Source of the DNA: Epilithonimonas caeni DSM 17710
GTDB lineage: Bacteria; Bacteroidota; Bacteroidia; Flavobacteriales; Weeksellaceae
Assembly: GCF_000426465.1 (NCBI RefSeq)
Contig: NZ_AUFK01000017.1
Location: 251,044 to 315,043 of the forward strand
Direction of reading: 5' to 3'
Length of the DNA: 64,000 nucleotides
The translations under genes were made by a program, and so were the position numbers. The notes beneath the pieces were generated by a model that saw only the letters and a program-made list of their open reading frames with translations, ran no database searches and had not been told where the DNA came from. Below, piece after piece: positions 1 to 64,000 of the stretch. Each line of letters begins with the position of its first letter. Position 1 is the stretch's first letter.

Positions 1-91
1 AGACGTCAATAAAGAACTGATTGGCTGGGGAGGTGCCTGTATCTTCCTGCTTCTCGTTCCCACAGTAATTCAGGCATTTTTTGGAATATAA
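1..91 (+). CDS. TraE-like conjugation protein (DUF4134), C-terminal end only
   Basis: Codons from base 2 to the TAA at 89-91 encode about 29 residues: DVNKELIGWGG, then a hydrophobic stretch ending in AFFGI. This matches the final transmembrane end of small Bacteroidota TraE (DUF4134) proteins. The next gene, traF, starts 3 bases later, which is the usual traE-traF order. The rest of the gene lies outside the window, so the family is inferred from the tail and from synteny. Confidence 0.6.
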   Translation, partial: DVNKELIGWGGACIFLLLVPTVIQAFFGI

Positions 92-94
92 GAA

Positions 95-400
95 ATGGAA
101 GAAAAGAGTTTCTTTCTATACAAGGGGCTAAAGAAGCCCCTTGTGTTTAAAGGTCTGAAAGGAAAGTATATCTATTATGCCGGTGGTTCATTTGCCGGCA
201 CAATGGTTTTAGGCATCATTCTAAGCAAAGTTATAGGATTCTTTATAGGGATAGTTCTTGCTTTAGGTATTGGTGCAGGATTGATTTGGAATGTCTTCAG
301 ATTACAGAAAACCAAAGGTCTTTTTAACAAAACGCTTAACAAAAATGAGATTTTTATGATTCCTGTAAAAATAAAACTGAAGCAGAAGTACAAACGTTAG
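95..400 (+). CDS. traF: TraF, conjugative transposon inner-membrane protein (DUF4133)
   Basis: This 101-residue protein has the DUF4133 pattern: an N-terminal YKGLKKPLVFKGLKGKYIYY segment, two closely spaced membrane helices (about residues 30-50 and 50-68), and a basic tail. DUF4133 corresponds to CTnDOT TraF, thought to be a VirB3-like inner-membrane part of the mating channel. The length is normal for the family. It lies 12 bases before traG in the transfer operon. Confidence 0.85.
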   Translation: MEEKSFFLYKGLKKPLVFKGLKGKYIYYAGGSFAGTMVLGIILSKVIGFFIGIVLALGIGAGLIWNVFRLQKTKGLFNKTLNKNEIFMIPVKIKLKQKYKR

Positions 401-412
401 GAAATACACACA

Positions 413-1552
413 ATGAAAAAGAAAAGCTTTAGTCTGCCATTTATTGGCTACGACTACGGTTCAGAATTTAATGTTAATTATGATGTTCTTATCGGTGAAT
501 TTGGAAACCCGATCATTGCCATCCAAATTAAAAATATTGTCACACAGTATTCGGCAGACCGTGCCTTGTATCTGAAGTATCATTCAATACTACTTAATAT
601 TATCAGTATTATTGGAGAAGGATATATCGTTCAGAAGCTGGACATTTTCGATAAAAAGATCTACCAGGCGGAAGCACATGAAGAATATTTACAGCAAAAA
701 TATTCAGAACATTTTGCGGGAAGAATTTACAAAACAATCGATAGCATTCTGGTATTTACCCACAGGATCGATCAAAGCAAAAAGAAAAACCAGTACAAAT
801 ATTCAGATAAAAAGTATAAGGAATTGCGAGACAAAGCAGAAAAAATCTTTATGCTTCTGAAGGAAAATGATTTTGAGCCCCATTTTTTCTTTGAAAAGAA
901 TTTTGAGTATTACATCTCCTCTATTCTTTCCATGAACTTTGGCAGATCAACAAAAGCTTTTGACAATATAAGGTCACTTGACAGTAATCTCCAGATTGGT
1001 AATTCCTATGTGAAGACCATTTCTTTAGTAGATGTTGAAAATATTGAACTGCCCAATGAAATTTACCCTTACACAACGTTGGGTGGAAACGGAGCTATCA
1101 AAGATACCGCAGTTGACAATTTTTCTTTTATTAATGACCTGGAACTGTACAATACCATTATTTACAACCAAATTATTGTCATTCCTGATCAGACGGAAAG
1201 AGTTAAATTTTTAGCCAATAAAAAAAATCGTCACGAAGGATTTCAGAATGAACCTTTGAATAGGATCTGCGCCGAAGAAATAGGTATTTTGCTGGATAAT
1301 ATTGCTAAGGACGGTCAGCTTATTGTTGACGCACATTACAGTCTTGTCACCAGCTGCCCAACTATTGAGGATTTGGAAAAAATCCAGTCGATGATTGAGA
1401 ACCAGCTCTTTCAAAAAGGAGTAATTTCCAGTAAAAATTCTTTCAATCAATTGGAGTTGTTTCGAGCATCACTACCGGGGAATGCCAATGAACTAAAAGA
1501 ATACGATTTGTTTACCACAACGAGTGAAGCCTCGCTGTGCTTTTTTTTTTAA
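413..1552 (+). CDS. traG: TraG conjugation ATPase, N-terminal part (frame broken at a T10 run)
   Basis: This 379-residue frame holds the N-terminal, VirB4-like half of the TraG ATPase, beginning SFSLPFIGYDYGSEF. It ends in SEASLCFFF at a run of ten T (1541-1550). With nine T it would read on without a break into KESYPVDEPSSFYLRF of the next frame, which is the expected TraG sequence. Full TraG would then be about 1019 residues. TraG is the essential energising ATPase of mating-pair formation at the inner membrane. The break may be a sequencing error, a real mutation, or a slippage site. Confidence 0.85.
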   Translation: MKKKSFSLPFIGYDYGSEFNVNYDVLIGEFGNPIIAIQIKNIVTQYSADRALYLKYHSILLNIISIIGEGYIVQKLDIFDKKIYQAEAHEEYLQQKYSEHFAGRIYKTIDSILVFTHRIDQSKKKNQYKYSDKKYKELRDKAEKIFMLLKENDFEPHFFFEKNFEYYISSILSMNFGRSTKAFDNIRSLDSNLQIGNSYVKTISLVDVENIELPNEIYPYTTLGGNGAIKDTAVDNFSFINDLELYNTIIYNQIIVIPDQTERVKFLANKKNRHEGFQNEPLNRICAEEIGILLDNIAKDGQLIVDAHYSLVTSCPTIEDLEKIQSMIENQLFQKGVISSKNSFNQLELFRASLPGNANELKEYDLFTTTSEASLCFFF

Positions 1553-3473
1553 AGAGAGCTACCCCGTAGATGAACCATCCAGTTTTTACCTGAGATTTAC
1601 GGACAGACAGGGAGTTCCGTTAAAGGTCGACACCGCTGATCTGCCAATGCAGATCGGCAGAATCAATAATCGAAACAAATTTGTTCTTGGACCGTCAGGA
1701 AGCGGAAAATCTTTTTTGATGAATAATATCATTGAACAATATTTAGCCTACAATTATGATGTTGTAATTGTGGACACCGGAGACAGTTACAGCGGGACGG
1801 CAAAATATAAGAATGGGAAGTATATTCAGTACACCGAAGAGAAGCCAATCACAATGAACCCCTTTGTAGTCAGCCAATCGGAATTTAATATTGAGAAAAT
1901 TGAGTTTCTAGGAAATCTTATTTTTCTGATATGGCAGGGTGCAGATTCATCGATGACCACCACACAAAAATCCATTATTGATAATCTGCTCTTAGCGTAT
2001 TACCATCAGTTTTTCAAAGGTGGTACCAATTGGTATCAGCAAAAGACCTCGCGTGAGCTGATTCTATACCTAAGTAAATACAACATCTACGAAGATGATC
2101 TTTATAATGAATTTGAGAGCCAATACAGTGAAAATGAAAATTACTATCAAATTTTAGGAATACCAATGGATGCTGAAAGCTCGGACATTAAAAAGGCGTT
2201 TCGAAAATTGGCGGTACAGTATCATCCTGATAAAAATCTTGATAAAGCTGATTTTGATGATTCCATATTCGACAAAATACACGAGGCTTACGAAACATTG
2301 GTCAATACCGAAAAAAGAAAGACTTACGATGAAAGCCAACTGATCCTTTCAAATACTAAAATAATTGAAAGACCCAAAATCAACAGTGCGGAGTGGGAAA
2401 ATGCCTTCAGAAAATCACTCATCAAAAAACTGGTAGAGCTTGAAGAAATGCTAGACGTGGAAGAACTTTCTTTCAACACTTTTTATGAGTATTCTGAAAA
2501 ATTTCTTCCTATTTATCTTTCCAATAAAAAGTTCAAAATTTCTGAAGCTGAATTCAACCTGAGAACATTCCTTTATGTATTGGCTGATTTTTACAAAGGA
2601 GGTAGGTATGGAACGACTTTAAATGAAGATGCAGACAACTCATTATTTTATGAGCCCTTTATCGTCTTTGAGATTGATAATGTTAAAGATAATCCTAAGC
2701 TGTTTCCTATTGTAACCCTCATTATTATGGATACGTTTATCCAGAAAATGCGTCTGAGAAAAGATAGGCGAAAAGCACTCATTATTGAAGAAGCCTGGAA
2801 GGCAATTGCGAGTAAACTAATGGGAAGTTATATTTTATACCTGTATAAAACAGTCAGAAAATTCTGGGGTGAAGCCGTTGTTGTTACACAGGAGCTGGAT
2901 GATATTATCGGGAATGCTGTCGTAAAAGACAGTATTATTAATAATTCGGATACCTTCATACTTCTCGATCAGACAAAATTCATCGATAATTTTGATAAGA
3001 TTGCAAAATTGCTCTCACTTAATGAGGTTGAGCAGAGTAAGATTTTCACCATTAATAATCTAAATAATAAAAGCGGTAGAAGCCGGTTCAAAGAATTTTA
3101 TCTTAAACGGGGCAGCAAAGGTGAAGTATATGGTAATGAAGTTTCACTACAGCAATATTTGACTTATACTACTGAAAAACCTGAAAAATCTGCACTCGAA
3201 TACTATGTTAATGAATATCGAAACTATCAGGATGCATTGGAGCAGTTTGTTCTAGATATTGATCATCTGAAAGACGGTCTACCAAACTTGGTATCATTGG
3301 TAAATATTTACCAAAAACCTATTGACAACGGGTTAATCGAATACTATCATTCATTCAAAAAGCAAAACCCTAGTAAAGATTTCTTCAAAAGTATCAAACG
3401 GCTACTTATAGATCAAGATATAACGCTAAAGGAATTTATTAAAAGCAAAAATCAGACTTATGAAAAAATATAG
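1524..3473 (+). CDS. traG: TraG conjugation ATPase, C-terminal ATPase part with inserted J domain
   Basis: This frame continues TraG, with true continuity from about 1551. Walker A is GPSGSGKSF (near residue 58 of this frame) and the Walker B region is ALIIEEAWKAI. The later VVTQELDD and NNSDTFILLDQ motifs are typical of Bacteroidota TraG. A DnaJ-type J domain is inserted at about residues 205-272: NYYQILGIP, the HPD motif in QYHPDKN, and EAYETLVNTEKRKTYDE. It sits just before the conserved FNTFYEY segment. CTnDOT-type TraG (about 830 residues) lacks it. The start shown is only where this frame opens; an independent start is not supported. Confidence 0.85.
   Translation: MKPRCAFFFKESYPVDEPSSFYLRFTDRQGVPLKVDTADLPMQIGRINNRNKFVLGPSGSGKSFLMNNIIEQYLAYNYDVVIVDTGDSYSGTAKYKNGKYIQYTEEKPITMNPFVVSQSEFNIEKIEFLGNLIFLIWQGADSSMTTTQKSIIDNLLLAYYHQFFKGGTNWYQQKTSRELILYLSKYNIYEDDLYNEFESQYSENENYYQILGIPMDAESSDIKKAFRKLAVQYHPDKNLDKADFDDSIFDKIHEAYETLVNTEKRKTYDESQLILSNTKIIERPKINSAEWENAFRKSLIKKLVELEEMLDVEELSFNTFYEYSEKFLPIYLSNKKFKISEAEFNLRTFLYVLADFYKGGRYGTTLNEDADNSLFYEPFIVFEIDNVKDNPKLFPIVTLIIMDTFIQKMRLRKDRRKALIIEEAWKAIASKLMGSYILYLYKTVRKFWGEAVVVTQELDDIIGNAVVKDSIINNSDTFILLDQTKFIDNFDKIAKLLSLNEVEQSKIFTINNLNNKSGRSRFKEFYLKRGSKGEVYGNEVSLQQYLTYTTEKPEKSALEYYVNEYRNYQDALEQFVLDIDHLKDGLPNLVSLVNIYQKPIDNGLIEYYHSFKKQNPSKDFFKSIKRLLIDQDITLKEFIKSKNQTYEKI
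1541..1550 (+). other. T10 homopolymer that splits traG
   Basis: Ten consecutive T lie between TGC and AAAGAGAGC. Nine T would keep traG in one frame, while ten T create an immediate TAA at 1550-1552. The protein sequence on both sides matches TraG, so the indel lies in this run. Confidence 0.9.
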
Positions 3474-4119
3474 CATCATACTCATGGTCTTTATCATGAG
3501 TTTTTATAAAACACAAACTCCCTATATAGATGTACTGACAGCTCCTGCTATGATTTTATATGCCAATCAAATTAAAAGCGAGCAGGAGAAAACAGTCGAC
3601 GAGATGAATAAACTGCAGCAGGCGCAGGCGGTTGTCTCAACTCAGATGGTTCTGGCCAACGATCTGCAGAATAAATTGTACAAAGGATTAAAAGAGGTAA
3701 ATGGTACTTTGAAAAACGGCATTCAAGTTCAGAATATTTACAACAACCTTAGCAAAATAATCACGAATGTTGATGGGATATATAACGAAGTGCAGGATGC
3801 ACCGGAGTACAGCATATTTGCGACAAAATCAATACAGCTGGTAACTAACAAAGCGACCGACATTTATACTGATGTTGCTGATCTGCTGACAAGTGGTGAG
3901 CTGAATCTTGCAACTTCAGGAGATCGGAAAAGGCTTCTGTACAATATTGAAAATAACACCCGTCTGCTGAATGTCTATTTGATCAACGTAAAGATGACGA
4001 TAAGGAGAGCCAAAAGAAAAGGATTCTGGAAATCTATCAATCCATTTCAGACGTATGTCAATACTGACAGGCATATTTTTCAGCAAATATTGAACAACGC
4101 AGGAACATTGGGACTATGA
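3460..4119 (+). CDS. Secreted coiled-coil conjugation protein, first of three tandem paralogues
   Basis: A 219-residue protein with an N-terminal hydrophobic signal (IILMVFIMSFY), a coiled-coil-rich body, and an ending VNTDRHIFQQILNNAG. The next two genes end with the same pattern (VNRDKKIIQDIINNAN and YIRDKGLIQNIINNYN), so the three are tandem duplicates. They fill the place of TraI (DUF4141) in CTnDOT operons. A periplasmic, VirB5-like role is an inference. The start overlaps the end of traG by 14 bases, suggesting translational coupling. Confidence 0.7.
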   Translation: MKKYSIILMVFIMSFYKTQTPYIDVLTAPAMILYANQIKSEQEKTVDEMNKLQQAQAVVSTQMVLANDLQNKLYKGLKEVNGTLKNGIQVQNIYNNLSKIITNVDGIYNEVQDAPEYSIFATKSIQLVTNKATDIYTDVADLLTSGELNLATSGDRKRLLYNIENNTRLLNVYLINVKMTIRRAKRKGFWKSINPFQTYVNTDRHIFQQILNNAGTLGL

Positions 4120-4790
4120 AAACTTTATCAAAAACTAAAGTCTGTTTCCTGATTCTGATTTTTTCAAATATACTTAAAGGTCAGCTTACTGGAGGGAATT
4201 ATATCTGCTACTACCTTATTAACTCTGAAATTCAAAAAACAATGGATGAAAATGAGAAGCAGAAAGAAATGAGAAATAAGCAGCTGACCAATTTAAGTCT
4301 GGAATCAGCCAATAAGGAACAATGGAGCAAATACAGGGATGTGACTGAAAAAATTCGTGGAAGGCTTAACAACCTTTCGTTTGCAGTTCAGGCTATTCCG
4401 ACATCGGTGAACATCGTCAGAGAAATTGATAAGATTTATGAGATACAGTCGAAAATTTATACTGAATTATCTGATGCCCCAATCTGGATTCCTGTCGCAC
4501 TCAATGGTCAGTATGAGTTTATAAATAGTCTGCAGTTGTATATCAGGCTGATGGCAGGTATAGTTTTATCGTATGGGACGATAAACGAAATGGAAAAGGC
4601 CGAACGTAAAATTCTTCTGGATTTTGCTCAAAGTGAAATCAAGACTCTTCGGCAGCAGTCCTACTCTACCCTTCAGAAAATCATCAATGTCAAGAGAAAA
4701 ATAAAACTGCGTAATAACCTGCTTCAAAATTGGGTGAACAGGGACAAGAAAATCATTCAGGATATCATTAACAATGCAAATCTTTATTAA
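4116..4790 (+). CDS. Secreted conjugation protein, second of three tandem paralogues
   Basis: A 224-residue protein with a signal-like N-terminus (KVCFLILIFSNILKGQ), helical segments around residues 35-120, and a C-terminus NWVNRDKKIIQDIINNAN shared with both flanking genes. It overlaps the upstream stop by 4 bases (ATGA), so translation is coupled. I do not recognise a named family. Placement between traG and traJ supports a role in mating-pair formation. Confidence 0.7.
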   Translation: MKTLSKTKVCFLILIFSNILKGQLTGGNYICYYLINSEIQKTMDENEKQKEMRNKQLTNLSLESANKEQWSKYRDVTEKIRGRLNNLSFAVQAIPTSVNIVREIDKIYEIQSKIYTELSDAPIWIPVALNGQYEFINSLQLYIRLMAGIVLSYGTINEMEKAERKILLDFAQSEIKTLRQQSYSTLQKIINVKRKIKLRNNLLQNWVNRDKKIIQDIINNANLY

Positions 4791-4791
4791 A

Positions 4792-5469
4792 ATGAAAACA
4801 TTTCTAATTGTATTTTTTCTGCTTTTACTGAATAATGCAAAGTCACAAACCTATTATCAGCTCTATTATAATTTAGAACTGCAGGCTCAGGTAACGGCCA
4901 ACCAGGCTGCAAGAGTAGCTTCTGAAAAGCTTTACCAAAATTCTTACGAGAAACAAAGAAAAGCTTACGATGATATCAAGGAAAAGGCTGTGCAGGTTGT
5001 GGTCATAAAAAATCACATATATAATCAGCTTCGTAATGTCAATTCAGCACTGAAGCAGGGAAAACAGCTTGAAGCCATATACTATGATTTTACCAAACTT
5101 ATTGGAAACATGGAGAAAATGCTGGAGCTTTCAGCTCAAAAACCTCAGTATGCCGTATTGATTATGAATTATTATTCTAAGCTTTATCTGCATGCGATGA
5201 ACTCATATGAAAATATAAGCGAATCGGTTCTCAATGAAGAAAATGATTTTCTTATGGACAGCTACGATCGGCAGAAAATTCTTTCAAAAATACAGCATGA
5301 GATAAAAATTATGAATGGCTGGACAGTTCACATTATCAATTACCTGAGGAATGCTGAAAAAAAACCATACTTCCGTCATATTGGTGTTTTCAACAGCTGG
5401 TATATACGGGACAAAGGTTTAATCCAAAATATTATTAATAATTATAACCAGAATTTAAACGGTTGGTAA
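4792..5469 (+). CDS. Secreted conjugation protein, third of three tandem paralogues
   Basis: The start is set at ATG 4792, directly after the preceding stop. It gives a clean signal peptide (MKTFLIVFFLLLLNNAKSQ) and about 225 residues; an ATG at 4774 would add six residues inside the upstream gene. The body is helical and rich in Gln and Lys. The C-terminus (SWYIRDKGLIQNIINNYN) repeats the signature of the two genes before it. Likely an exported channel-associated protein of the transfer apparatus. Confidence 0.7.
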   Translation: MKTFLIVFFLLLLNNAKSQTYYQLYYNLELQAQVTANQAARVASEKLYQNSYEKQRKAYDDIKEKAVQVVVIKNHIYNQLRNVNSALKQGKQLEAIYYDFTKLIGNMEKMLELSAQKPQYAVLIMNYYSKLYLHAMNSYENISESVLNEENDFLMDSYDRQKILSKIQHEIKIMNGWTVHIINYLRNAEKKPYFRHIGVFNSWYIRDKGLIQNIINNYNQNLNGW

Positions 5470-5480
5470 AATTATAATCT

Positions 5481-6290
5481 ATGAAAAACATACTATTAAT
5501 ACTATCATTTCTTCCCCTTTTATCTTTCGTAAAGGGACAGACCATAAAAAGAGTTAAGGACAAACACATTGTAGGTCAGGAGAAAAGGCAGGTCTTTTAT
5601 CAATGGGGAGACTGGCAGCCTGAACCAAAATACTTTTTGGGCATACAGACTAATTATGCCTATGCCATGGTATGGGGCTGGCTGGCTCCAAGTCGAAACC
5701 GTGATTACAAAGGCGGAAATGACATCAGACCTTTAGGACTGGCGGGATTGCAAAACCAAAGATATGCAACAACCTTGGTACAGCAGGACAAAACAAGCGA
5801 TATTCAGGAAGAAGCAAAGACAACATATGAAGAAAACCTGAAAGAATTCTATCATTATTCCAGTGCGACCTCAGGGGCTGATCCTCTTTATCTGCTTTAT
5901 TATAAAGATGTACTGAACAGTCTGGATAATTTTGACACCGGATCTTCGGCATTATCTCAGTGGGGATTTACTTCTTCGAAAGCCTGGGAACGATTCAATA
6001 ATTACGGCATCATCGGAGAATGCAGGCGAAAGATCAACGTCATTCAGGACAAATACAAATTTGCTAAAAGTGCAGATATGCCGAGAGGCAAAAGGATTCT
6101 TGCCTACCATGACTGCCTTATCGAATGGCGAAAAATGAAAAAATACCTAGCGTACTTAAACCAGCAGGGAGAGAACAGGTTTAGAGCCGAAGTTAAACTT
6201 GAAAGTTACAAAACAAAAAATCCCGGAAAGATTACAAAAGAACGGAGAGATGCAGAGATATTCATGGATGTAATGACGGGGCATTTATAG
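5481..6290 (+). CDS. Conjugal transfer protein, DUF5045-like
   Basis: A 269-residue exported protein: signal peptide to about residue 19 (LSFVKGQ), then FYQWGDWQPEPKYFLGI, DIRPLGLAGLQNQR and GADPLYLLYYKDVL. This order of motifs resembles DUF5045 proteins of Bacteroides conjugative transposons, which sit at the same place in the operon. The function is unknown, but it is probably periplasmic and part of mating-pair formation. The family call is from memory of motifs. Confidence 0.6.
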   Translation: MKNILLILSFLPLLSFVKGQTIKRVKDKHIVGQEKRQVFYQWGDWQPEPKYFLGIQTNYAYAMVWGWLAPSRNRDYKGGNDIRPLGLAGLQNQRYATTLVQQDKTSDIQEEAKTTYEENLKEFYHYSSATSGADPLYLLYYKDVLNSLDNFDTGSSALSQWGFTSSKAWERFNNYGIIGECRRKINVIQDKYKFAKSADMPRGKRILAYHDCLIEWRKMKKYLAYLNQQGENRFRAEVKLESYKTKNPGKITKERRDAEIFMDVMTGHL

Positions 6291-6301
6291 TTAAAAAAAT
6301 T

Positions 6302-7474
6302 ATGAAACGAAAAAAGATTTTAAAAAGCATTATGAAAATAATGCTTTTATTCATTCCGTGCTTTGCATTCTCACAGGATACACACAGTGATGAATATTAC
6401 CAGAAAGCAATGGATTTTCTGCAGGGTGAGGGCGTATTGGAAGGCTGGTTTACTGAAAAGTTCCTACCGCTTTACGACAGCTTTATGACCGCAGAATATG
6501 GACAATTTATATTATTTGGACAGGCTGTAGCGGGTTTAGGCGCACTACTCTATCTGGGGAATATAGGATGGCAGATGATAGGCGGAGATCGTGAATGGGA
6601 AATAGTACCGATGCTAAAACCCTTCGCCATTGGACTGGTTATTGTGAATTGGGTATCATTTGTCGGTATTCTCCGTACTCCTCTAATCAAGCTTCAGGAC
6701 GTCTCAGAGAGCAGCTTTGTTGAGAGTCAGCAGGAATTGAATTCTTTAAGATGGGTACGTTTTAAAAAACAGCAGCAGGTTGTAGACAGAATTGTTGAAG
6801 AGCAAGCTAAAGCACAAGCTGAAATCCAACAACAGGAAGCCGGAGACCAATCTTTAATAGAAGAAGGACTGGATATGGTTGGAGATGGATTAACAAGTCT
6901 TATGAGTCCTGTCTATGAACTTTATCTCAGATTACAGGTTGGTTTACAATTAGCCATATCGAGCGCGCTGGAATTGATTGGGTTATGGATACTTCGAATA
7001 TGTGTCTATGGGATATTTTTTATCCAGCTGATATTTTCGACCATCTTAATTATTATCGGTCCTATACCGGTTGGGTTATCAGTTTTTCCTGCGTTTTCAA
7101 GTTTTCTTTCTCAATGGGTTTCCAGATTCATCAATGTCAATCTTTACGGATTTGTGGCATTTATTATTTTAAAAATCGGAACCCTCCTTCAGCTATTTGC
7201 CTTTGAGGCAGAAATTGAGAGATATGATCAGATTATCAATACAGACGGCAGTATAAAGAACATGGATTTGCTGCTTACCTATTCTAGCAGTGGGATCATG
7301 TCATTTGGATTGGTCATCGTCTGTTTTTTAATTACAGCCGTAGGAATATTATGTGTTCCTACCCTGGCCAATTATATCATTCCGTCGGGCGGTGGTAATA
7401 CAGGAGCCATGAGTAAGATGAAAAAAGCAGGAATGGCAATAGCCACTAAAGGAGTTTCATTATTAAAAGGATAA
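6302..7474 (+). CDS. traJ: TraJ, polytopic VirB6-like conjugation protein
   Basis: A 390-residue protein with a cleavable-looking N-terminus (PCFAFSQ) and at least five hydrophobic segments. These include GQFILFGQAVAGLGALLYLG, FAIGLVIVNWVSFVGIL, a long one near residues 220-265, and two in the last 100 residues. The middle is Gln/Glu-rich. This fits conjugative transposon TraJ, a VirB6/TrbL-like inner-membrane channel component. It ends 2 bases before traK. Confidence 0.8.
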   Translation: MKRKKILKSIMKIMLLFIPCFAFSQDTHSDEYYQKAMDFLQGEGVLEGWFTEKFLPLYDSFMTAEYGQFILFGQAVAGLGALLYLGNIGWQMIGGDREWEIVPMLKPFAIGLVIVNWVSFVGILRTPLIKLQDVSESSFVESQQELNSLRWVRFKKQQQVVDRIVEEQAKAQAEIQQQEAGDQSLIEEGLDMVGDGLTSLMSPVYELYLRLQVGLQLAISSALELIGLWILRICVYGIFFIQLIFSTILIIIGPIPVGLSVFPAFSSFLSQWVSRFINVNLYGFVAFIILKIGTLLQLFAFEAEIERYDQIINTDGSIKNMDLLLTYSSSGIMSFGLVIVCFLITAVGILCVPTLANYIIPSGGGNTGAMSKMKKAGMAIATKGVSLLKG

Positions 7475-7476
7475 TT

Positions 7477-8091
7477 ATGGCAGTTGTAAAAAACATTGAA
7501 AAAAAAATCAAGATCAATAAAGTAACTTCCATTGGCTGCATAATTTTATCAGTCATCGTCGTTATTGCAGGATTTGTTTTCTCATATAAACAGATAAAAG
7601 ATGCAAGAAAATCCATCTATATTTTAGATAACGGGGTTCCTGTTTTAGTCAAGCAGACCGATTTGCTCCTAAACAGACCTGTTGAATATAAAGCTCAAGT
7701 CGATATGTTTCATTCTTTATTTTTCACACTTTCAGCAGATGACGATTATATAAAATCTCAGACACGAAAAGCATTGTATCTGATCGATGACAGTGGTATG
7801 AAGGAGTATATGAATCTGAAGGAAAAGGGATTTTACAACCAGATCATTTCTTCCAATAGTGTGATGACTATAAAAGCAGACAGCATTAAACTCGATGAGC
7901 AGAACTTAAAATTTATTTACTATGGCAAACAGACCATTAACCGAAAGACGCAGCTTATCGTCAGAAAATTGATCACTGAAGGTTTTTTGCAAGATCTTCC
8001 CCGATCTCCCAATAATCCTCATGGTGTTCTGATCGAAAAATGGAAAACATTAGATAACTCGGACATTTCCGTAAAAGAAAAATTTAGATAA
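7477..8091 (+). CDS. traK: TraK, VirB8-like conjugation protein
   Basis: A 204-residue bitopic protein: short basic cytoplasmic N-terminus, one membrane helix (about residues 18-40), then a periplasmic domain with SIYILDNGVPVLVKQTD and DMFHSLFFTLSADDDYI, both characteristic of Bacteroidota TraK. The fold is VirB8/NTF2-like in this family. Its stop overlaps the start of the next gene at base 8091. Confidence 0.88.
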   Translation: MAVVKNIEKKIKINKVTSIGCIILSVIVVIAGFVFSYKQIKDARKSIYILDNGVPVLVKQTDLLLNRPVEYKAQVDMFHSLFFTLSADDDYIKSQTRKALYLIDDSGMKEYMNLKEKGFYNQIISSNSVMTIKADSIKLDEQNLKFIYYGKQTINRKTQLIVRKLITEGFLQDLPRSPNNPHGVLIEKWKTLDNSDISVKEKFR

Positions 8092-8471
8092 TGGAACAGC
8101 AAAATAAAATCATCAGTAAAAATCCATCAACCATATGGAAAAGTGTGGAACAATTTGCAGAACGTCAGCCGAAGAGAACATTTTATCTCATGTTTGGATT
8201 GATTTTTTTGTCCACCCTATTCTCAATTGGAAGCTTGATTTACATACAAAAAGTTTCCATTCCTGAATACGAAACGATGAAAAAGCAAAATGTCCTAAAG
8301 GATGCTGCTACCTCATTCAACTCGCCGTTTACAGAGACAGAAAAAATTCTGGGTATAAGAGAAGCGCTGAAAGAACTTGATTACTATCGGAAAAAAAAGA
8401 TATTGAGTTCTTCCGATAGTTCGAGAATTAAATATCTCCTCGATAAATACAATATAAATAATTCAAGATGA
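8091..8471 (+). CDS. Small single-pass transfer protein in the TraL position
   Basis: 126 residues with one membrane helix (FYLMFGLIFLSTLFSIGSLIYI, about residues 28-50) and a short charged C-terminal domain. It sits between traK and traM with overlapping ends (TAATG with traK, ATGA with traM), exactly where TraL lies in conjugative transposons. I assign it by position and topology only. Confidence 0.65.
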   Translation: MEQQNKIISKNPSTIWKSVEQFAERQPKRTFYLMFGLIFLSTLFSIGSLIYIQKVSIPEYETMKKQNVLKDAATSFNSPFTETEKILGIREALKELDYYRKKKILSSSDSSRIKYLLDKYNINNSR

Positions 8472-9727
8472 AAAAACTCAATTTAAAACAACCTAAATAT
8501 GTTCTTCCCCTCATCGCCCTGCCATTCGTTTTAATGATAGGGTATTTTTATGTTCAATTCACGGAAAACTCAGGAAAAGACAAAAATAAACTGGCTGAGA
8601 GTAAAGACATTTCCACCGATTTCGGAAAAGTTGGAGAACGCTCTGAAATTAAAGGAAAGGCCGACGCTTATGCTGATTTCTTTGATAAAAGAACCGATGG
8701 AAGAACCATGATTGACGGTTTCGGTGATGAGCATGAAAGTCTTGAAAAATTTGATGATGATCTTTCAGAGCGACAGAAAAGGCATATTGACAGTATGAAT
8801 TATGTCAGAGAAAAAGAACGTCTGAATAATCTTTCCCGACAGGCCAATCGACAGTCCTACTATAACGCGATGGATGCTAAACAGTCGAAAGAACGTGAGG
8901 ATGATCAGTACGACAGAAGTATGAAAATGTTAAAAATGCTCAATGGTGACAATAACGGGGTAAACAATTCAGGAAAAGCTGATACTCGGAGTGCTGAAAA
9001 TTCCGACTGGAAAAAGGATCAGATGACCTTGATGAGAGAGCAGATGATGTTAATGGATAGTATCGAAAAAGCAAACAACCCTGAACTTAAAAATCAAGCC
9101 AAAGCCATTGAGAAAATGAAGAAAAATGAGAAAGAGATGGATTTTTTTCTCAATTCTACATTGGATGTAACAAAAGCCTCGAAAAGCACAGAATTCAATT
9201 CGATCTTCAGACAACGTGAAAATAACTTTATCAAAGCTGTGATCGACGAAAACATTAAGGGCTTTGCAGGAAGCAGAATAAGGATTCGCCTACTCGAAGA
9301 TGTATACGTCGGAAATGCAAAAATATCGAAAGGTACTCCCCTTTACGCATTGATCAGTGGATTTTCACTGCAAAGGGTGAACCTTAACATCGTATCGGTA
9401 ATGCATCAGAACGAGATTCTTCCTATCAGTCTCAATATCTATGATGTTGATGGCATGGAAGGATTGTATGTCCCAAGTTCGGCATTCCGTGAAATGACAA
9501 GATCTATGGGAGAAAACATTGTGCAAGGTCAAAATCTTTCCAGTGGTAGCGCTGATTTTTTTACCACGACGCTTAGCTCAGTATATCAATCCACCTCAAA
9601 AACAATATCGGACGTAATACGGAAAAACAAGGCAAAAATTAAATACAATTCTTTCGTTTACCTCATTGACAACAAAGAACTTGAAAAAAAGAAAAAGAAC
9701 ATTTATAAGAAAAACACCAATCCATAA
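8468..9727 (+). CDS. traM: TraM, VirB10-like conjugation protein
   Basis: A 419-residue protein with an N-terminal membrane anchor (YVLPLIALPFVLMIGYFYVQF), a long charged Asp/Lys/Met-rich linker (residues about 40-225), and a C-terminal periplasmic domain beginning FIKAVIDENIKGFAGSRIRI. The later segments LLEDVYVGNAKISKGTPLYA and NEILPISLNIYDVDGMEGLYVP are diagnostic of conjugative transposon TraM. VirB10-type proteins bridge inner and outer membranes of the channel. Confidence 0.9.
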   Translation: MKKLNLKQPKYVLPLIALPFVLMIGYFYVQFTENSGKDKNKLAESKDISTDFGKVGERSEIKGKADAYADFFDKRTDGRTMIDGFGDEHESLEKFDDDLSERQKRHIDSMNYVREKERLNNLSRQANRQSYYNAMDAKQSKEREDDQYDRSMKMLKMLNGDNNGVNNSGKADTRSAENSDWKKDQMTLMREQMMLMDSIEKANNPELKNQAKAIEKMKKNEKEMDFFLNSTLDVTKASKSTEFNSIFRQRENNFIKAVIDENIKGFAGSRIRIRLLEDVYVGNAKISKGTPLYALISGFSLQRVNLNIVSVMHQNEILPISLNIYDVDGMEGLYVPSSAFREMTRSMGENIVQGQNLSSGSADFFTTTLSSVYQSTSKTISDVIRKNKAKIKYNSFVYLIDNKELEKKKKNIYKKNTNP

Positions 9728-9730
9728 TCT

Positions 9731-10621
9731 ATGAAAAATTTCATTATTATCCTTATGCTGATGCTTGTTTCTACGGAGACATCCGCTCAGAATACAGTAC
9801 TATCGAGAGTATATAAAAATAATCTTCCCGAAATCTATATTACAGGTAATGTCAATCTTCATTTCAGGAGCCCCCAGCCTATTCAGTTTGTTGATTTAAG
9901 TACGAAACACCTTATAGGCGATCTTCCTACAGAAAATGTTGTAAGAATTAAAATACAACAGTTTGAAGAGGAAAGCCATTCCGCTACCGACAGTATTAGA
10001 ATAAAAGAGGAAACTCCGATTTATTATTATGATAATCAGGAATTAGGAATTGTTACCATTGTCGGACAATCCTTTATGGCTCAGTACAAGCTGATCTATA
10101 AAGTTGACAGCAGTGCGACTATAATGACCAACATTGAAATTTTACCTGAAGACATGCAGGCTCTTGAATATCCGGATTACCAGATGTCCAGTGCCGAACT
10201 CAGAAAATATTCGGTGGAGATTATCAGAAAAAAAGAAGCAAATAAAATACGTAGAAACAGAGATTTGGGAATCGAATCGCAGCTTAATAATGTATACGCT
10301 TTTGGTGATTATGTATTTCTAGATATTAGTTTTAAAAACAATACAAATCTCATCTATGATATTGACAAACTTAAGTTTTCTATCGATGATAAAAAGGTTT
10401 ACAAAGCCACGAATGTTCAGTCTATTGAGATAGAGCCTGTATTCCGTCTGTATGACTTAAAGACATTTAAAAAGTCTTACAGAAATATTTTCGTTTTTAA
10501 GAAATTCACTTATCCGAATAACAAGGTTCTAAACATCAGGCTGATCGAAAATCAAATCAGCGGCAGAACAATTAATCTGGAGATTAAATACTCAGATATT
10601 TTACAGGCTGACACTTTTTAA
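9731..10621 (+). CDS. traN: TraN, VirB9-like conjugation protein (DUF4138)
   Basis: A 296-residue exported protein: signal peptide (LMLVSTETSAQ), then PEIYITGNVNLHFRSPQPIQFVDLS, typical of TraN, and a beta-rich C-terminus (YAFGDYVFLDISFKNNTNLIYDID). TraN is the VirB9-like outer-membrane-associated partner of TraM, and it follows traM by 3 bases. It is the last gene before an intrinsic terminator, so it closes the first transfer transcript. Confidence 0.88.
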   Translation: MKNFIIILMLMLVSTETSAQNTVLSRVYKNNLPEIYITGNVNLHFRSPQPIQFVDLSTKHLIGDLPTENVVRIKIQQFEEESHSATDSIRIKEETPIYYYDNQELGIVTIVGQSFMAQYKLIYKVDSSATIMTNIEILPEDMQALEYPDYQMSSAELRKYSVEIIRKKEANKIRRNRDLGIESQLNNVYAFGDYVFLDISFKNNTNLIYDIDKLKFSIDDKKVYKATNVQSIEIEPVFRLYDLKTFKKSYRNIFVFKKFTYPNNKVLNIRLIENQISGRTINLEIKYSDILQADTF

Positions 10622-10643
10622 TATTCATTTACATCTAAAGTAT

Positions 10644-10679
10644 AGCAGACAGCTGGGAACTCCTGGCTGTCTGCTTTTT
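10644..10679 (+). terminator. Intrinsic terminator after traN
   Basis: The perfect 10-bp stem AGCAGACAGC / GCTGTCTGCT (10644-10653 and 10666-10675) is followed by TTTTA. It lies 22 bases after the traN stop and separates the mating-pair genes from the coupling-protein gene. Confidence 0.85.
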
Positions 10680-10701
10680 ATATAATTCAATTTGAGAAAC
10701 A

Positions 10702-12684
10702 ATGCAGGAAAGTAAAGAACAACAAAAAATCTACGGATTCTTTCAGAAAGCAGTCTATATGCTGGTTTTGATTGAATGCAGCATTATCTTTTTTGGAGGT
10801 ACTCAGATTCCGATACTTCCAAAGCTATTGAAATCATTTGCGAAAATGCCATTTCTATTTCCTCCGTACCATGCCAAACTTGCTGAACTTCTGTTAATCA
10901 TACTAATTGCAATTGGTACAAAGCCAAAAAAAAATCAAGATATTAATATTACAAAATCAATCCTTTTACCAATAGTCGTTGGATTACTGATGATGTTTGG
11001 TTCATTGGCATTTATAGATGATACATTTAGAAAAGACATCCCGCAGTTTACTCCCTATTTTAATATCTATCAGGCTGTTTACGCATTACTTTCATTCGTA
11101 GGTGTTTTAATAACCCTTTTAGGTGCTGACAACATCAGCAAGATTATGAAAATCAAGCTTGGTAAAGACCGCTGGAACATTGAAGAAGAATCATTCGATC
11201 AAAACAAGGAATTAATTACGAATGACTTTTCAATCAACATCCCTTACTTATTTTATTATAACAAACGGATGAATCACGGATGGATTAATATCAATCCATT
11301 CAGAGGTACACTTGTAATAGGAACGCCCGGTAGTGGTAAATCTTTTGGAATTATTAATCCGGCGATCAGGCAATTGATTGGCAAAGGATTTTGTCTCTGT
11401 ATTTATGATTATAAATTTCCAGATTTGGGAAAGATAGCGTACTATCATTATCAATTGAAAAGGCAACATGACGAGAGCTATAAGCACGAGTTTGCGGTAA
11501 TTAATCTTAATGAAGTTGAAAGATCAAAAAGAGTCAATCCTTTAAGAAAAGAATATCTCGCTACATTAGCAGAAGCTCAGGAAATGGCGGAAGCAATGGT
11601 GTCTTCACTTCAAAAAGGTGGTGGGTCAGGAGGTGGAAGTGATCAGTTTTTCACCCAGTCAGCCATCAATTTTCTAGCATCATGCATCGCTTTTCTTGCA
11701 AAATATGAAGAGGGCAGATTTTCGACCTTACCGCATCTGCTTTCATTTATGAACCGTGGTTACGAGGAAATTTTCAATACTCTTTTCACCAATATAGAGC
11801 TGCATTCTCTATTATCAACTTTTAAATCGGCTTTTGATAACAGGGCTTTCGACCAGCTGGAAGGACAGATCGGAACACTTAAGATATTTCTATCCAGATT
11901 GGCAACGAAGGAAAGTTTCTGGGTATTTTCAGGTGATGATGTCAAACTTAAAATTTCTGACAGAAAAAACCCTACAATCATTGTCTTAGCGTCTGATCCC
12001 AATACACAGGATATTAATTCTGCATTATATTCTACCATATTAAATAGACTATTAAAACAGATTAATTCCAAAGGCAATTTACCAAGCGGAATTATTGCCG
12101 ACGAGCTGCCGACTATTTATATACATAAGATAGATAATTTAATTGCTACTGCAAGAAGCAATAAAGTAGCTGTACTCCTTGGACTGCAGGAAATTCCCCA
12201 GTTCCGCCAATTTTATAAAAAAGAAGTTGCAGACACGATTACAGCAATCATCGGAAATATTCTCAGTGGCAGTGCTCGAGATAAAAGTACACTGGATTGG
12301 CTTGAAAAAGTATTTGGCAAAGTAAAACAAAAAAGCCAGTCTATGTCAATCAATAATAATCAAACGACCATTTCAATTCAGGAAAAGATGGATAACCTCA
12401 TTCCTGCCGGTAAAATAGCAGGATTAAAAACGGGAGAAATGGTGGGTATTATCGCAGGTGATGAAAATAATCAAACTGAAGAATATAAAACTTCGGCCAT
12501 ACACGGCAGAATCAATCTTGATATGAAAAGTATCGAGGATGAGGAAGCTAACTATATTGAAATGCCCGTGTATTATAACTTTAAAGACAAGTCAGGAAAA
12601 AATGATAAAGAGAAAATCCTGATGTCGAACTTTCTACGAATCAACAGAGAAGTAGAGTTGATCATTAAGGACTTCAATCCGTAA
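10702..12684 (+). CDS. mobC: MobC-type conjugative coupling ATPase (VirD4/TraD-like)
   Basis: 660 residues: four N-terminal hydrophobic segments (within residues 10-145), then an ATPase with Walker A GTPGSGKSFG (about residue 209), the YDYKFPDLGK motif, and Walker B GIIADELPTIYI. This is the architecture of Bacteroidota MobC type IV coupling proteins, which hand the relaxase-DNA complex to the channel. The gene stands after a terminator, so it may have its own promoter in 10680-10701 or rely on readthrough. No relaxase is encoded nearby. Confidence 0.9.
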   Translation: MQESKEQQKIYGFFQKAVYMLVLIECSIIFFGGTQIPILPKLLKSFAKMPFLFPPYHAKLAELLLIILIAIGTKPKKNQDINITKSILLPIVVGLLMMFGSLAFIDDTFRKDIPQFTPYFNIYQAVYALLSFVGVLITLLGADNISKIMKIKLGKDRWNIEEESFDQNKELITNDFSINIPYLFYYNKRMNHGWININPFRGTLVIGTPGSGKSFGIINPAIRQLIGKGFCLCIYDYKFPDLGKIAYYHYQLKRQHDESYKHEFAVINLNEVERSKRVNPLRKEYLATLAEAQEMAEAMVSSLQKGGGSGGGSDQFFTQSAINFLASCIAFLAKYEEGRFSTLPHLLSFMNRGYEEIFNTLFTNIELHSLLSTFKSAFDNRAFDQLEGQIGTLKIFLSRLATKESFWVFSGDDVKLKISDRKNPTIIVLASDPNTQDINSALYSTILNRLLKQINSKGNLPSGIIADELPTIYIHKIDNLIATARSNKVAVLLGLQEIPQFRQFYKKEVADTITAIIGNILSGSARDKSTLDWLEKVFGKVKQKSQSMSINNNQTTISIQEKMDNLIPAGKIAGLKTGEMVGIIAGDENNQTEEYKTSAIHGRINLDMKSIEDEEANYIEMPVYYNFKDKSGKNDKEKILMSNFLRINREVELIIKDFNP

Positions 12685-12710
12685 CTCTAACAACATAAAA
12701 TTTAAAAAAA

Positions 12711-13526
12711 ATGAAAAAAACAGTAATACTGATGCATTTGTTAATTTTTTCAAATTTCCTACCTCAATTTAATACGGCTTCCTATAAAGGAAAACTCAAT
12801 ACTATTCGATTGAACTCCTCTTTACAAAATCAATTCACCACCAGCTTTTTGTCTTACCATATTGCAGGGAAGTTGAATAAAAAATATTTTGAGAAGAGTA
12901 AAGATTCATTGAATAATGCAGCAAATGAAACTGAGCAAACAACTACTCCACAAGCCAATTCAATTAAAAAAGATGATGATATTCAAGCGACGTCGGAAGA
13001 CGATTCATTGTCAGAGAATCATCCATCCGAAAAAAAATACAGAAATAAAAAACTTTCATTATTAGAATACGAAAAATACCCAACTGAAGAACTACAGATT
13101 ATTTATATGCCTTTAGAAAAAATGAAGATCACCTCGAATTTCGGGCATCGCTTTCATCCCATCGATAAAATTGAAAAATTTCATGCCGGTGTTGACCTGC
13201 GGGCTAACAGCGATTATGTATTTGCAGTATTGGATGGAATCATTAGTGATACAGGTTACAGTAATGGTGCAGGAAATTACATCAAAGTACAGCACGGCGA
13301 TTTTGAGACCATATATCTGCATCTGCAAAAAACTTTTTTTTCATTGGGCGACTTCGTCTATGCCGGTGATATTATCGCTATAAGTGGTAATAGCGGGAAA
13401 AGCACTGCACCGCATCTGCATTTTTCAGTGAAAGAAAGAGGAAAATATATAGATCCGGTTCATTTCTTAAATGACTTAATAAAAACAAACAACGCAATTT
13501 CAGATTACAATTATGGAAAATACTAG
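12711..13526 (+). CDS. M23-family peptidoglycan endopeptidase
   Basis: 271 residues with a weak N-terminal export signal, a Ser/Asn/Asp-rich linker, then a LytM/M23 domain from about residue 135: NFGHRFHPI, FHAGVDL (zinc ligands His and Asp), HGDFETIYLHL and APHLHFSV (the HxH ligand). Such enzymes open peptidoglycan so the conjugation channel can be built. It overlaps the next gene by 14 bases, suggesting coupled translation. Confidence 0.9.
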   Translation: MKKTVILMHLLIFSNFLPQFNTASYKGKLNTIRLNSSLQNQFTTSFLSYHIAGKLNKKYFEKSKDSLNNAANETEQTTTPQANSIKKDDDIQATSEDDSLSENHPSEKKYRNKKLSLLEYEKYPTEELQIIYMPLEKMKITSNFGHRFHPIDKIEKFHAGVDLRANSDYVFAVLDGIISDTGYSNGAGNYIKVQHGDFETIYLHLQKTFFSLGDFVYAGDIIAISGNSGKSTAPHLHFSVKERGKYIDPVHFLNDLIKTNNAISDYNYGKY

Positions 13527-14694
13527 CACCTTACTTACAGATGAACTTAGAAAGTTCGGAATCATGAATCAGCAGGATCATTTTTCCGAGAAACTCTCAA
13601 AAAAAGAAATTGATGATTTTCTTAAAGGAGGAATTCTCATTGCCGAAAATGATAAAAACAGGCTCACTTTTAAAATAAATGACGATAAGCTTGATGTCAA
13701 TGTTTATAATAAAGATATAGTCAATCACAAAGACCTTTCAACTGCCGAACTTTTTGAAATTTCTTCAAGCAATAGAAATCTTTACAAAGTGATGGCTGAC
13801 TATGGAAACATCACTCATATTGGAACAGGGTACTTTAATAAGAACCCGGAAAACGAAATGACCACATTTGTTGAAATAGAAAACGAAAGGGGAAAAACAA
13901 TCTTTTTCGGAAACAAGCTTGAAGATAGTCTTAAAGATTTTAAAGTTGGAGATAAAATTCAGATTATTCAGACCGGTGTTGAAAAAACGGTTCTTAAAAT
14001 AGATGATGCTGATGAAAAGGAACTCGCAAAATTTGATAATGTTTTTATAATAAACCCGTTCAAAGAAAAAAATAAGCAGTTCCAGTCCAGGATTTTTGAA
14101 TTGGATAAAAAAGACAATACGATAAAAGATGTGGATACAACAAAATACGAGCTCAAAAATGTTAACGGTCACAATATCTCAGAAAAACAGCTTCAGCAAT
14201 TACGAAAAGGTAAAGAGCTTAAGTTAGATGATGAAACCACCATACAGATAAGTCCGGCATCAAAAAATGAGGCTAAATTGAGCGCAAGTTCAAAATCACT
14301 CCTGATACTATCCCTTGCGACGGATGGCGGTCTTAGTTTCTTGATCATAAAAGGCATTCAGAAGCTTGCTAGAATGCAGGAAGAAAATCAACTACAAAAA
14401 GAAAGTATAAGATATCAGGTCGAGCTTCAAAAACTAAAAGCACACCTGAAATCGAAATCAGAGCAATATCCTGATAATAAAAATATCATAACTGACCTTA
14501 ATATTGTCAGCAAAGAAATCTCTGCTTCTCAATCCTCTTTAAATGAAAATACTAATAAGGAAAAAGAAAAGAGCAATATTAATCTTCAGGTTAACGATCC
14601 AGATATGTATCAAGATGCTAATCAAAAGAAAGAGGAAGAGAAACGAGATGCAGAAGAAGCATCAAGGTCAACATCTCATTCCAGAGGACGGTAA
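13513..14694 (+). CDS. Uncharacterised ICE protein with central hydrophobic segment (DUF4099/DUF3945-like)
   Basis: 393 residues. The N-terminal half has the LGFGI-like opening (LRKFGIMNQ), DFLKGGILIAENDKNRLTFKI and YELKNVNGHNISEKQLQQLRKG patterns seen in DUF4099/DUF3945 proteins of Bacteroidota conjugative elements. A hydrophobic stretch (about residues 262-282) precedes a long charged coiled coil and a disordered tail. The family link is tentative and the function unknown. It resembles the gene at 15343-16707 in general make-up. Confidence 0.5.
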   Translation: MENTSTLLTDELRKFGIMNQQDHFSEKLSKKEIDDFLKGGILIAENDKNRLTFKINDDKLDVNVYNKDIVNHKDLSTAELFEISSSNRNLYKVMADYGNITHIGTGYFNKNPENEMTTFVEIENERGKTIFFGNKLEDSLKDFKVGDKIQIIQTGVEKTVLKIDDADEKELAKFDNVFIINPFKEKNKQFQSRIFELDKKDNTIKDVDTTKYELKNVNGHNISEKQLQQLRKGKELKLDDETTIQISPASKNEAKLSASSKSLLILSLATDGGLSFLIIKGIQKLARMQEENQLQKESIRYQVELQKLKAHLKSKSEQYPDNKNIITDLNIVSKEISASQSSLNENTNKEKEKSNINLQVNDPDMYQDANQKKEEEKRDAEEASRSTSHSRGR

Positions 14695-14696
14695 TA

Positions 14697-15317
14697 ATGA
14701 TAATTATCATGCTCCTAAGCTTAGAAACGCTAAAGATATTTCAGGGAAAAATCAGTGAAAATGGAAATCTCTACTTTTTAGGATTCAGAAAGAATAGCTG
14801 GACTATTATTTACAGAGATGGCTCATCACTAGAGACAAAGTCTTTTTACCAGATTATAAATCATTTTGGTGATTTGATCATCCATAATATATACTGTTTC
14901 AGATACATTTTGGAAGCAATGCTTTTTTTACAAAATAAACATTGTGATTATCTAAGGAATTCGCTAATTATCATTACCGCGTCAAAAAATAAAAAAGAAA
15001 TAAAATCCTTTTTATTTAGACGATACATTCAGAAAAATCTTGTCGTACCAAAGATTCATTTATTTCATTCACTGCGAAATTTTGAATTAACTGTACTCTA
15101 TCTTGAACTTTTAGATAAAGGAGTTGTCTCTGAAACCATTCAGCTAAAAGGTCAAAATTATCTAAAGATAAAGTATAAATCAATTCAGATTATACTTGAT
15201 ACAGAACAGCAGACGAAAAGTAAAATTTTGTTTCTGTTAGGTATAAATGATAAGATCTTTAAAATTCGCAATTATGATCTATCACATTTAATGAGTGATA
15301 GAAATCTCTATTGGTAA
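14697..15317 (+). CDS. Hypothetical protein
   Basis: 206 residues starting 2 bases after the preceding stop (TAATAATG). The sequence opens with a short hydrophobic run, then NGNLYFLGFRKNSWTIIYRDG and a Lys/Ile/Phe-rich body. I recognise no domain. Its end overlaps the opening of the next frame, consistent with one operon. Confidence 0.55.
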   Translation: MIIIMLLSLETLKIFQGKISENGNLYFLGFRKNSWTIIYRDGSSLETKSFYQIINHFGDLIIHNIYCFRYILEAMLFLQNKHCDYLRNSLIIITASKNKKEIKSFLFRRYIQKNLVVPKIHLFHSLRNFELTVLYLELLDKGVVSETIQLKGQNYLKIKYKSIQIILDTEQQTKSKILFLLGINDKIFKIRNYDLSHLMSDRNLYW

Positions 15318-15342
15318 CCTCACATCCAAATATATAGCAATA

Positions 15343-16707
15343 ATGAAAAGCGATGACGCATTAAAATCAGAAGTTGAGATTATATCTGAATACTTTAGAA
15401 ATACAAACAACAGTATTTGGTTAAAAGAAGGGCTCCGTGGTTCAATCTCAAGTGAAATTGACAGCTATAACTCTCTTATAGAAAATCTTCAAAACAAGAG
15501 AAAAATGTTTTCCGGAATTGATCTAACTATTTCACCTTTTAATTCCTCAGGAGCAGACTTCAAAATAATTATAAAAAATGACAGCGAAAGACTGCAGCTA
15601 CTCTCGGGATTGCTAAATTTTCGATCCAAGCAAATAAATGATTTAGATAACAAATTACATAACAATCATAATATTAACAACATGGAAAATAATGTATTTC
15701 AATCCAAAAAAGCCGATTTAGAAGTAAAAATCGAACTGCCCAATCAAGAGAAACCGTTTTTTGAAAAAATGTCCACTCCTAATAATTTGGTTAATATGCT
15801 GCAAAAAGCGGGGCAGAAATTAAATCCAAATGAGACACTACGCGTTAATTTGAACGGTACTTCATTAGTGCTCACCAAAGAACAAACCGAGAAGCCAGAA
15901 ATTCTTCAAAACCTGGAAACAGAATACAATAAAGTTAACAGGCTAAAAAACGGGCATCCTGAAGAAAATAGAAATCTACAAGATTTAAAAGATCAGATCA
16001 AGTATTTAGGTTTTGGCGAAGAACAAAAAGTTCATACGGAACTGGCTGATAATTTAGCTTCAGATAAAAAAGAATTTATCATCAATATTTCTTCAGATAA
16101 AGCATCTTTCAAAAACAATGAAATCAATTTTGAGCTGAAATTTCAAAAATCTGAAAAAAATGAAAACTTCTACTTAAACTCTTTCCTTGCAAATCTTAAG
16201 AACAATGAGAAGGATGTCAACTTAAACCATACATTTTCCGCTAATGGAAACTTTACGGCTAAAGAAGCGATCAATCTTTTAGAAGGCAGATCTGTTAAAA
16301 CGGAGATTTATAATAAACATTTGGATGCAAAAGAGGATGCTTTTGTAAAGCTACAATTGAATGAAGAAAAGAATGAAAAAGGAAATTTCAAGCTTCAGGT
16401 TTTTAATAAAAACTACGGAATTGACATTGAAAAGATCATTGATAAAGCAAAACTTCATTTTGATAACGATAAGCACAGAGAAATTACCACCAAATCACTT
16501 GAAAAAGGCAATATTGTTTCGGTAAAATTTTCAGATCTGAAAAATAATATAGTCGAAGGAAAAGCAATTCTCAACCCCCAATACAAGATGCTGAATCTGT
16601 ATGATAATAAGATGAAAAGATTCAACTCTAATGAGCAGGCCTTTCAAAAGGATAATTCGGAAACTAATGAGGTAAAGAATCAGCAGAGCCATTCCCGAAA
16701 AATTTAA
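15343..16707 (+). CDS. Large charged ICE protein, DUF3945-like C-terminus
   Basis: The frame is open from a GTG at 15295, but ATG 15343 (MKSDDALKSEVEI) is the more likely start and gives 454 residues. The C-terminal half carries HTFSANGNFTAKEAINLLEGRSV, FKLQVFNKNYGIDIEKIIDKAKL and KSLEKGNIVSVKFSDL. This resembles the repeated DUF3945 module of Bacteroidota mobile-element proteins that often accompany a topoisomerase gene. Soluble and Asn/Lys/Glu-rich; function unknown. Confidence 0.5.
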   Translation: MKSDDALKSEVEIISEYFRNTNNSIWLKEGLRGSISSEIDSYNSLIENLQNKRKMFSGIDLTISPFNSSGADFKIIIKNDSERLQLLSGLLNFRSKQINDLDNKLHNNHNINNMENNVFQSKKADLEVKIELPNQEKPFFEKMSTPNNLVNMLQKAGQKLNPNETLRVNLNGTSLVLTKEQTEKPEILQNLETEYNKVNRLKNGHPEENRNLQDLKDQIKYLGFGEEQKVHTELADNLASDKKEFIINISSDKASFKNNEINFELKFQKSEKNENFYLNSFLANLKNNEKDVNLNHTFSANGNFTAKEAINLLEGRSVKTEIYNKHLDAKEDAFVKLQLNEEKNEKGNFKLQVFNKNYGIDIEKIIDKAKLHFDNDKHREITTKSLEKGNIVSVKFSDLKNNIVEGKAILNPQYKMLNLYDNKMKRFNSNEQAFQKDNSETNEVKNQQSHSRKI

Positions 16708-16712
16708 TATCT

Positions 16713-17393
16713 ATGAGAGTTTTTGCTTTATTATTCTTTTGTTTATTTCTAGTTTCTTGTAATAAGGGAAAAAAAATTCAAAGTAAAAGAGGTGGAATTG
16801 ATATAGTCACGAATATTTATTACAGTGCTTCAAAAGGTCTTGAAGAGCACCAACAGATCATTTTGTCCAAAATGAACTACCAGGATAAGGACTTAATAGA
16901 ATTAGTCCCCAATATTCAAATTCCAGAAATAATTGACAGTGTATATTATATCCGTGATTCATTATATTTCAGCATTGGAAATACTTTACAGTCAAAATCT
17001 TTGATTTTTAAAGATCAAAAATTTGAAAATGGTAGAAATGTCAAAAATAAAAGGTACGGAGCAATGTGGATTGACTTACCTATATCCAACTATCAGCAAC
17101 GGAAAAATCTAAATGACACTGTACTTTATGGAAAAAAACACTTTAAAAGATTCCAAATTATAAGTAGAGAGACCTACAGTATTTTCTATCTAAATAAAAC
17201 CGATACTATTCTACCCTATTCTCTTAATCCGCTTGCTGACAAGGACTATGGAGGACGGCTTGAAAGAATTGACAGCTATGATAAAAAAAGAGATTTATTC
17301 ACAACAATCGTATTGCTGCCTAGGAAACGATGGGATAAAGAAGCTGCGGATATTTTTGAATATAATCATCAAACAAATATTGATTCCAAATAA
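16713..17393 (+). CDS. Putative lipoprotein
   Basis: 226 residues with a lipoprotein signal: a hydrophobic core ending LFLVSC, so Cys16 would be lipidated. The rest is a beta-rich, Tyr/Asp/Lys-rich domain with no family I recognise. It is the last gene of the + strand transfer region and ends directly at a strong terminator. A mating-related surface lipoprotein (for example in entry exclusion) is possible but not shown. Confidence 0.6.
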   Translation: MRVFALLFFCLFLVSCNKGKKIQSKRGGIDIVTNIYYSASKGLEEHQQIILSKMNYQDKDLIELVPNIQIPEIIDSVYYIRDSLYFSIGNTLQSKSLIFKDQKFENGRNVKNKRYGAMWIDLPISNYQQRKNLNDTVLYGKKHFKRFQIISRETYSIFYLNKTDTILPYSLNPLADKDYGGRLERIDSYDKKRDLFTTIVLLPRKRWDKEAADIFEYNHQTNIDSK

Positions 17394-17426
17394 AAAATCC
17401 CAAGCCAAATTGGCTTGGGATTTTTT
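17392..17426. terminator. Bidirectional terminator at the end of the transfer region
   Basis: A perfect 16-bp stem, AAAAAATCCCAAGCCA then loop AAT then its complement (17392-17407 and 17411-17426). A T-run follows on either strand. It serves the + strand lipoprotein gene and the converging minus-strand relic. Confidence 0.92.
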
Positions 17427-17780
17427 ATTTGATTGAAGTACGTTTTTTTGAAAGTTTAATCAACACTTGATCTGAATCTTTAATTTCAATTAATTGCTCT
17501 TCTATAAATAAAAACACATTTTTATCCAAAATAAAAATATCAAAAACAGTGTATCGCTGTTTTGAAAAAAATTTCCCCGTCAAAATAATGCAATTATTAT
17601 ACTTGACTGGAGGAGAAAGCTTAAGAGTAACTTTTGATTTGTTTGTCTTAGCGTAGAAGACAATAAATTTTCTTTTTTCGCTGTACTCAAGAACAAAATA
17701 ATGTTTGTTATTTAGAACTTTTAGTGAAGTTAAGTAAAATAGGTTTTGAGCATCAATTTCGATCTCTTTTTTTTGATCAT
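17425..17780 (-). pseudogene. Small minus-strand ORF, frame broken at an A8 run
   Basis: Reading leftward, codons from about 17766 to the stop at 17427-17425 give some 113 residues of ordinary protein sequence (EIEIDAQNLFYLTSLK through to KKRTSIK). The frame has no ATG. An ATG at 17780-17778 is out of frame by one base because the run 17767-17774 has eight A on this strand; nine A would give MIKKKEIEIDAQ. This is either a decayed gene, a sequencing indel, or a slippage-controlled start. Family not recognised. Confidence 0.45.
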
Positions 17781-17874
17781 GACTATAAATTACGTTATTA
17801 AATATTTAAAAAATCAAATAATTTAGTGATAAATATTGCTTCGACAATACAAAGAAAAAGTTTTAAACAAAAAA

Positions 17875-17894
17875 ATCCCCAAGAAGATGGGGAT
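17875..17894 (+). other. Small hairpin upstream of a short ORF
   Basis: Inverted repeat ATCCCC / GGGGAT (17875-17880 and 17889-17894) with an 8-base loop, preceded by A-rich sequence. It lies 14 bases before the ATG at 17909. It could be a leader structure or a weak terminator. Confidence 0.35.
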
Positions 17895-17908
17895 AAAAAC
17901 TAATAACC

Positions 17909-18040
17909 ATGAAAACTCAAATTAAACTTGAGAATCGCGGCAAAGGTATAAAATATCAGATGATACTTTGTCTCAGGACAATACAATGGCTCTATCCAAT
18001 CAATTCTAATTATCAATGGAAGCTCCCACTAAATATTTAA
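17909..18040 (+). CDS. Possible 43-residue peptide
   Basis: An ATG following TAATAACC opens 43 codons (MKTQIKLENRGKGIKYQM onward) to a TAA at 18038-18040, 8 bases before the end of the converging minus-strand gene. A hairpin sits just upstream. The N-terminus is basic. No family is recognised and coding is uncertain; it is the only + strand reading frame of note between the relic ORF and the next gene. Confidence 0.25.
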   Translation: MKTQIKLENRGKGIKYQMILCLRTIQWLYPINSNYQWKLPLNI

Positions 18041-18047
18041 AAGCTCA

Positions 18048-19451
18048 CTAATTATATTGATTACCTTCTAAATTTTCTATATCATCTTCCCAGTGAGGTC
18101 TATTAAAGCCACTTACTGAATCAGCCAAAAGCAAATCATTTTTTAGAACAGGATAATGGCTTTGTTTATAAAAACAGGTAGTTTCAGCCCAATCAAAATT
18201 ATTACTGGAAGCAAGCAGCTGAATACTATTACAATGTATCGCTCGGATATCTTTTTCTTTATAATCAAATCCCTGTATTATTTCCTCCGACTTCAAAAAT
18301 CTTTTTCTTTCTACATATGGTCCGTCCAAATTTTCATAGCCGATATGAATAATTCCTGGACCATCAAGTGGTATTTGATCTACTGCTTTTACAAGAAGTC
18401 GTTTTACGTCCTTTGCTTTCATATTTATAGAATGTTCGGAGACACTTGTCCATTTAAGAATACTTATACTTCCTACTTTGTCAATGTAAAGATTTAGAAT
18501 ATCAAAATTTTTATCCTTACCCAATTTATATAGTTCATCGTGGTTAAATACGGTCACATAATTACCCCCACTTTCATATTTTCCAATGCAAACCTCAATT
18601 AATTCCGGTGAATTGTTTCTAATATCTCTTTCTTTTAATTCTCTATTTATAGAAGCCAAGTTCAACGGTCTAAATGAAATTTCAATTTCAGAAGTTTGAA
18701 TTTGTGCTCTTTTATCTCCACTATGAATTTTAAGATATTCATTAAAACAATCAACTAAAATATTTTCGCCTGTCTCTGAAACTGGAACCTTAAAAATAAT
18801 ATCAATGGAATACGACAATTTATATTCTTGCAAAATGGCAGTCAATCGTAAAGATCTGTTTTGCCATTCTGACCTTTCGCTTTCAGAATAATCCGGAACT
18901 TTCTGCATTCTTTTACATTCAACCCAATATTGTTGTCCATCTTTTCTAATCTGCAAGTCCGGAGATTTATAATAAGTGCTTTCAGGTATAAAGGATACTT
19001 TCCATCCATTTTTACAATATAAATTTGCAACTGCCAGTTCAAAAAAAATGGTATCAGGGTGATTCTTTTTTTCGTTCAATAATTCCTCAATCTTTTTCTC
19101 TATCCCATCAATCTCAAGAAGTGTTGAAAGATTCTTCCCTATCATCGAAAAAAACGGAAATATACGAGCGGATTGTAGAGCGTCACCAGATAAAGGTCTT
19201 TCAAAGATACTTTCTACCAGATACATATACCATGCAATCCAGTCATCATAAAAAGCAATTGGCATGACGAGTTTGCCATCTTTACTTTCCGCTTTTTTAA
19301 ATCCATACTGAATAGCTTCAACCTCACGAAAATATGATACAACTTTGTCTCGTCTTTTCAACCATCTTTCATCTCCCATTCTCGACACAAAAAAATTCAA
19401 TGCTTTTTTTGCATCTATCGCCCAAGGTTCTTTTATGTAAATATTCACCAT
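18048..19451 (-). CDS. Hypothetical protein with PD-(D/E)xK nuclease-like core
   Basis: 467 residues. Around residues 135-185 it reads FFELAVANLYCKNGWKVSF, then SPDLQIRKDGQQYWVECKRMQ. This is an acidic residue on a helix, then PD and a following V-E-C-K strand, the arrangement of a PD-(D/E)xK nuclease active site. Flanking regions are unassigned. It stands alone on the minus strand in the accessory region with a long AT-rich upstream gap. A restriction or defence role is inferred from the motif and setting only. Confidence 0.6.
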   Translation of the reverse strand: MVNIYIKEPWAIDAKKALNFFVSRMGDERWLKRRDKVVSYFREVEAIQYGFKKAESKDGKLVMPIAFYDDWIAWYMYLVESIFERPLSGDALQSARIFPFFSMIGKNLSTLLEIDGIEKKIEELLNEKKNHPDTIFFELAVANLYCKNGWKVSFIPESTYYKSPDLQIRKDGQQYWVECKRMQKVPDYSESERSEWQNRSLRLTAILQEYKLSYSIDIIFKVPVSETGENILVDCFNEYLKIHSGDKRAQIQTSEIEISFRPLNLASINRELKERDIRNNSPELIEVCIGKYESGGNYVTVFNHDELYKLGKDKNFDILNLYIDKVGSISILKWTSVSEHSINMKAKDVKRLLVKAVDQIPLDGPGIIHIGYENLDGPYVERKRFLKSEEIIQGFDYKEKDIRAIHCNSIQLLASSNNFDWAETTCFYKQSHYPVLKNDLLLADSVSGFNRPHWEDDIENLEGNQYN

Positions 19452-19626
19452 TTTAAGTAATTACTATTTTATATCTAATATACTTTAAATTTGAAAATGA
19501 TTGAGATCATTCTGAATGAGCATTTAAAATATGATTAATTGAGTATTTTAAGTTAAAATTTCAACGAGTTCCGAGTTAGTAATAATCCTTTTGAAAAAAG
19601 GCAAGATACTCTTTTGTAGTCTCATT

Positions 19627-19707
19627 TTATATAAATGGACGTCCAAAAGGACATCTTGCACCACAAAAAAAACAAATTATTTTTACAATATCATCTTCAA
19701 AAGCCAT
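19627..19707 (-). CDS. Possible 26-residue Cys-rich peptide
   Basis: ATG at 19707-19705 opens MAFEDDIVKIICFFCG followed by ARCPFGRPFI and a stop at 19629-19627. The CFFCG plus a further Cys is suggestive of metal binding, but the ORF is too short for confident coding assignment. Confidence 0.2.
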   Translation of the reverse strand: MAFEDDIVKIICFFCGARCPFGRPFI

Positions 19708-19789
19708 TTTTTAAAAGTTGAAATCAACATTTGCAATAATGTGTAAACCTACAATTGAACAATTATATAAATATATATTGACAGTATTA

Positions 19790-19815
19790 TTGAATTATAT
19801 AAACATATAATTCAA
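19790..19815. promoter_or_regulatory. Perfect inverted repeat, candidate operator
   Basis: TTGAATTATAT-AAAC-ATATAATTCAA: 11-bp perfect arms with a 4-base spacer, set in similar AT-rich half-sites on both sides. The dyad suits a dimeric regulator. It lies about 340 bases upstream of the PD-(D/E)xK-like gene and about 70 bases beyond the end of the next minus-strand gene. Confidence 0.45.
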
Positions 19816-19884
19816 CAATTCAATAAATACATACTACCGTATTTATACAATTATATATTTAAATTGATGTAGAAATATAGAATG

Positions 19885-20331
19885 TTATAATTCAACAGAA
19901 AAAAATTCCAAAGGAGTTTTGCTGACAAAAGAAACAAGAAATTCAAAAAAAGCGGAAATAGAATAGCTTGAAGAATCAGATTTTTCATTGATGTAATAAG
20001 TGTGCATCAATTCATAATAAAGATCAGAATATTTTAGTGGAAGTAGAAAATTGATACTTTCCAATATTCTTTCTTCTTTTGTATTTTCAATCTTAGTTCC
20101 TCTCTTTTTATAAAAAACAAGATACTGCTCATTAGGAGCGGTAACCTTATGATATTTTTGCTGAAAACTCTTTTGAACATTCAGTAATGTGACACATAAA
20201 TAATGTCTATAGGAAAATAGGGATAACAGGTCGTTATCCTTGTAATAAGTAAAACTGCAAATCTTAAAATTGTCCACTAAAGACTTATCGGTTTTTACCA
20301 ATAAGTTTTTGGTTGCTTTTTTTGCGCACAT
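19885..20331 (-). CDS. Hypothetical protein
   Basis: 148 residues, ATG start (MCAKKATKNLLVK). Rich in Tyr, Phe and Lys, with FYKKRGTKIENTKEERILESINFLL in the middle. No domain or signal recognised. It follows another unknown minus-strand gene at 110 bases; both are AT-rich accessory genes. Confidence 0.5.
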   Translation of the reverse strand: MCAKKATKNLLVKTDKSLVDNFKICSFTYYKDNDLLSLFSYRHYLCVTLLNVQKSFQQKYHKVTAPNEQYLVFYKKRGTKIENTKEERILESINFLLPLKYSDLYYELMHTYYINEKSDSSSYSISAFFEFLVSFVSKTPLEFFSVEL

Positions 20332-20440
20332 AGAATGCTTATTTATTAGCCAACTTGCCGATTCAACGACAACAAATTATTACAAATGTAAAACTAAAAC
20401 CGAAAAATATAAATCATATTTTTACGGCTTTACAAATTAT

Positions 20441-20917
20441 TTAAAGCACAATAGACAATTTTATTTTGTCTTTTTTAAGTTTCTGAACCATTTCAACAGC
20501 TTTCTGTCGTTGGAAAACATAATATGCCAACTCTTTTGAAGGGCTGAAAAGGGGTAATTTTCCATTATAAATTCTTATAAACTTGGAATAATACAATCCT
20601 TCGTCAGAGGTAAAAATATATATTTTCCTGTGAGAAGCATAATTAATCCAGTCCGCTAATTTATCTTTCAAAATAGCCGGGTCATTTTTAAGTTTAATGG
20701 TAAATGATTCATTTCCTTCAAAAGAATCATCTTTAAAAATAAGATTAAAATTACTGACATAGCAGCTTAAAACAATATTGTTTTCAGTTACCATTAAGGG
20801 ATTATTGATATCTCCCAGTAAATCAATGGTAACATCATTTGCTTTAAAGAACTGTTTTATTAGAAAATTCCTTCTTGCAATGTCCGTAAATAAATTGTGA
20901 TTTGTACTCTCTTCCAT
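20441..20917 (-). CDS. Hypothetical protein
   Basis: The start is placed at ATG 20917 (MEESTNHNLFTDIARRNF, 158 residues); the frame can be extended eight codons to a TTG. The body includes NDPAILKDKLADWINYASHRKIYIFTSDEGLYYSKFIRIYNGKLPLF. Soluble, unrecognised. It diverges from the small membrane protein at 21040 across a region with direct repeats. Confidence 0.5.
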   Translation of the reverse strand: MEESTNHNLFTDIARRNFLIKQFFKANDVTIDLLGDINNPLMVTENNIVLSCYVSNFNLIFKDDSFEGNESFTIKLKNDPAILKDKLADWINYASHRKIYIFTSDEGLYYSKFIRIYNGKLPLFSPSKELAYYVFQRQKAVEMVQKLKKDKIKLSIVL

Positions 20918-20951
20918 TTCATTGTTATCAGAATTAAACAAATATACTATT

Positions 20952-20990
20952 TTTTACCTATTAAACCAATTTAAAATATTTTACCTATTA
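20952..20990. repeat. Direct repeat TTTTACCTATTA in a divergent promoter region
   Basis: Two exact 12-bp copies (20952-20963 and 20979-20990) have starts 27 bases apart, between the divergent genes at 20441-20917 and 21040-21237. A likely protein-binding site for control of one or both genes. Confidence 0.45.
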
Positions 20991-21039
20991 TTTCAAAAAT
21001 ATTTTTATATTTACATATTCTTATTAATCAGAATTAATA

Positions 21040-21237
21040 ATGAAAAGAATAATAAAATTTGTGGTGTACGGAGCAATAGCGTTTTACATATTTCTGTTTG
21101 CGTTTATAGGTAATACCACTGACAATAATAATGCAAGAAAAATATCTCTAACTTTAGTTATTATCGTCGTTGGCTGGAATGTCTTGAAGAATCCTTTAAA
21201 AAGATTCTTTAGGAAAATATTTAATAATAATTCTTGA
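21040..21237 (+). CDS. Small membrane protein
   Basis: 65 residues with two hydrophobic helices (FVVYGAIAFYIFLFAFIG and ISLTLVIIVVGWNVL) and a basic C-terminus (LKRFFRKIF). It ends just before a bidirectional terminator. No family recognised. Confidence 0.5.
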   Translation: MKRIIKFVVYGAIAFYIFLFAFIGNTTDNNNARKISLTLVIIVVGWNVLKNPLKRFFRKIFNNNS

Positions 21238-21248
21238 CGATAATAGAA

Positions 21249-21270
21249 AAGGCTGCCCTATGGCAGCCTT
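21249..21270. terminator. Bidirectional terminator
   Basis: Perfect stem AAGGCTGCC-CTAT-GGCAGCCTT between the + strand small membrane protein and the end of the minus-strand ardC gene, flanked by an A-run on the left and TATTATTTT on the right. Confidence 0.85.
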
Positions 21271-21279
21271 ATTATTTTA

Positions 21280-22236
21280 TCAAAGTTGTTCAAGAAATTT
21301 CTTTGCTTTTTTAGATGATGCAAATGCTTTCTTGATATTTTCCTCACGCTTAGATGTATTTTTGACAGACCAGCTTTTAAGATATCTTACGGAATTGATA
21401 AACTCCTTAGTAATTCCAAATTGGAGGCAGATTAGCATACTACCCATTTCTGCAATAAGTTCTTCAAAAGAGTAACTTGTTAAATCTGAATGACCTTTTA
21501 ATTCTCTTTTTAATCTGCTTTCGTGACCAGTCCAGTGAATGATCTCGTGAAATAATGTAGAATAATATTTATCTTCAGATATAAAATATTTCTTTTCTGG
21601 AATTGAAATTATATCTGTTAAAGGCGTATAATAAGCTGTACTAGAAAGAGTTTGCCTAACTGTTAGATTACCGTTAGTAATAATTGAATTGATAAATTCT
21701 TCACTATTACATTGTTCCTGAAAATCCAGTACTAGATTTTCCTCTTCAATGACAGTATCAATATTTAGATCGGCTATATTTTCAATCAGTTCAGCATTAA
21801 AAACGGTATAATTCTTTAAACAGCTGATCTTATTAATATTTTCTCTTTCATTCACCGACATTTCTAATACTTGTTCTCTGCTATAGATTTTACCCGTCTC
21901 TCTATGTTTGTAGATGAAGCTAAAAAATTCAATGATTGTACCTTTTGCTCCTTTTTTTAGTCTGCCACCGGCTTTCGAAATAGAGTTGAATGTCGCATAA
22001 TCGGCGGTTTGGAAATTATTGATTAAAGCATCAATATAAAGAGCTACTGTGTTAAAGCCTTGATATTGCTTTTTTGTAAAAAGATTTTTCGGCATTTGAA
22101 ATTGCACATCAGCATAATGTTCCCAGTCCTGCGGATTAACTTTATCAAGGTTTTCGAGTATTTTTAAAATGAATCTATCTTCATTTTTTTCTTGTGAAGA
22201 ATCTTTTGAATTACTTTTTTTTGTGAATGTTTTCAT
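21280..22236 (-). CDS. ardC: ArdC-like antirestriction protein with zincin domain
   Basis: 318 residues. The N-terminal part (about residues 30-140: QGFNTVALYIDALI, GGRLKKGAKGTIIEFF) matches the ArdC single-strand-DNA-binding domain. The C-terminal part has the metallopeptidase motif HEIIHWTGHESRL followed by SFEELIAEMGSMLI, which supplies the third ligand. ArdC proteins protect incoming plasmid or ICE DNA from restriction and are typical of leading regions. One of the three hairpin-promoter repeats lies about 60 bases upstream of its start. Confidence 0.85.
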   Translation of the reverse strand: MKTFTKKSNSKDSSQEKNEDRFILKILENLDKVNPQDWEHYADVQFQMPKNLFTKKQYQGFNTVALYIDALINNFQTADYATFNSISKAGGRLKKGAKGTIIEFFSFIYKHRETGKIYSREQVLEMSVNERENINKISCLKNYTVFNAELIENIADLNIDTVIEEENLVLDFQEQCNSEEFINSIITNGNLTVRQTLSSTAYYTPLTDIISIPEKKYFISEDKYYSTLFHEIIHWTGHESRLKRELKGHSDLTSYSFEELIAEMGSMLICLQFGITKEFINSVRYLKSWSVKNTSKREENIKKAFASSKKAKKFLEQL

Positions 22237-22298
22237 AATACTTTATTTAATATTCTGACTTTTCTATTGTTTTATGTGCATTCCAAAAGAAATCTGTC

Positions 22299-22459
22299 AT
22301 TCAATAAAACCGGAATGAAAGAATGTAATGAAGGCTTTGAAATCTTTTTGTTCGAAGAATTCAGGAGTGTCTGAAATTATAGCTATGCTGTAATTATAGA
22401 GACCCAAAAAGATTTTTTGATTGGAGGATGGATTTCTAATTTCGCATAAGAAAACCGAG
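22299..22459 (+). repeat. Hairpin-promoter repeat, copy 1 (upstream of ardC)
   Basis: First of three related ~150-bp modules. The order is GAAATCTTTTTGTTCGAAGAA, GGAGTGTCTGA, a hairpin (22369-22403, with AATTATAGC pairing to GCTGTAATT inside GTCT/AGAC), ACCCAAAAAGA, TTTTTTG (ending 22419), a 17-base gap, and TAATTTCG (22437-22444). Homology to copy 2 begins at about 22299. The promoter-like motifs point right, while ardC lies to the left. Confidence 0.75.
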
Positions 22460-22495
22460 AAAGTCAGAATATAAAGGATTAGAAAACAATTAAAA

Positions 22496-22921
22496 TTATT
22501 CAATCCTTATTGATAATAATCTTTGAAGATGCTGTGATTTTTTCAAATCGACATATTTGATAAATTCAGGTGTCTTTTTGAACTTCTGAAGTGCTCTGAT
22601 AAACTTGAAATCTGATTCAATTACACTTGAGACTTTTATACAGGCAGTTCCAATATCTCCAAAGCAGTTGCCTATTCCAAATAAGAGAGAATAGTAAGTT
22701 TCTGTAGTAAGCGGTCGGTCATAATGGGCTAGTATCTTTTTACCTTCTTCATCTTCATTTAAAAATCTAAGTTCTTCATTGAACATTGCCTGTGTAAAGA
22801 AAACACCATAGTCAACGCCATTGAAATTTTCATAGTTCAAATCAAAGTTTTCTTTCAGAAAGTTATTTACTTCCTCAGCTAATTGAGCTTCTTTTAAATA
22901 TATAATTGAATAAGTTCCCAT
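22496..22921 (-). CDS. Hypothetical protein
   Basis: 141 residues (MGTYSIIYLKEAQLAEEVNNFLKEN) with an acidic middle (LNEDEEGKKILAHYDRPL) and a helical C-terminus. No family recognised. It belongs to the minus-strand block ardC - this gene - DUF6876, possibly expressed early on transfer. Confidence 0.5.
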   Translation of the reverse strand: MGTYSIIYLKEAQLAEEVNNFLKENFDLNYENFNGVDYGVFFTQAMFNEELRFLNEDEEGKKILAHYDRPLTTETYYSLLFGIGNCFGDIGTACIKVSSVIESDFKFIRALQKFKKTPEFIKYVDLKKSQHLQRLLSIRIE

Positions 22922-22994
22922 AAAATTTATAAGTATTCTTAAGTTTGGAATTTGATAAAACGATTACCTATACATCGTGAGGTTTTCATATTAT

Positions 22995-23354
22995 TTAGTG
23001 TTCGCTTGGAAGTAATAGTACATTACCCTCTTTCCAGATGGTAAATTCTTCAAAAAAGAAGTCAGAGAATGGAATAATGGCTGACATTAACTGATTTTCA
23101 TTTCCGTCAGATGCAGAAAGACTAAACTGCTCATCCTTGATTCTTTTAATCGTCCATACTTGAAAATCTTCACTTTGAAATTTTTGAGAAGTCTGATAAG
23201 ATGCTATACAGTCCAGAAACCAGTAGCACTCTTCTTCATATGCCACATTTTTGACTCCGTCAGTCAATAATATTCCAAAGATGTAGGAATAGTACTGCTC
23301 AGTTCCTGTAAACTGATTGTAAAAATCATTAGCTGAGATTTTGGGATTTTTCAT
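22995..23354 (-). CDS. DUF6876-family protein
   Basis: The start is ATG 23354 (MKNPKISANDFYNQFTGTEQYY, 119 residues); a TTG three codons upstream is less likely. The motif EECYWFLDCIASYQ and the following QVWTIKR strand are those of DUF6876 proteins, common on Bacteroidota mobile elements and of unknown function. Copy 2 of the hairpin-promoter repeat lies immediately upstream. Confidence 0.65.
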   Translation of the reverse strand: MKNPKISANDFYNQFTGTEQYYSYIFGILLTDGVKNVAYEEECYWFLDCIASYQTSQKFQSEDFQVWTIKRIKDEQFSLSASDGNENQLMSAIIPFSDFFFEEFTIWKEGNVLLLPSEH

Positions 23355-23471
23355 AATTGCCAATTTTTTGGGTTAATATTTAAATTGTTGAGAGCAGTTG
23401 ATATTTTAACAGCATTGTTTTATAATCTACTTTCTCCCTGTTTTTCATTGCTTCTGACGAAAGAAATTCAG

Positions 23472-23635
23472 ATTCAATACAAAACCGCAATGAAGTATGT
23501 AATGGAGGCTATGAAATATTTTTGTCCTTCGGATTTAGGAGTATCTGAAAAAAATGGCGCAGCATTTTATTTAGAAACCCAAAAAGATTTTTTTGTACAG
23601 AAACTGTATTTATAGTTTTGCAAACCGAAAACACG
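23472..23635 (+). repeat. Hairpin-promoter repeat, copy 2 (upstream of DUF6876 gene)
   Basis: Second module: GAAATATTTTTGTCCTTCGGA, GGAGTATCTGA, then a hairpin (23544-23575) in which TCTGAAAAAAATG pairs with CATTTTATTTAGA at 12 of 13 positions around loop GCGCAG. Then come ACCCAAAAAGA, TTTTTTTG (ending 23595), a 17-base gap, and TAGTTTTG (23613-23620). Rightward transcription would reach the UPF0489 gene at 23715; leftward lies the DUF6876 gene. Confidence 0.8.
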
Positions 23636-23714
23636 GAACATTTAGATTATAGCAGGTTTAAGAGAACTATTATCTATACAACAACAGCTGGATATTTACT
23701 ATATTTGGTAGCAT

Positions 23715-24428
23715 ATGTGGATAAAAGAAAAACCTCAGCAATTATTGGATTCAGGAAGTACAACAGCCAATTTTTTATACAAAAAAGGAAAGGTTTATGT
23801 GATGGATAATCATCTATGTGCAGCGTGGTGCTGGTTACAGGAAACAGATATCACTAAATCATACGACTTCTATCATATTGACAGACATAATGACCTATTA
23901 TACCCTATTCCATCTATCAAGGAAGATTTATTAAATGATAATGTTGATCTTGAAAAAATTACATTTGAAGAATATGTTGAACTTAATGAAAATCATCCGG
24001 AGGAACTCAATATAAAAGCTCCGTTGTTCCGCTGGGATAATTATATATTAAATCTAAATGAAGTATATCCGAATTTCTTTGGAACTACACATTTTATAAC
24101 CAAAGAGCCATATCCGGAAAATGAATTTATAGATTGGGAGTATAAGATAGAAGACTTTCTTAACAGCTTACATCATTGGCTGAAAGATTCCAAAAATGGC
24201 GGTATAGTAAATTTGGATATAGATTTCTTTTATTCTAACAGTAAAGGCTATTATCAGATTTATTCTGATGAATTGATCAGAAAAGTCGGGAATGTATTAG
24301 TTGAAAATATGGATAAGATAGATGTCATTACAATTGCATTAAGCCCTGAATGCTGTGGAGGTTGGGAAAATGCCTTTAAAACAATGAAAATTCTTGACGA
24401 AGTACTCGATTTAGGTATGGAAATGTAA
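23715..24428 (+). CDS. UPF0489-family protein
   Basis: 237 residues with the UPF0489 signature: KVYVMDNHLCAAWCWLQ, FYHIDRHNDLL, GGIVNLDIDFFYS and ALSPECCGGWENA. The His/Asp-rich motifs are arranged like the metal site of arginase-fold enzymes. The substrate is unknown. The likely promoter is in the upstream repeat (TAGTTTTG, 23613-23620), leaving a leader of about 90 bases. Confidence 0.8.
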   Translation: MWIKEKPQQLLDSGSTTANFLYKKGKVYVMDNHLCAAWCWLQETDITKSYDFYHIDRHNDLLYPIPSIKEDLLNDNVDLEKITFEEYVELNENHPEELNIKAPLFRWDNYILNLNEVYPNFFGTTHFITKEPYPENEFIDWEYKIEDFLNSLHHWLKDSKNGGIVNLDIDFFYSNSKGYYQIYSDELIRKVGNVLVENMDKIDVITIALSPECCGGWENAFKTMKILDEVLDLGMEM

Positions 24429-24501
24429 TAACTCTTAGTTGCAACAACTCTATATTTTTTTGATAACAAAATCAAGATTAAAAGTAGTTTAGAATGACAA
24501 T

Positions 24502-24533
24502 TGACAACTAAAACGATTAATTTGTATATTTGG
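24502..24533 (+). promoter_or_regulatory. Bacteroidota promoter for the two-gene cassette
   Basis: TTG (24502-24504), a 21-base gap, then TATATTTG (24526-24533): a full match to TTG-N17-23-TAnnTTTG, 26 bases before the ATG at 24559. Confidence 0.65.
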
Positions 24534-24558
24534 TGAAAACAATAACTTTAATAACTTA

Positions 24559-25104
24559 ATGACAGAACTTCATCTTGATCTTACTTTAGATAAGCTACAA
24601 GGCCCACCAAAAGAGCATATAAAAGTTCACAATTATTGGGCTGCTGTTGGACTTGATCGCTATCATAAAGACTCTAAGGCTGAATTTGAATTTACCATTG
24701 ACGGAAAATCCAGCAAAAACATTGTTACTTGGGATTCCAATTTTTCAAAAGTAACAATGAAGGAGGATAAAGATATTGCTAATCACGGTGGTGTTGCATT
24801 GGCTTGGTTTGTAATGTCAGTAATAATGGATTACAAATATGTAGAACAAACTGAAATTGGCGATGGCGTTGACTATAGATTTTCTAAAACTGAACCTGAT
24901 GATGATGATTTGAATTTTCTTGACGAAGAATATCATTATGTAGAAATATCCGGTATTTTGGAGGAAAACAAATCAAATACCTTAATAAATCGCATAAAAA
25001 AGAAACACGAGCAAATTAATAGAGGTTCAAAAAGAGACCAATCATCATCTGTCGTTGTCACACTTTTTGCCAAACCTACAACCATAAAAGAAATTCATAA
25101 ATGA
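24559..25104 (+). CDS. Hypothetical protein, first gene of a two-gene cassette
   Basis: 181 residues. The middle reads NHGGVALAWFVMSVIMDYKYVEQTEIGDGVDYRF and then EYHYVEISGIL. The D...VEISG spacing recalls a PD-(D/E)xK fold in which the catalytic Lys is lost. That resemblance is an inference. It overlaps the next gene by 4 bases (ATGA), so the two are translated together from the promoter at 24502-24533. Function unknown. Confidence 0.55.
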   Translation: MTELHLDLTLDKLQGPPKEHIKVHNYWAAVGLDRYHKDSKAEFEFTIDGKSSKNIVTWDSNFSKVTMKEDKDIANHGGVALAWFVMSVIMDYKYVEQTEIGDGVDYRFSKTEPDDDDLNFLDEEYHYVEISGILEENKSNTLINRIKKKHEQINRGSKRDQSSSVVVTLFAKPTTIKEIHK

Positions 25105-26423
25105 AACCAAAGTTACAACATAGAGAAGCTATGGATTACTCATTTAAGGCTAAGCAGGCTTTAGATGAAGGTGACTTTGATGCTTCATTAGAACTATACA
25201 AAACGGCAGCTAAATTAGAAAGTGAGGTTGCAGATTTCTATTTCGACAAACCAGACCTTGAACCCACAAGGAGTATACTGGTAAGAAGTGCTGCGTTTTT
25301 AAATTTAAAAGCTGGACAGATAGAGGAGGCACAAAAGTTTATTTTTTTTGGGTTAACTAACAGTAAAGATGAAGAGGTTAAGGAACAATTGTATGACGCC
25401 TTAGAGATTTTAGTTTCTTTAAAAAATATTAATCCTTTTGGGCAGACAAAAGAATATACCTATTTAAGTATTCTTAGACAAAATAGCACACATTATACTA
25501 TTGAGCCTACCAAGCTTGAATTTGGTCATTCTGTTACTTTAGAAATGATTAAAGACTTTACAGATAATTATTTGAAATCATTAAAGGCATATGCACTTAC
25601 TAAAGTTAGGCGTTTGGTCAAATTTAGAGATGACAGTATAAGTGAACTTCAAAAAGAAATTGATAGAATTATTAATCCGGTCATCACAAACTCAAGTTAT
25701 GGAAGTTTTCGATTTTCAATTGCTAATGATTGGATGAAAAGAAATGACGAAGAAAAGGAAATTGTTAATTTAAAATCAAATATTGTTAAAAATTTCCATA
25801 ATGAAATTTTCATTAATCCTCTTGGTGAACAAGAAATTACCGAAATCAAAGAAGAATTTTCAGAGGAGGAAATAAATGAAATATTCAGGCCATTAGCCAA
25901 AATCAAATCAAATAATTCCGGTTACAGCATTGGAGTTTATGACACAGATTCATTTTCAAAAAAGTATATTCCAAAAATTGTTAACAAGCAAAAAAAGGAA
26001 TTACTTACTACAAAAACATTGTCACAAGAGGATATAGGTGAGCTTGTTACTACAATTGCTCATAAACGTGTTTCTGAAAAAGGTAAAGTTTCAAAGAAAA
26101 CAATTAGATCGGAAGAATTCAAAAAATATGAAACGACTTTCAAACTAAAGGAGATTGTACCAAAAGACAAACCGTCAGTTTTATTATCTGAGGAAATTCT
26201 GATAGATATGTTATTTGATTCAAATATCGGTTTTACATTTTCATTTGACGATTTCAAAATATCATACACTGATATCGAATATCAGAAAGCACTTGACGGA
26301 TTTAATAATAGTTTTTATTCCAAAATAATTTCATTGATTAAAAAGACTGATTTGAACACTGAAGAAAATGATGACCTAAAAATCATAAGTAGATATATCG
26401 GAAATCTTGATGCCTTGAATTAA
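25101..26423 (+). CDS. TPR-like hypothetical protein, second gene of the cassette
   Basis: 440 residues. Residues 5-110 are helical with TPR-like repeats (AKQALDEGDFDASLELYKTAAKL; AAFLNLKAGQIEEAQKFIFFGL). The remainder is a charged domain with GSFRFSIANDWMKRNDEEKE and YSIGVYDTDSFSKKYIPKI, which I do not recognise. Coupled to the preceding gene and ending at a bidirectional terminator, it forms a self-contained cassette inside the accessory region. A defence function is a guess. Confidence 0.55.
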   Translation: MKPKLQHREAMDYSFKAKQALDEGDFDASLELYKTAAKLESEVADFYFDKPDLEPTRSILVRSAAFLNLKAGQIEEAQKFIFFGLTNSKDEEVKEQLYDALEILVSLKNINPFGQTKEYTYLSILRQNSTHYTIEPTKLEFGHSVTLEMIKDFTDNYLKSLKAYALTKVRRLVKFRDDSISELQKEIDRIINPVITNSSYGSFRFSIANDWMKRNDEEKEIVNLKSNIVKNFHNEIFINPLGEQEITEIKEEFSEEEINEIFRPLAKIKSNNSGYSIGVYDTDSFSKKYIPKIVNKQKKELLTTKTLSQEDIGELVTTIAHKRVSEKGKVSKKTIRSEEFKKYETTFKLKEIVPKDKPSVLLSEEILIDMLFDSNIGFTFSFDDFKISYTDIEYQKALDGFNNSFYSKIISLIKKTDLNTEENDDLKIISRYIGNLDALN

Positions 26424-26430
26424 ATAATAT

Positions 26431-26466
26431 CTTAAACTACTTTTTTAAAAAAATCAGTAGTTTAAG
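26431..26466. terminator. Bidirectional terminator between convergent genes
   Basis: Perfect arms CTTAAACTACT and AGTAGTTTAAG (26431-26441, 26456-26466) with a T-run and A-run in the loop. It lies in the 46-base gap between convergent genes. Confidence 0.65.
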
Positions 26467-26469
26467 TTA

Positions 26470-27156
26470 TTATTTGTTATTGTTTCTCCATAAGAATTCA
26501 AATTTCAAAGAATTACTTCTTAATGTGTCAACCGTCTGTTTAAGCTCTTCGCAGTAATCACTTAGTCCAAGATTCATTTCAATTTCAGTTTGAATTTTCC
26601 AAAGTGATCGACCTAAGTAATTAATTTCGTTCCTTAATTCAACCATTCTATCTTCGGACATTTTAGAGTTCAAAACAAAATTTGACTCAGAACATACGTA
26701 GTCATCACCTGCAAGCACATATTCATTATCATCAGTTTGAATAAATCCTAGTTCGAGTGCCACTTTTTTCGACGCATCAGCAAAAGATTTTCCAATTTGA
26801 TTTTCTGTGATAGTAATTGTTTGCTCATCTCTATTAATAAATAAGTGAAACAAAACTACATCCTTCATTGAGTTGGTCAAATGTCCATTTTTTCTATGTT
26901 CTGGTACAACATACCAATGTAAATCACTATACATATCCAAGACTACAGCTACATAAGTTTTAGTTTCATTTTTAATGAAGTAAAATTTTTTGAATCCGTC
27001 TGAAGATGTAATATTATCAGTTATTTTCGGTTTATTTATCCAGACCTTAGCGAAATCTACATTCGGGCTTAAAGGTCTAAGATAAATAACACTTTTTGTT
27101 CTCTTACCTTTATTATTTAAATCATCTATTAATTTTTGTAAAGCCTTGTTTGTCAT
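26470..27156 (-). CDS. GNAT-like hypothetical protein
   Basis: 228 residues. A central block, TYVAVVLDMYSDLHWYVVPEHRKNGHLTNSM, then ITITENQIGKSFADASKKVALELGFIQTD, follows the order of a GNAT acetyltransferase: the post-strand-4 R-x-x-G-h loop, then N...S...A...GF at the C-terminal helix. An additional helical C-terminus is present. It is downstream of the PLD-like gene on the same strand (51-base gap), so they may form a pair. Confidence 0.5.
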   Translation of the reverse strand: MTNKALQKLIDDLNNKGKRTKSVIYLRPLSPNVDFAKVWINKPKITDNITSSDGFKKFYFIKNETKTYVAVVLDMYSDLHWYVVPEHRKNGHLTNSMKDVVLFHLFINRDEQTITITENQIGKSFADASKKVALELGFIQTDDNEYVLAGDDYVCSESNFVLNSKMSEDRMVELRNEINYLGRSLWKIQTEIEMNLGLSDYCEELKQTVDTLRSNSLKFEFLWRNNNK

Positions 27157-27207
27157 AAGTATTTGGTAACATCGCTATGTAATTAAAAAGTCCCTGCAGC
27201 TAGTAAA

Positions 27208-28926
27208 TCAGGAACAGATTAAATCTACAAACATTTTTTTTCTCTTATATTTTAATGCATTTTTATTGTAGAATGATTTTACCCAAGCAAGGTAGTCCGT
27301 CTTCAAATGCAATGGATTATCGTTCCCTGAAACTTTTCCCGACATTTCTAAAGCTTTAGATCGCGCATAATAATGATTAAAAATTCTTACAAATTCAGTA
27401 AAATAAAGATCACTTAAATCCTTATCACCTCTAATTACCAAAGTATTCTCATCATTATTCAAAATTGAATTATCACTATAATTTGCAGAACCGGAAATGA
27501 CAATAGGATCTTCACCTAGAGGATCAATAAGTATAATTTTATTATGAATGAAATTTGTCCCTACTCCACTTGGCTTTGCATTCAATAGTAAACCTGAATG
27601 TTTTTCTGCGAGCCAATCATATAGACCATCTTTTAAATAAGTTCCATAAATTATTACATTATCATAATCGTTTGAAACTAATGTAGTATGTATAGATCTA
27701 TTATTATCTAAGATGATGTATTTGAGATTTTCTGTATCTTTAGTTATTATTTCTTTCATATGCTTACTAAAAGAAAATGGAAACATTCCACAAATAAGAC
27801 TTTTTGAATTATCCATATATTCAGCATACGTTTTAAGAATAGTTTTTTGTTCGCGGGGACTGAAAAATACGGTTATACCCTTGTTAAGATTATCATACAA
27901 TATATCTTCTTGAATTTCCAAAGTTTGCTTACCTAACACTTCGTTAATTGGATCTTGTGCTAAATATTCCCAATATTGATGAAATTTTTGAGCGACCTCT
28001 TCATCTCTGATAATGTGAGCAGCGTTACATTGACCAAAAATTCCTTTTGCTGTTATATTGGTAGACCCCGATAATATCTCAATAGGTTTACCATCTTTCA
28101 GCAGTATCATAAATTTATTATGAGCAATATAGCTTTTATTTGCTTCTTCTTTTCTTGGAATTAAAATTTGTCTTGGAATGCCTGCTTCATTTATGGCAAG
28201 ATTATTTGCTTTCTCCTCTCCTCTGGAATCATAAATTATCTTAACATCAACGCTTCTATCTTCATATGCATCTTTCAATGCTTCTAAAATGGGCAAATAT
28301 TCAAACTCGTAAAAAGCAGCTCTAATACTATATGTTTCATCTTCAGCTTTTTTGATAAAGTTCAACAAAGCATCATCCAAGCCCTTACCAAGCCACTTTA
28401 ATGCTCTCAAAGAATTCTCTTCAGATACTCCCTCTGACCAAGGTCTGATATTCCCAAACTCTCTAGCATATGCTAGGCTCCCCGCTACCCCACGGTTAAA
28501 ATACACTGAGTGTTTTGAAGTACTTTCGTCGGGAATATTAACCTTGATTTTACAGCCAGGTCTATGCTCTAAAAATTTAGGCTTTCCATATACAGGAATT
28601 ATATTGTAGATATAATCGTAGGTTGATTTTACAGTAAAATCCTCCCACATAAATGATTGGATAGGATGCTCAAAGCTGCTGAATAATTCATTTTTTACTG
28701 CGCTCCCAACAGTTTCTTCAAAATATTTAAATCCTTTTAAAAAGTACTTTTCATTTTCTATCAAATCTTCTCTTTCGATAGAAAATCCCAGTAGTCCCTC
28801 AGTTTGTTGTTGGGGCATATCAATCGAAAGTATCACTGCTGAAGTTCCTGCAACGCAGGTCACTTCAAGTCCGTTCTCTTTAGCACGTGTTCTCATTGCA
28901 TTATTGTTTTCAAGGTTAATTACCAT
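27208..28926 (-). CDS. Phospholipase D-like protein with two HKD motifs
   Basis: 572 residues. Two HKD-type motifs are visible: AHNKFMILLKDG followed by ILSGSTNITAKG (near residue 268), and FIHNKIILIDPLG followed by VISGSANYSDNS (near residue 458). Paired HKD motifs form one active site in PLD-superfamily phosphodiesterases, including nucleases. There is no signal peptide, so it acts in the cytoplasm. Flanked by accessory genes, it fits a nuclease-based defence effector, but that is inferred from context. Confidence 0.8.
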   Translation of the reverse strand: MVINLENNNAMRTRAKENGLEVTCVAGTSAVILSIDMPQQQTEGLLGFSIEREDLIENEKYFLKGFKYFEETVGSAVKNELFSSFEHPIQSFMWEDFTVKSTYDYIYNIIPVYGKPKFLEHRPGCKIKVNIPDESTSKHSVYFNRGVAGSLAYAREFGNIRPWSEGVSEENSLRALKWLGKGLDDALLNFIKKAEDETYSIRAAFYEFEYLPILEALKDAYEDRSVDVKIIYDSRGEEKANNLAINEAGIPRQILIPRKEEANKSYIAHNKFMILLKDGKPIEILSGSTNITAKGIFGQCNAAHIIRDEEVAQKFHQYWEYLAQDPINEVLGKQTLEIQEDILYDNLNKGITVFFSPREQKTILKTYAEYMDNSKSLICGMFPFSFSKHMKEIITKDTENLKYIILDNNRSIHTTLVSNDYDNVIIYGTYLKDGLYDWLAEKHSGLLLNAKPSGVGTNFIHNKIILIDPLGEDPIVISGSANYSDNSILNNDENTLVIRGDKDLSDLYFTEFVRIFNHYYARSKALEMSGKVSGNDNPLHLKTDYLAWVKSFYNKNALKYKRKKMFVDLICS

Positions 28927-29073
28927 AAAGATAATAACAAACTATATTACAATGAGTTAAAAATAAATTAATTTTACAATCATATGATAAAATTTAAAAA
29001 GTCCGCAACCTTTTTTTAAAATATTAGGAATGGAATTAGATAGGTATATTTTAAAATGTGGTTGCTCCATATA

Positions 29074-29117
29074 GGCAAAAATGCGTTTTCGACCATAGGA
29101 GAAATTGCATTTTTGCC
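29074..29117. repeat. Inverted repeat at the end of the PRTRC operon
   Basis: Perfect 11-bp arms GGCAAAAATGC (29074-29084) and GCATTTTTGCC (29107-29117) separated by 22 bases. It lies just past the stop of the ThiF gene, so a transcript hairpin that ends or protects the operon mRNA is likely, although no clear U-run follows on the minus strand. Confidence 0.5.
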
Positions 29118-29129
29118 ACCCGATTTCCA

Positions 29130-29957
29130 TCAGGCAACTTTTATAGGCTGTGAGTTAAAATTTTGAAGATTCAGAAAAAATCCCCTGTTTTCGGTCATCC
29201 CATTTCGAAATAAATTCCAGAGGAGTGAGCCTCCTAATTGGGCTAAAGAAGAATTAATAAATAAATCCTGTTTCTCAAGTGCTTCTGCCAAACTGCAACT
29301 TGGAGTATCATCTACTGTTTCTGACTGTCTCAATAAATCACCGTATTCATCGGTTATAAAAGCAAGATTGGAAACCGTTTCATATTTTTGAGAATCAGGC
29401 TGTCTAATATCTCCGATTGTCGAGAGTAATACCTGTCCTGTACATTTACTGTTTCCAAAATCCATCCAATATTTTGCTGTATTACGATGTATATAAGTAT
29501 CATCCAAAGTTTTTAAAACCTCAGCGATTTCAAATCTTGTTTTCACATTATCGACACAGGAAATAAAAATATTGGCGGTCATATTACTCGTAATCCTGTC
29601 CGAAGCGTCTCTTTGAAATTTTCTAGTCTCCGCTTTCCAAGCCGTTCCGAAAAATCGGTTTGTCCTGTTGATTAATGCTGTCGCTTTATTAAGTCCAAGT
29701 TCGCTTTCAGCAAAAAGCTGTCTGCCGAGATTTGCTTCTTCTACCCTATCATCATCCCATAACATTACAGAAAGTCCGGGATGATCCATTTCGTTAAGCG
29801 CATAATTTATTCTGCCCAAAGCAGTAAGCATCTGCGAACCCGTTCCTCCTGCCCCTATCAGATTTATAGATATTGGGTTTGTCGGCTGAATAAAATTACT
29901 ATAGGTAAAATGAACTCTTGGCTTATTATTTACAATTGAATTATTTTGAATATTCAT
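29130..29957 (-). CDS. PRTRC system ThiF-family protein (E1-like)
   Basis: 275 residues. Rossmann ATP-binding loop INLIGAGGTGSQ (31-42), DDDRVEEANLGRQ (68-80), a Lys at about 91, and FISCVDN with Cys134 in the position of the E1 thiol or metal-adjacent Cys; later MDFGNSKCTGQVLLS. These are the hallmarks of a ThiF/E1 enzyme that adenylates the C-terminus of a ubiquitin-like protein. It is the last gene of the ssb-PRTRC operon and overlaps the PRTRC B stop by one base. Confidence 0.88.
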   Translation of the reverse strand: MNIQNNSIVNNKPRVHFTYSNFIQPTNPISINLIGAGGTGSQMLTALGRINYALNEMDHPGLSVMLWDDDRVEEANLGRQLFAESELGLNKATALINRTNRFFGTAWKAETRKFQRDASDRITSNMTANIFISCVDNVKTRFEIAEVLKTLDDTYIHRNTAKYWMDFGNSKCTGQVLLSTIGDIRQPDSQKYETVSNLAFITDEYGDLLRQSETVDDTPSCSLAEALEKQDLFINSSLAQLGGSLLWNLFRNGMTENRGFFLNLQNFNSQPIKVA

Positions 29958-30697
29958 TACAGTAGGTTTTTTAATTTAAGATTAGATTTTATAAGCACAT
30001 CATTTGGAAAATCCTTTCTGTTCTGAACAAGGTCTTTCCAAAGCGAGACACAATTTCCCTTTATAGGATTATGATTGTACATTAAGTGACTGAAATAGGA
30101 ATTGAAAAAAAAATGCTCCCAAGTAGCCGTAAATTCTTCCAAGGAAGCTGACTTTTTAATTTTAGTATCAACGTTCCCCATACAAACACTCCCGTTATCA
30201 TAGATGTTAAAAAATGGTGCGTGATATAGCGAAGTCTCTTCTGTTGGTCGCTGATTGTAATCAACAGCAAATATCTTCAAATGCAGTTTATCAGCACACC
30301 AAATTAAGGATGGTACTTTCGCTGTACCATTTGGTATTTCCAAATCCTTAGAAAAATATAATTCTCGTTCTGAAAATTCTGTGTACCAAATCACTTTTGC
30401 ATTTTCTGAATTGTCGATGAGTAAAATATTAGAAGAAATAATTCCCTGTGGTTTAAGAAATTCTTTTTCTCTGCAATTTTGAATTTTAAGTCTTTTTGCT
30501 AAATATTTAGCTTCGTTGGTTGTAAGTGGATGTGCATTAATGGGACTGCCATCTTCATCCATATCAAAATATTCAACGTACATATCAGAAAGCTTATCAT
30601 CACTTTCGTAGAAAACTAATGCTGATTTTGGATGATAAAGATTTTCAAAATCTTCTGTTACATCTTTTGCTTCAATATTATTATTTTTTCGTTTCAT
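29957..30697 (-). CDS. PRTRC system protein B (E2-like)
   Basis: 246 residues. The core is KVPSLIWCADKLHLKIFAV, then LYHAPFFNIYDNGSVCMGN. His159-Ala-Pro and Cys172 in GSVCMGN match the predicted catalytic region of the prokaryotic E2 family that covers PRTRC B. In a ubiquitin-like relay this Cys would accept the modifier from ThiF. The start is ATG 30697; the gap to the upstream gene is 19 bases. Confidence 0.85.
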   Translation of the reverse strand: MKRKNNNIEAKDVTEDFENLYHPKSALVFYESDDKLSDMYVEYFDMDEDGSPINAHPLTTNEAKYLAKRLKIQNCREKEFLKPQGIISSNILLIDNSENAKVIWYTEFSERELYFSKDLEIPNGTAKVPSLIWCADKLHLKIFAVDYNQRPTEETSLYHAPFFNIYDNGSVCMGNVDTKIKKSASLEEFTATWEHFFFNSYFSHLMYNHNPIKGNCVSLWKDLVQNRKDFPNDVLIKSNLKLKNLL

Positions 30698-30716
30698 AAC
30701 TAATTCGAGTTAAGAT

Positions 30717-31910
30717 TTATAGACTTGAAAAGTCGCCAAGTATTCCTGCAAGCTGATTAAGAATTTCAAAAACTTCACTTTCAAAATCCAGACTGTTATC
30801 TGAAACTTCTTTCCCATCAAAAACTTTGAAAACAATAGGTTCTTGAATTTCAGCATATTCATTGAATTCATTATTTACACTATCGATAATACTTTGATAT
30901 GCCCATCCTCTATCATCAGCAAAAAATGAAATGTATTTATCCATTGAAATAACGGCTTCATCATTTTCATCGTAATCGAATTCATCATCATTAGAGAAGT
31001 CCTTATTATTATTAAAATGTATGTTTCTATAGATGCGTTCTTCGGGAAATTTGCTGTATAAGGAGAAAGCTTTATTAGCAAGATTCAAACATTCAACATC
31101 AAAACTATCTTTTGCTTTAAATGAAGTTACACGCTGTTGAAAAAATGACAAATTATTGATAGATGCAATCTTCTGCTCCATAATATCACCAATTAATTCA
31201 GCCTGTTGTAATTGCTTTTTATATTCACAATTTTCATCCAATTCTTCATCTTGGTCAATCCAGTCGCTTAGCATTTCATATAACCAAAATAAGTATGAAG
31301 CTTCCTGTCTGTAATAAGGAATATCAATAATCCGATACAGATAAGTGCATACAGAAAGTAGCATTTGAGCTGTTTTTCTGTATTTCTTATGATGAAGCAT
31401 ATTATGAAGAGGAACGACAGGAATATAGTAAAGAGTCATTCCTGTACTGATTCTTTCTTCGCTCACAAAATATAGGCAGTTACCTTTGTGCTCCAATTTA
31501 ATATCCTGCCAATTTTTGATACTCGTTTTCATTTGCTTTCGGCAATGATTCAGAGATAGTGAGATGTTATATGGAAATTCAAAATCTTTATGATCAGATT
31601 GAGAAAGATTATAATGCTCTGACATTTGGGAAAGGGATTTATAAAAATCCCTCTCCAATTTTATTGTTTTTGATTTTGACAAATTTGATGTTGTGCTACA
31701 TTCTTTAAGCTTTGGCAGAAAAGCCGTTTTCAGAAAACCATTGGTATTTGTGCCAATGGGACAGACTTTCTCTGGTCTTTCTGTACTTCCGAACTGTCTT
31801 TTTCCTGCTTCATCCATTTCATAAAATCGCCTACCTGCTGATGAACCTGTTTTTGTTTTTTTTCTTCCGGAATTACTATTTTTCCTTTTATAATATTTTG
31901 TTGCATTCAT
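30717..31910 (-). CDS. PRTRC-locus protein in the F position
   Basis: 397 residues. A basic, low-complexity N-terminus (KYYKRKNSNSGRKKTKTGSSAGRR) is followed by a helical body and a very acidic stretch (NNNKDFSNDDEFDYDENDE). I do not recognise a catalytic motif. It lies between PRTRC C and B in the operon, where PRTRC F is found in other loci; the F assignment is by position only. Confidence 0.55.
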   Translation of the reverse strand: MNATKYYKRKNSNSGRKKTKTGSSAGRRFYEMDEAGKRQFGSTERPEKVCPIGTNTNGFLKTAFLPKLKECSTTSNLSKSKTIKLERDFYKSLSQMSEHYNLSQSDHKDFEFPYNISLSLNHCRKQMKTSIKNWQDIKLEHKGNCLYFVSEERISTGMTLYYIPVVPLHNMLHHKKYRKTAQMLLSVCTYLYRIIDIPYYRQEASYLFWLYEMLSDWIDQDEELDENCEYKKQLQQAELIGDIMEQKIASINNLSFFQQRVTSFKAKDSFDVECLNLANKAFSLYSKFPEERIYRNIHFNNNKDFSNDDEFDYDENDEAVISMDKYISFFADDRGWAYQSIIDSVNNEFNEYAEIQEPIVFKVFDGKEVSDNSLDFESEVFEILNQLAGILGDFSSL

Positions 31911-31937
31911 CTTAATTTTGATTTAATTCATAAACTG

Positions 31938-32156
31938 TTATCCTTTAGTTCCCATTACACTTTCAAATTGATATTGAATAGTGTCATCTTTAATCAGAGG
32001 AGCGGAAACCTTTGCAGTGGTAAGAATTGGATAATTATTAGCATAAAAATTCATCACTGCTTCTACACTCCATTTTGGTTCGGGGTCTGTCAGGCGAATA
32101 TCCTGTCCATTATCTTTCAGAATGAAAACCCGTTCTAATTGTGTTGCGAGTAACAT
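31938..32156 (-). CDS. PRTRC system protein C (ubiquitin-like)
   Basis: 72 residues (LERVFILKDNGQDIRLTDPEPKWSVEAVMNFYANNYPILTTAKV). The sequence and size are those of PRTRC C, a predicted beta-grasp prokaryotic ubiquitin-like family. The protein ends GTKG, so the mature C-terminus is already a glycine, as needed for adenylation by the ThiF protein encoded in the same operon. Confidence 0.88.
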   Translation of the reverse strand: MLLATQLERVFILKDNGQDIRLTDPEPKWSVEAVMNFYANNYPILTTAKVSAPLIKDDTIQYQFESVMGTKG

Positions 32157-32165
32157 AATCTATAT

Positions 32166-32714
32166 TTAAATGTTGGAAATTTCTTGTGGTTCTTGTGGCT
32201 CGGAAAAAAGACTTGGAGCAAGATGGACTTCATATTGTTCCTGCTTTTTCCTGATGTTATCTGCCTTATCGGGATAATCTGAAATTTTAGGTAGAGCAGA
32301 CCACGCATCTTTATATTTGCCCTCCTTTTCAAATTGCACTGCCTTTTGTAAGGATTCAGTAAATTTTTTATCCTTTGTTTCCTTTTCTTTTTTCTCCTTA
32401 TCACTTTTCTCCTTTTCCATTGCAGATTTCTTCTTGGCTTCTTCCATCTGTTTCATAAAGCTTTCCATATTTACCATTAAACCCGAAGCAGTCTGTAATG
32501 GTGTGCCTACCGTTTCAAAGAATCCGTTATCAAGCTCTTCTGCTGTTCCCTTTAAATTAACAGGTGGAATCAATTTTCTTGCTTCGTCTCCACACTGCTC
32601 ATTATTGAGCAATATGGATAGAACAAAGCCATTTTCTTCTGTTGGTCGAAGTATCAACTGCAAGTCACCTTTTAAATTAAGTTTGGCGAGTTGTCTAAAA
32701 AAATTGGTCTGCAT
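32166..32714 (-). CDS. PRTRC system protein E
   Basis: The start is placed at ATG 32714 (MQTNFFRQLAKLNLKGDLQLIL, 182 residues); a TTG at 32723 would add three residues. The N-terminal domain continues with EENGFVLSILLNNEQCGDEARKLIPP, the recognisable PRTRC E signature, followed by a long Lys/Glu coiled coil and a Pro/Glu tail. Function unknown. It heads the PRTRC part of the operon. Confidence 0.82.
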   Translation of the reverse strand: MQTNFFRQLAKLNLKGDLQLILRPTEENGFVLSILLNNEQCGDEARKLIPPVNLKGTAEELDNGFFETVGTPLQTASGLMVNMESFMKQMEEAKKKSAMEKEKSDKEKKEKETKDKKFTESLQKAVQFEKEGKYKDAWSALPKISDYPDKADNIRKKQEQYEVHLAPSLFSEPQEPQEISNI

Positions 32715-32723
32715 AGCTTTCAA

Positions 32724-33161
32724 TTAAGTTGTCTGTGTTAATTCGTTCAGAGAAAATTGGAGAGTCCAATATTCAGTACCCAAATGCTTTTCAAAAGCAT
32801 TATAAATGGCAGTACCATCAGTAAAAACCTGCATCTGATAACAGTTTAATACAAAATCCAATGGTTTCAATTGACTGATTTCTTCTTCATTAGTTTCCAC
32901 GAAAAACATATCATTGTTTTGAAACCAATCTTTAATTTCAGAGAAGCTTTCATCCGTAAACCTAAAAAAATCAACTGCTTCATCTTTATAATTAAGCCAT
33001 TTGAAAAAAGTATCATTTTCAAAAGGTTTTACAGAGTCCAATCTTTCAGTACATAATTCTCTCCATTGTTCAGTAGTATGAATGATTGCAAAATCACTAA
33101 ATTCATTTGAATCGATGGATTTGATAAAAAGATAATCTGTAGGAATTTTTGATATTTTCAT
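32724..33161 (-). CDS. Hypothetical protein between ssb and PRTRC E
   Basis: 145 residues, acidic and aromatic (FKWLNYKDEAVDFFRFTDESFSEIKDWF). No family recognised. It is tightly packed between ssb (15-base gap) and PRTRC E (9-base gap), so it belongs to the same transcript. Confidence 0.6.
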   Translation of the reverse strand: MKISKIPTDYLFIKSIDSNEFSDFAIIHTTEQWRELCTERLDSVKPFENDTFFKWLNYKDEAVDFFRFTDESFSEIKDWFQNNDMFFVETNEEEISQLKPLDFVLNCYQMQVFTDGTAIYNAFEKHLGTEYWTLQFSLNELTQTT

Positions 33162-33176
33162 TGTTTAAATTTTAAA

Positions 33177-33578
33177 TTAAAATGGTAAATCATCATCCTT
33201 ATCTCCGACTAAAGCACTTGCTGTTTGTGGTTTGGCTTCGATGGTTGAATTAGTATTAACATCCGCCTTACCTCCTCCTCCGTGAACTTTAATAAATGAT
33301 GTGAGAAAATTTAGACCCGAACGAATCTCTCCATCTTTTCCTATCCAAGCACTTGCACTTGGTTTTCCTGTCAGCTCTACCAAAGTACCTTTGGTAAGAA
33401 TTTTAGCTACATTAGAACTAATCCAGTATGAACAGTTATAAAATGTGGTCTGTTCTACTCTATCTCCTTGTTTATTTTTAAAGCTATCATTTATAGCTAC
33501 TGAAAAATTAACAACTTGTCTGTCATTTGCTAATGCGTTAACTTCCGCATTCTTTGTAATTCTGCCTACGATGTTCAT
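33177..33578 (-). CDS. ssb: Single-stranded DNA-binding protein
   Basis: 133 residues: an OB fold beginning MNIVGRITKNAEVNALANDRQVVNFSVAIND, with YNCSYWISSNVAKILTKGTLVELTGKPSA, a short linker, and the acidic tip DDDLPF that recruits SSB partners. It is an element-borne SSB, as in conjugative plasmid leading regions. It is first in the minus-strand ssb-PRTRC operon; copy 3 of the hairpin-promoter repeat lies about 275 bases upstream. Confidence 0.92.
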   Translation of the reverse strand: MNIVGRITKNAEVNALANDRQVVNFSVAINDSFKNKQGDRVEQTTFYNCSYWISSNVAKILTKGTLVELTGKPSASAWIGKDGEIRSGLNFLTSFIKVHGGGGKADVNTNSTIEAKPQTASALVGDKDDDLPF

Positions 33579-33852
33579 AATAATTGAATTTAAATTGTTT
33601 AAAATTATTTTCGTTTTCTAAAAATTTCTTGAGTGAATTGATTTGGTATCGAGGACACTCGGTTTTCTCTATTGTTTTTCCTAATTGGAAATGATTATTT
33701 ATATATTTTTTTGATATTTCCGAAGATGTCAAAGAGCATAAGTTGAATTGATTTGTATAACTGAGGTTCCGGTTTTTCTTTGCTTATGACCATAGAAAAA
33801 GAGCAGGCGCATAAAACCCAAGGAAAAAGAGTCACTAATTATATTTATTTTC

Positions 33853-33998
33853 AGGGCTTGAAATATTTTTGTCCGAAGGATTTAGGAGTTTCTGACAAAT
33901 TATCGGAACTGGTGTAGAAAATTTTTTAGATACCCAAAAAGATTTTTTTGTGAGAAAGCCTCTTTTCTACATTTGCAATTGTAAAAACAAAAACACAG
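33853..33998 (+). repeat. Hairpin-promoter repeat, copy 3 (upstream of ssb)
   Basis: Third module: GAAATATTTTTGTCCGAAGGA, GGAGTTTCTGA, then a hairpin (33891-33930) in which TCTGACAAATTATC pairs with GAAAATTTTTTAGA at 12 of 14 positions. Then come ACCCAAAAAGA, TTTTTTTG (33943-33950), a 17-base gap, and TACATTTG (33968-33975). Rightward transcription would enter the iteron region; leftward lies ssb. Confidence 0.8.
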
Positions 33999-34246
33999 TT
34001 ATTAAATCAACTTATCAATTTACACTGGTGAATAATATCAAACTAATTGCAATACATATTGTTTACAATCGGTTTATTTGTAAAGATGTAAAGACATAAT
34101 TTTTGTACTAAAAGATTATATTTTTTCTTTAAAAGCAAAAGCTTAAATTCCTTTTAGAGAAAAAAGAACTTTTATATATTTTTAGAAATACTTTTACTGT
34201 ACTCCACTATTATCCTGCAGCAGCTGTTTGAGAGGATTTTAAGAAT
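33999..34246. other. AT-rich stretch beside the iterons
   Basis: About 250 bases with no gene, dominated by A/T tracts (TTATATTTTTTCTTTAAAAG and similar). An AT-rich unwinding region next to iterons is expected at a replication origin, but no repeats of the usual 13-mer kind stand out. Confidence 0.4.
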
Positions 34247-34519
34247 GAGTGTGTTTCCGAAAGATAGATGATCGCTTTTCCGAAAAAGAGATCAGTGCTT
34301 TTCCGAACATCAATCAAAATACGAATGAGTGCGTTTCCGAATTTTTCAATCCAACATTCAGTATTTATCCACAATTATCAAAATTTCGACAATGTAAAGA
34401 GTTCGTTTCCGAATCTAATAGTATAAAAGAGATAATTTTCGTCCGACTAGTTGGGTTTAGGAGCGCTTTTCCGAAATATCCAGAGTGCTTTTCCGAAATA
34501 AAATGAGCGCCTTTCCGAA
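34247..34519 (+). other. Iteron array, probable replication origin
   Basis: Eight copies of a 15-mer, consensus GAGTGCTTTTCCGAA, start at 34247, 34270, 34293, 34327, 34399, 34461, 34483 and 34505. All are on the + strand. CCGAA is invariant and so is the TT before it. Spacings of 22-23 bases (two helical turns) group them as 3 and 3, with two singles, and a DnaA box sits between the fourth and fifth. This is the layout of an iteron-controlled theta origin. The initiator candidate is the 364-residue protein at 37623-38717. Confidence 0.8.
34365..34373 (+). promoter_or_regulatory. DnaA box inside the iteron array
   Basis: TTATCCACA, a perfect match to the bacterial DnaA-box consensus, between iterons 4 and 5. 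Confidence 0.75.
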
Positions 34520-34760
34520 TTGAAGAATTTGCTTAAACCGATTATACTTTTAAATGACATAGTCATAGGCGACAAAATAAACTCAATGGTCACATATGTT
34601 CAATTCTTAATCATAGATCGCCTTGAATAAAACTTTTGAATATTCAATTATGACTTTTTACAATCATAAAAGTTCACTCCGCCATTTATAACAATTAGTT
34701 TAATAGCAGTAATACGGTTAAATATGAATTTTGTAAAATAATTTAACAAAAGAATTACTG

Positions 34761-35552
34761 ATGAAAAACAACTTTTTTATGCTGCTTTGTTTCTGTGTTA
34801 ATTCATTTCTGTTTTCTCAGGTAGGAATCAACACCTCATCTCCTGAGACTACTTTTGAAGTTGTAGGAAAAGCAGAAGACATCAATCATTATGATGGAAT
34901 TCTCCCCCCACGCATTACGGGAGATCAGTTGCAGAAAAAAACATACAATTATTCAAAGAAAGGTGCTGTTATATTTGTCACCACTGCACCATCAAACTTA
35001 TCAGGTCAGGTAGCTGATATTACAGAGCCAGGGCTATATTACTTTAGCGGATATTCGTGGAAATCTATATCCAATCAAAAGGAACCAATAGAATATAGAA
35101 TTATTCTGTCATTTGATAACAGCAATGATGATGTTCTGACAGAATCATCAAAGTGGTCTGAGCCTCTTAATCTTTCGTCTGACAAAAATGTTTACTTAAC
35201 ATCCTCAAAACATTATTCGATAGGAACAAAAAAATATGGAGGCTTTAAAGGCTCGGTAACTTTAAGGAAATTAGAAGGGATAGTGAATATAAAATTTGAA
35301 ATTAGCAGAGCATCTGATGCACCTAATGTTTTAGATGATGTTTTATTTGATATTTCGGGAATATGCAACGAAATCGGATACTTTCCTAAAGATATAGTTT
35401 TTATGCAAAATGAAAATTCAACTTATGTAATTCCGGTACTGCTTCAAAATAATACCATATATATTATTGCAGGAAACTTAAATATGATAAACTCAAACGC
35501 CACTGGTGAAGTGCAAGGCTACTCAAATTGGATCAAACCTCACTCCAAATAG
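34761..35552 (+). CDS. Secreted surface protein, paralogue of next gene
   Basis: 263 residues with a signal peptide (MLLCFCVNSFLFSQ), then VGINTSSPETTFEVVGKAEDINHYDGILPPRITGDQL and GLYYFSGYSWKSI. The first ~100 residues are closely similar to the next gene. The C-terminal part is a distinct beta-rich domain. GINT-type openings are common in flavobacterial outer-surface proteins. It lies on the opposite strand to the rep and PRTRC genes, between the origin and the rep operon. Confidence 0.65.
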   Translation: MKNNFFMLLCFCVNSFLFSQVGINTSSPETTFEVVGKAEDINHYDGILPPRITGDQLQKKTYNYSKKGAVIFVTTAPSNLSGQVADITEPGLYYFSGYSWKSISNQKEPIEYRIILSFDNSNDDVLTESSKWSEPLNLSSDKNVYLTSSKHYSIGTKKYGGFKGSVTLRKLEGIVNIKFEISRASDAPNVLDDVLFDISGICNEIGYFPKDIVFMQNENSTYVIPVLLQNNTIYIIAGNLNMINSNATGEVQGYSNWIKPHSK

Positions 35553-35606
35553 CTATACCACAAAAGTAGATTCTAAAAACATAGTGAACTATAATCAAAT
35601 AACAAA

Positions 35607-36701
35607 ATGAAAAACAACTTTCTAAAACTATTTTTTTTATTGATAAGTGCCAACTTTTTCTCACAAGTCGGTATCAATACTCAAACGCCTAAAGCTACCT
35701 TAGAAGTAGTAGGCAAACCAGATGATGCCAATCATTTCGATGGGATCATTCTACCAAGAATTAGTGGAGATCAATTGGCAACAAAAACTTACACTACAGC
35801 ACAGAAGGGAGCAATAGTTTTCGTTCTATCACCTGCCACCAATTTATCAGGGCAATCTGTTCATCTTGAAAAGTCAGGTCTATATTATTTCGACGGTCAA
35901 AAATGGGTTCCATTACTTCAAAGTGATCCATTGGAAGTTGTCTCTCAAACAGGTAATACTTCCACGCTGGAACTTATTGTAAAAAATAATCTGAAGCTTG
36001 ATTTTGATCAAAAAGAAAATTATATCATCGGTAAATCTAGAAGCACTATCGCCGGTGAATACAACTCAATTTTTGCAACGGACTCAAACATAACTTCCGG
36101 AAAAGGGAATTCGGCCAGTGCCTATGCAATGTCTCAAGGAGAAATTACTGGAAAACTAAATTATGGAGCGGGGGTATCAGCACTAAATGGTATTATTAAT
36201 GGAACAATTTCCGGAAACAGGAATATTGGAATCGGTGCAGGAGCAATGTCATATATCACATCAGGCAATGATAATATTTCTATAGGATATCTGTCGGGTA
36301 CAGGCAATAGAACTGGATCTAATAATGTTTTTATTGGTGTCGGTGCAGGAAGCCCCGCATCTGGAAATAGAAGTATTAGTAATAAGCTGGCAATTCATTC
36401 AACACCAGTAACCACCAGTTCAACAAATTTTTGGGATAGCATTACAAACAATTATACAGACTATAAGTTTGCGCTAATCTCTGGAGATTTTTCTGAAAGA
36501 TGGCTCAATATCAATGGAAAACTGAGTGTTACACCTTCACAAATGCCCGATGCAGACGGAGATCCAGCTTACACCAAAAAAGTTGTAGCCAAAGCGGATG
36601 GCAGCTTTGGTTTTGCAACTGAAGTAATTCCTATTCCCCCATCAAATGGAACCTTTATATTAAAAAGTGTGAACGGAGTGCCAGGATGGGTTACTCAATA
36701 A
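35607..36701 (+). CDS. Secreted surface protein with YadA-head-like repeats
   Basis: 364 residues: signal peptide (LLISANFFSQ), VGINTQTPKATLEVVGKPDDANHFDGIILPRISGDQLATKTY shared with the upstream paralogue, then NIGIGAGAM, NISIGYLSG and NVFIGVGAG repeats. These look like left-handed beta-roll head repeats of trimeric adhesins or phage-tail-like fibres. The C-terminus repeats PDADGDPAYTKKVVAKADGS. Probably displayed on the cell surface; role unknown. Ends before a bidirectional terminator. Confidence 0.65.
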   Translation: MKNNFLKLFFLLISANFFSQVGINTQTPKATLEVVGKPDDANHFDGIILPRISGDQLATKTYTTAQKGAIVFVLSPATNLSGQSVHLEKSGLYYFDGQKWVPLLQSDPLEVVSQTGNTSTLELIVKNNLKLDFDQKENYIIGKSRSTIAGEYNSIFATDSNITSGKGNSASAYAMSQGEITGKLNYGAGVSALNGIINGTISGNRNIGIGAGAMSYITSGNDNISIGYLSGTGNRTGSNNVFIGVGAGSPASGNRSISNKLAIHSTPVTTSSTNFWDSITNNYTDYKFALISGDFSERWLNINGKLSVTPSQMPDADGDPAYTKKVVAKADGSFGFATEVIPIPPSNGTFILKSVNGVPGWVTQ

Positions 36702-36717
36702 GATTAATTTCAAAATG

Positions 36718-36743
36718 AAACCGCTACTATTAAGTAGCGGTTT
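36718..36743. terminator. Bidirectional terminator
   Basis: AAACCGCTACT-ATTA-AGTAGCGGTTT, perfect 11-bp stem with flanking A and T tracts, between the surface-protein gene (+) and the converging primase gene (-). Confidence 0.88.
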
Positions 36744-36763
36744 TGTCTTTACTGAAAACATCA

Positions 36764-37600
36764 TCACCTTATCAGCCACTGATTCACATCTTTATAATGT
36801 TGGTACATCCAGGAAAAATCTTCAACATTTTTATAGCTGTTGCGGATCTGCTCTACGACAGTTTTTCCCGTTTTATCATTATCAAGAAATAGAGATATTT
36901 TTTTGTATTTCTTTAGTATTTTATCTCCCGCTAAGAGCATCGATGTTGAATTAAAGACTAAATAATCTGCATCTGAAGAAAATTTATCATCTTCTATCGT
37001 TTTATATGACAAATAATCAAAAAAGCCCTCAAATACAACAATTTCATTATTTTGCTGATTTCCCTTCTTTATTAACGTCACATCTTTTGGTCCGAGGCAG
37101 ATTTTAGAATATTTATTACGGACTTCAATACCTCCTGAATTATTAAAAAAAGCAATCGCAAAATAATATTTATCTTCTATTTTGTAATGGATCTCTTTGA
37201 TAAGACTTTTACAATTCAAAACTCCCCTTGACTTAAGATACTCTAGCAACGCAGGATGCTCGACATCGATTGTTTTTAAAACATTATAAGTAAAGCCATC
37301 ATTTGTTTCAACCACATTATCTATTGTAGGCGAAAAATCAAGCTTATTTAAATATTCAAGCGCTGTTGAAACATTACATTTATTAATAGCTTGAACTATT
37401 GATATAACATCATATATTTTACCTGTTCCAAAATCAAAAGCTGTATTCTTAATGAAATCTACAGACAGGCTGGCTGTTTTCTCTTGTCTATCTAATGCAA
37501 AATAAAATGCTGTTCTTTTGTTTTCTTTTACAGGGAATAGACCATAGGATTCCATAACCGTCCTGATACTGACGTTTTGTTTTATTTGCTCACAATTCAT
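36764..37600 (-). CDS. Toprim-domain DNA primase
   Basis: 278 residues. The N-terminus (IRTVMESYGLFPVKENKRTAFYFALDRQEKTASLSVDF, AFDFGTGKIYDVISIVQ) has the layout of a CHC2 primase zinc domain, though the zinc Cys/His set is not complete. A Toprim domain follows: VVFEGFFDYLSY with the catalytic Glu, and LFLDNDKTGKTVVEQI with the Asp pair. It is the last gene of the rep operon and probably primes element replication or conversion of transferred single strand. Confidence 0.8.
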   Translation of the reverse strand: MNCEQIKQNVSIRTVMESYGLFPVKENKRTAFYFALDRQEKTASLSVDFIKNTAFDFGTGKIYDVISIVQAINKCNVSTALEYLNKLDFSPTIDNVVETNDGFTYNVLKTIDVEHPALLEYLKSRGVLNCKSLIKEIHYKIEDKYYFAIAFFNNSGGIEVRNKYSKICLGPKDVTLIKKGNQQNNEIVVFEGFFDYLSYKTIEDDKFSSDADYLVFNSTSMLLAGDKILKKYKKISLFLDNDKTGKTVVEQIRNSYKNVEDFSWMYQHYKDVNQWLIR

Positions 37601-37622
37601 TGTAAATAAAATATTAGATTAA

Positions 37623-38717
37623 TTAAAAAATGACGGGATATCCATCCGGAAGAAATTTTCCCATTCTTGTGTCCCGGTAAAGTTCTATCATAAGTTGTTG
37701 TATCTCCTTTAAAAATACCTTACCACTAAAATCAGAGGATCGTAGTTTTAATTTTCTATTTTTTTTGATAAAGTAATTGTAAGATTTCTCTATCAGCTCT
37801 CTTGTCTGTAATATATTTCGATAATGATATGCGAACTGCAGCATTTCCTGCTCCTGCAATCTGTACCTTTTTTTAAAATAATTAATTCGATAGGTGATGA
37901 ACAAGTGTTCGCTATCTATATTCAAATCTGCTTCCTGAATTTTTTCAGTGGAATATGGATGAATTGCAATGTTTTCTCCTTTGCATTTGAAATTAAATGA
38001 CACTGTACTGTATTTATCGAGACTGCCCTTAACCTGTTTTAAAAATTTAAAACAAAAATCATTTGCTGTTCGATAATTTAAGTCAAACTTCGAATTAAAT
38101 GTTGACAGTTTCAATACAGTGCCAGTTGATGGAAGTTTAGCCAGCCAAATTGCAAATATGATATGTTTATTATTTTTAATATTATACACCAACTGATAAA
38201 GCATATAATTATATTCCGGTATTACAATTAATTTCTTCAGCCAATAACTGCTGATAAGAAAAGATGTGTAGCCTCTTTCATCGTAGGTTGGTGTTGATAT
38301 AAGTCCTGCAAAAGTTTTGATTTCCTTACCTTTTCTATTCTGGGACTTATACCATCCCATCTTAAATTTTGCTAAAAACTCATAGGCATTAATTACCTGC
38401 TTTGTTGAGCCACTGGGAGAAATTTTGCTATTCTTAATTTTAAGCAGGGCGAAAGTATTATTTTCAGTCTCAAAATCATCATCGAACAAAGAGAGTTGCT
38501 TCGGACGATCTTCAGGTCTGAATTGTTCATTACTTATAATAGAGATTATATTAAATATAACCCTTAGCGCATTGATGGGAATGTTGGCGGCTTGACTATT
38601 TTCATCAAAGATAAAATCATCAACAAAATGGTTGCCTATTCTTATACTCTCAGGAATTCTTTCATTTTTAAATTCCTTGCGAATGATTTTCTGACTGCTA
38701 TCTTGTAACGACATCAT
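37623..38717 (-). CDS. Replication-initiator-like protein
   Basis: 364 residues. Segments such as NAYEFLAKFKMGWYKSQNRKGKEIKTFAGLISTPTYDERGYTSFLISSYWLKKLIVI and FAIWLAKLPSTGTVLKLSTFNSKFDL suggest winged-helix initiator-type modules. It sits between a DUF3853 gene and a primase gene and has an iteron array 3 kb away. Initiator function is inferred from context; sequence similarity to Rep_3-type proteins is weak by eye. Its start overlaps DUF3853 by 20 bases. Confidence 0.6.
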   Translation of the reverse strand: MMSLQDSSQKIIRKEFKNERIPESIRIGNHFVDDFIFDENSQAANIPINALRVIFNIISIISNEQFRPEDRPKQLSLFDDDFETENNTFALLKIKNSKISPSGSTKQVINAYEFLAKFKMGWYKSQNRKGKEIKTFAGLISTPTYDERGYTSFLISSYWLKKLIVIPEYNYMLYQLVYNIKNNKHIIFAIWLAKLPSTGTVLKLSTFNSKFDLNYRTANDFCFKFLKQVKGSLDKYSTVSFNFKCKGENIAIHPYSTEKIQEADLNIDSEHLFITYRINYFKKRYRLQEQEMLQFAYHYRNILQTRELIEKSYNYFIKKNRKLKLRSSDFSGKVFLKEIQQLMIELYRDTRMGKFLPDGYPVIF

Positions 38718-39063
38718 CTTTTTCTTTATTGCAGTTTATTAGTTCATATTCATTGTTAATTAGAACTAAAGCTCTCTCAACGTCCAGGACAATTTTTCGC
38801 CCCTCCTGAGTGATCGCATCTTTAATTTTACCGCTCTTTTTTAATCTCATAGCAGATGAAATACTGCAATTAAATAACTTGGCTATACCTTTAAGACCAT
38901 ACACATACTTTTCATCAATTATTTTATTTTGCTGCAAGGATCTCTTTGTACGATTTGTTATATAAATATTTTCATATTTAAATAAACTTACTAATTCCTC
39001 CCCGGTCATTTGCCAAATAAGCTTTTGCTTTAGTTTATTAATTTCGTTAGACATCGATCGCAT
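38698..39063 (-). CDS. DUF3853-family DNA-binding protein
   Basis: 121 residues. LIWQMTGEELVSLF, YVYGLKGIAKLFNCSISSAMRLKKSGKIKDAITQEGRKIVLDVERAL is the DUF3853 signature: a helix-turn-helix of excisionase/MerR type found before replication genes on Bacteroidota elements. An ATG at 39054 is an alternative start three codons inside. Confidence 0.82.
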   Translation of the reverse strand: MRSMSNEINKLKQKLIWQMTGEELVSLFKYENIYITNRTKRSLQQNKIIDEKYVYGLKGIAKLFNCSISSAMRLKKSGKIKDAITQEGRKIVLDVERALVLINNEYELINCNKEKDDVVTR

Positions 39064-39068
39064 TTTTA

Positions 39069-39419
39069 TTAGTTATGTTGTCTTCTGCGATTTTTCTTAA
39101 AATCCGCTTCACATTCCTCGGTAATTTCCTGCAAGGTCTTTTTCTTGCCTTTAGAAATCCAGTTCAGTATTTCTTCTTCAAAAAAATATAGTTTCTTACC
39201 GTTTTTGTAGCATGGGATTTTTCTTTCTCTAACAAGAGTGTAAATGGTTGGTTTCGCTTTACCGATTAAGGATGCTACTTCATCTATTCCGATTGGAATT
39301 TTTTTGAGAGGTATAACAACATCTTCTTTTGATACCAGATGCTTTATCTCAGCAAGTTCACGAATTAAGAAGGCGACTGCTTGTGGTAAATTTTCAAATG
39401 AAATATTTTGCAAATCCAT
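39069..39419 (-). CDS. Excisionase-like helix-turn-helix protein (HTH_17)
   Basis: 116 residues. IGIDEVASLIGKAKPTIYTLVRERKIPCYKNGKKLYFFEEEILNWI is a typical HTH_17 excisionase-type winged helix. It is the first gene of the rep operon and lies just downstream of stacked GTGTTTT palindromes, so it may autoregulate. Confidence 0.8.
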   Translation of the reverse strand: MDLQNISFENLPQAVAFLIRELAEIKHLVSKEDVVIPLKKIPIGIDEVASLIGKAKPTIYTLVRERKIPCYKNGKKLYFFEEEILNWISKGKKKTLQEITEECEADFKKNRRRQHN

Positions 39420-39455
39420 AATACTTGATTTTAATTATTATGGTGCAAATGAAAA

Positions 39456-39511
39456 AAGTGTTTTCGCTGTGTTTGAAAAACACGACGAAAACACTTAAAA
39501 CACTGTGTTTT
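39456..39511 (-). promoter_or_regulatory. Stacked GTGTTTT palindromes upstream of the rep operon
   Basis: A nested hairpin: AAGTGTTTTCG (39456-39466) pairs with CGAAAACACTT (39486-39496), and inside it GTGTTT (39469-39474) pairs with AAACAC (39478-39483). It abuts a second palindrome AAAACAC-T-GTGTTTT (39497-39511). In all there are six GTGTTT-type half-sites in 56 bases, starting 37 bases from the first rep-operon ATG. Confidence 0.6.
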
Positions 39512-39623
39512 TGTAATCGATATTAAGCAATAAGTTTTTACCTACTGTTGAAACTTAATTTTTATAGCTCATTCTAAACGTATTAATCAATTAAAATTTA
39601 TTTACTAAGATTATTTTAAAAGA

Positions 39624-40880
39624 TTAATTTTCAAATGGTAAAAATGCAGATCTCATACGCTCTTGTTCAGATCTGGGTATTCCAATCTCGCTAGCAATAC
39701 TTTCCCATCCTCTTACAACCGAAATGACTTTTTCAATGATTTCATCCATTTCATTTTCGTTCAGTCTAAATTGAGCGCCCACTTCCTTAGCAAGTTCAAG
39801 ATCCAAAGCATTATTATCTGTATCAATATTTAGAGCAAGTCCTTCTTTATCCACAGACGGATTAATGTCATAGGCTGGTGAAAGTATCCATCCTTTTGGG
39901 GTTAAAATAAATCCGTGATTTCTAAGGTGATCATCTGTGTTTGATATACAAATACTAAACACGATTCTTCTCCATAATTCCTTCAAATTATTGTTAACAT
40001 CAATACCGTAGTTCGTAATAAAATCAACGATATCAAGGTAACTTGCAGTTGAATCTCTTAATTTTTCTTCATTGTTTCCTGTCATAGTCATAGCTGACGA
40101 AAAATGAATTCTTCCGGAGTTTGTTCTATCAAATCTTTTGGTGAAAAATGTATGATAGCTGTTACTTAATTTTTGAATCTTTGTTTCTGACATATTAATT
40201 CCGGCATCAGTAGCTAATCGGTATGCCAGATATTCCCACGCTGCCTTATCAATTGTATCATTTTTTGAAGGAAATTTAGCAATCCATAAATTTTTTTCCT
40301 GATCCATAACATTAGCTTTCGGTCTTGCACCCCCTAATGAAGATCCTGGAACTACAAGCAGTGCTAATAACCTTTTCATTTTAGGCTCATCTTCATTTTC
40401 AAAACTTTTCACGGCTGCCTCCAACTCTCTTAATGATGACCAGGGTGGTGTAGGGTTATTCTCATCATCATCTAAAAAATTTCCATCTATTGAAGTCTTA
40501 AATCGCAGAGCACCCATCCTTGTTTGGTCATACACTCCTAATAAATAATCCAGATCATAAAGTTTCTTTTCTTTCTCTCCAGTTTCTTTGGCTACCTGAA
40601 TAGATTTTCTTTTCATTAGTGTTCTTCCCCAAGTATCAGGCATACTATCCATAAAAACACCAAAATTTTCTTTATTGGTTGGATATTGTGGACCTCCAAA
40701 CAACTGAAGATCAGGATCTATTAAATTTTGACCCGCACTTTTAATCCACTCTTTATCATATTCAAAACTAAAGGACTTTTTTCCTTTACCCTGATGAGCT
40801 GACAAAATCCCCATTAAATGAGGACCTTGAAGGTCAATCCAATCTGCATATACAAATATGTCAACTTTAGTAGATTTCAT
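39624..40880 (-). CDS. hipA: HipA-family Ser/Thr kinase toxin
   Basis: 418 residues. The N-terminal subdomain has FVYADWIDLQGPHLMGILS and LLGVYDQTRMGALRF. The kinase part has the Gly-rich loop VPGSSLGGARPKANV, LWIAKFPSKNDTIDKAAWEYLA, TKRFDR, the catalytic segment ISNTDDHLRNHGFIL (near residue 309) and SPAYDINPS for metal binding. All key residues appear intact. HipA toxins phosphorylate aminoacyl-tRNA synthetases or related targets, causing growth arrest. It follows hipB by 9 bases. Confidence 0.93.
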   Translation of the reverse strand: MKSTKVDIFVYADWIDLQGPHLMGILSAHQGKGKKSFSFEYDKEWIKSAGQNLIDPDLQLFGGPQYPTNKENFGVFMDSMPDTWGRTLMKRKSIQVAKETGEKEKKLYDLDYLLGVYDQTRMGALRFKTSIDGNFLDDDENNPTPPWSSLRELEAAVKSFENEDEPKMKRLLALLVVPGSSLGGARPKANVMDQEKNLWIAKFPSKNDTIDKAAWEYLAYRLATDAGINMSETKIQKLSNSYHTFFTKRFDRTNSGRIHFSSAMTMTGNNEEKLRDSTASYLDIVDFITNYGIDVNNNLKELWRRIVFSICISNTDDHLRNHGFILTPKGWILSPAYDINPSVDKEGLALNIDTDNNALDLELAKEVGAQFRLNENEMDEIIEKVISVVRGWESIASEIGIPRSEQERMRSAFLPFEN

Positions 40881-40889
40881 TTAATTATA

Positions 40890-41177
40890 TTATTTCAGTA
40901 ATTCTAAATCTTGCAATTTTCTTCCAAATTCATCATCAGATCCAAGCTTTAAAATATCATCGCTAAGACCCAATACTCTCAAAACATTAAAATATGATCC
41001 CATTGCCACACTTGGATCACCTTTTTCAATAAGATGTAGTGTTGAACGTACAATTCCGGCTCTCTCTGAAACCTGCTCTGTAGTTAATTTTCTTCTTTTT
41101 CGAGCAAGTTTAATATTCTCTCCCATTTGTTCCAGCAGAGCCAAATACTTGGGTAAAATTATTTGTTTCTTTTTCAT
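40890..41177 (-). CDS. hipB: HipB-family antitoxin (XRE HTH)
   Basis: The start is placed at ATG 41177 (MKKKQIILPKYLALLEQM, 95 residues); a TTG at 41198 lies inside the operator palindrome and is unlikely to be used. The HTH is GENIKLARKRRKLTTEQVSERAGIVRSTLHLIEKGDPSVAMGSYFNVLRVLGL. HipB-type proteins bind HipA and repress the operon. The 53-bp palindrome abutting the start codon is the expected operator. Confidence 0.9.
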   Translation of the reverse strand: MKKKQIILPKYLALLEQMGENIKLARKRRKLTTEQVSERAGIVRSTLHLIEKGDPSVAMGSYFNVLRVLGLSDDILKLGSDDEFGRKLQDLELLK

Positions 41178-41230
41178 AATGTCCGTTATTTCATACAAAA
41201 TTACACATTTTGTATGAAATAACGGACATT
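41178..41230 (-). promoter_or_regulatory. 53-bp perfect palindrome, hipBA operator and promoter
   Basis: Two perfect 24-bp arms (41178-41201 beginning AATGTCCGTTATTTC, and 41207-41230 ending GAAATAACGGACATT) surround a 5-base centre TACAC. On the minus strand it contains a TAATTTTG (41203-41196) that fits the -7 element, and it ends 0 bases from the hipB ATG. Binding would cover both promoter and ribosome-binding region. Confidence 0.85.
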
Positions 41231-41251
41231 TTAAATAAAAATCTCCTCCAT

Positions 41252-41306
41252 TTGACTTTTCAAATAAAAAAGACTAACTTTGTATTATTTCTTATGTATA
41301 CATAAG
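41252..41306 (+). promoter_or_regulatory. Promoter and 16-bp palindromic operator of the AbiEi-like gene
   Basis: TTG (41252-41254), a 20-base gap and TAACTTTG (41275-41282) form a full Bacteroidota promoter. Immediately after it lies the perfect palindrome CTTATGTATACATAAG (41291-41306), across the likely transcription start. The gene starts at 41326. Confidence 0.75.
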
Positions 41307-41325
41307 TAAATAATACTACGTACTA

Positions 41326-42144
41326 ATGAATTTTGAAAAGATTGTTGATGCTTATATTGCTGGTAGTCCTCACAGAAAGGCTTTAAATAAAAAGGAATTT
41401 GATTATTTGGTACAGGAAATTTCGAGTTTTCGCAAATTCAAAAAATTAAGTAAAGAAATTAGCGAATACATACTTCAAAAACATTACACCTTAGAACAAG
41501 ATTTATATATTTTCAATGACTCCAATCCTGAAGTTGTTGACTTGGTTTATGCGTATAACAAATATACACACTTTAGCCACCATTCAGCACTAATAATGCA
41601 TCAAATAAGTACTATTGAAAACAACGCCATCTATTTATCAGAAGAGATCGATAGCATTTCCAGTCCTAAAAACACCTTAACTCAAGGAAATATAGATTTA
41701 GCTTTTAGTAAACCTCAGAGAGTCACAAAAAATATAAAGCAATTCAGAGACAAAACATTTTACTTTCTTAAAAATCAAAGCAGTACTACAATGGAAACCT
41801 TCATTAATGGAGTAAAAGTTTCAAATCTTGAAAAGACACTTATAGACTGTACTGTAAGACCACTATATTCCGGTGGAACAAAAAATATCCTTAATGCATT
41901 TGCTATGGTAAAGCAATTAATTGACGCAGATAAATTACATCATCATTATAAAAAATTATCATTTGTATATCCTTATCACCAAGCTATTGGATTCTACTTG
42001 GATAATGCAGGTTATAAAGAAGAGTTTTACAGTAAATTTCTGGCAATGAATAGTGATTATGATTTTTACTTAGACTATCAGTTAACTTCACCTCAGTACA
42101 ATCCGAAGTGGCGAATCCATTACAATGAAGACATTATCCAATAA
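41326..42144 (+). CDS. AbiEi-like antitoxin / regulator
   Basis: 272 residues. YAYNKYTHFSHHSALIMHQIS, the mid-domain strand pattern, and NGVKVSNLEKTLIDCTVRPLYSGGTKNIL match AbiEi-type antitoxins. That family has an N-terminal winged helix and is usually paired with an AbiEii nucleotidyltransferase toxin. No AbiEii gene follows: the next gene is convergent 5 bases away and unrelated. It diverges from hipBA, so it may instead be a stand-alone regulator. Confidence 0.65.
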   Translation: MNFEKIVDAYIAGSPHRKALNKKEFDYLVQEISSFRKFKKLSKEISEYILQKHYTLEQDLYIFNDSNPEVVDLVYAYNKYTHFSHHSALIMHQISTIENNAIYLSEEIDSISSPKNTLTQGNIDLAFSKPQRVTKNIKQFRDKTFYFLKNQSSTTMETFINGVKVSNLEKTLIDCTVRPLYSGGTKNILNAFAMVKQLIDADKLHHHYKKLSFVYPYHQAIGFYLDNAGYKEEFYSKFLAMNSDYDFYLDYQLTSPQYNPKWRIHYNEDIIQ

Positions 42145-42149
42145 AAAAA

Positions 42150-42680
42150 TTACTTATAATTTATCTTTATCTTTTCAAGGAAATTTCTGCACACTTCAAA
42201 GAGTTGAAAGATATTGTTTGCTTGGATAATACTATGTCTTTGCTGAAAAAGAGTTTCTCTAAATGATTCTGCATCAAAGACTGCATCAGATGGATCTTTT
42301 GTCAGGGCTAAATTAACGCTGATACCAGTTGTCAAATCGTTGTTCAAAATACTTCTGATATCAACAAGGGGCTTTAGATAAAAATTTAATTCTCCAATAC
42401 GCCCCTGACTTTTTGAAAAAGGGAGATCGTGATTTTTGCCGAGTACATCCATATACTCTGTTAGACGAATCCTCATTAATTCTTTCTGCCTCTGAATATC
42501 AGTATAAGATATAAGTTCTTTCTTTATCGGGTCAATTTCACTTTCGATCCGTAAGATTTCGTTTTTGGTCACTTCTATATCAAAAAGAGGATTATCTAAT
42601 TTATCCTGTTCTATAGATAGCGAATTTAATTTACCTTCAATTTGTTGCAGTAAAAAAGGAATATTCTCTACATTCTTCAT
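42150..42680 (-). CDS. Hypothetical coiled-coil protein
   Basis: 176 residues. The first ~85 are coiled coil (LLQQIEGKLNSLSIEQDKLD, ILRIESEIDPIKKELISY). The rest contains GELNFYLKPLVDIRSILNNDL and RETLFQQRHSIIQANNIFQLFEVC. No family recognised. It lies alone between the AbiEi-like gene and a membrane protein near the integrase end of the element. Confidence 0.5.
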   Translation of the reverse strand: MKNVENIPFLLQQIEGKLNSLSIEQDKLDNPLFDIEVTKNEILRIESEIDPIKKELISYTDIQRQKELMRIRLTEYMDVLGKNHDLPFSKSQGRIGELNFYLKPLVDIRSILNNDLTTGISVNLALTKDPSDAVFDAESFRETLFQQRHSIIQANNIFQLFEVCRNFLEKIKINYK

Positions 42681-42856
42681 TTTATGTAAAATCTATTTAT
42701 GATAAAATTTCTTCTAAAAAAATTTAACTATTAATAATGTATTATAATTTTTTGAAATATTCCCGACATTTAAGTTCGTAAATGGATAGCTTCAGAAATA
42801 TTAGTAAATGCTCAATAATCGCTACGACTATGCAAGGAGTTAAGATATTTATTATA

Positions 42857-43528
42857 CTAAAATTTTAAATCTCTTTTTATTTTAATGATACCTTTTTCAT
42901 CATCATCTTTTAAATGACTTTTAATTGAGTCCGTTTCAACATCTTTTAGTGAATGTTGAAAAACTTCTTTTAAAAACAATGCTACTTCATATTGATTTCG
43001 CCTATCAAAGTGCTTCCAAATGTTCCAGCCAAAATGATACAAATCCATATTAGATAATTTGTGAACCCTTACAGGGCTAAAATTTTCTATTTTTTCTTTC
43101 TTAGCATACTTTGTAATGTAGCTGCATAGGTTTTCTAAATCATTAACAGATGTGTATAGCGCAAATTGCTCCTTTGTATATCTTAATGCAATCTCAAGCT
43201 TATTATCGAACTTTACAACTTCTTTAAATTTTAAATCTTCTTTAATATCAGCAATAGTAACAGGTCCAGAAAAGAATTCATTAACCAAAACTAGATTTTT
43301 TCTTTTAGTAATAATTCTGCTTATAATTTCATAGATAGTATGCAAAAACAATGTTAGACCTGAATAAATAACAACACCTACGAAAATCACGACTATAAAA
43401 AAGATATTTGCCGTAAATTCATCGGACCCTTTATCGATAAAATATGTTCTGACTTGAGTTCCTAAAAGGATACATACCACTATAATGGGTAAATACATAC
43501 ATATTAATTCAAAATTTTTGACTTTCAT
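42857..43528 (-). CDS. Hypothetical membrane protein
   Basis: 223 residues with two N-terminal membrane helices (MYLPIIVVCILLGTQV; IFFIVVIFVGVVIYSGLTLFLHTIY) and a cytoplasmic charged C-terminal domain of about 140 residues. It starts 5 bases after the integrase stop, so it is probably co-transcribed with the integrase. Function unknown. Confidence 0.5.
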   Translation of the reverse strand: MKVKNFELICMYLPIIVVCILLGTQVRTYFIDKGSDEFTANIFFIVVIFVGVVIYSGLTLFLHTIYEIISRIITKRKNLVLVNEFFSGPVTIADIKEDLKFKEVVKFDNKLEIALRYTKEQFALYTSVNDLENLCSYITKYAKKEKIENFSPVRVHKLSNMDLYHFGWNIWKHFDRRNQYEVALFLKEVFQHSLKDVETDSIKSHLKDDDEKGIIKIKRDLKF

Positions 43529-43533
43529 ATTTA

Positions 43534-44823
43534 TTAGTTTGCTTGTATAATTTCTTGGTTTTCTTCTAAAATATTTTCATCCAGCTTAATAGCTCCAGCT
43601 GCTCTATTTTTCAGTTCATCAACTACTTTAGCATAAACTTGAGTTGTTGTAACTTTACTGTGTCCAAGCATTTTACTAACTGTATAAATGTCTGTTCCTA
43701 AAGAAAGCTGCAATGTTGCAAAAGTATGTCTGAAGCAATGAAAAGTTATATGCTTTGTTATTCCAGCTGATTTGACCCATTTTTCGAGAGGTCTCGAAAT
43801 CCAAGAGCTATCTTGTAAATTTTCAAATACTAGCTGTTCGGGAAGTCTCGGAGTTCCGCATAAATGAATTGCTTGTTCAGAAATCGGTGTATACTCGACT
43901 CCTTTTGTTTTCTTTTGTCTAAATTGAATTTTGATTCTATTTGACTGAACATCAATTTCTTTCCACTTAAGCCTTTTAATATCACAATGTCTTAACCCTG
44001 TCAGTGCAGAAAATAAAGATGCTCTTTTCAATTCATCATTTTCACAAGGAGTATTTACTAAAAGATTAAGTTCCTCCAAAGAGAGATGTTCACGGAAAGA
44101 TTCTTGCTCTCCAATACCTTTAATCTTTGCTGATAAGTCAATTATAAAATAACCATCAATAAAAGCTTGGGAAACTATTGCCTTAAAAATAGAAAAGTAC
44201 GTTGCAGCACTATTATTTGAAAGAATTCCTTTCTTTTTTCCGCGATAGGGCGCCGATAAAAGATAAAGCTTAAAATCATCAGCAAAACTCAAATCAATTT
44301 TTGAAAATCTTAAATCATCTCCGGAAAACTCTATAATAAATTCAATTAAACACCTCCAGTTAGTTCTAATTGAATCAGAACTATTATTTGAGCCGTGTCT
44401 TTTCTTTAGCAACCTATTACAGTAATCTATAAATTTTTCTTTTTGTTTTTCTTGCAATTCGGCCTTAATAGCATCGCTATCACTATACAAGTCGACATTA
44501 TCATATTCTTTTTGGCGTAGTTTACGAATTCCATCAGCATATAACATTGTCTCCCTGTCACGCTCACTCTTACAAACTATAATTCCATTATCATCACGCT
44601 TTGGTTTAAAGGCTTTTGTCCCGTCCTTTAGGTTAGTTCTGCTTGTTCTTTTTTTATCCCATTCAACCGTATAAACAATTCTATTGAGATACTCCCTAGA
44701 ACGTTGCGGTTTATTTTTTCCAGCAATAAATACAGGATAACTCTCCAAATAGACATACCATTCATTTCTATCCTCAGCTTTACGCAATCTAACTGTAACT
44801 TGAGTTTTTGAAAGTTGTTTCAT
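43534..44823 (-). CDS. Tyrosine recombinase, ICE integrase
   Basis: 429 residues: an N-terminal arm-binding domain (QVTVRLRKAEDRNEWYVYLESYP), SAM-like core-binding domain, and catalytic domain with Arg in TGLRHCDIKRL (about 274), Lys in FRQKKTKG, HCFRHTFATLQ (about 362), GHSKVTTT (about 385) and nucleophile Tyr in VYAKVV (about 396). All six catalytic positions are present. It sits near the right end of the element and marks integration and excision by tyrosine recombination. Confidence 0.93.
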   Translation of the reverse strand: MKQLSKTQVTVRLRKAEDRNEWYVYLESYPVFIAGKNKPQRSREYLNRIVYTVEWDKKRTSRTNLKDGTKAFKPKRDDNGIIVCKSERDRETMLYADGIRKLRQKEYDNVDLYSDSDAIKAELQEKQKEKFIDYCNRLLKKRHGSNNSSDSIRTNWRCLIEFIIEFSGDDLRFSKIDLSFADDFKLYLLSAPYRGKKKGILSNNSAATYFSIFKAIVSQAFIDGYFIIDLSAKIKGIGEQESFREHLSLEELNLLVNTPCENDELKRASLFSALTGLRHCDIKRLKWKEIDVQSNRIKIQFRQKKTKGVEYTPISEQAIHLCGTPRLPEQLVFENLQDSSWISRPLEKWVKSAGITKHITFHCFRHTFATLQLSLGTDIYTVSKMLGHSKVTTTQVYAKVVDELKNRAAGAIKLDENILEENQEIIQAN

Positions 44824-44827
44824 AAGC

Positions 44828-45382
44828 TTAATCTATAGTACCATTATATAATTTGTCAATCTCGCTTTTTGGAGCATAAACATAATTACCAATTTGACGG
44901 GTGGGAATTGAGTACTTTCTGATATGCTTGTATACACTCGTATCGTGTAACTGAAATTTTTTGGAAATCTCACCAATAGTATAGCAATTCTCTTCAGAAA
45001 GATCATACAAGTTAGGATTAGAATTTTTCTTTTCAATCTTTTCTTTAGATGCCGGAGGAAACATTTCTTGCAAAACTTCACGATTTACTTTTATTAAACG
45101 AGTTCCTTCATTAATAGAAGGTATTACATTTTGTTTGATAAGTCTATAAAGTGTTCTTTTTGCAATGTCAAAGAGTAAAACAGCTTCAGGGACTGTCAAG
45201 AGAATTTTATCTAAAGGAATCTGATCAATCAGTTCTTGTCTTTTTAATTCTAATTTTTCTTGACGCTTTCTTTTCTGGTAAGCATTTTTTATACACTGCT
45301 CACGACAATAAAATGAAGTTACTGTCTTAGGTATAAATTCCTGCGAACAATGCAGACATTCTCTTTTAATCCTTTTAATCAT
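44828..45382 (-). CDS. Excisionase-like protein with zinc finger and two helix-turn-helix motifs
   Basis: The start is placed at ATG 45382 (MIKRIKRECLHCSQEFIP); the frame is open further upstream but runs across repeated DNA. 184 residues: a CLHC...FYCREQC zinc-ribbon-like motif (9-30), then an HTH near KILLTVPEAVLLFDIAKRTLYRLIKQNVIPSI, and a second near CYTIGEISKKFQLHDTSVYKHIRKYSI. Its stop lies 4 bases before the integrase gene. A recombination directionality factor or integrase regulator is likely. Confidence 0.65.
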   Translation of the reverse strand: MIKRIKRECLHCSQEFIPKTVTSFYCREQCIKNAYQKRKRQEKLELKRQELIDQIPLDKILLTVPEAVLLFDIAKRTLYRLIKQNVIPSINEGTRLIKVNREVLQEMFPPASKEKIEKKNSNPNLYDLSEENCYTIGEISKKFQLHDTSVYKHIRKYSIPTRQIGNYVYAPKSEIDKLYNGTID

Positions 45383-45415
45383 ACATATAGAAAAACTAAA
45401 GGTAAGAAAAAAAAT

Positions 45416-45467
45416 CTTAAGTGCCACATCTTCTCTGCTTAAGTGCCGGTACAAATATGGTACAAAT
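45416..45467. repeat. Paired direct repeats at the element end
   Basis: CTTAAGTGCC occurs twice (45416-45425, 45438-45447; starts 22 bases apart), followed by GGTACAAAT twice (45448-45456, 45459-45467; starts 11 bases apart). They lie between the excisionase-like gene and the chromosomal dnaK terminator, where integrase arm-type or excisionase sites are expected. Confidence 0.55.
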
Positions 45468-45520
45468 GTGTAATAAAAAACACTTAAAAAAGCACAAAAT
45501 CAAAAATCTTTGAAAAAACA

Positions 45521-45554
45521 AAAATCCCCACAAACATACGCCTGTGGGGATTTT
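45521..45554 (-). terminator. dnaK terminator
   Basis: AAAATCCCCACA (45521-45532) pairs perfectly with TGTGGGGATTTT (45543-45554) around a 10-base loop. On the minus strand it is followed by a T-rich tract, 31 bases past the dnaK stop. Confidence 0.88.
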
Positions 45555-45585
45555 CTATATTTTGTTAATTAATATTAATCAATAA

Positions 45586-47478
45586 CTACTTAACTTCTTC
45601 AAAGTCTGCATCCTGGACATCCTCTGTTCCGTTTGCATTTCCTTGAGACTGCCCTGCATCTGCACCTTGAGCCTGTTGACCTTGCGCATACATTTCTTCT
45701 GAAGCTGCCATCCAAGCTGCATCAAGAGCTTCGGTCTTAGCTTTCACATCATCGCTGTTTTTAGCTTCAAAAGCGGTTTTCAATTCTGCGTGAGCAGTTT
45801 CGATTGCGGCTTTTTTGTCTGCAGATAATTTGTCGCCAAATTCTTTCAATTGCTTTTCTGTCTGGAAGATCAATCCGTCTGCTTTGTTGAAGATCTCAAC
45901 TTCCTCTTTCTTCTTAGCATCTGCTGCAGAATTTTCCTGAGCTTCTTTCTTCATTCTTTCGATTTCCTCATCAGAAAGACCTGAAGAAGCCTGAATTTTA
46001 ATAGACTGCTCTTTTCCGGTTCCTTTATCTTTAGCAGAAACGCTCAAGATCCCGTTTGCATCGATATCGAAAGTAACTTCGATCTGAGGAACTCCTCTTT
46101 GTGCCGGTGGAATATCTGTCAGGTCAAATCTACCAATCTCTTTGTTATCATTGAACATTGGTCTTTCCCCCTGTCCTACTCTGATGCTTACAGCCGGCTG
46201 ATTGTCAGAAGCTGTAGAGAAAATTTCAGATTTTTTAGTTGGGATAGTCGTGTTCGCTTCAATTAATTTAGTGAAAACAGATCCCATTGTTTCGATACCC
46301 AAAGAAAGCGGCGTAACATCCAACAAAAGAACGTCTTTTACATCTCCTGTCAAAACCCCACCTTGGATAGCTGCCCCAATGGCTACAACCTCATCCGGAT
46401 TAACGCCTTTTGAAGGTTTTTTACCGAAGAATTTTTCTACTTCTTCCTGGATGATCGGGATTCTTGTAGAACCACCTACCAAAATTACTTCGTCGATATC
46501 TGAAGTAGATAAGCCTGCGTCTTTCAATGCTTTAGCAACCGGTTCCATAGAACGTCTTACCAAGTCTGCAGATAACTGCTCGAATTTAGCTTTAGTCAAA
46601 GTCTTAACCAGGTGTTTAGGGCCTGTAGCTGTAGCTGTAATATAAGGAAGATTGATCTCAGTTTGAGGAGAAGAGGACAACTCGATTTTAGCTTTTTCAG
46701 CCGCTTCTTTCAATCTTTGTAATGCGATTGCATCAGATTTCAAGTCAACACCTTCTTCAGCTTTGAATTCGTCTGCCATCCAATTAATGATTACATCATC
46801 AAAGTCATCGCCACCTAAATGCGTGTCCCCGTTTGTAGACAACACTTCAAAAACGCCATCTCCTAGATCAAGGATAGAGATATCGAAAGTACCACCTCCT
46901 AAATCGTAAACTGCGATTTTTTGGTCTTTGTGAGATTTGTCCATACCATAAGCCAAAGCTGCTGCCGTAGGCTCATTGATGATTCTTTCCACTTTAAGAC
47001 CTGCAATTTCTCCGGCTTCTTTAGTAGCCTGTCTTTGAGCATCGTTAAAGTAAGCCGGAACAGTGATCACTGCTCTTGTCACTTCTTGTCCAAGATAATC
47101 TTCAGCAGTTTTCTTCATTTTCTGAAGCGTCATTGCAGAAATTTCCTGTGGCGTATATTCTCTGTCGTCTATCTTTACTTTCACTGTATCGTTTGGTCCA
47201 GGAACTACTTCATAAGGAACTCTGGAAATCTCCTGAGCATCTTCTTTGAAGTGTGTCCCGATAAATCTTTTGATAGAATATATCGTTTTCTTTGGATTCG
47301 TTACAGCCTGTCTTTTTGCAGGGTCTCCCACTTTTCTTTCTCCATCTTCTGTAAATGCCACGATAGAAGGTGTTGTTCTTTTACCTTCTGCATTAGGGAT
47401 AACTACAGCATCTTTACCTTCCATTACTGCAACGCAAGAGTTGGTAGTACCTAAGTCAATTCCAATTATTTTACTCAT
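45586..47478 (-). CDS. dnaK: Chaperone DnaK (Hsp70)
   Basis: 630 residues, full length: [18 protein letters not shown], the ATPase motifs [14 protein letters not shown] and [12 protein letters not shown], the interdomain linker [19 protein letters not shown], and a Glu/Lys-rich lid ending [12 protein letters not shown]. It is the first recognisable core gene beyond the mobile element. It works with DnaJ/GrpE on nascent and stress-damaged proteins. A palindrome in the promoter region suggests repressor control. Confidence 0.98.
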
Positions 47479-47554
47479 TTTTATATGTTATTTTTTGTTA
47501 TTATTAATTATTTACAATCAGCAATTCTCAATATTTGTACCACGACATAAAAAG

Positions 47555-47567
47555 TGACAAATTGTCA
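47555..47567. promoter_or_regulatory. Palindrome TGACAA-A-TTGTCA upstream of dnaK
   Basis: A perfect 6+1+6 dyad about 77 bases upstream of the dnaK start codon, next to promoter-like AT-rich sequence. It is not a CIRCE element. It could be an operator for heat-shock control. Confidence 0.4.
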
Positions 47568-47576
47568 TTAAGAAAA

Positions 47577-47599
47577 AAACTCCGTATGGGACGGAGTTT
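47577..47599 (-). terminator. Terminator of the metalloprotease gene
   Basis: AAACTCCGT-ATGGG-ACGGAGTTT, a perfect 9-bp stem. On the minus strand it is followed by TTTT, 24 bases past the protease stop and upstream of dnaK. Confidence 0.88.
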
Positions 47600-47623
47600 C
47601 ATTTAAGTCAAATTTTAGTTAGT

Positions 47624-48868
47624 TTAGTGTTTGATAAATTTCATTGACTTGATGAAATTACCATTATCATAAGTTCTTACATAATAAGTTCCAACTGGAA
47701 GACTTTTTACATCAATTTTATCTGTTTCATTATTGATGTTTGCCTTTTTTACCAATCTCCCATCATTACCGAAAATCTCAACCTCATTGATTTTAACCAA
47801 AGGAGATGCAATAGAAATATAATTAACAGCTGGATTTGGGAAAACATTAATTGAAATTGATTTTTCTACATCATCAACTGCTAAAAGAGAACAAGCGTTA
47901 GAATTCAATAGGCTAGCTCTTGGACCAGCCATTGTATTTTGTGCAATTGTTTTCTGGTCATTGGAGAACATTGCCATTTGTCTATCATAAACGTAATCCA
48001 TATAATTCATATACATCGCACCAAGCGTGGTAGAAACACAGGTATATATATTCACATTAGTTGGTTTAGTAAAGTGTGGATAGTATGTCGCAGGTGTATC
48101 TGCGCAGAAATCATCCCATCCTGTTTTCCCACAATTATTTTTATTTGGAGTATCACCATAATCCTCAACAGAACCCCAAGGATGCTCTAATCCAAAATAG
48201 TGGCCAATCTCGTGAGTAGCAGTTCTTCCTAAATTATAAGGATATGCCGCTGTTCCGGTTGTCCCAAATTGTTTGTATCCAATCGCAAGACCATCATATG
48301 CCGCACCTGCAGAATCCGGTAAATAAGCCCAGCCAAGATAATCTTCGCTCATATTTCCTACCCAAATGTTGAGATACTTTGTAGGATCCCAAGCCACCAA
48401 ACCAGATGATTTGTAATAATTGTCATCAAAATTGAAATTGGCAGAAACAGATTTTCTTTCGATACCTGTAGTTGTAGAGCCATCAGGTTTCTTTGTTGCC
48501 ATACAGAATGCTAATTCCATATCTGCAGCTACACCTTGGAAACCAGCCGGAACAATCGTACTGAAATCCGAATTCAGTTTACGGTAGTCATTATTCAATA
48601 CTGTTAACTGAGAAGCAATCTGAGCGTCAGAAATATTCATTGTGGTATTTGAATATAGCACGTGGACAACAACAGGAATTGTAACAAGTCCTGCTTTTTT
48701 AGATTTGTAGTCATTGTGTACCAAGAAATCTTTCAAAGCTTCCCGGTTAGCTTTTGCTTGTGGATTGGCTGCGAAAAACTCTGCCATCTTCTTATCTGTT
48801 CCACAAGTTCTCTGTCCATAAACATTCAAACAAAGAACACTTACTAATGTTAATAGAATTTTCTTCAT
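47624..48868 (-). CDS. Secreted M43-type zinc metalloprotease with T9SS sorting domain
   Basis: 414 residues: signal peptide (LLTLVSVLCLNVYGQ), protease domain with THEIGHYFGLEHPWG (HExxHxxGxxH zinc site), the downstream MNYMDY Met-turn, and a C-terminal T9SS type A sorting domain (NVFPNPAVNYISI ... LPVGTYYVRTYDNGNFIKSMKFIKH). It would be exported by Sec and then the type IX system, as with other pappalysin-type flavobacterial proteases. Confidence 0.93.
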   Translation of the reverse strand: MKKILLTLVSVLCLNVYGQRTCGTDKKMAEFFAANPQAKANREALKDFLVHNDYKSKKAGLVTIPVVVHVLYSNTTMNISDAQIASQLTVLNNDYRKLNSDFSTIVPAGFQGVAADMELAFCMATKKPDGSTTTGIERKSVSANFNFDDNYYKSSGLVAWDPTKYLNIWVGNMSEDYLGWAYLPDSAGAAYDGLAIGYKQFGTTGTAAYPYNLGRTATHEIGHYFGLEHPWGSVEDYGDTPNKNNCGKTGWDDFCADTPATYYPHFTKPTNVNIYTCVSTTLGAMYMNYMDYVYDRQMAMFSNDQKTIAQNTMAGPRASLLNSNACSLLAVDDVEKSISINVFPNPAVNYISIASPLVKINEVEIFGNDGRLVKKANINNETDKIDVKSLPVGTYYVRTYDNGNFIKSMKFIKH

Positions 48869-49063
48869 ATTTATATTTTTTCAATAAAAGGGAAGCAAAT
48901 GTATAAATTTTTTCGAAAAAACAATAGACTTTTATTGATTTTTTAATAAAACTGGGAAAATGTAGATTTTATGGGATATGTTGATGTATTTAAAATTTAA
49001 TTGACATTTAAGAAACATAATGAACAGGCAAAACATTGTAGTTTACAATCCCAAATTAATACA

Positions 49064-51172
49064 ATGGATTTTACTAATTTTGAGATTATCAAAAACCCTA
49101 TAATGGCACAAGAATTTAATCCGCGCGACGTCACTTGGCTTGGCTTTAATGCCAGAGTATTGCAGGAAGCAATGGACAAGAGCGTCCCTATACATCTCAG
49201 AATTCGTTTTCTTGGAATTTTCTCCAACAATCTGGATGAGTTTTTCCGAGTCAGAGTTGCAGGACTGAAACGTGCGATGGATTTCAAACAAAAAGTTTTG
49301 GCAGAGTCTTTTTATGATGCGCCTTCCAAAATTTTACAAAAAATAAATAAGCTTGTTATCCACCAACAAGAGGATTTTGACAAAACGTGGAAAGATGTTC
49401 AGCGCGAAATGGCGAAAGAAAAGGTTTTCATCAAAGACCACGAACATCTTACAAAAGAACAAAAGGATTTCGTCGTGAAATATTTTGATGAGGAGGTAGA
49501 ATCCAATGTGATCCCGATATTGCTTCACGATAACAAACCGATGCCATACCTGCGTGAAAAAAGTCTTTTCATTGGTATTGCAATGCGTAGAAAAGAATGG
49601 CAATACGAAAGTCAATATGCTATCATAGAACTTCCTGTGACTGCAAATGGTAGATTTGTCCTGTTGCCGACTCAAAATCCGGAGCAAAAAGATGTAATGC
49701 TTTTGGAGGATGTCATCATTCATAATCTTCCCCATATTTTTTCTTATTTTGGTTATGATGAGTTTACAGCACATTGTTTCAAAGTGACAAAAGATGCCGA
49801 GTTTGACCTTGACAACGATATCAAAACAACTTTGGCAGATAAAATCGAAAAAGGAATCAAAAGCCGACGAAAAGGAAAACCGACACGTTTTGTCTTCGAT
49901 AAAGAAATGGACAAGGCCCTGCTGGAATTTCTTATCAAAAAATTAAATCTCACCAAAAAAGACAGTATCATTCCGGGACAGAAGATCCATAATTTCAGAC
50001 ATTTTATGGATTTTCCCGATGTCTTCAAAGCTTATCAAAAGCCTGTAGAAAGAACATCTTTCATCCATCCGGAATTCGCCAACAAACAAAGGGTCACAGA
50101 TGTCATTATCAAAAAAGATGTTTTATTGACTTTCCCCTATCATTCGTATGATTCAGTAATCGATCTATTGAGAGAATCGGCGATGGACCCTGACGTGAAA
50201 TCTATACAGATCACAGCTTATAGACTAGCCTCAAGCTCCAAAATTATAAATGCGCTTATCAATGCTGTACGAAACGGAAAAGAAGTAACCGTAATGTTGG
50301 AACTGCGCGCCAGATTTGATGAGGAGAACAACCTTGGATGGAAAGACCGATTGGAACTGGAAGGTGTAAAGGTACTTTTGGGAATCCCGAATAAAAAAGT
50401 CCACGCCAAACTGTGTGTCATCAAAAAAAGAGTCAATAACAGAACTATACAATATGGCTTTGTAAGCACGGGAAACTTCAACGAGAAAACTGCCAAGATC
50501 TACGGAGACCATTTACTGATGACGTCCAACAGGGCAATAATGGCAGATATTAATAAAGTTTTCAATGTTCTGAACAAACCCAAAGCAGACCCAACAGCAG
50601 TTCTGAAAACCTGCAAAAGTCTGATGGTCTGCCCACAGTTCATGAGAGAAAAGATCATTGCCCATATCGACAAAGAAATCGAAGAAGCCAGAGCTGGAAG
50701 AAAGGCCGAGATGATAATCAAAGTCAATTCATTGAGCGACAAAACATTGATTCTTAAACTCTACGAGGCGGCAAATGCCGGTGTCGATACCAAAATGATC
50801 GTCCGGGGAATTTATTGTGCCGTGAATCAAAAAAATTTCAAGAAAAAAATATATGCCATCAGTATTGTGGACGAATACCTGGAACATGCCAGGGTAATGT
50901 ATTTCTATAATAAAGGTGCAGAAAATATGTACATCTCATCTGCCGATTGGATGACAAGAAATCTGGATTACAGAATAGAGGCTGCCGTTCCGGTCTTACA
51001 AAAAAATCTGAAAAAAGAGTTGAAAGAGCTTCTGCAAATCCAATTGAAAGATAATGTAAAAGCCCGAATTCTTGATAAAAATATGAGAAACGAATATGTA
51101 GAATCTGATAAGAAAAACGAAAACAGGTCGCAGATTGAAACCTATCATTATCTCAAAAATCAGAAATATTAA
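49064..51172 (+). CDS. ppk1: Polyphosphate kinase 1
   Basis: The start is ATG 49064 (MDFTNFEIIKNPIMAQEFN); the frame is open to a TTG at 49001. 702 residues: the N-terminal domain with WLGFNARVLQEAMD and FLGIFSNNLDEFFRVRVAGLKR, and the PLD-like catalytic domains with KKVHAKLCVIKKR, whose His (about 445) is the phospho-acceptor, and STGNFNEKTAKIYGDH. It reversibly makes polyphosphate from ATP. The exopolyphosphatase gene follows 41 bases on. Confidence 0.95.
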   Translation: MDFTNFEIIKNPIMAQEFNPRDVTWLGFNARVLQEAMDKSVPIHLRIRFLGIFSNNLDEFFRVRVAGLKRAMDFKQKVLAESFYDAPSKILQKINKLVIHQQEDFDKTWKDVQREMAKEKVFIKDHEHLTKEQKDFVVKYFDEEVESNVIPILLHDNKPMPYLREKSLFIGIAMRRKEWQYESQYAIIELPVTANGRFVLLPTQNPEQKDVMLLEDVIIHNLPHIFSYFGYDEFTAHCFKVTKDAEFDLDNDIKTTLADKIEKGIKSRRKGKPTRFVFDKEMDKALLEFLIKKLNLTKKDSIIPGQKIHNFRHFMDFPDVFKAYQKPVERTSFIHPEFANKQRVTDVIIKKDVLLTFPYHSYDSVIDLLRESAMDPDVKSIQITAYRLASSSKIINALINAVRNGKEVTVMLELRARFDEENNLGWKDRLELEGVKVLLGIPNKKVHAKLCVIKKRVNNRTIQYGFVSTGNFNEKTAKIYGDHLLMTSNRAIMADINKVFNVLNKPKADPTAVLKTCKSLMVCPQFMREKIIAHIDKEIEEARAGRKAEMIIKVNSLSDKTLILKLYEAANAGVDTKMIVRGIYCAVNQKNFKKKIYAISIVDEYLEHARVMYFYNKGAENMYISSADWMTRNLDYRIEAAVPVLQKNLKKELKELLQIQLKDNVKARILDKNMRNEYVESDKKNENRSQIETYHYLKNQKY

Positions 51173-51213
51173 TAATTTACTTTAATTTTATACTCTAATC
51201 CGTCTCAATAAAA

Positions 51214-52104
51214 ATGATAATTGCCGCAATAGATATAGGCAGTAATGCCGCAAGACTGCTCATCAACGAAGTCAAAGAAATAAAAGGACAAGCAGAATTC
51301 ACGAAACTGAATCTCCTGAGAATCCCTTTGAGATTAGGCTTTGATGTGTTTAGCAACGGTGAGATTGGTACAGAGAGAAAGCAGATGGTGATCAACACGA
51401 TGAAGATTTTCAGTCAACTAATGACAATGTACAAAGTCGAACATTATCGTGCCTGTGCTACCAGTGCTATGCGTGATGCGAAAAACGGACAAGAGATCAT
51501 CGACATCGTAAAAGAACAAGCCGGTATCAATATCGAGATCATTACAGGGGACGAAGAAGCAACCTTGATTTATGAAAATCATGTTGCGGAAGGCCTGGAC
51601 AAAGATTTCGCTTATCTTTATGTGGATGTTGGGGGCGGTTCTACCGAGTTGACATTCTATGAAAACAACAAGATGAAGTACGAACATTCTTTCAACATCG
51701 GGACAATCAGACTGTTAAATGGTTTTGTAACTCCAAATATCTGGGAGGAAATGAAAGCCGAGATCAAAGATAAGATCAAGAGCAAACAGCCGATTGTTGC
51801 GATCGGTTCCGGCGGCAATATCAACAAAATATTCTCACTCAGCAAAACCAAAGACGGTAGACCAATGCCGGTCTCTGTCATCAAAAAATATCTGAAAGAG
51901 ATGCAAAACCTGTCTGTAGAAGAGAGAATGCATCGATATCAGTTCCGCGAAGACCGCGCCGATGTTATCGTGCCGGCCCTTCAAATCTTCAACAATGTGA
52001 TGACCTGGTCAGATATCAGACACATCTATGTCCCAAAAATCTCTGTTGCAGATGGCTTGGTAAAAAGCATCTACTCCAATCTGAAGAAAAAGAAAACAAA
52101 ATAA
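51214..52104 (+). CDS. ppx: Ppx/GppA-family exopolyphosphatase
   Basis: 296 residues with the actin-like ATPase motifs AAIDIGSNAARLLI at the N-terminus, ATSAMRDAKNG, and YVDVGGGSTELTFYE, then GSGGNINKIF. It is the short form lacking the C-terminal HD domain. Paired with ppk1, it balances polyphosphate synthesis and breakdown. Confidence 0.93.
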   Translation: MIIAAIDIGSNAARLLINEVKEIKGQAEFTKLNLLRIPLRLGFDVFSNGEIGTERKQMVINTMKIFSQLMTMYKVEHYRACATSAMRDAKNGQEIIDIVKEQAGINIEIITGDEEATLIYENHVAEGLDKDFAYLYVDVGGGSTELTFYENNKMKYEHSFNIGTIRLLNGFVTPNIWEEMKAEIKDKIKSKQPIVAIGSGGNINKIFSLSKTKDGRPMPVSVIKKYLKEMQNLSVEERMHRYQFREDRADVIVPALQIFNNVMTWSDIRHIYVPKISVADGLVKSIYSNLKKKKTK

Positions 52105-52170
52105 TCATTTATCATTTATCATTTATCATTTATCATTTATCATTTATCATTTATCATTTATCATTTATCA
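52104..52170. repeat. Tandem 7-mer repeat (ATCATTT)9
   Basis: Nine full copies of ATCATTT plus ATCA, starting on the last base of the ppx stop codon and ending 70 bases before the LLM gene. Perfect in every unit. Confidence 0.97.
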
Positions 52171-52240
52171 AAATTACCCTACATCAATGTGAATCAAATT
52201 CCTAAGTCCTAATTTTGTTTCTATAAAAAATGAGACTATT

Positions 52241-53260
52241 ATGGAATTAGGAATAGGAATGTTCGGAGATGTTTCTCTTGACACAAAAACCGGAAAATAT
52301 AGAGATGCAAGCATAAAACTTAACGAGATCCTTGAGCAGGTAAAACTAATGGACCAGGTCGGTCTGGATGTATTTGCGATGGGCGAACATCACCGTGCAG
52401 ATTATGCCGTTTCTTCTCCTGAGATCCTTTTGGCCGCTGCTGCAAGTATCACAAATAATATTAAACTGGCAAGCGGCGTAACAGTTCTTAGTTCATCAGA
52501 ACCCGTAAAGGTTTATGAAGATTTCTCGATGATAGATTTGATTTCAAAAGGTCGTGCAGAGATTTTCGTAGGCCGGGGAAGCTTCATAGAATCTTTTCCT
52601 TTGTACGGCTATGATTTATCAGACTACAATCAGCTTTTTGAAGAAAAATTGGATTTATTATTGAAGATCAATAACGAAGAAAATGTAAGCTGGAGCGGAA
52701 TATTAAGAAGACCAATGGAAAACCAGACGGTTTATCCAAGAGCTTTCAACAACGGTGTTTTACCAATCTGGGTTGCTGTTGGCGGAACTCCTGAATCTGT
52801 TCTAAGAGCGGCCAAATTAGGATTACCCTTGATTGTTGCCATCATCGGCGGAAGGCCAAAACAATTCAAAAACCTCATCGAGTTTTACAAACAGGAATAT
52901 CTGAGAGCAGGACACGACGAGAGCAAAATGCAGATTGCCATCCATTCCCACACTTTTGTAAGCGATAACCAGGATGTGATTGACCAATATTTCTTCAACT
53001 ACAAATCCCAAATGGACAGAATTGGCAGAAGCCGGGGATGGGCTCCATACACCAAAGAGCAATATGATGGCGGAAGAAGCAAAGAAGGCGCATTATTCGT
53101 TGGAAGCGCAGATGAAGTTGCGGAGAAGATCAATGATGTGAAAGAGTTCTTTGGACTCTCGAGATTCATCGGTCATATGGATGTTGGGGACCCATCTCAC
53201 GATATAATGATGAAATCTATCGAATTATTCGGAGAAAAAGTGGCGCCACAAGTCAGATGA
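52241..53260 (+). CDS. LLM-class flavin-dependent oxidoreductase
   Basis: 339 residues: MELGIGMFGDV, FAMGEHHRADYAVSSPEILLAAAAS, IKLASGVTVLSSSEPVKVYEDFSMIDLISKGRAEIFVGRGSF and WVAVGGTPESVLRAAKLGLPLIVAIIGG are typical of luciferase-like monooxygenases. They use reduced FMN or F420 in related proteins; the substrate is not known here. It stands alone between a tandem repeat and a terminator. Confidence 0.93.
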   Translation: MELGIGMFGDVSLDTKTGKYRDASIKLNEILEQVKLMDQVGLDVFAMGEHHRADYAVSSPEILLAAAASITNNIKLASGVTVLSSSEPVKVYEDFSMIDLISKGRAEIFVGRGSFIESFPLYGYDLSDYNQLFEEKLDLLLKINNEENVSWSGILRRPMENQTVYPRAFNNGVLPIWVAVGGTPESVLRAAKLGLPLIVAIIGGRPKQFKNLIEFYKQEYLRAGHDESKMQIAIHSHTFVSDNQDVIDQYFFNYKSQMDRIGRSRGWAPYTKEQYDGGRSKEGALFVGSADEVAEKINDVKEFFGLSRFIGHMDVGDPSHDIMMKSIELFGEKVAPQVR

Positions 53261-53311
53261 TCAGATTTTGCAGACGTTACAATTAACAAAAAAATAAAAT
53301 TCAAATAATGG

Positions 53312-53350
53312 ATGCCAAAAATATTTTGATAATGTTTTTGGCATTTTTGT
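53312..53350 (+). terminator. Terminator after the LLM gene
   Basis: ATGCCAAAAA (53312-53321) pairs perfectly with TTTTTGGCAT (53335-53344), followed by TTTTGT, 52 bases past the stop. Confidence 0.75.
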
Positions 53351-53480
53351 TTCAATAAAAACCATTCATTTTAATTGAATATTAATTAAAAAACCTTAAA
53401 TATTTATTAAGATTCAATTAAAACCGCATCCGATATTTATATTCATTTTTGCTCGAATCTAATAAAAAAATAAAGTAAAA

Positions 53481-56400
53481 ATGAAAAACAATTACCTTTT
53501 CAAAGGTCTGTTGCCTATTGCTGCTATGTTTTACGGCACAACCCAGGCGCAAACACTACTCCATTACTGGAACTTCAACAACAATGCAAGTGTTGCAGCC
53601 ATTACCACTCCAACCTCTACTCTACTGAACGGGACCATCACCGCTACTTCAACAGGAACAGGCAGTGCTGATACTTTTATTGATTTTGCAGGAGGAACAG
53701 GGCAAAACTTCAATGTAGATAATCTTAATGCTAGAAATGGAGACGCTGCCGGAACCCATTTGAGATACAATTATCCTATCAACGGAAACATCCAATTTAA
53801 CATCCCCACAACCGGCCATAACAATGTGGTTGTAAAATTCTCCACGAGAAGGTCTGGTTCCGGAGCAGGAAATCAGGTATGGACTTACTCTTTGGACGGA
53901 ACTAATTTTGTTACTTACAAAACCATTGTTTCGAAAGATGCCAACCCGGAGTTAATTACTTTTGATTTTTCAAGTGTTGCAGGAGTTGCCAACAATCCTA
54001 ATTTCAAGCTTAAAGTCCAGTTTACCCAAGGCACCGGGGGTACTGTTGGGAATAACCGATTCGATAATTTTACCGTAGATGCTGATGCTATCGGAGGAAC
54101 GGATACAACTGCGCCCACCGTAACTTATTCGCCGGCAAATAATGCCAACAACGCTTCTACAAGCGTTAATCCCACAATCAAATTCAATGAGAATGTAAGA
54201 TTGATTGACAACTCGCCGATTACTTCTGCCAATGCTCAGAACCTTGTTGAATTAAAATTGAATAACGCTTCAGGAAACACCATTCCATTCACAACAACAT
54301 TTGCGAACAATCAAATTACAATCATCCCAACTGGAGGATTAATTCCAAATCAAACTTATTATCTGGCATTGAAACCTAATGTGGTTGAAGACGAAAGCGA
54401 CAATGCAGTAACAGCTTCAGCTTCGAGTACATTCACAACAGCGGGAACAAGCATTTCATTAGACAAAACTTTGATCAAAGTTGATGAGAATGCAGGAACT
54501 TTGGCATTCAAAATCAATGTTACGAATCCTTCTAATGCAACAGTCAATCTGGTTGCGAAGCCAGCTTTCGGAACTGCAGACAGCAATGATCATACATTTA
54601 TTTCTGAAACGATCAACATTGTTCCCGAAACTTCAACTTACACCGTTAACATCCCGATCGTTGATGATACGATACAAGAACAACAGGCAGAATATTTTGT
54701 TCTAGGTCTTGAAAGTCCTGTCGGGGCTGCGATTTCGGGAGATGCTTCATCTACTATTTATATTATTGACAATGATAGACCAGCACCTGTACCTTCCAAT
54801 CAAATCACTTTAAATTACATCGGAAGTTTTGACCCTTCCAGTAATGGAAACAGCTCTACAGAGATCGTTGTCCACGACCCACAAACTCAAAGATTATTTA
54901 CAATCAGTTCCCTGACTGATGTTTTTGATATCATCGATTTCTCAAACCCACTAATACCAACGGTCATCAAAACTGTAGATATGAAACCTTACGGGGGAAT
55001 CACAAGTATTGCTGTGAAAAACGGAATTCTTGCGGTGTCCTCTCCAAATGGAACGGATGCCCAAAGCAATGGTTCTGCTGTTTTCTTTGACATTAACGGA
55101 AATTTCCTGAAACAATTAACGGTGGGTGCTTTACCGGACATGGTCACTTTCACACCAGACGGCAAAAAAGTGATGACCGCAAACGAGGGCGAACCCAACG
55201 ATGCTTACACCGTTGACCCGGAAGGTTCTATCAGTATTATTGATATCTCAGCAGGAATTTCTAATATTTCCCAGTCTAATGTAACGACACTTTCTTTTGC
55301 AGGCTACAACAATCAGGAAGCTGCATTCTTTGCTTCAGGCGGGAGAAAAGTGAAATCAACGAGTACACTAGCTCAGGATTTGGAACCGGAATATATCGCT
55401 ATCAGTTCAGATAGCCAGAAAGCCTGGGTGTCTTGCCAGGAAAACAACGGAATTATTGAGGTTGACCTTACGACCAATACTTTAGGAAACATCTGGGGAT
55501 TGGGCAAAAAAGATATGAGCCTGCCCGGAAACGGCTTTGATGCTTCCGACAACAACGGCGAAGTTCTGATTGCGAACTGGCCTGTAAAAACCTATTATAA
55601 TCCGGATGCAATGGTTTCTTTCAAAGTAGGAAACACCAATTATCTTGTGACAGCAAACGAAGGTGATGAAAAAGATTTAGGCGGTTTCAGCGAGAGAACA
55701 ACTGTTGGAGCAAATGGTTATGTTTTAAATCCAAATAACTTCCCGAATGCTTCTATCCTGAAGGCATCCTACAACTTAGGCAGATTCAGAGTAACCAATG
55801 TTAACGGAAACACCGATTCCAATTCGGATTTTGAGGAAATCAATGCGTTGGGAGCAAGGTCTTTCTCTATCTTCAATGCAGATACAAAACAAATCGTCTA
55901 TGACAGTGGCGACCAGTTCGAAAGATACATTACAGCCAACCATCCTTTGATCTTCAATGCGGATAACGAGGCGAATGGCGCCAAAGTGAGAAGCCGTGCT
56001 AAAGGTCCTGAGCCGGAAGGTGTGACACTTGGAACGATTGGCGGGCAGACCTTCGCTTTCATTACTTTGGAAAGAACCGGAGGCGTAATGGTTTATAACG
56101 TAACCGACCCGAACAACGTGACATTTACCGATTACAAACACTCCAGAATGACATCAGCTTATGGCGGTGACAACGGTCCGGAAGGAATCACCTACATCGC
56201 TCCCGAAAACTCTGCGACCGGGAAAGGTTATGTCGTAATCGCCAACGAGATCAGTGGAACATTATCTATGTATGAAGTATCGCTTTCTCCAGAATTGGTA
56301 ACTGATGAGGTGAAAAGCAAGAAAGCTACGTTCAACATCTTCCCGAATCCTGTGAACAAAGGAAACATCCTATATTTCAACAGAGCTCAAAGTTATGAGT

Positions 56401-56531
56401 TGTATGATATGTCCGGGAAAATGCTGTCCAAAGAAAATAATGCTTTGACCATCGATACATCCAGACTTTCCACAGGCATTTACCTGGTAAAAACTTCGGA
56501 AGGTTTTGTGAGAAGAATCATTGTGAAATAG
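53481..56531 (+). CDS. Large secreted choice-of-anchor I protein with T9SS sorting domain
   Basis: 1016 residues. Signal peptide ending TTQAQ; an N-terminal beta-sandwich; a SbsA-type Ig-like domain (TAPTVTYSPANNANNASTSVNPTIKFNENV); a Calx-beta-like segment (VDENAGTLAFKINVTNPSNATVNL ... IYIIDNDRPAP). A beta-propeller-like choice-of-anchor I region follows (VKNGILAVSSPNGTD, MVTFTPDGKKVMTANEGEPND, LEPEYIAISSDSQKAWVSCQENNGIIEVD). It ends in a T9SS type A domain (NIFPNPVNKGNILYF ... STGIYLVKTSEGFVRRIIVK). Cell-surface or released; possible phosphatase-related propeller, but enzymatic activity is not evident. Confidence 0.92.
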   Translation: MKNNYLFKGLLPIAAMFYGTTQAQTLLHYWNFNNNASVAAITTPTSTLLNGTITATSTGTGSADTFIDFAGGTGQNFNVDNLNARNGDAAGTHLRYNYPINGNIQFNIPTTGHNNVVVKFSTRRSGSGAGNQVWTYSLDGTNFVTYKTIVSKDANPELITFDFSSVAGVANNPNFKLKVQFTQGTGGTVGNNRFDNFTVDADAIGGTDTTAPTVTYSPANNANNASTSVNPTIKFNENVRLIDNSPITSANAQNLVELKLNNASGNTIPFTTTFANNQITIIPTGGLIPNQTYYLALKPNVVEDESDNAVTASASSTFTTAGTSISLDKTLIKVDENAGTLAFKINVTNPSNATVNLVAKPAFGTADSNDHTFISETINIVPETSTYTVNIPIVDDTIQEQQAEYFVLGLESPVGAAISGDASSTIYIIDNDRPAPVPSNQITLNYIGSFDPSSNGNSSTEIVVHDPQTQRLFTISSLTDVFDIIDFSNPLIPTVIKTVDMKPYGGITSIAVKNGILAVSSPNGTDAQSNGSAVFFDINGNFLKQLTVGALPDMVTFTPDGKKVMTANEGEPNDAYTVDPEGSISIIDISAGISNISQSNVTTLSFAGYNNQEAAFFASGGRKVKSTSTLAQDLEPEYIAISSDSQKAWVSCQENNGIIEVDLTTNTLGNIWGLGKKDMSLPGNGFDASDNNGEVLIANWPVKTYYNPDAMVSFKVGNTNYLVTANEGDEKDLGGFSERTTVGANGYVLNPNNFPNASILKASYNLGRFRVTNVNGNTDSNSDFEEINALGARSFSIFNADTKQIVYDSGDQFERYITANHPLIFNADNEANGAKVRSRAKGPEPEGVTLGTIGGQTFAFITLERTGGVMVYNVTDPNNVTFTDYKHSRMTSAYGGDNGPEGITYIAPENSATGKGYVVIANEISGTLSMYEVSLSPELVTDEVKSKKATFNIFPNPVNKGNILYFNRAQSYELYDMSGKMLSKENNALTIDTSRLSTGIYLVKTSEGFVRRIIVK

Positions 56532-56553
56532 ATTTTACAATCAATTGATGAAT

Positions 56554-56583
56554 AAAAAAGCCTCAGATTTTTGAGGCTTTTTT
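56554..56583. terminator. Terminator after the choice-of-anchor I gene
   Basis: AAAAAAGCCTCA-GATTTT-TGAGGCTTTTTT, a perfect 12-bp stem 23 bases past the stop. Confidence 0.9.
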
Positions 56584-56599
56584 ATGTTTTTAAAGTCAG

Positions 56600-56870
56600 A
56601 AAAGCGACCTCCTGCAAGTCCTATGAACAGAAGGTTTGCAGAATTGGCTAAAAAGGTCTTGACGTTTCATTAAAACAACTTGATGTTTTTATCAAAAGGT
56701 CTTGTTGTTTTAAACCAAATAACTTGACATTTTTTGATAAGGATGAACGTGAAAAATTATCCTTTTGAAAATCCGATTCATAGAAGGCTTGCTGAAGCGG
56801 TCCAAACACACGTGTGTTTGTATTAAGACGCCATGCTTTTTTACAGAAAGATACGGACTTATGCATCGAG
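56600..56870. other. Non-coding stretch with repeated relic motif and a 16-bp palindrome
   Basis: No intact gene. Read on the + strand, two diverged copies of one short coding-like motif appear: PMNRRFAELAKKV (around 56620-56660) and NPIHRRLAEAVQTHVCLY (around 56770-56825). The second contains the perfect palindrome AAACACACGTGTGTTT (56804-56819). It looks like decayed duplicates of an intergenic repeat or small ORF. Confidence 0.4.
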
Positions 56871-56875
56871 CAAAG

Positions 56876-58675
56876 TCATTCCTGTATTACATACTGTTTT
56901 CCCTGATAAACAAAAGCTCCTGAATCCATAGGAATATAATTGATCTTAAAATCCTTTATCCGTCTCGAGATCAAATAGGGATTGATAACAAAGTCCCGAA
57001 TTTTATCTTCATTTTTATTCTGTTTCATCCAAAAAACAGCTTGGTCTTTATCTTTGACACTCACGATTTTCTCTTTGTAAAAACTGTGAACAATCATTTC
57101 TTCTTTGTTATAATGAGAAATATTAAATGAAATTCGGACAACGAAAAATGCGAGAAGAGAAAACCCAAACCTCAACAGGTTCTTCGGATTGAAAATATCT
57201 TTGATTAAAAACTTTAGAAAATAAATTACTAACAGTAAGATACTTAATTCTATAATATTGAGTGGAATATTCTTTGTCATCAAAGATTCGAAACCTGAAA
57301 ACCAATGAATCAATTTTAAAATATACTCCACAAAGACATCAAAACCTCTATATAAGAAAGGAATATTACCGAATCCAAAAACTATCAGAACAACAACTAA
57401 CAAAGAAGAAACAATAATCAATTCAGACAACGGAATAATAAGAAGATTCGCGACAATTGAAACAAAAGAGAACTGGTGAAAATAATAGATCGCCAAAGGC
57501 AGGGTCGCAATCTGCGCCGCAAAAGTCATTGCTGATATTTCGTAAAAGAACTTTTCTGCTTTGAATGTTGGCTTTCTGAAGAAAGCCTTAATTGGATTCG
57601 TTAACCACCAAATTCCCAGAACTGCAACGTAACTCAACTGAAAGCCAACATCAAACAGCCGATTCGAATCAACAATCAAAAGAATAAAAGCCGATAATGC
57701 CAAAGAATGCAGCAAGTCTGATTTTCTCTGCAATAAAACCATCATGTAATAGCACGAAATCATCAGGCAACTTCTCATCACGGAACTACCATAATCGATG
57801 AAAACAGCAAAAATCCAAATCAAGAGGATACTTAAAATTATTGAAACTTTTCTAAACCTGACAGGAATAATTTGATTGAAAATTATCAAAACAATCCAAA
57901 AAATAATGGCCATATGCGAACCGGAAATCGCAAGAAGATGAACCAATCCGGTTCGATTAAAATCTTTGACAGTCTCGGCATCCATTTCTGTTCGGTCTGC
58001 CAGAATTATTCCTTTCAGAAATTCCCGGATCTTCGGAGACAATGAAGAATGATCGATTTTGTTGAGAATATTCAAACGTTTTTGTTTGATTTTATCTTCA
58101 AATGAAATGGTTTGTTTTTCGGTTTTCAGAATGTCATTCGGTAAATAAGCCTGGAAATGGACGCCTTGTCTTGCGAGATATTTCTTGTAATCGAACTGGA
58201 AATCATTCTTAGTTTCTTCCGGCTGATGGATGTAAACTTGGGCTTTATAATAATGCTTGAAATCTAATGTTTCTAAATCTTTCGGAATACTGAGAACCGT
58301 TTTTACCGGAAGATTTTCTTTTTGTTTCAAATCCGATATATCGAGAACATCAACGTAATACTTCCGGTTCTTCTCATTGGAATTGAGCTTTTTATCAAGC
58401 TGAAAAACAATCGTTTCTTTTTGTTTTAAAATCGGAAGTTTGGGTTGTTCCGAATTATGAAAATGAACAAAAATCCCAATTGAGAAAAAGAAAAATCCTA
58501 AACAGTAATGTTTGATGTGTTGAAAAAATTTATTCTTAACTAATATAGAAAACAGAGAAGCAGTTGAAATTATAAGAAGTTGAAAGATGAGCGCCTGACC
58601 CATAATCAGGTGCTCTTGAAAAAGAATTCCTGCAATAAAGCATAGCAGCAATATCAGTAATGGCTGTTTTTTCAT
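56876..58675 (-). CDS. comEC: ComEC/Rec2-family DNA uptake channel
   Basis: 599 residues. Hydrophobic N-terminus (LLILLLCFIAGILFQ), a DUF4131-like soluble region (residues about 75-190), then the competence domain beginning FLKGIILADRTEMDAETVKDFNRTGLVHLLAISGSHMAIIFW, with multiple membrane helices and SSVMRSCLMISCYYMMVLLQRKSDLLHSLALSAF. No C-terminal metallo-beta-lactamase domain, which is usual in Bacteroidota. Takes up single-stranded DNA in transformation. Confidence 0.93.
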   Translation of the reverse strand: MKKQPLLILLLCFIAGILFQEHLIMGQALIFQLLIISTASLFSILVKNKFFQHIKHYCLGFFFFSIGIFVHFHNSEQPKLPILKQKETIVFQLDKKLNSNEKNRKYYVDVLDISDLKQKENLPVKTVLSIPKDLETLDFKHYYKAQVYIHQPEETKNDFQFDYKKYLARQGVHFQAYLPNDILKTEKQTISFEDKIKQKRLNILNKIDHSSLSPKIREFLKGIILADRTEMDAETVKDFNRTGLVHLLAISGSHMAIIFWIVLIIFNQIIPVRFRKVSIILSILLIWIFAVFIDYGSSVMRSCLMISCYYMMVLLQRKSDLLHSLALSAFILLIVDSNRLFDVGFQLSYVAVLGIWWLTNPIKAFFRKPTFKAEKFFYEISAMTFAAQIATLPLAIYYFHQFSFVSIVANLLIIPLSELIIVSSLLVVVLIVFGFGNIPFLYRGFDVFVEYILKLIHWFSGFESLMTKNIPLNIIELSILLLVIYFLKFLIKDIFNPKNLLRFGFSLLAFFVVRISFNISHYNKEEMIVHSFYKEKIVSVKDKDQAVFWMKQNKNEDKIRDFVINPYLISRRIKDFKINYIPMDSGAFVYQGKQYVIQE

Positions 58676-58745
58676 TGAAGTTCATTTGTGTTTTTGTATT
58701 AATTTTGTCTCGCAGATTTTGCGGATTTAGCAAATATTTTCATTG

Positions 58746-59129
58746 CTAATTCTCAATTTTATTTACAATTCTTTTTATAGAGTCTATAATATTATCTGTA
58801 TTGAAATTCACCAAAATCCCTAGTCTTCTATCTGATAATTTGAGATAGGTTGATAATTGCTTGAAATGAACGTTCTCTAATTCCTTAACAGATTTGATTT
58901 CAACAATCACTTTATTTTCAACCAAAATATCAATTCTAAATTCACAATCAAAAGTTATTTCATTGTAAATTATCGGTATAGAAACTTCAGACTTAACATC
59001 CAATCCTAAGTCTTCCAATTCGTAAATTAAAATTTTGTGGTAAACAGATTCTAGCAATCCAGGTCCTAAACCATTATATACATTAAAAATGGCTTTTCTT
59101 ACAATATAAGAAATTTCGTTTTCGGTCAT
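58746..59129 (-). CDS. GxxExxY-family protein
   Basis: 127 residues. YNGLGPGLLESVYHKILIYELEDLGLDV carries the family GxxExxY motif. FRIDILVENKVIVEIKSVKELENVHFKQLSTYLKLSDRRLGILVNF completes a PD-(D/E)xK-like core (D...E-x-K). Widespread in environmental bacteria; thought to be nuclease-like but not characterised. Not coupled to its neighbours. Confidence 0.92.
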   Translation of the reverse strand: MTENEISYIVRKAIFNVYNGLGPGLLESVYHKILIYELEDLGLDVKSEVSIPIIYNEITFDCEFRIDILVENKVIVEIKSVKELENVHFKQLSTYLKLSDRRLGILVNFNTDNIIDSIKRIVNKIEN

Positions 59130-59240
59130 TTTTGATTCTCATTTGTGTTATTTTATTGAATCATAAATTTAAAATTTATTTAATAAAAACGCAATAGGTT
59201 AACACAAACATCTGCTAAATCAGCAAAATCTGCGAGAATT

Positions 59241-59696
59241 TTAACCTTTAAAAATATCATCAATAATTTTCAAATGATGATTAGTATGAAGCCCCAAAAA
59301 TTTGAGCGTTGTTTTCTTATCAAGGTCGCCGAGGAAAGGATGTGTGATATAGGATCTTGAAGAAAGATTCTCTGCTGCTTTCAATCTCTCTTTCGCCAGA
59401 TTCAGAAGCTTTCCGATACTTTCTTTGGTTGGTATTTCCAGTGGAACAAATTGTTTCGGAGACTTGATTTTCCCTCTTGGAATTATTCCAAAATTGAGAA
59501 ACACAAACTTTTTGATACTGAATTTCGGTTTATAGTTGTCTGGATTTGTCATCGCCAAACCTTTCAGGCTTCCATTCATGATCAAAAGCGAATGTTCGAG
59601 ATGCCAGCCAACTGATGCTTTGGAAACCTTTTCATTGGTCAAATCAATCTTTGGCAGAATAGATTCTATTTTTTCCAGTAACTTTTCTAATTCCAT
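59241..59696 (-). CDS. DUF1569 / DinB-like protein
   Basis: 151 residues. KASVGWHLEHSLLIMNGSL and LHTNHHLKIIDDIF supply the His residues of a DinB-type four-helix bundle metal site, and the middle (TKESIGKLLNLAKERLKAAE) matches DUF1569. Its start overlaps the lpxB stop by one base, so the two are translationally coupled. Function unknown. Confidence 0.75.
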   Translation of the reverse strand: MELEKLLEKIESILPKIDLTNEKVSKASVGWHLEHSLLIMNGSLKGLAMTNPDNYKPKFSIKKFVFLNFGIIPRGKIKSPKQFVPLEIPTKESIGKLLNLAKERLKAAENLSSRSYITHPFLGDLDKKTTLKFLGLHTNHHLKIIDDIFKG

Positions 59697-60802
59697 TATT
59701 TAAGATTTACAATGAGTTCCGCAGCATTTTGACTTGCTCCGCTTCCACCAAGTTTTGTTCTGAGAACTTCGTAATTATTCAAAACCTCATCTCTTTTTTT
59801 TGTGTTAAGAATCTTGTCAAGTTCTTCAACGAGGTTTTTAGTATTCAGATCATTTTGGATGAGTTCTGTTACAACCTCTTTGTCCATAATCAGATTCACG
59901 AGAGAAATATACTTGATATTTTTGATCAATCTTTTCCCGATTTCGTAAGAGATCCGGCTTCCTTTGTAGCAGACCACTTCCGGAATATTGAGTAACGCGG
60001 TTTCCAAAGTTGCTGTTCCCGAAGTTACCAAAGCAGCTTGGGAACATCTTAGCAAATCATAAGTTCTGTTGGAGACAAAATGAACATCTTCATCTACAAA
60101 CTGCTCATAAAAATGTTTGTCAAGGCTTGGCGCACCAGCAATCACGAACTGATAATCTGGAAAATCATTTCTCACAGAAAGCATGGTTTCCAGCATTTTG
60201 GAAACCTCCTGTTTTCTGGAACCTGGCAAGAGCGCAATAATTTCCTTATTATTCAGATGATTTTCTTTTTTGAATTTGTGAATATCAATCGGTGGTAAAC
60301 CTTCAATCGCATCAAGAAGCGGATGTCCTACAAAATGCGCTTCGACCTGATGTTTCTCGTAAAAAACTTTTTCGAAAGGAAGAATCACAAGCATCTCATC
60401 CACATATTTTTTGATCGTTTCTACACGACCTTCTTTCCAGGCCCAAAGCTGTGGCGAAATATAATAAACAACCTTGATTCCCAACTCTTTGGCAAACTTT
60501 GCAATCCTCAAATTGAATCCGGGATAATCTACCAGGATCAAAACATCCGGCTTATTTTCCTTGATGTCTTTTTTACAGAATTTGATATTGTTGAGGATGG
60601 TCCCAAGATTCTGAACGACTTCTAAAAATCCCATAAAGGCCAAATCCCGGTAATGTTTGACAAGAGTTCCGCCTTGTTTCTGCATCAGATCACCGCCCCA
60701 AAAACGAAAATCTGCATTTTGGTCCTTTTGTTTGATGGCTTTCATTAAGTTGGAAGCGTGCAAATCGCCGGAAGCTTCGCCTGCTATGATGTAATATTTC
60801 AA
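59696..60802 (-). CDS. lpxB: Lipid-A-disaccharide synthase
   Basis: 368 residues: KYYIIAGEASGDLHASNLMKAIK, FRFWGGDLMQKQGGTLVKHYRDLAFMGFLEV, YYISPQLWAWKEGRV, ALLPGSRKQEVSKML, ALVTSGTATLETALLNIPEVVCYKG. These are the GT19 lipid A disaccharide synthase motifs; it joins UDP-2,3-diacylglucosamine and lipid X at the inner membrane. The start codon is TTG (60802-60800): the protein aligns from its first residue and no ATG is available. Confidence 0.95.
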   Translation of the reverse strand: MKYYIIAGEASGDLHASNLMKAIKQKDQNADFRFWGGDLMQKQGGTLVKHYRDLAFMGFLEVVQNLGTILNNIKFCKKDIKENKPDVLILVDYPGFNLRIAKFAKELGIKVVYYISPQLWAWKEGRVETIKKYVDEMLVILPFEKVFYEKHQVEAHFVGHPLLDAIEGLPPIDIHKFKKENHLNNKEIIALLPGSRKQEVSKMLETMLSVRNDFPDYQFVIAGAPSLDKHFYEQFVDEDVHFVSNRTYDLLRCSQAALVTSGTATLETALLNIPEVVCYKGSRISYEIGKRLIKNIKYISLVNLIMDKEVVTELIQNDLNTKNLVEELDKILNTKKRDEVLNNYEVLRTKLGGSGASQNAAELIVNLK

Positions 60803-60957
60803 GGTTTCTGGATTTTAGATTTTGAAAGTCTTTTCGATAGATAGATCTAAAGAAGTTTTCCGTTCAAAATGGTTAACTTTGAACAAAATTAAAGCTTTTT
60901 AAGCGATTAGGATTTAGAAAGTTCTAATCTGGGGAAATTTGTTTTTACAGACCAATG

Positions 60958-61045
60958 CCTAGCCCCGATTGCAGTGGAAATCCTTTTGCTTTTCTTTCAC
61001 ATAAGGAAAAGCAAAAGATTGTAATGGAAAGCGGGACCAAGCTCC
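60958..61045. repeat. Hairpin-forming intergenic repeat
   Basis: Core perfect 12-bp arms CTTTTGCTTTTC (60983-60994) and GAAAAGCAAAAG (61006-61017), flanked by related segments ATTGCAGTGGAAA and ATTGTAATGGAAA and by AGCCCCG / AGCGGGAC at the edges. The motif GATTGCAGTGGAAATCC near CCCCG is one I associate with abundant intergenic repeats of Flavobacteria. Confidence 0.65.
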
Positions 61046-61061
61046 AAAAAAATATCAAACA

Positions 61062-61562
61062 ATGGAAGAAATCGTAAATAAAGTTGCGAATAGCGGGTTG
61101 GTGAATTTTGACATCTCTGACCTTGTTCCGAAAGGGAAACGTTTGGGAATCGACATCAAGGACTTTCTTTGGGAAGGAATGATTCTGAAGGAAAAAGACT
61201 TCCGCGAAAAGATCAAAAATATTGACGAGGAAATTTACAAGGATGCCTATGTTTACATCTATTGTTCCGAGGATGTGATCATCCCGTTGTGGGCCTACTT
61301 TCTTATTACTTCCAAAATTACGGATGCCGCAAGGAAAATTGTGTTTGGAAACAGAGAAGATCTGGAAGTTTTGCTAATGCATAACGCCATCCAGACCTAC
61401 GATTTTTCCGAACTGCGAGACAAACGCGTCCTGGTTAAAGGCTGCAGCGACGAGTTTATCCCAAACAATGCTTATGTGGAGTTGGTGGAACAACTGAAAC
61501 CGCTTGTGAAGTCCCTGATGTTTGGGGAAGCGTGCAGCAATGTTCCGATCTTTAAAAATTAA
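61062..61562 (+). CDS. DUF2480-family protein
   Basis: 166 residues. GLVNFDISDLVPKGKRLGIDIKDFLWEGMILKEKDFREKI and VYIYCSEDVIIPLWAYFLITSKI are characteristic of DUF2480, a conserved Bacteroidota cytoplasmic protein of unknown function. The intergenic hairpin repeat ends about 15 bases before its start. Confidence 0.92.
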   Translation: MEEIVNKVANSGLVNFDISDLVPKGKRLGIDIKDFLWEGMILKEKDFREKIKNIDEEIYKDAYVYIYCSEDVIIPLWAYFLITSKITDAARKIVFGNREDLEVLLMHNAIQTYDFSELRDKRVLVKGCSDEFIPNNAYVELVEQLKPLVKSLMFGEACSNVPIFKN

Positions 61563-61593
61563 AATTTTTTCTGCAGAAATTGCCAAATGTTTT

Positions 61594-61601
61594 TATCTTT
61601 G
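61594..61601 (+). promoter_or_regulatory. -7 promoter element of the DUF937 gene
   Basis: TATCTTTG matches TAnnTTTG, 24 bases before the ATG at 61626. The upstream -33 match is poor. Confidence 0.4.
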
Positions 61602-61625
61602 ATTTACAAATTAAAAACATAAATT

Positions 61626-62276
61626 ATGAGTCTATTAGACCTTATCACTGGCAGCGCTGGAAACCAAGTCGCTGAACAAGCTGAGAACAAGTTCGGGATC
61701 AGCAAAAATCAGATCATTGCACTTCTAGTTGTAGCTGCGCCTTTGGTCATCAGTTACCTGAAAAAGAAATCAGAAAACCCGGAAGAAGCTGACAAACTGA
61801 ATGCCGCACTTGATAGAGACCACGACGGCAGCATCCTGAACAATCCTTCTCAAGCACTGGACAGAGAGCAAGAAGGCGATTCTATCCTGAGTCACATCTT
61901 TGGCGGGGAAAAAGCCAACGTCGAAAATCAATTATCTGCAAACACAGGAATTTCTATGGACAAGATCGGTCCTGTTCTGGCAACATTGGCTCCGGTAATT
62001 ATGGGTTACATCGGTCAGCAGAAGCAGGCGAACAATGTTAATTCCGGAGGCGGATTAGGCGATCTGTTAGGCGGGATCCTTGGTAGTTCTTCCCAACAGG
62101 CTCAGGCATCCAATGACCCATTGAACAATATTCTTGGAAGCGTCCTTGGTGGTGCGACCCAATCTTCCGGCGGAGGTTTGGGAGATATCTTAGGAAGCGT
62201 TCTTGGTGGTGGTAATCAGCAACAGTCCCAGCAAGGCGGACTTGGCGGATTGTTGGGAAGCATTTTTGGAAAATAA
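61626..62276 (+). CDS. DUF937-family protein
   Basis: 216 residues. An N-terminal helical DUF937 domain (QVAEQAENKFGISKNQIIALLVVAAPLVISYL; NTGISMDKIGPVLATLAPVIMGYIGQQ) is followed by a Gly/Gln-rich repetitive tail with GGGLGDLLGGILG-type repeats. Cytoplasmic; function unknown. Confidence 0.88.
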   Translation: MSLLDLITGSAGNQVAEQAENKFGISKNQIIALLVVAAPLVISYLKKKSENPEEADKLNAALDRDHDGSILNNPSQALDREQEGDSILSHIFGGEKANVENQLSANTGISMDKIGPVLATLAPVIMGYIGQQKQANNVNSGGGLGDLLGGILGSSSQQAQASNDPLNNILGSVLGGATQSSGGGLGDILGSVLGGGNQQQSQQGGLGGLLGSIFGK

Positions 62277-62294
62277 ATTTCTTGTAAAAATATA

Positions 62295-62323
62295 AAAGCC
62301 GAAGATTATTCTTCGGCTTTTTT
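62295..62323. terminator. Bidirectional terminator
   Basis: AAAGCCGAAGA-TTAT-TCTTCGGCTTT, then a T-run, between the DUF937 gene (+) and THX (-). Its right arm overlaps the last codons of the THX gene. Confidence 0.88.
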
Positions 62324-62524
62324 TGTTCGTTTTACTTTTGGTTTTTCTTCTGTTTCCTCAGCTTTTTCAGCTTTTGGTTTAGCCACTTTCGGCTTTGGTT
62401 CGGCTTTCGCTTTTACCGGCTTTTCTGCAATTACAACAGCTTTCGCGGCTTTTCTAGGCCTTGTTTTTCCGTAGCTTCCGCGTACTCTTTTTCCTTTGGT
62501 AGATTTTTGGTCACCTTTTCCCAT
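62306..62524 (-). CDS. 30S ribosomal protein THX
   Basis: 72 residues. The N-terminal 25 (MGKGDQKSTKGKRVRGSYGKTRPRK) are the THX/bS31 signature, which binds the 30S head. A Lys/Ala/Glu/Pro-rich tail follows and makes it longer than the core protein, as in other Flavobacteriia. Confidence 0.85.
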   Translation of the reverse strand: MGKGDQKSTKGKRVRGSYGKTRPRKAAKAVVIAEKPVKAKAEPKPKVAKPKAEKAEETEEKPKVKRTKKAEE

Positions 62525-62878
62525 AAGATTATATTTTATTGATTTGTACGAAGTTAGGAAAATTTCTATAGCAATTCAGCTTTTTTGGGGCAAAAACTTC
62601 ATTCTTTCAGGTCAAAGAACTTCATCTTTGACGTTCGGAAACCTATTTAAATTGTAATTTAAGATTTTTGTATAGGCATGATCTTTATTGGTAATATTTA
62701 CTTACAGCAATAAGAAATTCCGAATTCCTTTCCTACATAGGTCACTCGTTTTTTTACGGATTCAGATTACAATATATTGATTTTCAATATTCAAAACTGA
62801 TTTTTAGTCTTAGTATTTTTAATTGCAATCTGTCTATAAAGCAGCAAGTGGGAATATGTACTATTTTTGCATAAACAT
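62525..62878. other. Intergenic region with short inverted repeat
   Basis: 354 bases between divergent genes. It holds a perfect 8-bp inverted repeat GTCAAAGA-ACTTCA-TCTTTGAC (62611-62632) and otherwise AT-rich sequence. No further gene or RNA is supported. Confidence 0.5.
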
Positions 62879-64000
62879 ATGCGAATGATGATCAATTTAT
62901 TAGGGAGAAGATTTTTTTTCTCTTTTTTTCTGATATTTTCTTTGTGGTGTTCCGCCCAAGTCACAGAAGCTCAATTATTAAAAAAATATGAGCAAGCCGA
63001 TGCTTTAAGTGAAACTGACACTGAAAAATCTACAAACGAAACGATCAAACTTTATCAGCAATCTTTAAAATATCATTATACAACACTAGAGTTGAAATGC
63101 CTTTTGACATTGGGTTATAATTATGATTTTATTAATAAAATAGAAAAATCGTTAGAATATGCCAAGCTTCTTGAAAAAAGAGCAAAAGAAGAAAATAACA
63201 CCATATTACTAACTGATGCTTATCGTCTTCAGGGAAGAGAATTCAATAAACTGGAAATGAGAAAAGAGGCCTTAGCTTCGTTGGATAGAGCCCTTACTGT
63301 TGTCGACGAAAAAGATTTTCAAGCCAGAGGAAGTATTTATACAGAATATGCCATAATTTATCAAAACCATGATCAATCCAAATATTTTGAGTCTATCGGA
63401 AATGCTATTAAAAATCACCAGAAAATAAAGGATATCAAAAATAAAAATTATCGTCTCTCTTATGATTATAATATATTAGCGACCTATTATGATAATAAAA
63501 ACATTTACGATAAAGCAATAGAAAACTATAAGAACAGTCTTTTATTTTCTAAGGAAAATCCCATAATGAAAGGTGTCCTGAATTATAACATCGGTAATAT
63601 ATACATGAAGAAAGGACAATGGCAAAAAGCATTGGAGCATCTTTTAATAGCCGAGAAACTTGCAAAATACAAACCGGACCTTTTAGCCTATATTTATGAT
63701 GAATTATCTAATGTCTATCTGGAATTGAATGAAAATGACAAATCGATGTCTTATAGAATCAAATACAAGGAACTACAGGCGGAGCAGGATTCTGAAAAAT
63801 ATTTTGCGGCCCAGTCTGTTCATAAACAGATCATTGAGGAAAAAGACAAGGGATTTTCCATACAAAAGAAGCTGTTACTAGCTATTATATTTTTAATCCT
63901 TCTCGTTTTCACGGCACTGCTTATCATCAATAAAAATAAATCCAAAAAACAATTTGCCAATTACCAAAAAATAATAGAGAAGCTGCAAAACCAGGAATCG
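62879..64000 (+). CDS. TPR-containing membrane regulator, N-terminal part (runs off the window)
   Basis: 374 codons from ATG 62879 (MRMMINLLGRRFFFSFFLIFSLWCSAQ, signal peptide) to the window end with no stop. Residues about 60-290 are TPR-like (YNIGNIYMKKGQWQKALEHLLIAEKLAKY). A membrane helix follows (KLLLAIIFLILLVFTALLIIN), then a coiled coil begins. Periplasmic TPR, one membrane pass and a cytoplasmic coil fit flavobacterial AraC-type regulators or histidine kinases. The output domain lies beyond the window. Confidence 0.8.
   Translation, partial: MRMMINLLGRRFFFSFFLIFSLWCSAQVTEAQLLKKYEQADALSETDTEKSTNETIKLYQQSLKYHYTTLELKCLLTLGYNYDFINKIEKSLEYAKLLEKRAKEENNTILLTDAYRLQGREFNKLEMRKEALASLDRALTVVDEKDFQARGSIYTEYAIIYQNHDQSKYFESIGNAIKNHQKIKDIKNKNYRLSYDYNILATYYDNKNIYDKAIENYKNSLLFSKENPIMKGVLNYNIGNIYMKKGQWQKALEHLLIAEKLAKYKPDLLAYIYDELSNVYLELNENDKSMSYRIKYKELQAEQDSEKYFAAQSVHKQIIEEKDKGFSIQKKLLLAIIFLILLVFTALLIINKNKSKKQFANYQKIIEKLQNQES

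Follow-up and report, generated by a model that had tools for sequence, protein, structure and literature searches.

A probable iteron-type replication origin and its candidate initiator in an integrative and conjugative element of Epilithonimonas caeni

Introduction

Among described integrating elements, the rep-oriV module of SGI1 is the closest in plan to the locus analysed here. It comprises an HTH_17 gene, rep, iterons, a DnaA box and AT-rich repeats, it replicates the island after excision, and the excised island no longer replicates when either rep or the origin is deleted (PMC7433901, PMC7826253). The SGI1 Rep has a RepA_C domain and is placed in the Rep_3 family (PMC7826253); its four iterons are 16-17 bp long and GC-rich, and an IncC helper is required. 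SGI1 and BcenGI2 are named in a review as integrating elements with Rep_3-type initiators (PMC5704250). A putative initiator, likewise of the Rep_3 type, is also encoded by Mesorhizobium integrative and conjugative elements (ICEs), the symbiosis ICEs and one further element excepted; these elements are proteobacterial, and the word iteron is absent from the main text of that paper (PMC8627217). In SXT/R391, extrachromosomal copying is tied to the TraI relaxase and oriT, a hipAB-like stabilising pair lies near the excision genes, as in the element described below, and the main text again does not contain the word iteron (PMC4489591).

In Bacteroidota, the Bacteroides element CTn214 gives rise to an amplified 17-kb circle by a mechanism that is unsettled (PMC10865816). 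Papers on Chryseobacterium ICEs mention replication or partition genes, or a circular form, with no origin in the passages concerned (PMC8694125, PMC12561888), and one of them describes ICEs as being multiplied passively with the chromosome (PMC8694125). Among the matches listed from the open-licence PMC literature, none described an iteron origin for an ICE of Bacteroidota. Here we describe a stretch of 64,000 nucleotides of the E. caeni DSM 17710 genome, called the window below, in which a sequence-only reading had placed a plasmid-style theta origin inside an integrative element.

Results

An integrative and conjugative element at the 3' end of dnaK

The genome measures 4.11 Mb, and the window comes from its contig C6; Table 1 collects the features discussed here. 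The integrative element that had been proposed turned out to have defined ends at the 3' end of dnaK: the core ACTTCTTC is present at both ends, and the element extends over 107.5 kb from the left core at C6:189131 to the right core. Comparison with a relative (G106), which is without the element and has an uninterrupted dnaK 3' flank, places the insertion at about -62097 to 45551 in window coordinates. To the left of the window and still inside the element (L076), a MobA/VirD2-type relaxase and a ParA-like gene are encoded, and the conjugation genes lie within the window, several of their matches falling below NCBI's own cut-offs. Judged by its integrase, defined attachment sites, relaxase, coupling protein and mating-pore genes, the element is an ICE.

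The coding sequence of the TraG/VirB4-type ATPase is divided between two ORFs that overlap in different frames (413-1552 and 1524-3473, plus strand). In the second ORF, the ATPase contains a DnaJ J-domain (PF00226, E 2.7e-21), and the element itself sits at the 3' end of dnaK. A PLD-like protein (27208-28926, minus strand) with a weak match to the NgoFVII restriction enzyme may be a cargo defence gene.

To the left of the element, the assembly runs from the chromosome through ACTTCTTC, 87 bp of the left end and ten N to the right end, which is joined via ACTTCTTC to the left end. This right-to-left junction of the attP type is that of an excised circle or a tandem copy. The complete chromosome of Chryseobacterium sp. 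ZHDP1 carries the same core at the dnaK end beside the same genes (L045:3118) and the same left end, and, if the chromosome numbering agrees between tools, its element is by arithmetic also 107.5 kb. The chromosome-to-left-end junction was the only one found in ZHDP1.

Table 1. Positions of the features of the element and of the putative origin in the window
Feature	Position	Strand	Remarks
Conjugation genes: TraG-type ATPase (two ORFs), TraJ, TraK, TraM, TraN, coupling protein	413-12684	+	TraJ and coupling protein below NCBI cut-offs
PRTRC genes: E (32166-32723), B/E2-like (29957-30697), ThiF (29130-29957)	29130-32723	-	
Single-strand binding protein (ssb)	33177-33578	-	
AT-rich stretch with TAAAAG (CTTTTA on the plus strand at 34151, 34169, 34191)	34090-34200 (approximate)	.	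Probable DNA unwinding element
Iterons 1-4 (34247-34261, 34270-34284, 34293-34307, 34327-34341)	34247-34341	+	Distal half-array seen from rep
DnaA box TTATCCACA	34365-34373	+	Central gap between the half-arrays (iterons 4/5); position conserved in relatives
Iterons 5-8 (34399-34413, 34461-34475, 34483-34497, 34505-34519)	34399-34519	+	Rep-proximal half-array
Two genes (263 and 364 aa)	34761-36701	+	No Pfam match; separate rep-primase from the array
Toprim/zinc-ribbon primase-like gene	36764-37600	-	Replication module; present in 31/31 named relatives
Rep (364 aa)	37623-38717	-	Probable iteron-binding replication initiator
DUF3853 small gene	38698-39063	-	Directly upstream of rep
HTH_17 excisionase-like gene	39069-39419	-	Upstream of rep
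HipA toxin (39624-40880) and small HTH-like gene (40890-41198)	39624-41198	-	HipB named by position only
Tyrosine integrase	43534-44823	-	Next to dnaK
HTH protein	44828-45454	-	Between integrase and attachment site
Right attachment core ACTTCTTC	45593-45600	+	In dnaK 3' end; left core outside the window

Eight iterons around a DnaA box

The window holds eight 15-mers on the same strand, each matching GAGTGCTTTTCCGAA at 13-15 of 15 positions, with start-to-start spacings of 23, 23, 34, 72, 62, 22 and 22 bp. The description in the sequence-only reading, of eight 15-mers mostly 22-23 bp apart around a DnaA box, was therefore accurate: four of the seven spacings are 22-23 bp, and four iterons lie on each side of the box. 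A search of both strands of the whole 4.11-Mb genome for a related pattern, at up to two mismatches, gave 270 matches, from which about 0.02 are expected per 273 bp, and chance is thus excluded for eight copies in 34247-34519. As a word, TTATCCACA is not remarkable, and the window contains it twice more without mismatch, at 39847 and on the opposite strand at 23716; its placement inside the array is the notable part, and relatives keep the box there far above chance. The AT-rich stretch that had been noted beside the array was confirmed as well, with an A+T content of 75% in the flank (34020-34246), 71% in the intergenic region (33579-34760) and 66% in the window, and the TAAAAG repeats in this flank are conserved among relatives. 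The initiator-like, toprim primase and ssb genes said to be nearby are all present. The window therefore contains the sequence features of an iteron-type theta replicon, namely same-strand direct repeats of about 15-22 bp, a DnaA box and an AT-rich stretch with short repeats. Between rep and the array there are 3.1 kb that contain the primase and two further genes, and the iterons vary more among themselves than in many relatives.

A candidate initiator with a RepE-like domain

The 364-aa Rep had no match in Pfam or NCBIfam up to E = 1, the RepA_C domain of the SGI1-type Rep being absent in Pfam up to E 1, and no match to the Rep_3 Pfam families above the curated threshold; one of seven Rep relatives matched Rep3_C (E = 0.0042). 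A sequence search of the PDB with Rep returned no meaningful solved relative. One plasmid record annotates a Rep relative as a RepB-family initiator.

The AlphaFold model of Rep is confident only from about residue 176 onward. Within it, the segment 173-264 superposes on the second winged helix of mini-F RepE (2z9o_A) with Z 10.2 and an rmsd of 2.3 over 86 residues at 17% identity, the structures listed below the RepE entries having Z of at most 7.0. Foldseek aligned the model to RepE with E 2.7e-5, at low whole-model TM-scores (0.23/0.37). The first half, modelled separately, gave a weak model (mean pLDDT 61.6), the two best matches of which were RepE and pPS10 RepA at a non-significant E of 0.1. 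On the strength of the model, the second winged-helix domain of Rep is RepE-like. Like mini-F RepE and other initiators of the Rep_3 type, the window system combines this predicted fold with an iteron array, a DnaA box and an AT-rich element, whereas its Rep, unlike them, is without a sequence family match. Rep is constrained, with pN of 0.13-0.23 and pS of 0.75-0.92, where synonymous sites are near saturation and no non-synonymous/synonymous ratio is computable.

Rep and its array in the family and on plasmids

Matches to Rep at E <= 0.001 were found in 95 of the 296 sampled genomes of the same family (the window's own included) and in 15 of its 33 genera, a few of the matches being weak or partial. 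Across a phylum-wide sample of 395 genomes, a profile search had matches in 4, again counting the window's own, and no Rep relative was found in the viral contigs and phages searched. The idea that the excision genes of CTnDOT or NBU1 (Bacteroidales) might be recognisable relatives was set aside in view of the phylum-wide count. Using tblastn, Rep relatives were located on nine plasmid records, all below 60% identity, from Myroides, Flavobacterium, Riemerella, Capnocytophaga and Chryseobacterium. Repeat clusters lie 3' of rep in all six plasmids examined, and in five of the six a gene of the parA family is found a few genes upstream (three of the six plasmids were examined in part); plasmid L012 has no ParA annotated upstream of rep in the part examined. 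Among 60 loci, 17 are on contigs larger than 1 Mb, which indicates that many Rep loci are chromosomal.

A set of 31 named loci was obtained with the single window protein as query, and these are not all independent (L045 and L046 have one Rep between them). An iteron array is present in all 31, starting in 27 no more than a few bases from the stop codon of rep; it lies 2.3-3.1 kb downstream in L045, L046, L047 and L053, as in the window, and in these five cases the primase directly follows rep and one or two other genes precede the array. The loci otherwise have their gene order in common, with a DUF3853 or HTH_17-like gene ahead of rep, then the array and the primase, which is present in all 31; ssb and PRTRC_E then follow in 21 within the flank covered. 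An integrase like that of the window occurs within 10 kb in 6/31, three of these at 25-26% identity, and the ICE status of the other relatives is judged from contig size and gene order rather than from mapped ends. For L146 and L166, the Rep frames of which have an internal stop, only the open part was used.

Several loci stand out. In the window, the PRTRC E, B and ThiF genes (ubiquitin-like enzymes) come after ssb, and PRTRC genes accompany the origin in 21 of the 31 named relatives. The same genome encodes a second Rep (L078, G000:C5:63311-64399), which is 65% identical and has its own nine-copy array with another iteron type; in 60 kb around it, there was no match to the ssb, PRTRC proteins or integrase of the window. 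In the clade with AAAA-type iterons, the array stands 1.1-4.9 kb from rep in the window, L047, L053, L024 and L177, in the same orientation to rep, and L019 and L049, which have AAAA-type iterons too, still have it adjoining rep. L182 (G066:C2; Rep 44% identical) has a 12-copy GGGTGCAAT array 3.6-3.9 kb downstream in a different layout, and the Rep of L167 (G612:C15; 35%) comes from an 8-kb contig where 11 copies of GTTTTTGCA form an array spaced at 20-23 bp, apart from one interval of 43 bp.

A conserved layout with a quantised central gap

Read from rep, the array consists of three iterons 22-23 bp apart, 61 bp, one iteron, the gap, one iteron, 34 bp and three iterons (3-1-gap-1-3). Nine Reps of 52-58% identity have a different iteron, of the TTGCGGTAT type, and three of about 30% have yet another, CTGAATGTT, with the layout unchanged in both groups; L154 and L169, in the 50-54% range, keep the commoner iteron type. 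To our knowledge, these iteron sequences and the 3-1-gap-1-3 layout are peculiar to this system.

In a self-similarity scan, in which the outer spacings were fixed within 1-3 bp and the gap alone was free (50-130), so that the other spacings rest on k-mer and motif analysis, 92 of 103 regions scored higher for this layout than all 80 shuffles did. Shuffles of up to 700 bp (n = 80) peaked at 62, stretches without an evident array reached 66 over many windows, and the accepted 92 regions all scored at least 69. The window scored 87, against up to 105 among relatives. The Riemerella plasmid pRCAD0416RA-1 and a 68.8-kb plasmid of C. shandongense, with Rep relatives of 59% and 30% identity, share the layout of the window with scores of 105 and 92. 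Both plasmids are free; no gene called integrase is found in their incomplete gene tables (50.0 of 68.8 kb for C. shandongense), and each has a "recombinase family protein". Plasmids L010, L011, L012 and L014 have repeats in other layouts.

The 11 regions that did not exceed the shuffles are L015, L017, L018, L020, L066, L155, L156, L157, L158, L161 and plasmid L012. For L015, L017, L018 and L020 the flank was too short, the arrays lying further downstream in the same or an equivalent locus. L066 retains five iterons, and in L158 an array of 12 copies of another sequence stands 3.6-3.9 kb downstream. No array was found in the part of the surroundings searched for L155-L157, which have divergent Reps (48%), or for L161. 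The strongest k-mer cluster of L073 proved to be an unrelated minisatellite, the iterons forming the second cluster.

The length of the gap is quantised. It falls within 1.5 bp of 72, 82.5, 93, 103.5 or 114 (72+10.5k) in 83 of 87 elements, against a chance expectation of about a third, and within 2.5 bp in all 87; the phase and the period of this rule were read from the data, and gap classes were set by rounding. This count omits L045, a copy of the window, and the poorly fitting L167 and plasmids L010, L011 and L014 (all above 62). When the last four are restored, with offsets of 1.0, -4.5, 2.5 and 2.5 bp, 84 of 91 are within 1.5 bp. A motif-based count of largely the same elements gave R = 0.88 at 10.5 bp (n=70, one of which, L034, is ambiguous and was entered as 129 instead of 82). 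The gap class changes at least 16 times on the FastTree Rep tree, a tree with long branches and 30 weak inner branches out of 84, so the gap is not one inherited value. We read the steps of about 10.5 bp, one turn of DNA, as suggesting that the two half-arrays must face the same side of the helix. According to a review, cooperativity is abolished when two iterons are separated by half a turn (PMC4980987).

DnaA box, TAAAAG repeats and iteron type

An exact DnaA box lies in the gap of 37 of the 87 elements, against a shuffle mean of 0.095 and maximum of 1, and a box within one mismatch in 50, against 2.3 in shuffles; on the opposite strand, up to one mismatch, there is one in 87. Thus 50 of the 87 are without an exact box in the gap and 37 without one even at one mismatch. 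Beyond the array, TAAAAG occurs 252 times, compared with a shuffle mean of 42. Iteron type (AATT, AAAA, GTATT or TGAATG) changes five times on the Rep tree, compared with 19.4 for shuffled labels, a value as low being reached in 0 of 200. Iteron type thus appears to follow the Rep tree; near-copies add to this clustering, which is support and not proof.

Discussion

We consider it very probable, from the sequence comparisons and the structure model, that the segment is the oriV of an iteron/Rep theta replicon that would replicate the excised element, as in SGI1. The earlier view of a plasmid-style origin gained support from comparison, given the RepE-like second winged helix, the relatives on circular plasmids, the arrays in 31 of 31 named loci, the iteron type that tracks the Rep tree and the defined ends of the ICE. 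The locus has in common with SGI1 an HTH_17 gene, rep, an iteron oriV 3' of rep, a DnaA box, AT-rich repeats and an integrating element around them; it differs from SGI1 in that Rep has no RepA_C match, the eight iterons are richer in AT and stand in two half-arrays, the element has conjugation genes of its own, and the host belongs to another phylum. The element can probably copy itself after leaving the chromosome, and an ICE that replicates after excision and an integrated conjugative plasmid are here two names for nearly the same thing.

In the mechanism that we propose, the tyrosine integrase would excise the ICE at the dnaK 3' end to give a circle. Rep, probably made together with the HTH and DUF3853 genes just upstream, would bind the eight iterons as two cooperating half-arrays on one helix face, either side of the DnaA box, and Rep and host DnaA would open the adjacent TAAAAG-rich element, where the host helicase together with the primase and SSB of the element would start synthesis. 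The excised element would thereby be kept, its number could rise before transfer or re-integration, and HipAB may punish its loss, as reported for R391. While the element is integrated, the origin would be silent; an active plasmid origin in the chromosome should be harmful, so some switch must exist. Binding of Rep to the iterons, unwinding, replication and repression of the integrated origin are steps that we infer. In a relative (L050), RteC adjoins the module, which offers a lead for the switch.

An excised ICE might instead be copied, if at all, from oriT by its relaxase in the rolling-circle manner of SXT/R391 and ICEBs1, the iterons then serving only for control or incompatibility. The element does encode a MobA/VirD2-type relaxase, and such replication has been published for SXT/R391 (PMC4489591), but a dedicated initiator under strong constraint, the DnaA box, the TAAAAG repeats and the occurrence of the same rep-array unit on plasmids would be left unexplained, and we judge this account improbable; the relaxase and iteron modes could also coexist. 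Slightly less credible still is the idea that the origin is a relic of an integrated plasmid and no longer works. The distance of the window array from rep and its less uniform iterons would suit a relic, yet rep is intact, the DnaA box, the layout and all eight iterons have been retained, and the array is displaced also in L047, L053, L177 (about 4.9 kb from rep) and L024 (about 1.1 kb), a recurrence that argues for an old arrangement and not for fresh decay.

Direct repeats can also serve as centromeres. With a ParA-like gene in the element and parA near rep on five of the six plasmids examined, the array might be a parS-like partition site, or else a set of operators for an ICE regulator, and no origin at all. 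We find this the least believable of these accounts, since the iteron type tracks the Rep tree, Rep has a RepE-like initiator domain, and the DnaA box and AT-rich repeats are features of origins; a partition site could overlap the origin.

Taking the segment as an iteron origin, a broader picture can be drawn, which in our estimation is evenly balanced between right and wrong. The Weeksellaceae would harbour a lineage of ICEs, with rep in about one-third of the sampled genomes of the family, that are conjugative theta plasmids living integrated. They would have a fixed bipartite, helix-phased layout in which Rep bridges the DnaA box, and iterons and Rep would have diverged together into incompatibility groups, so that two such elements could coexist per cell. 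The two Rep copies of this genome, whose iterons differ, point that way. Systems of this kind are known; the initiator family, the layout and the spread in this phylum look new.

If true, a widespread and conserved initiator-origin unit would mean that many such ICEs are self-copying once excised. It would have consequences for how stably these elements persist, how they transfer and how they exclude one another, and would make the distinction between ICE and plasmid less sharp. The rule that the central gap follows helical turns makes a direct and testable prediction on how iteron origins are built. For genes listed as "hypothetical" on flavobacterial plasmids, a likely function and a scheme for typing are now at hand, and the family may be a source of origins for flavobacterial vectors.
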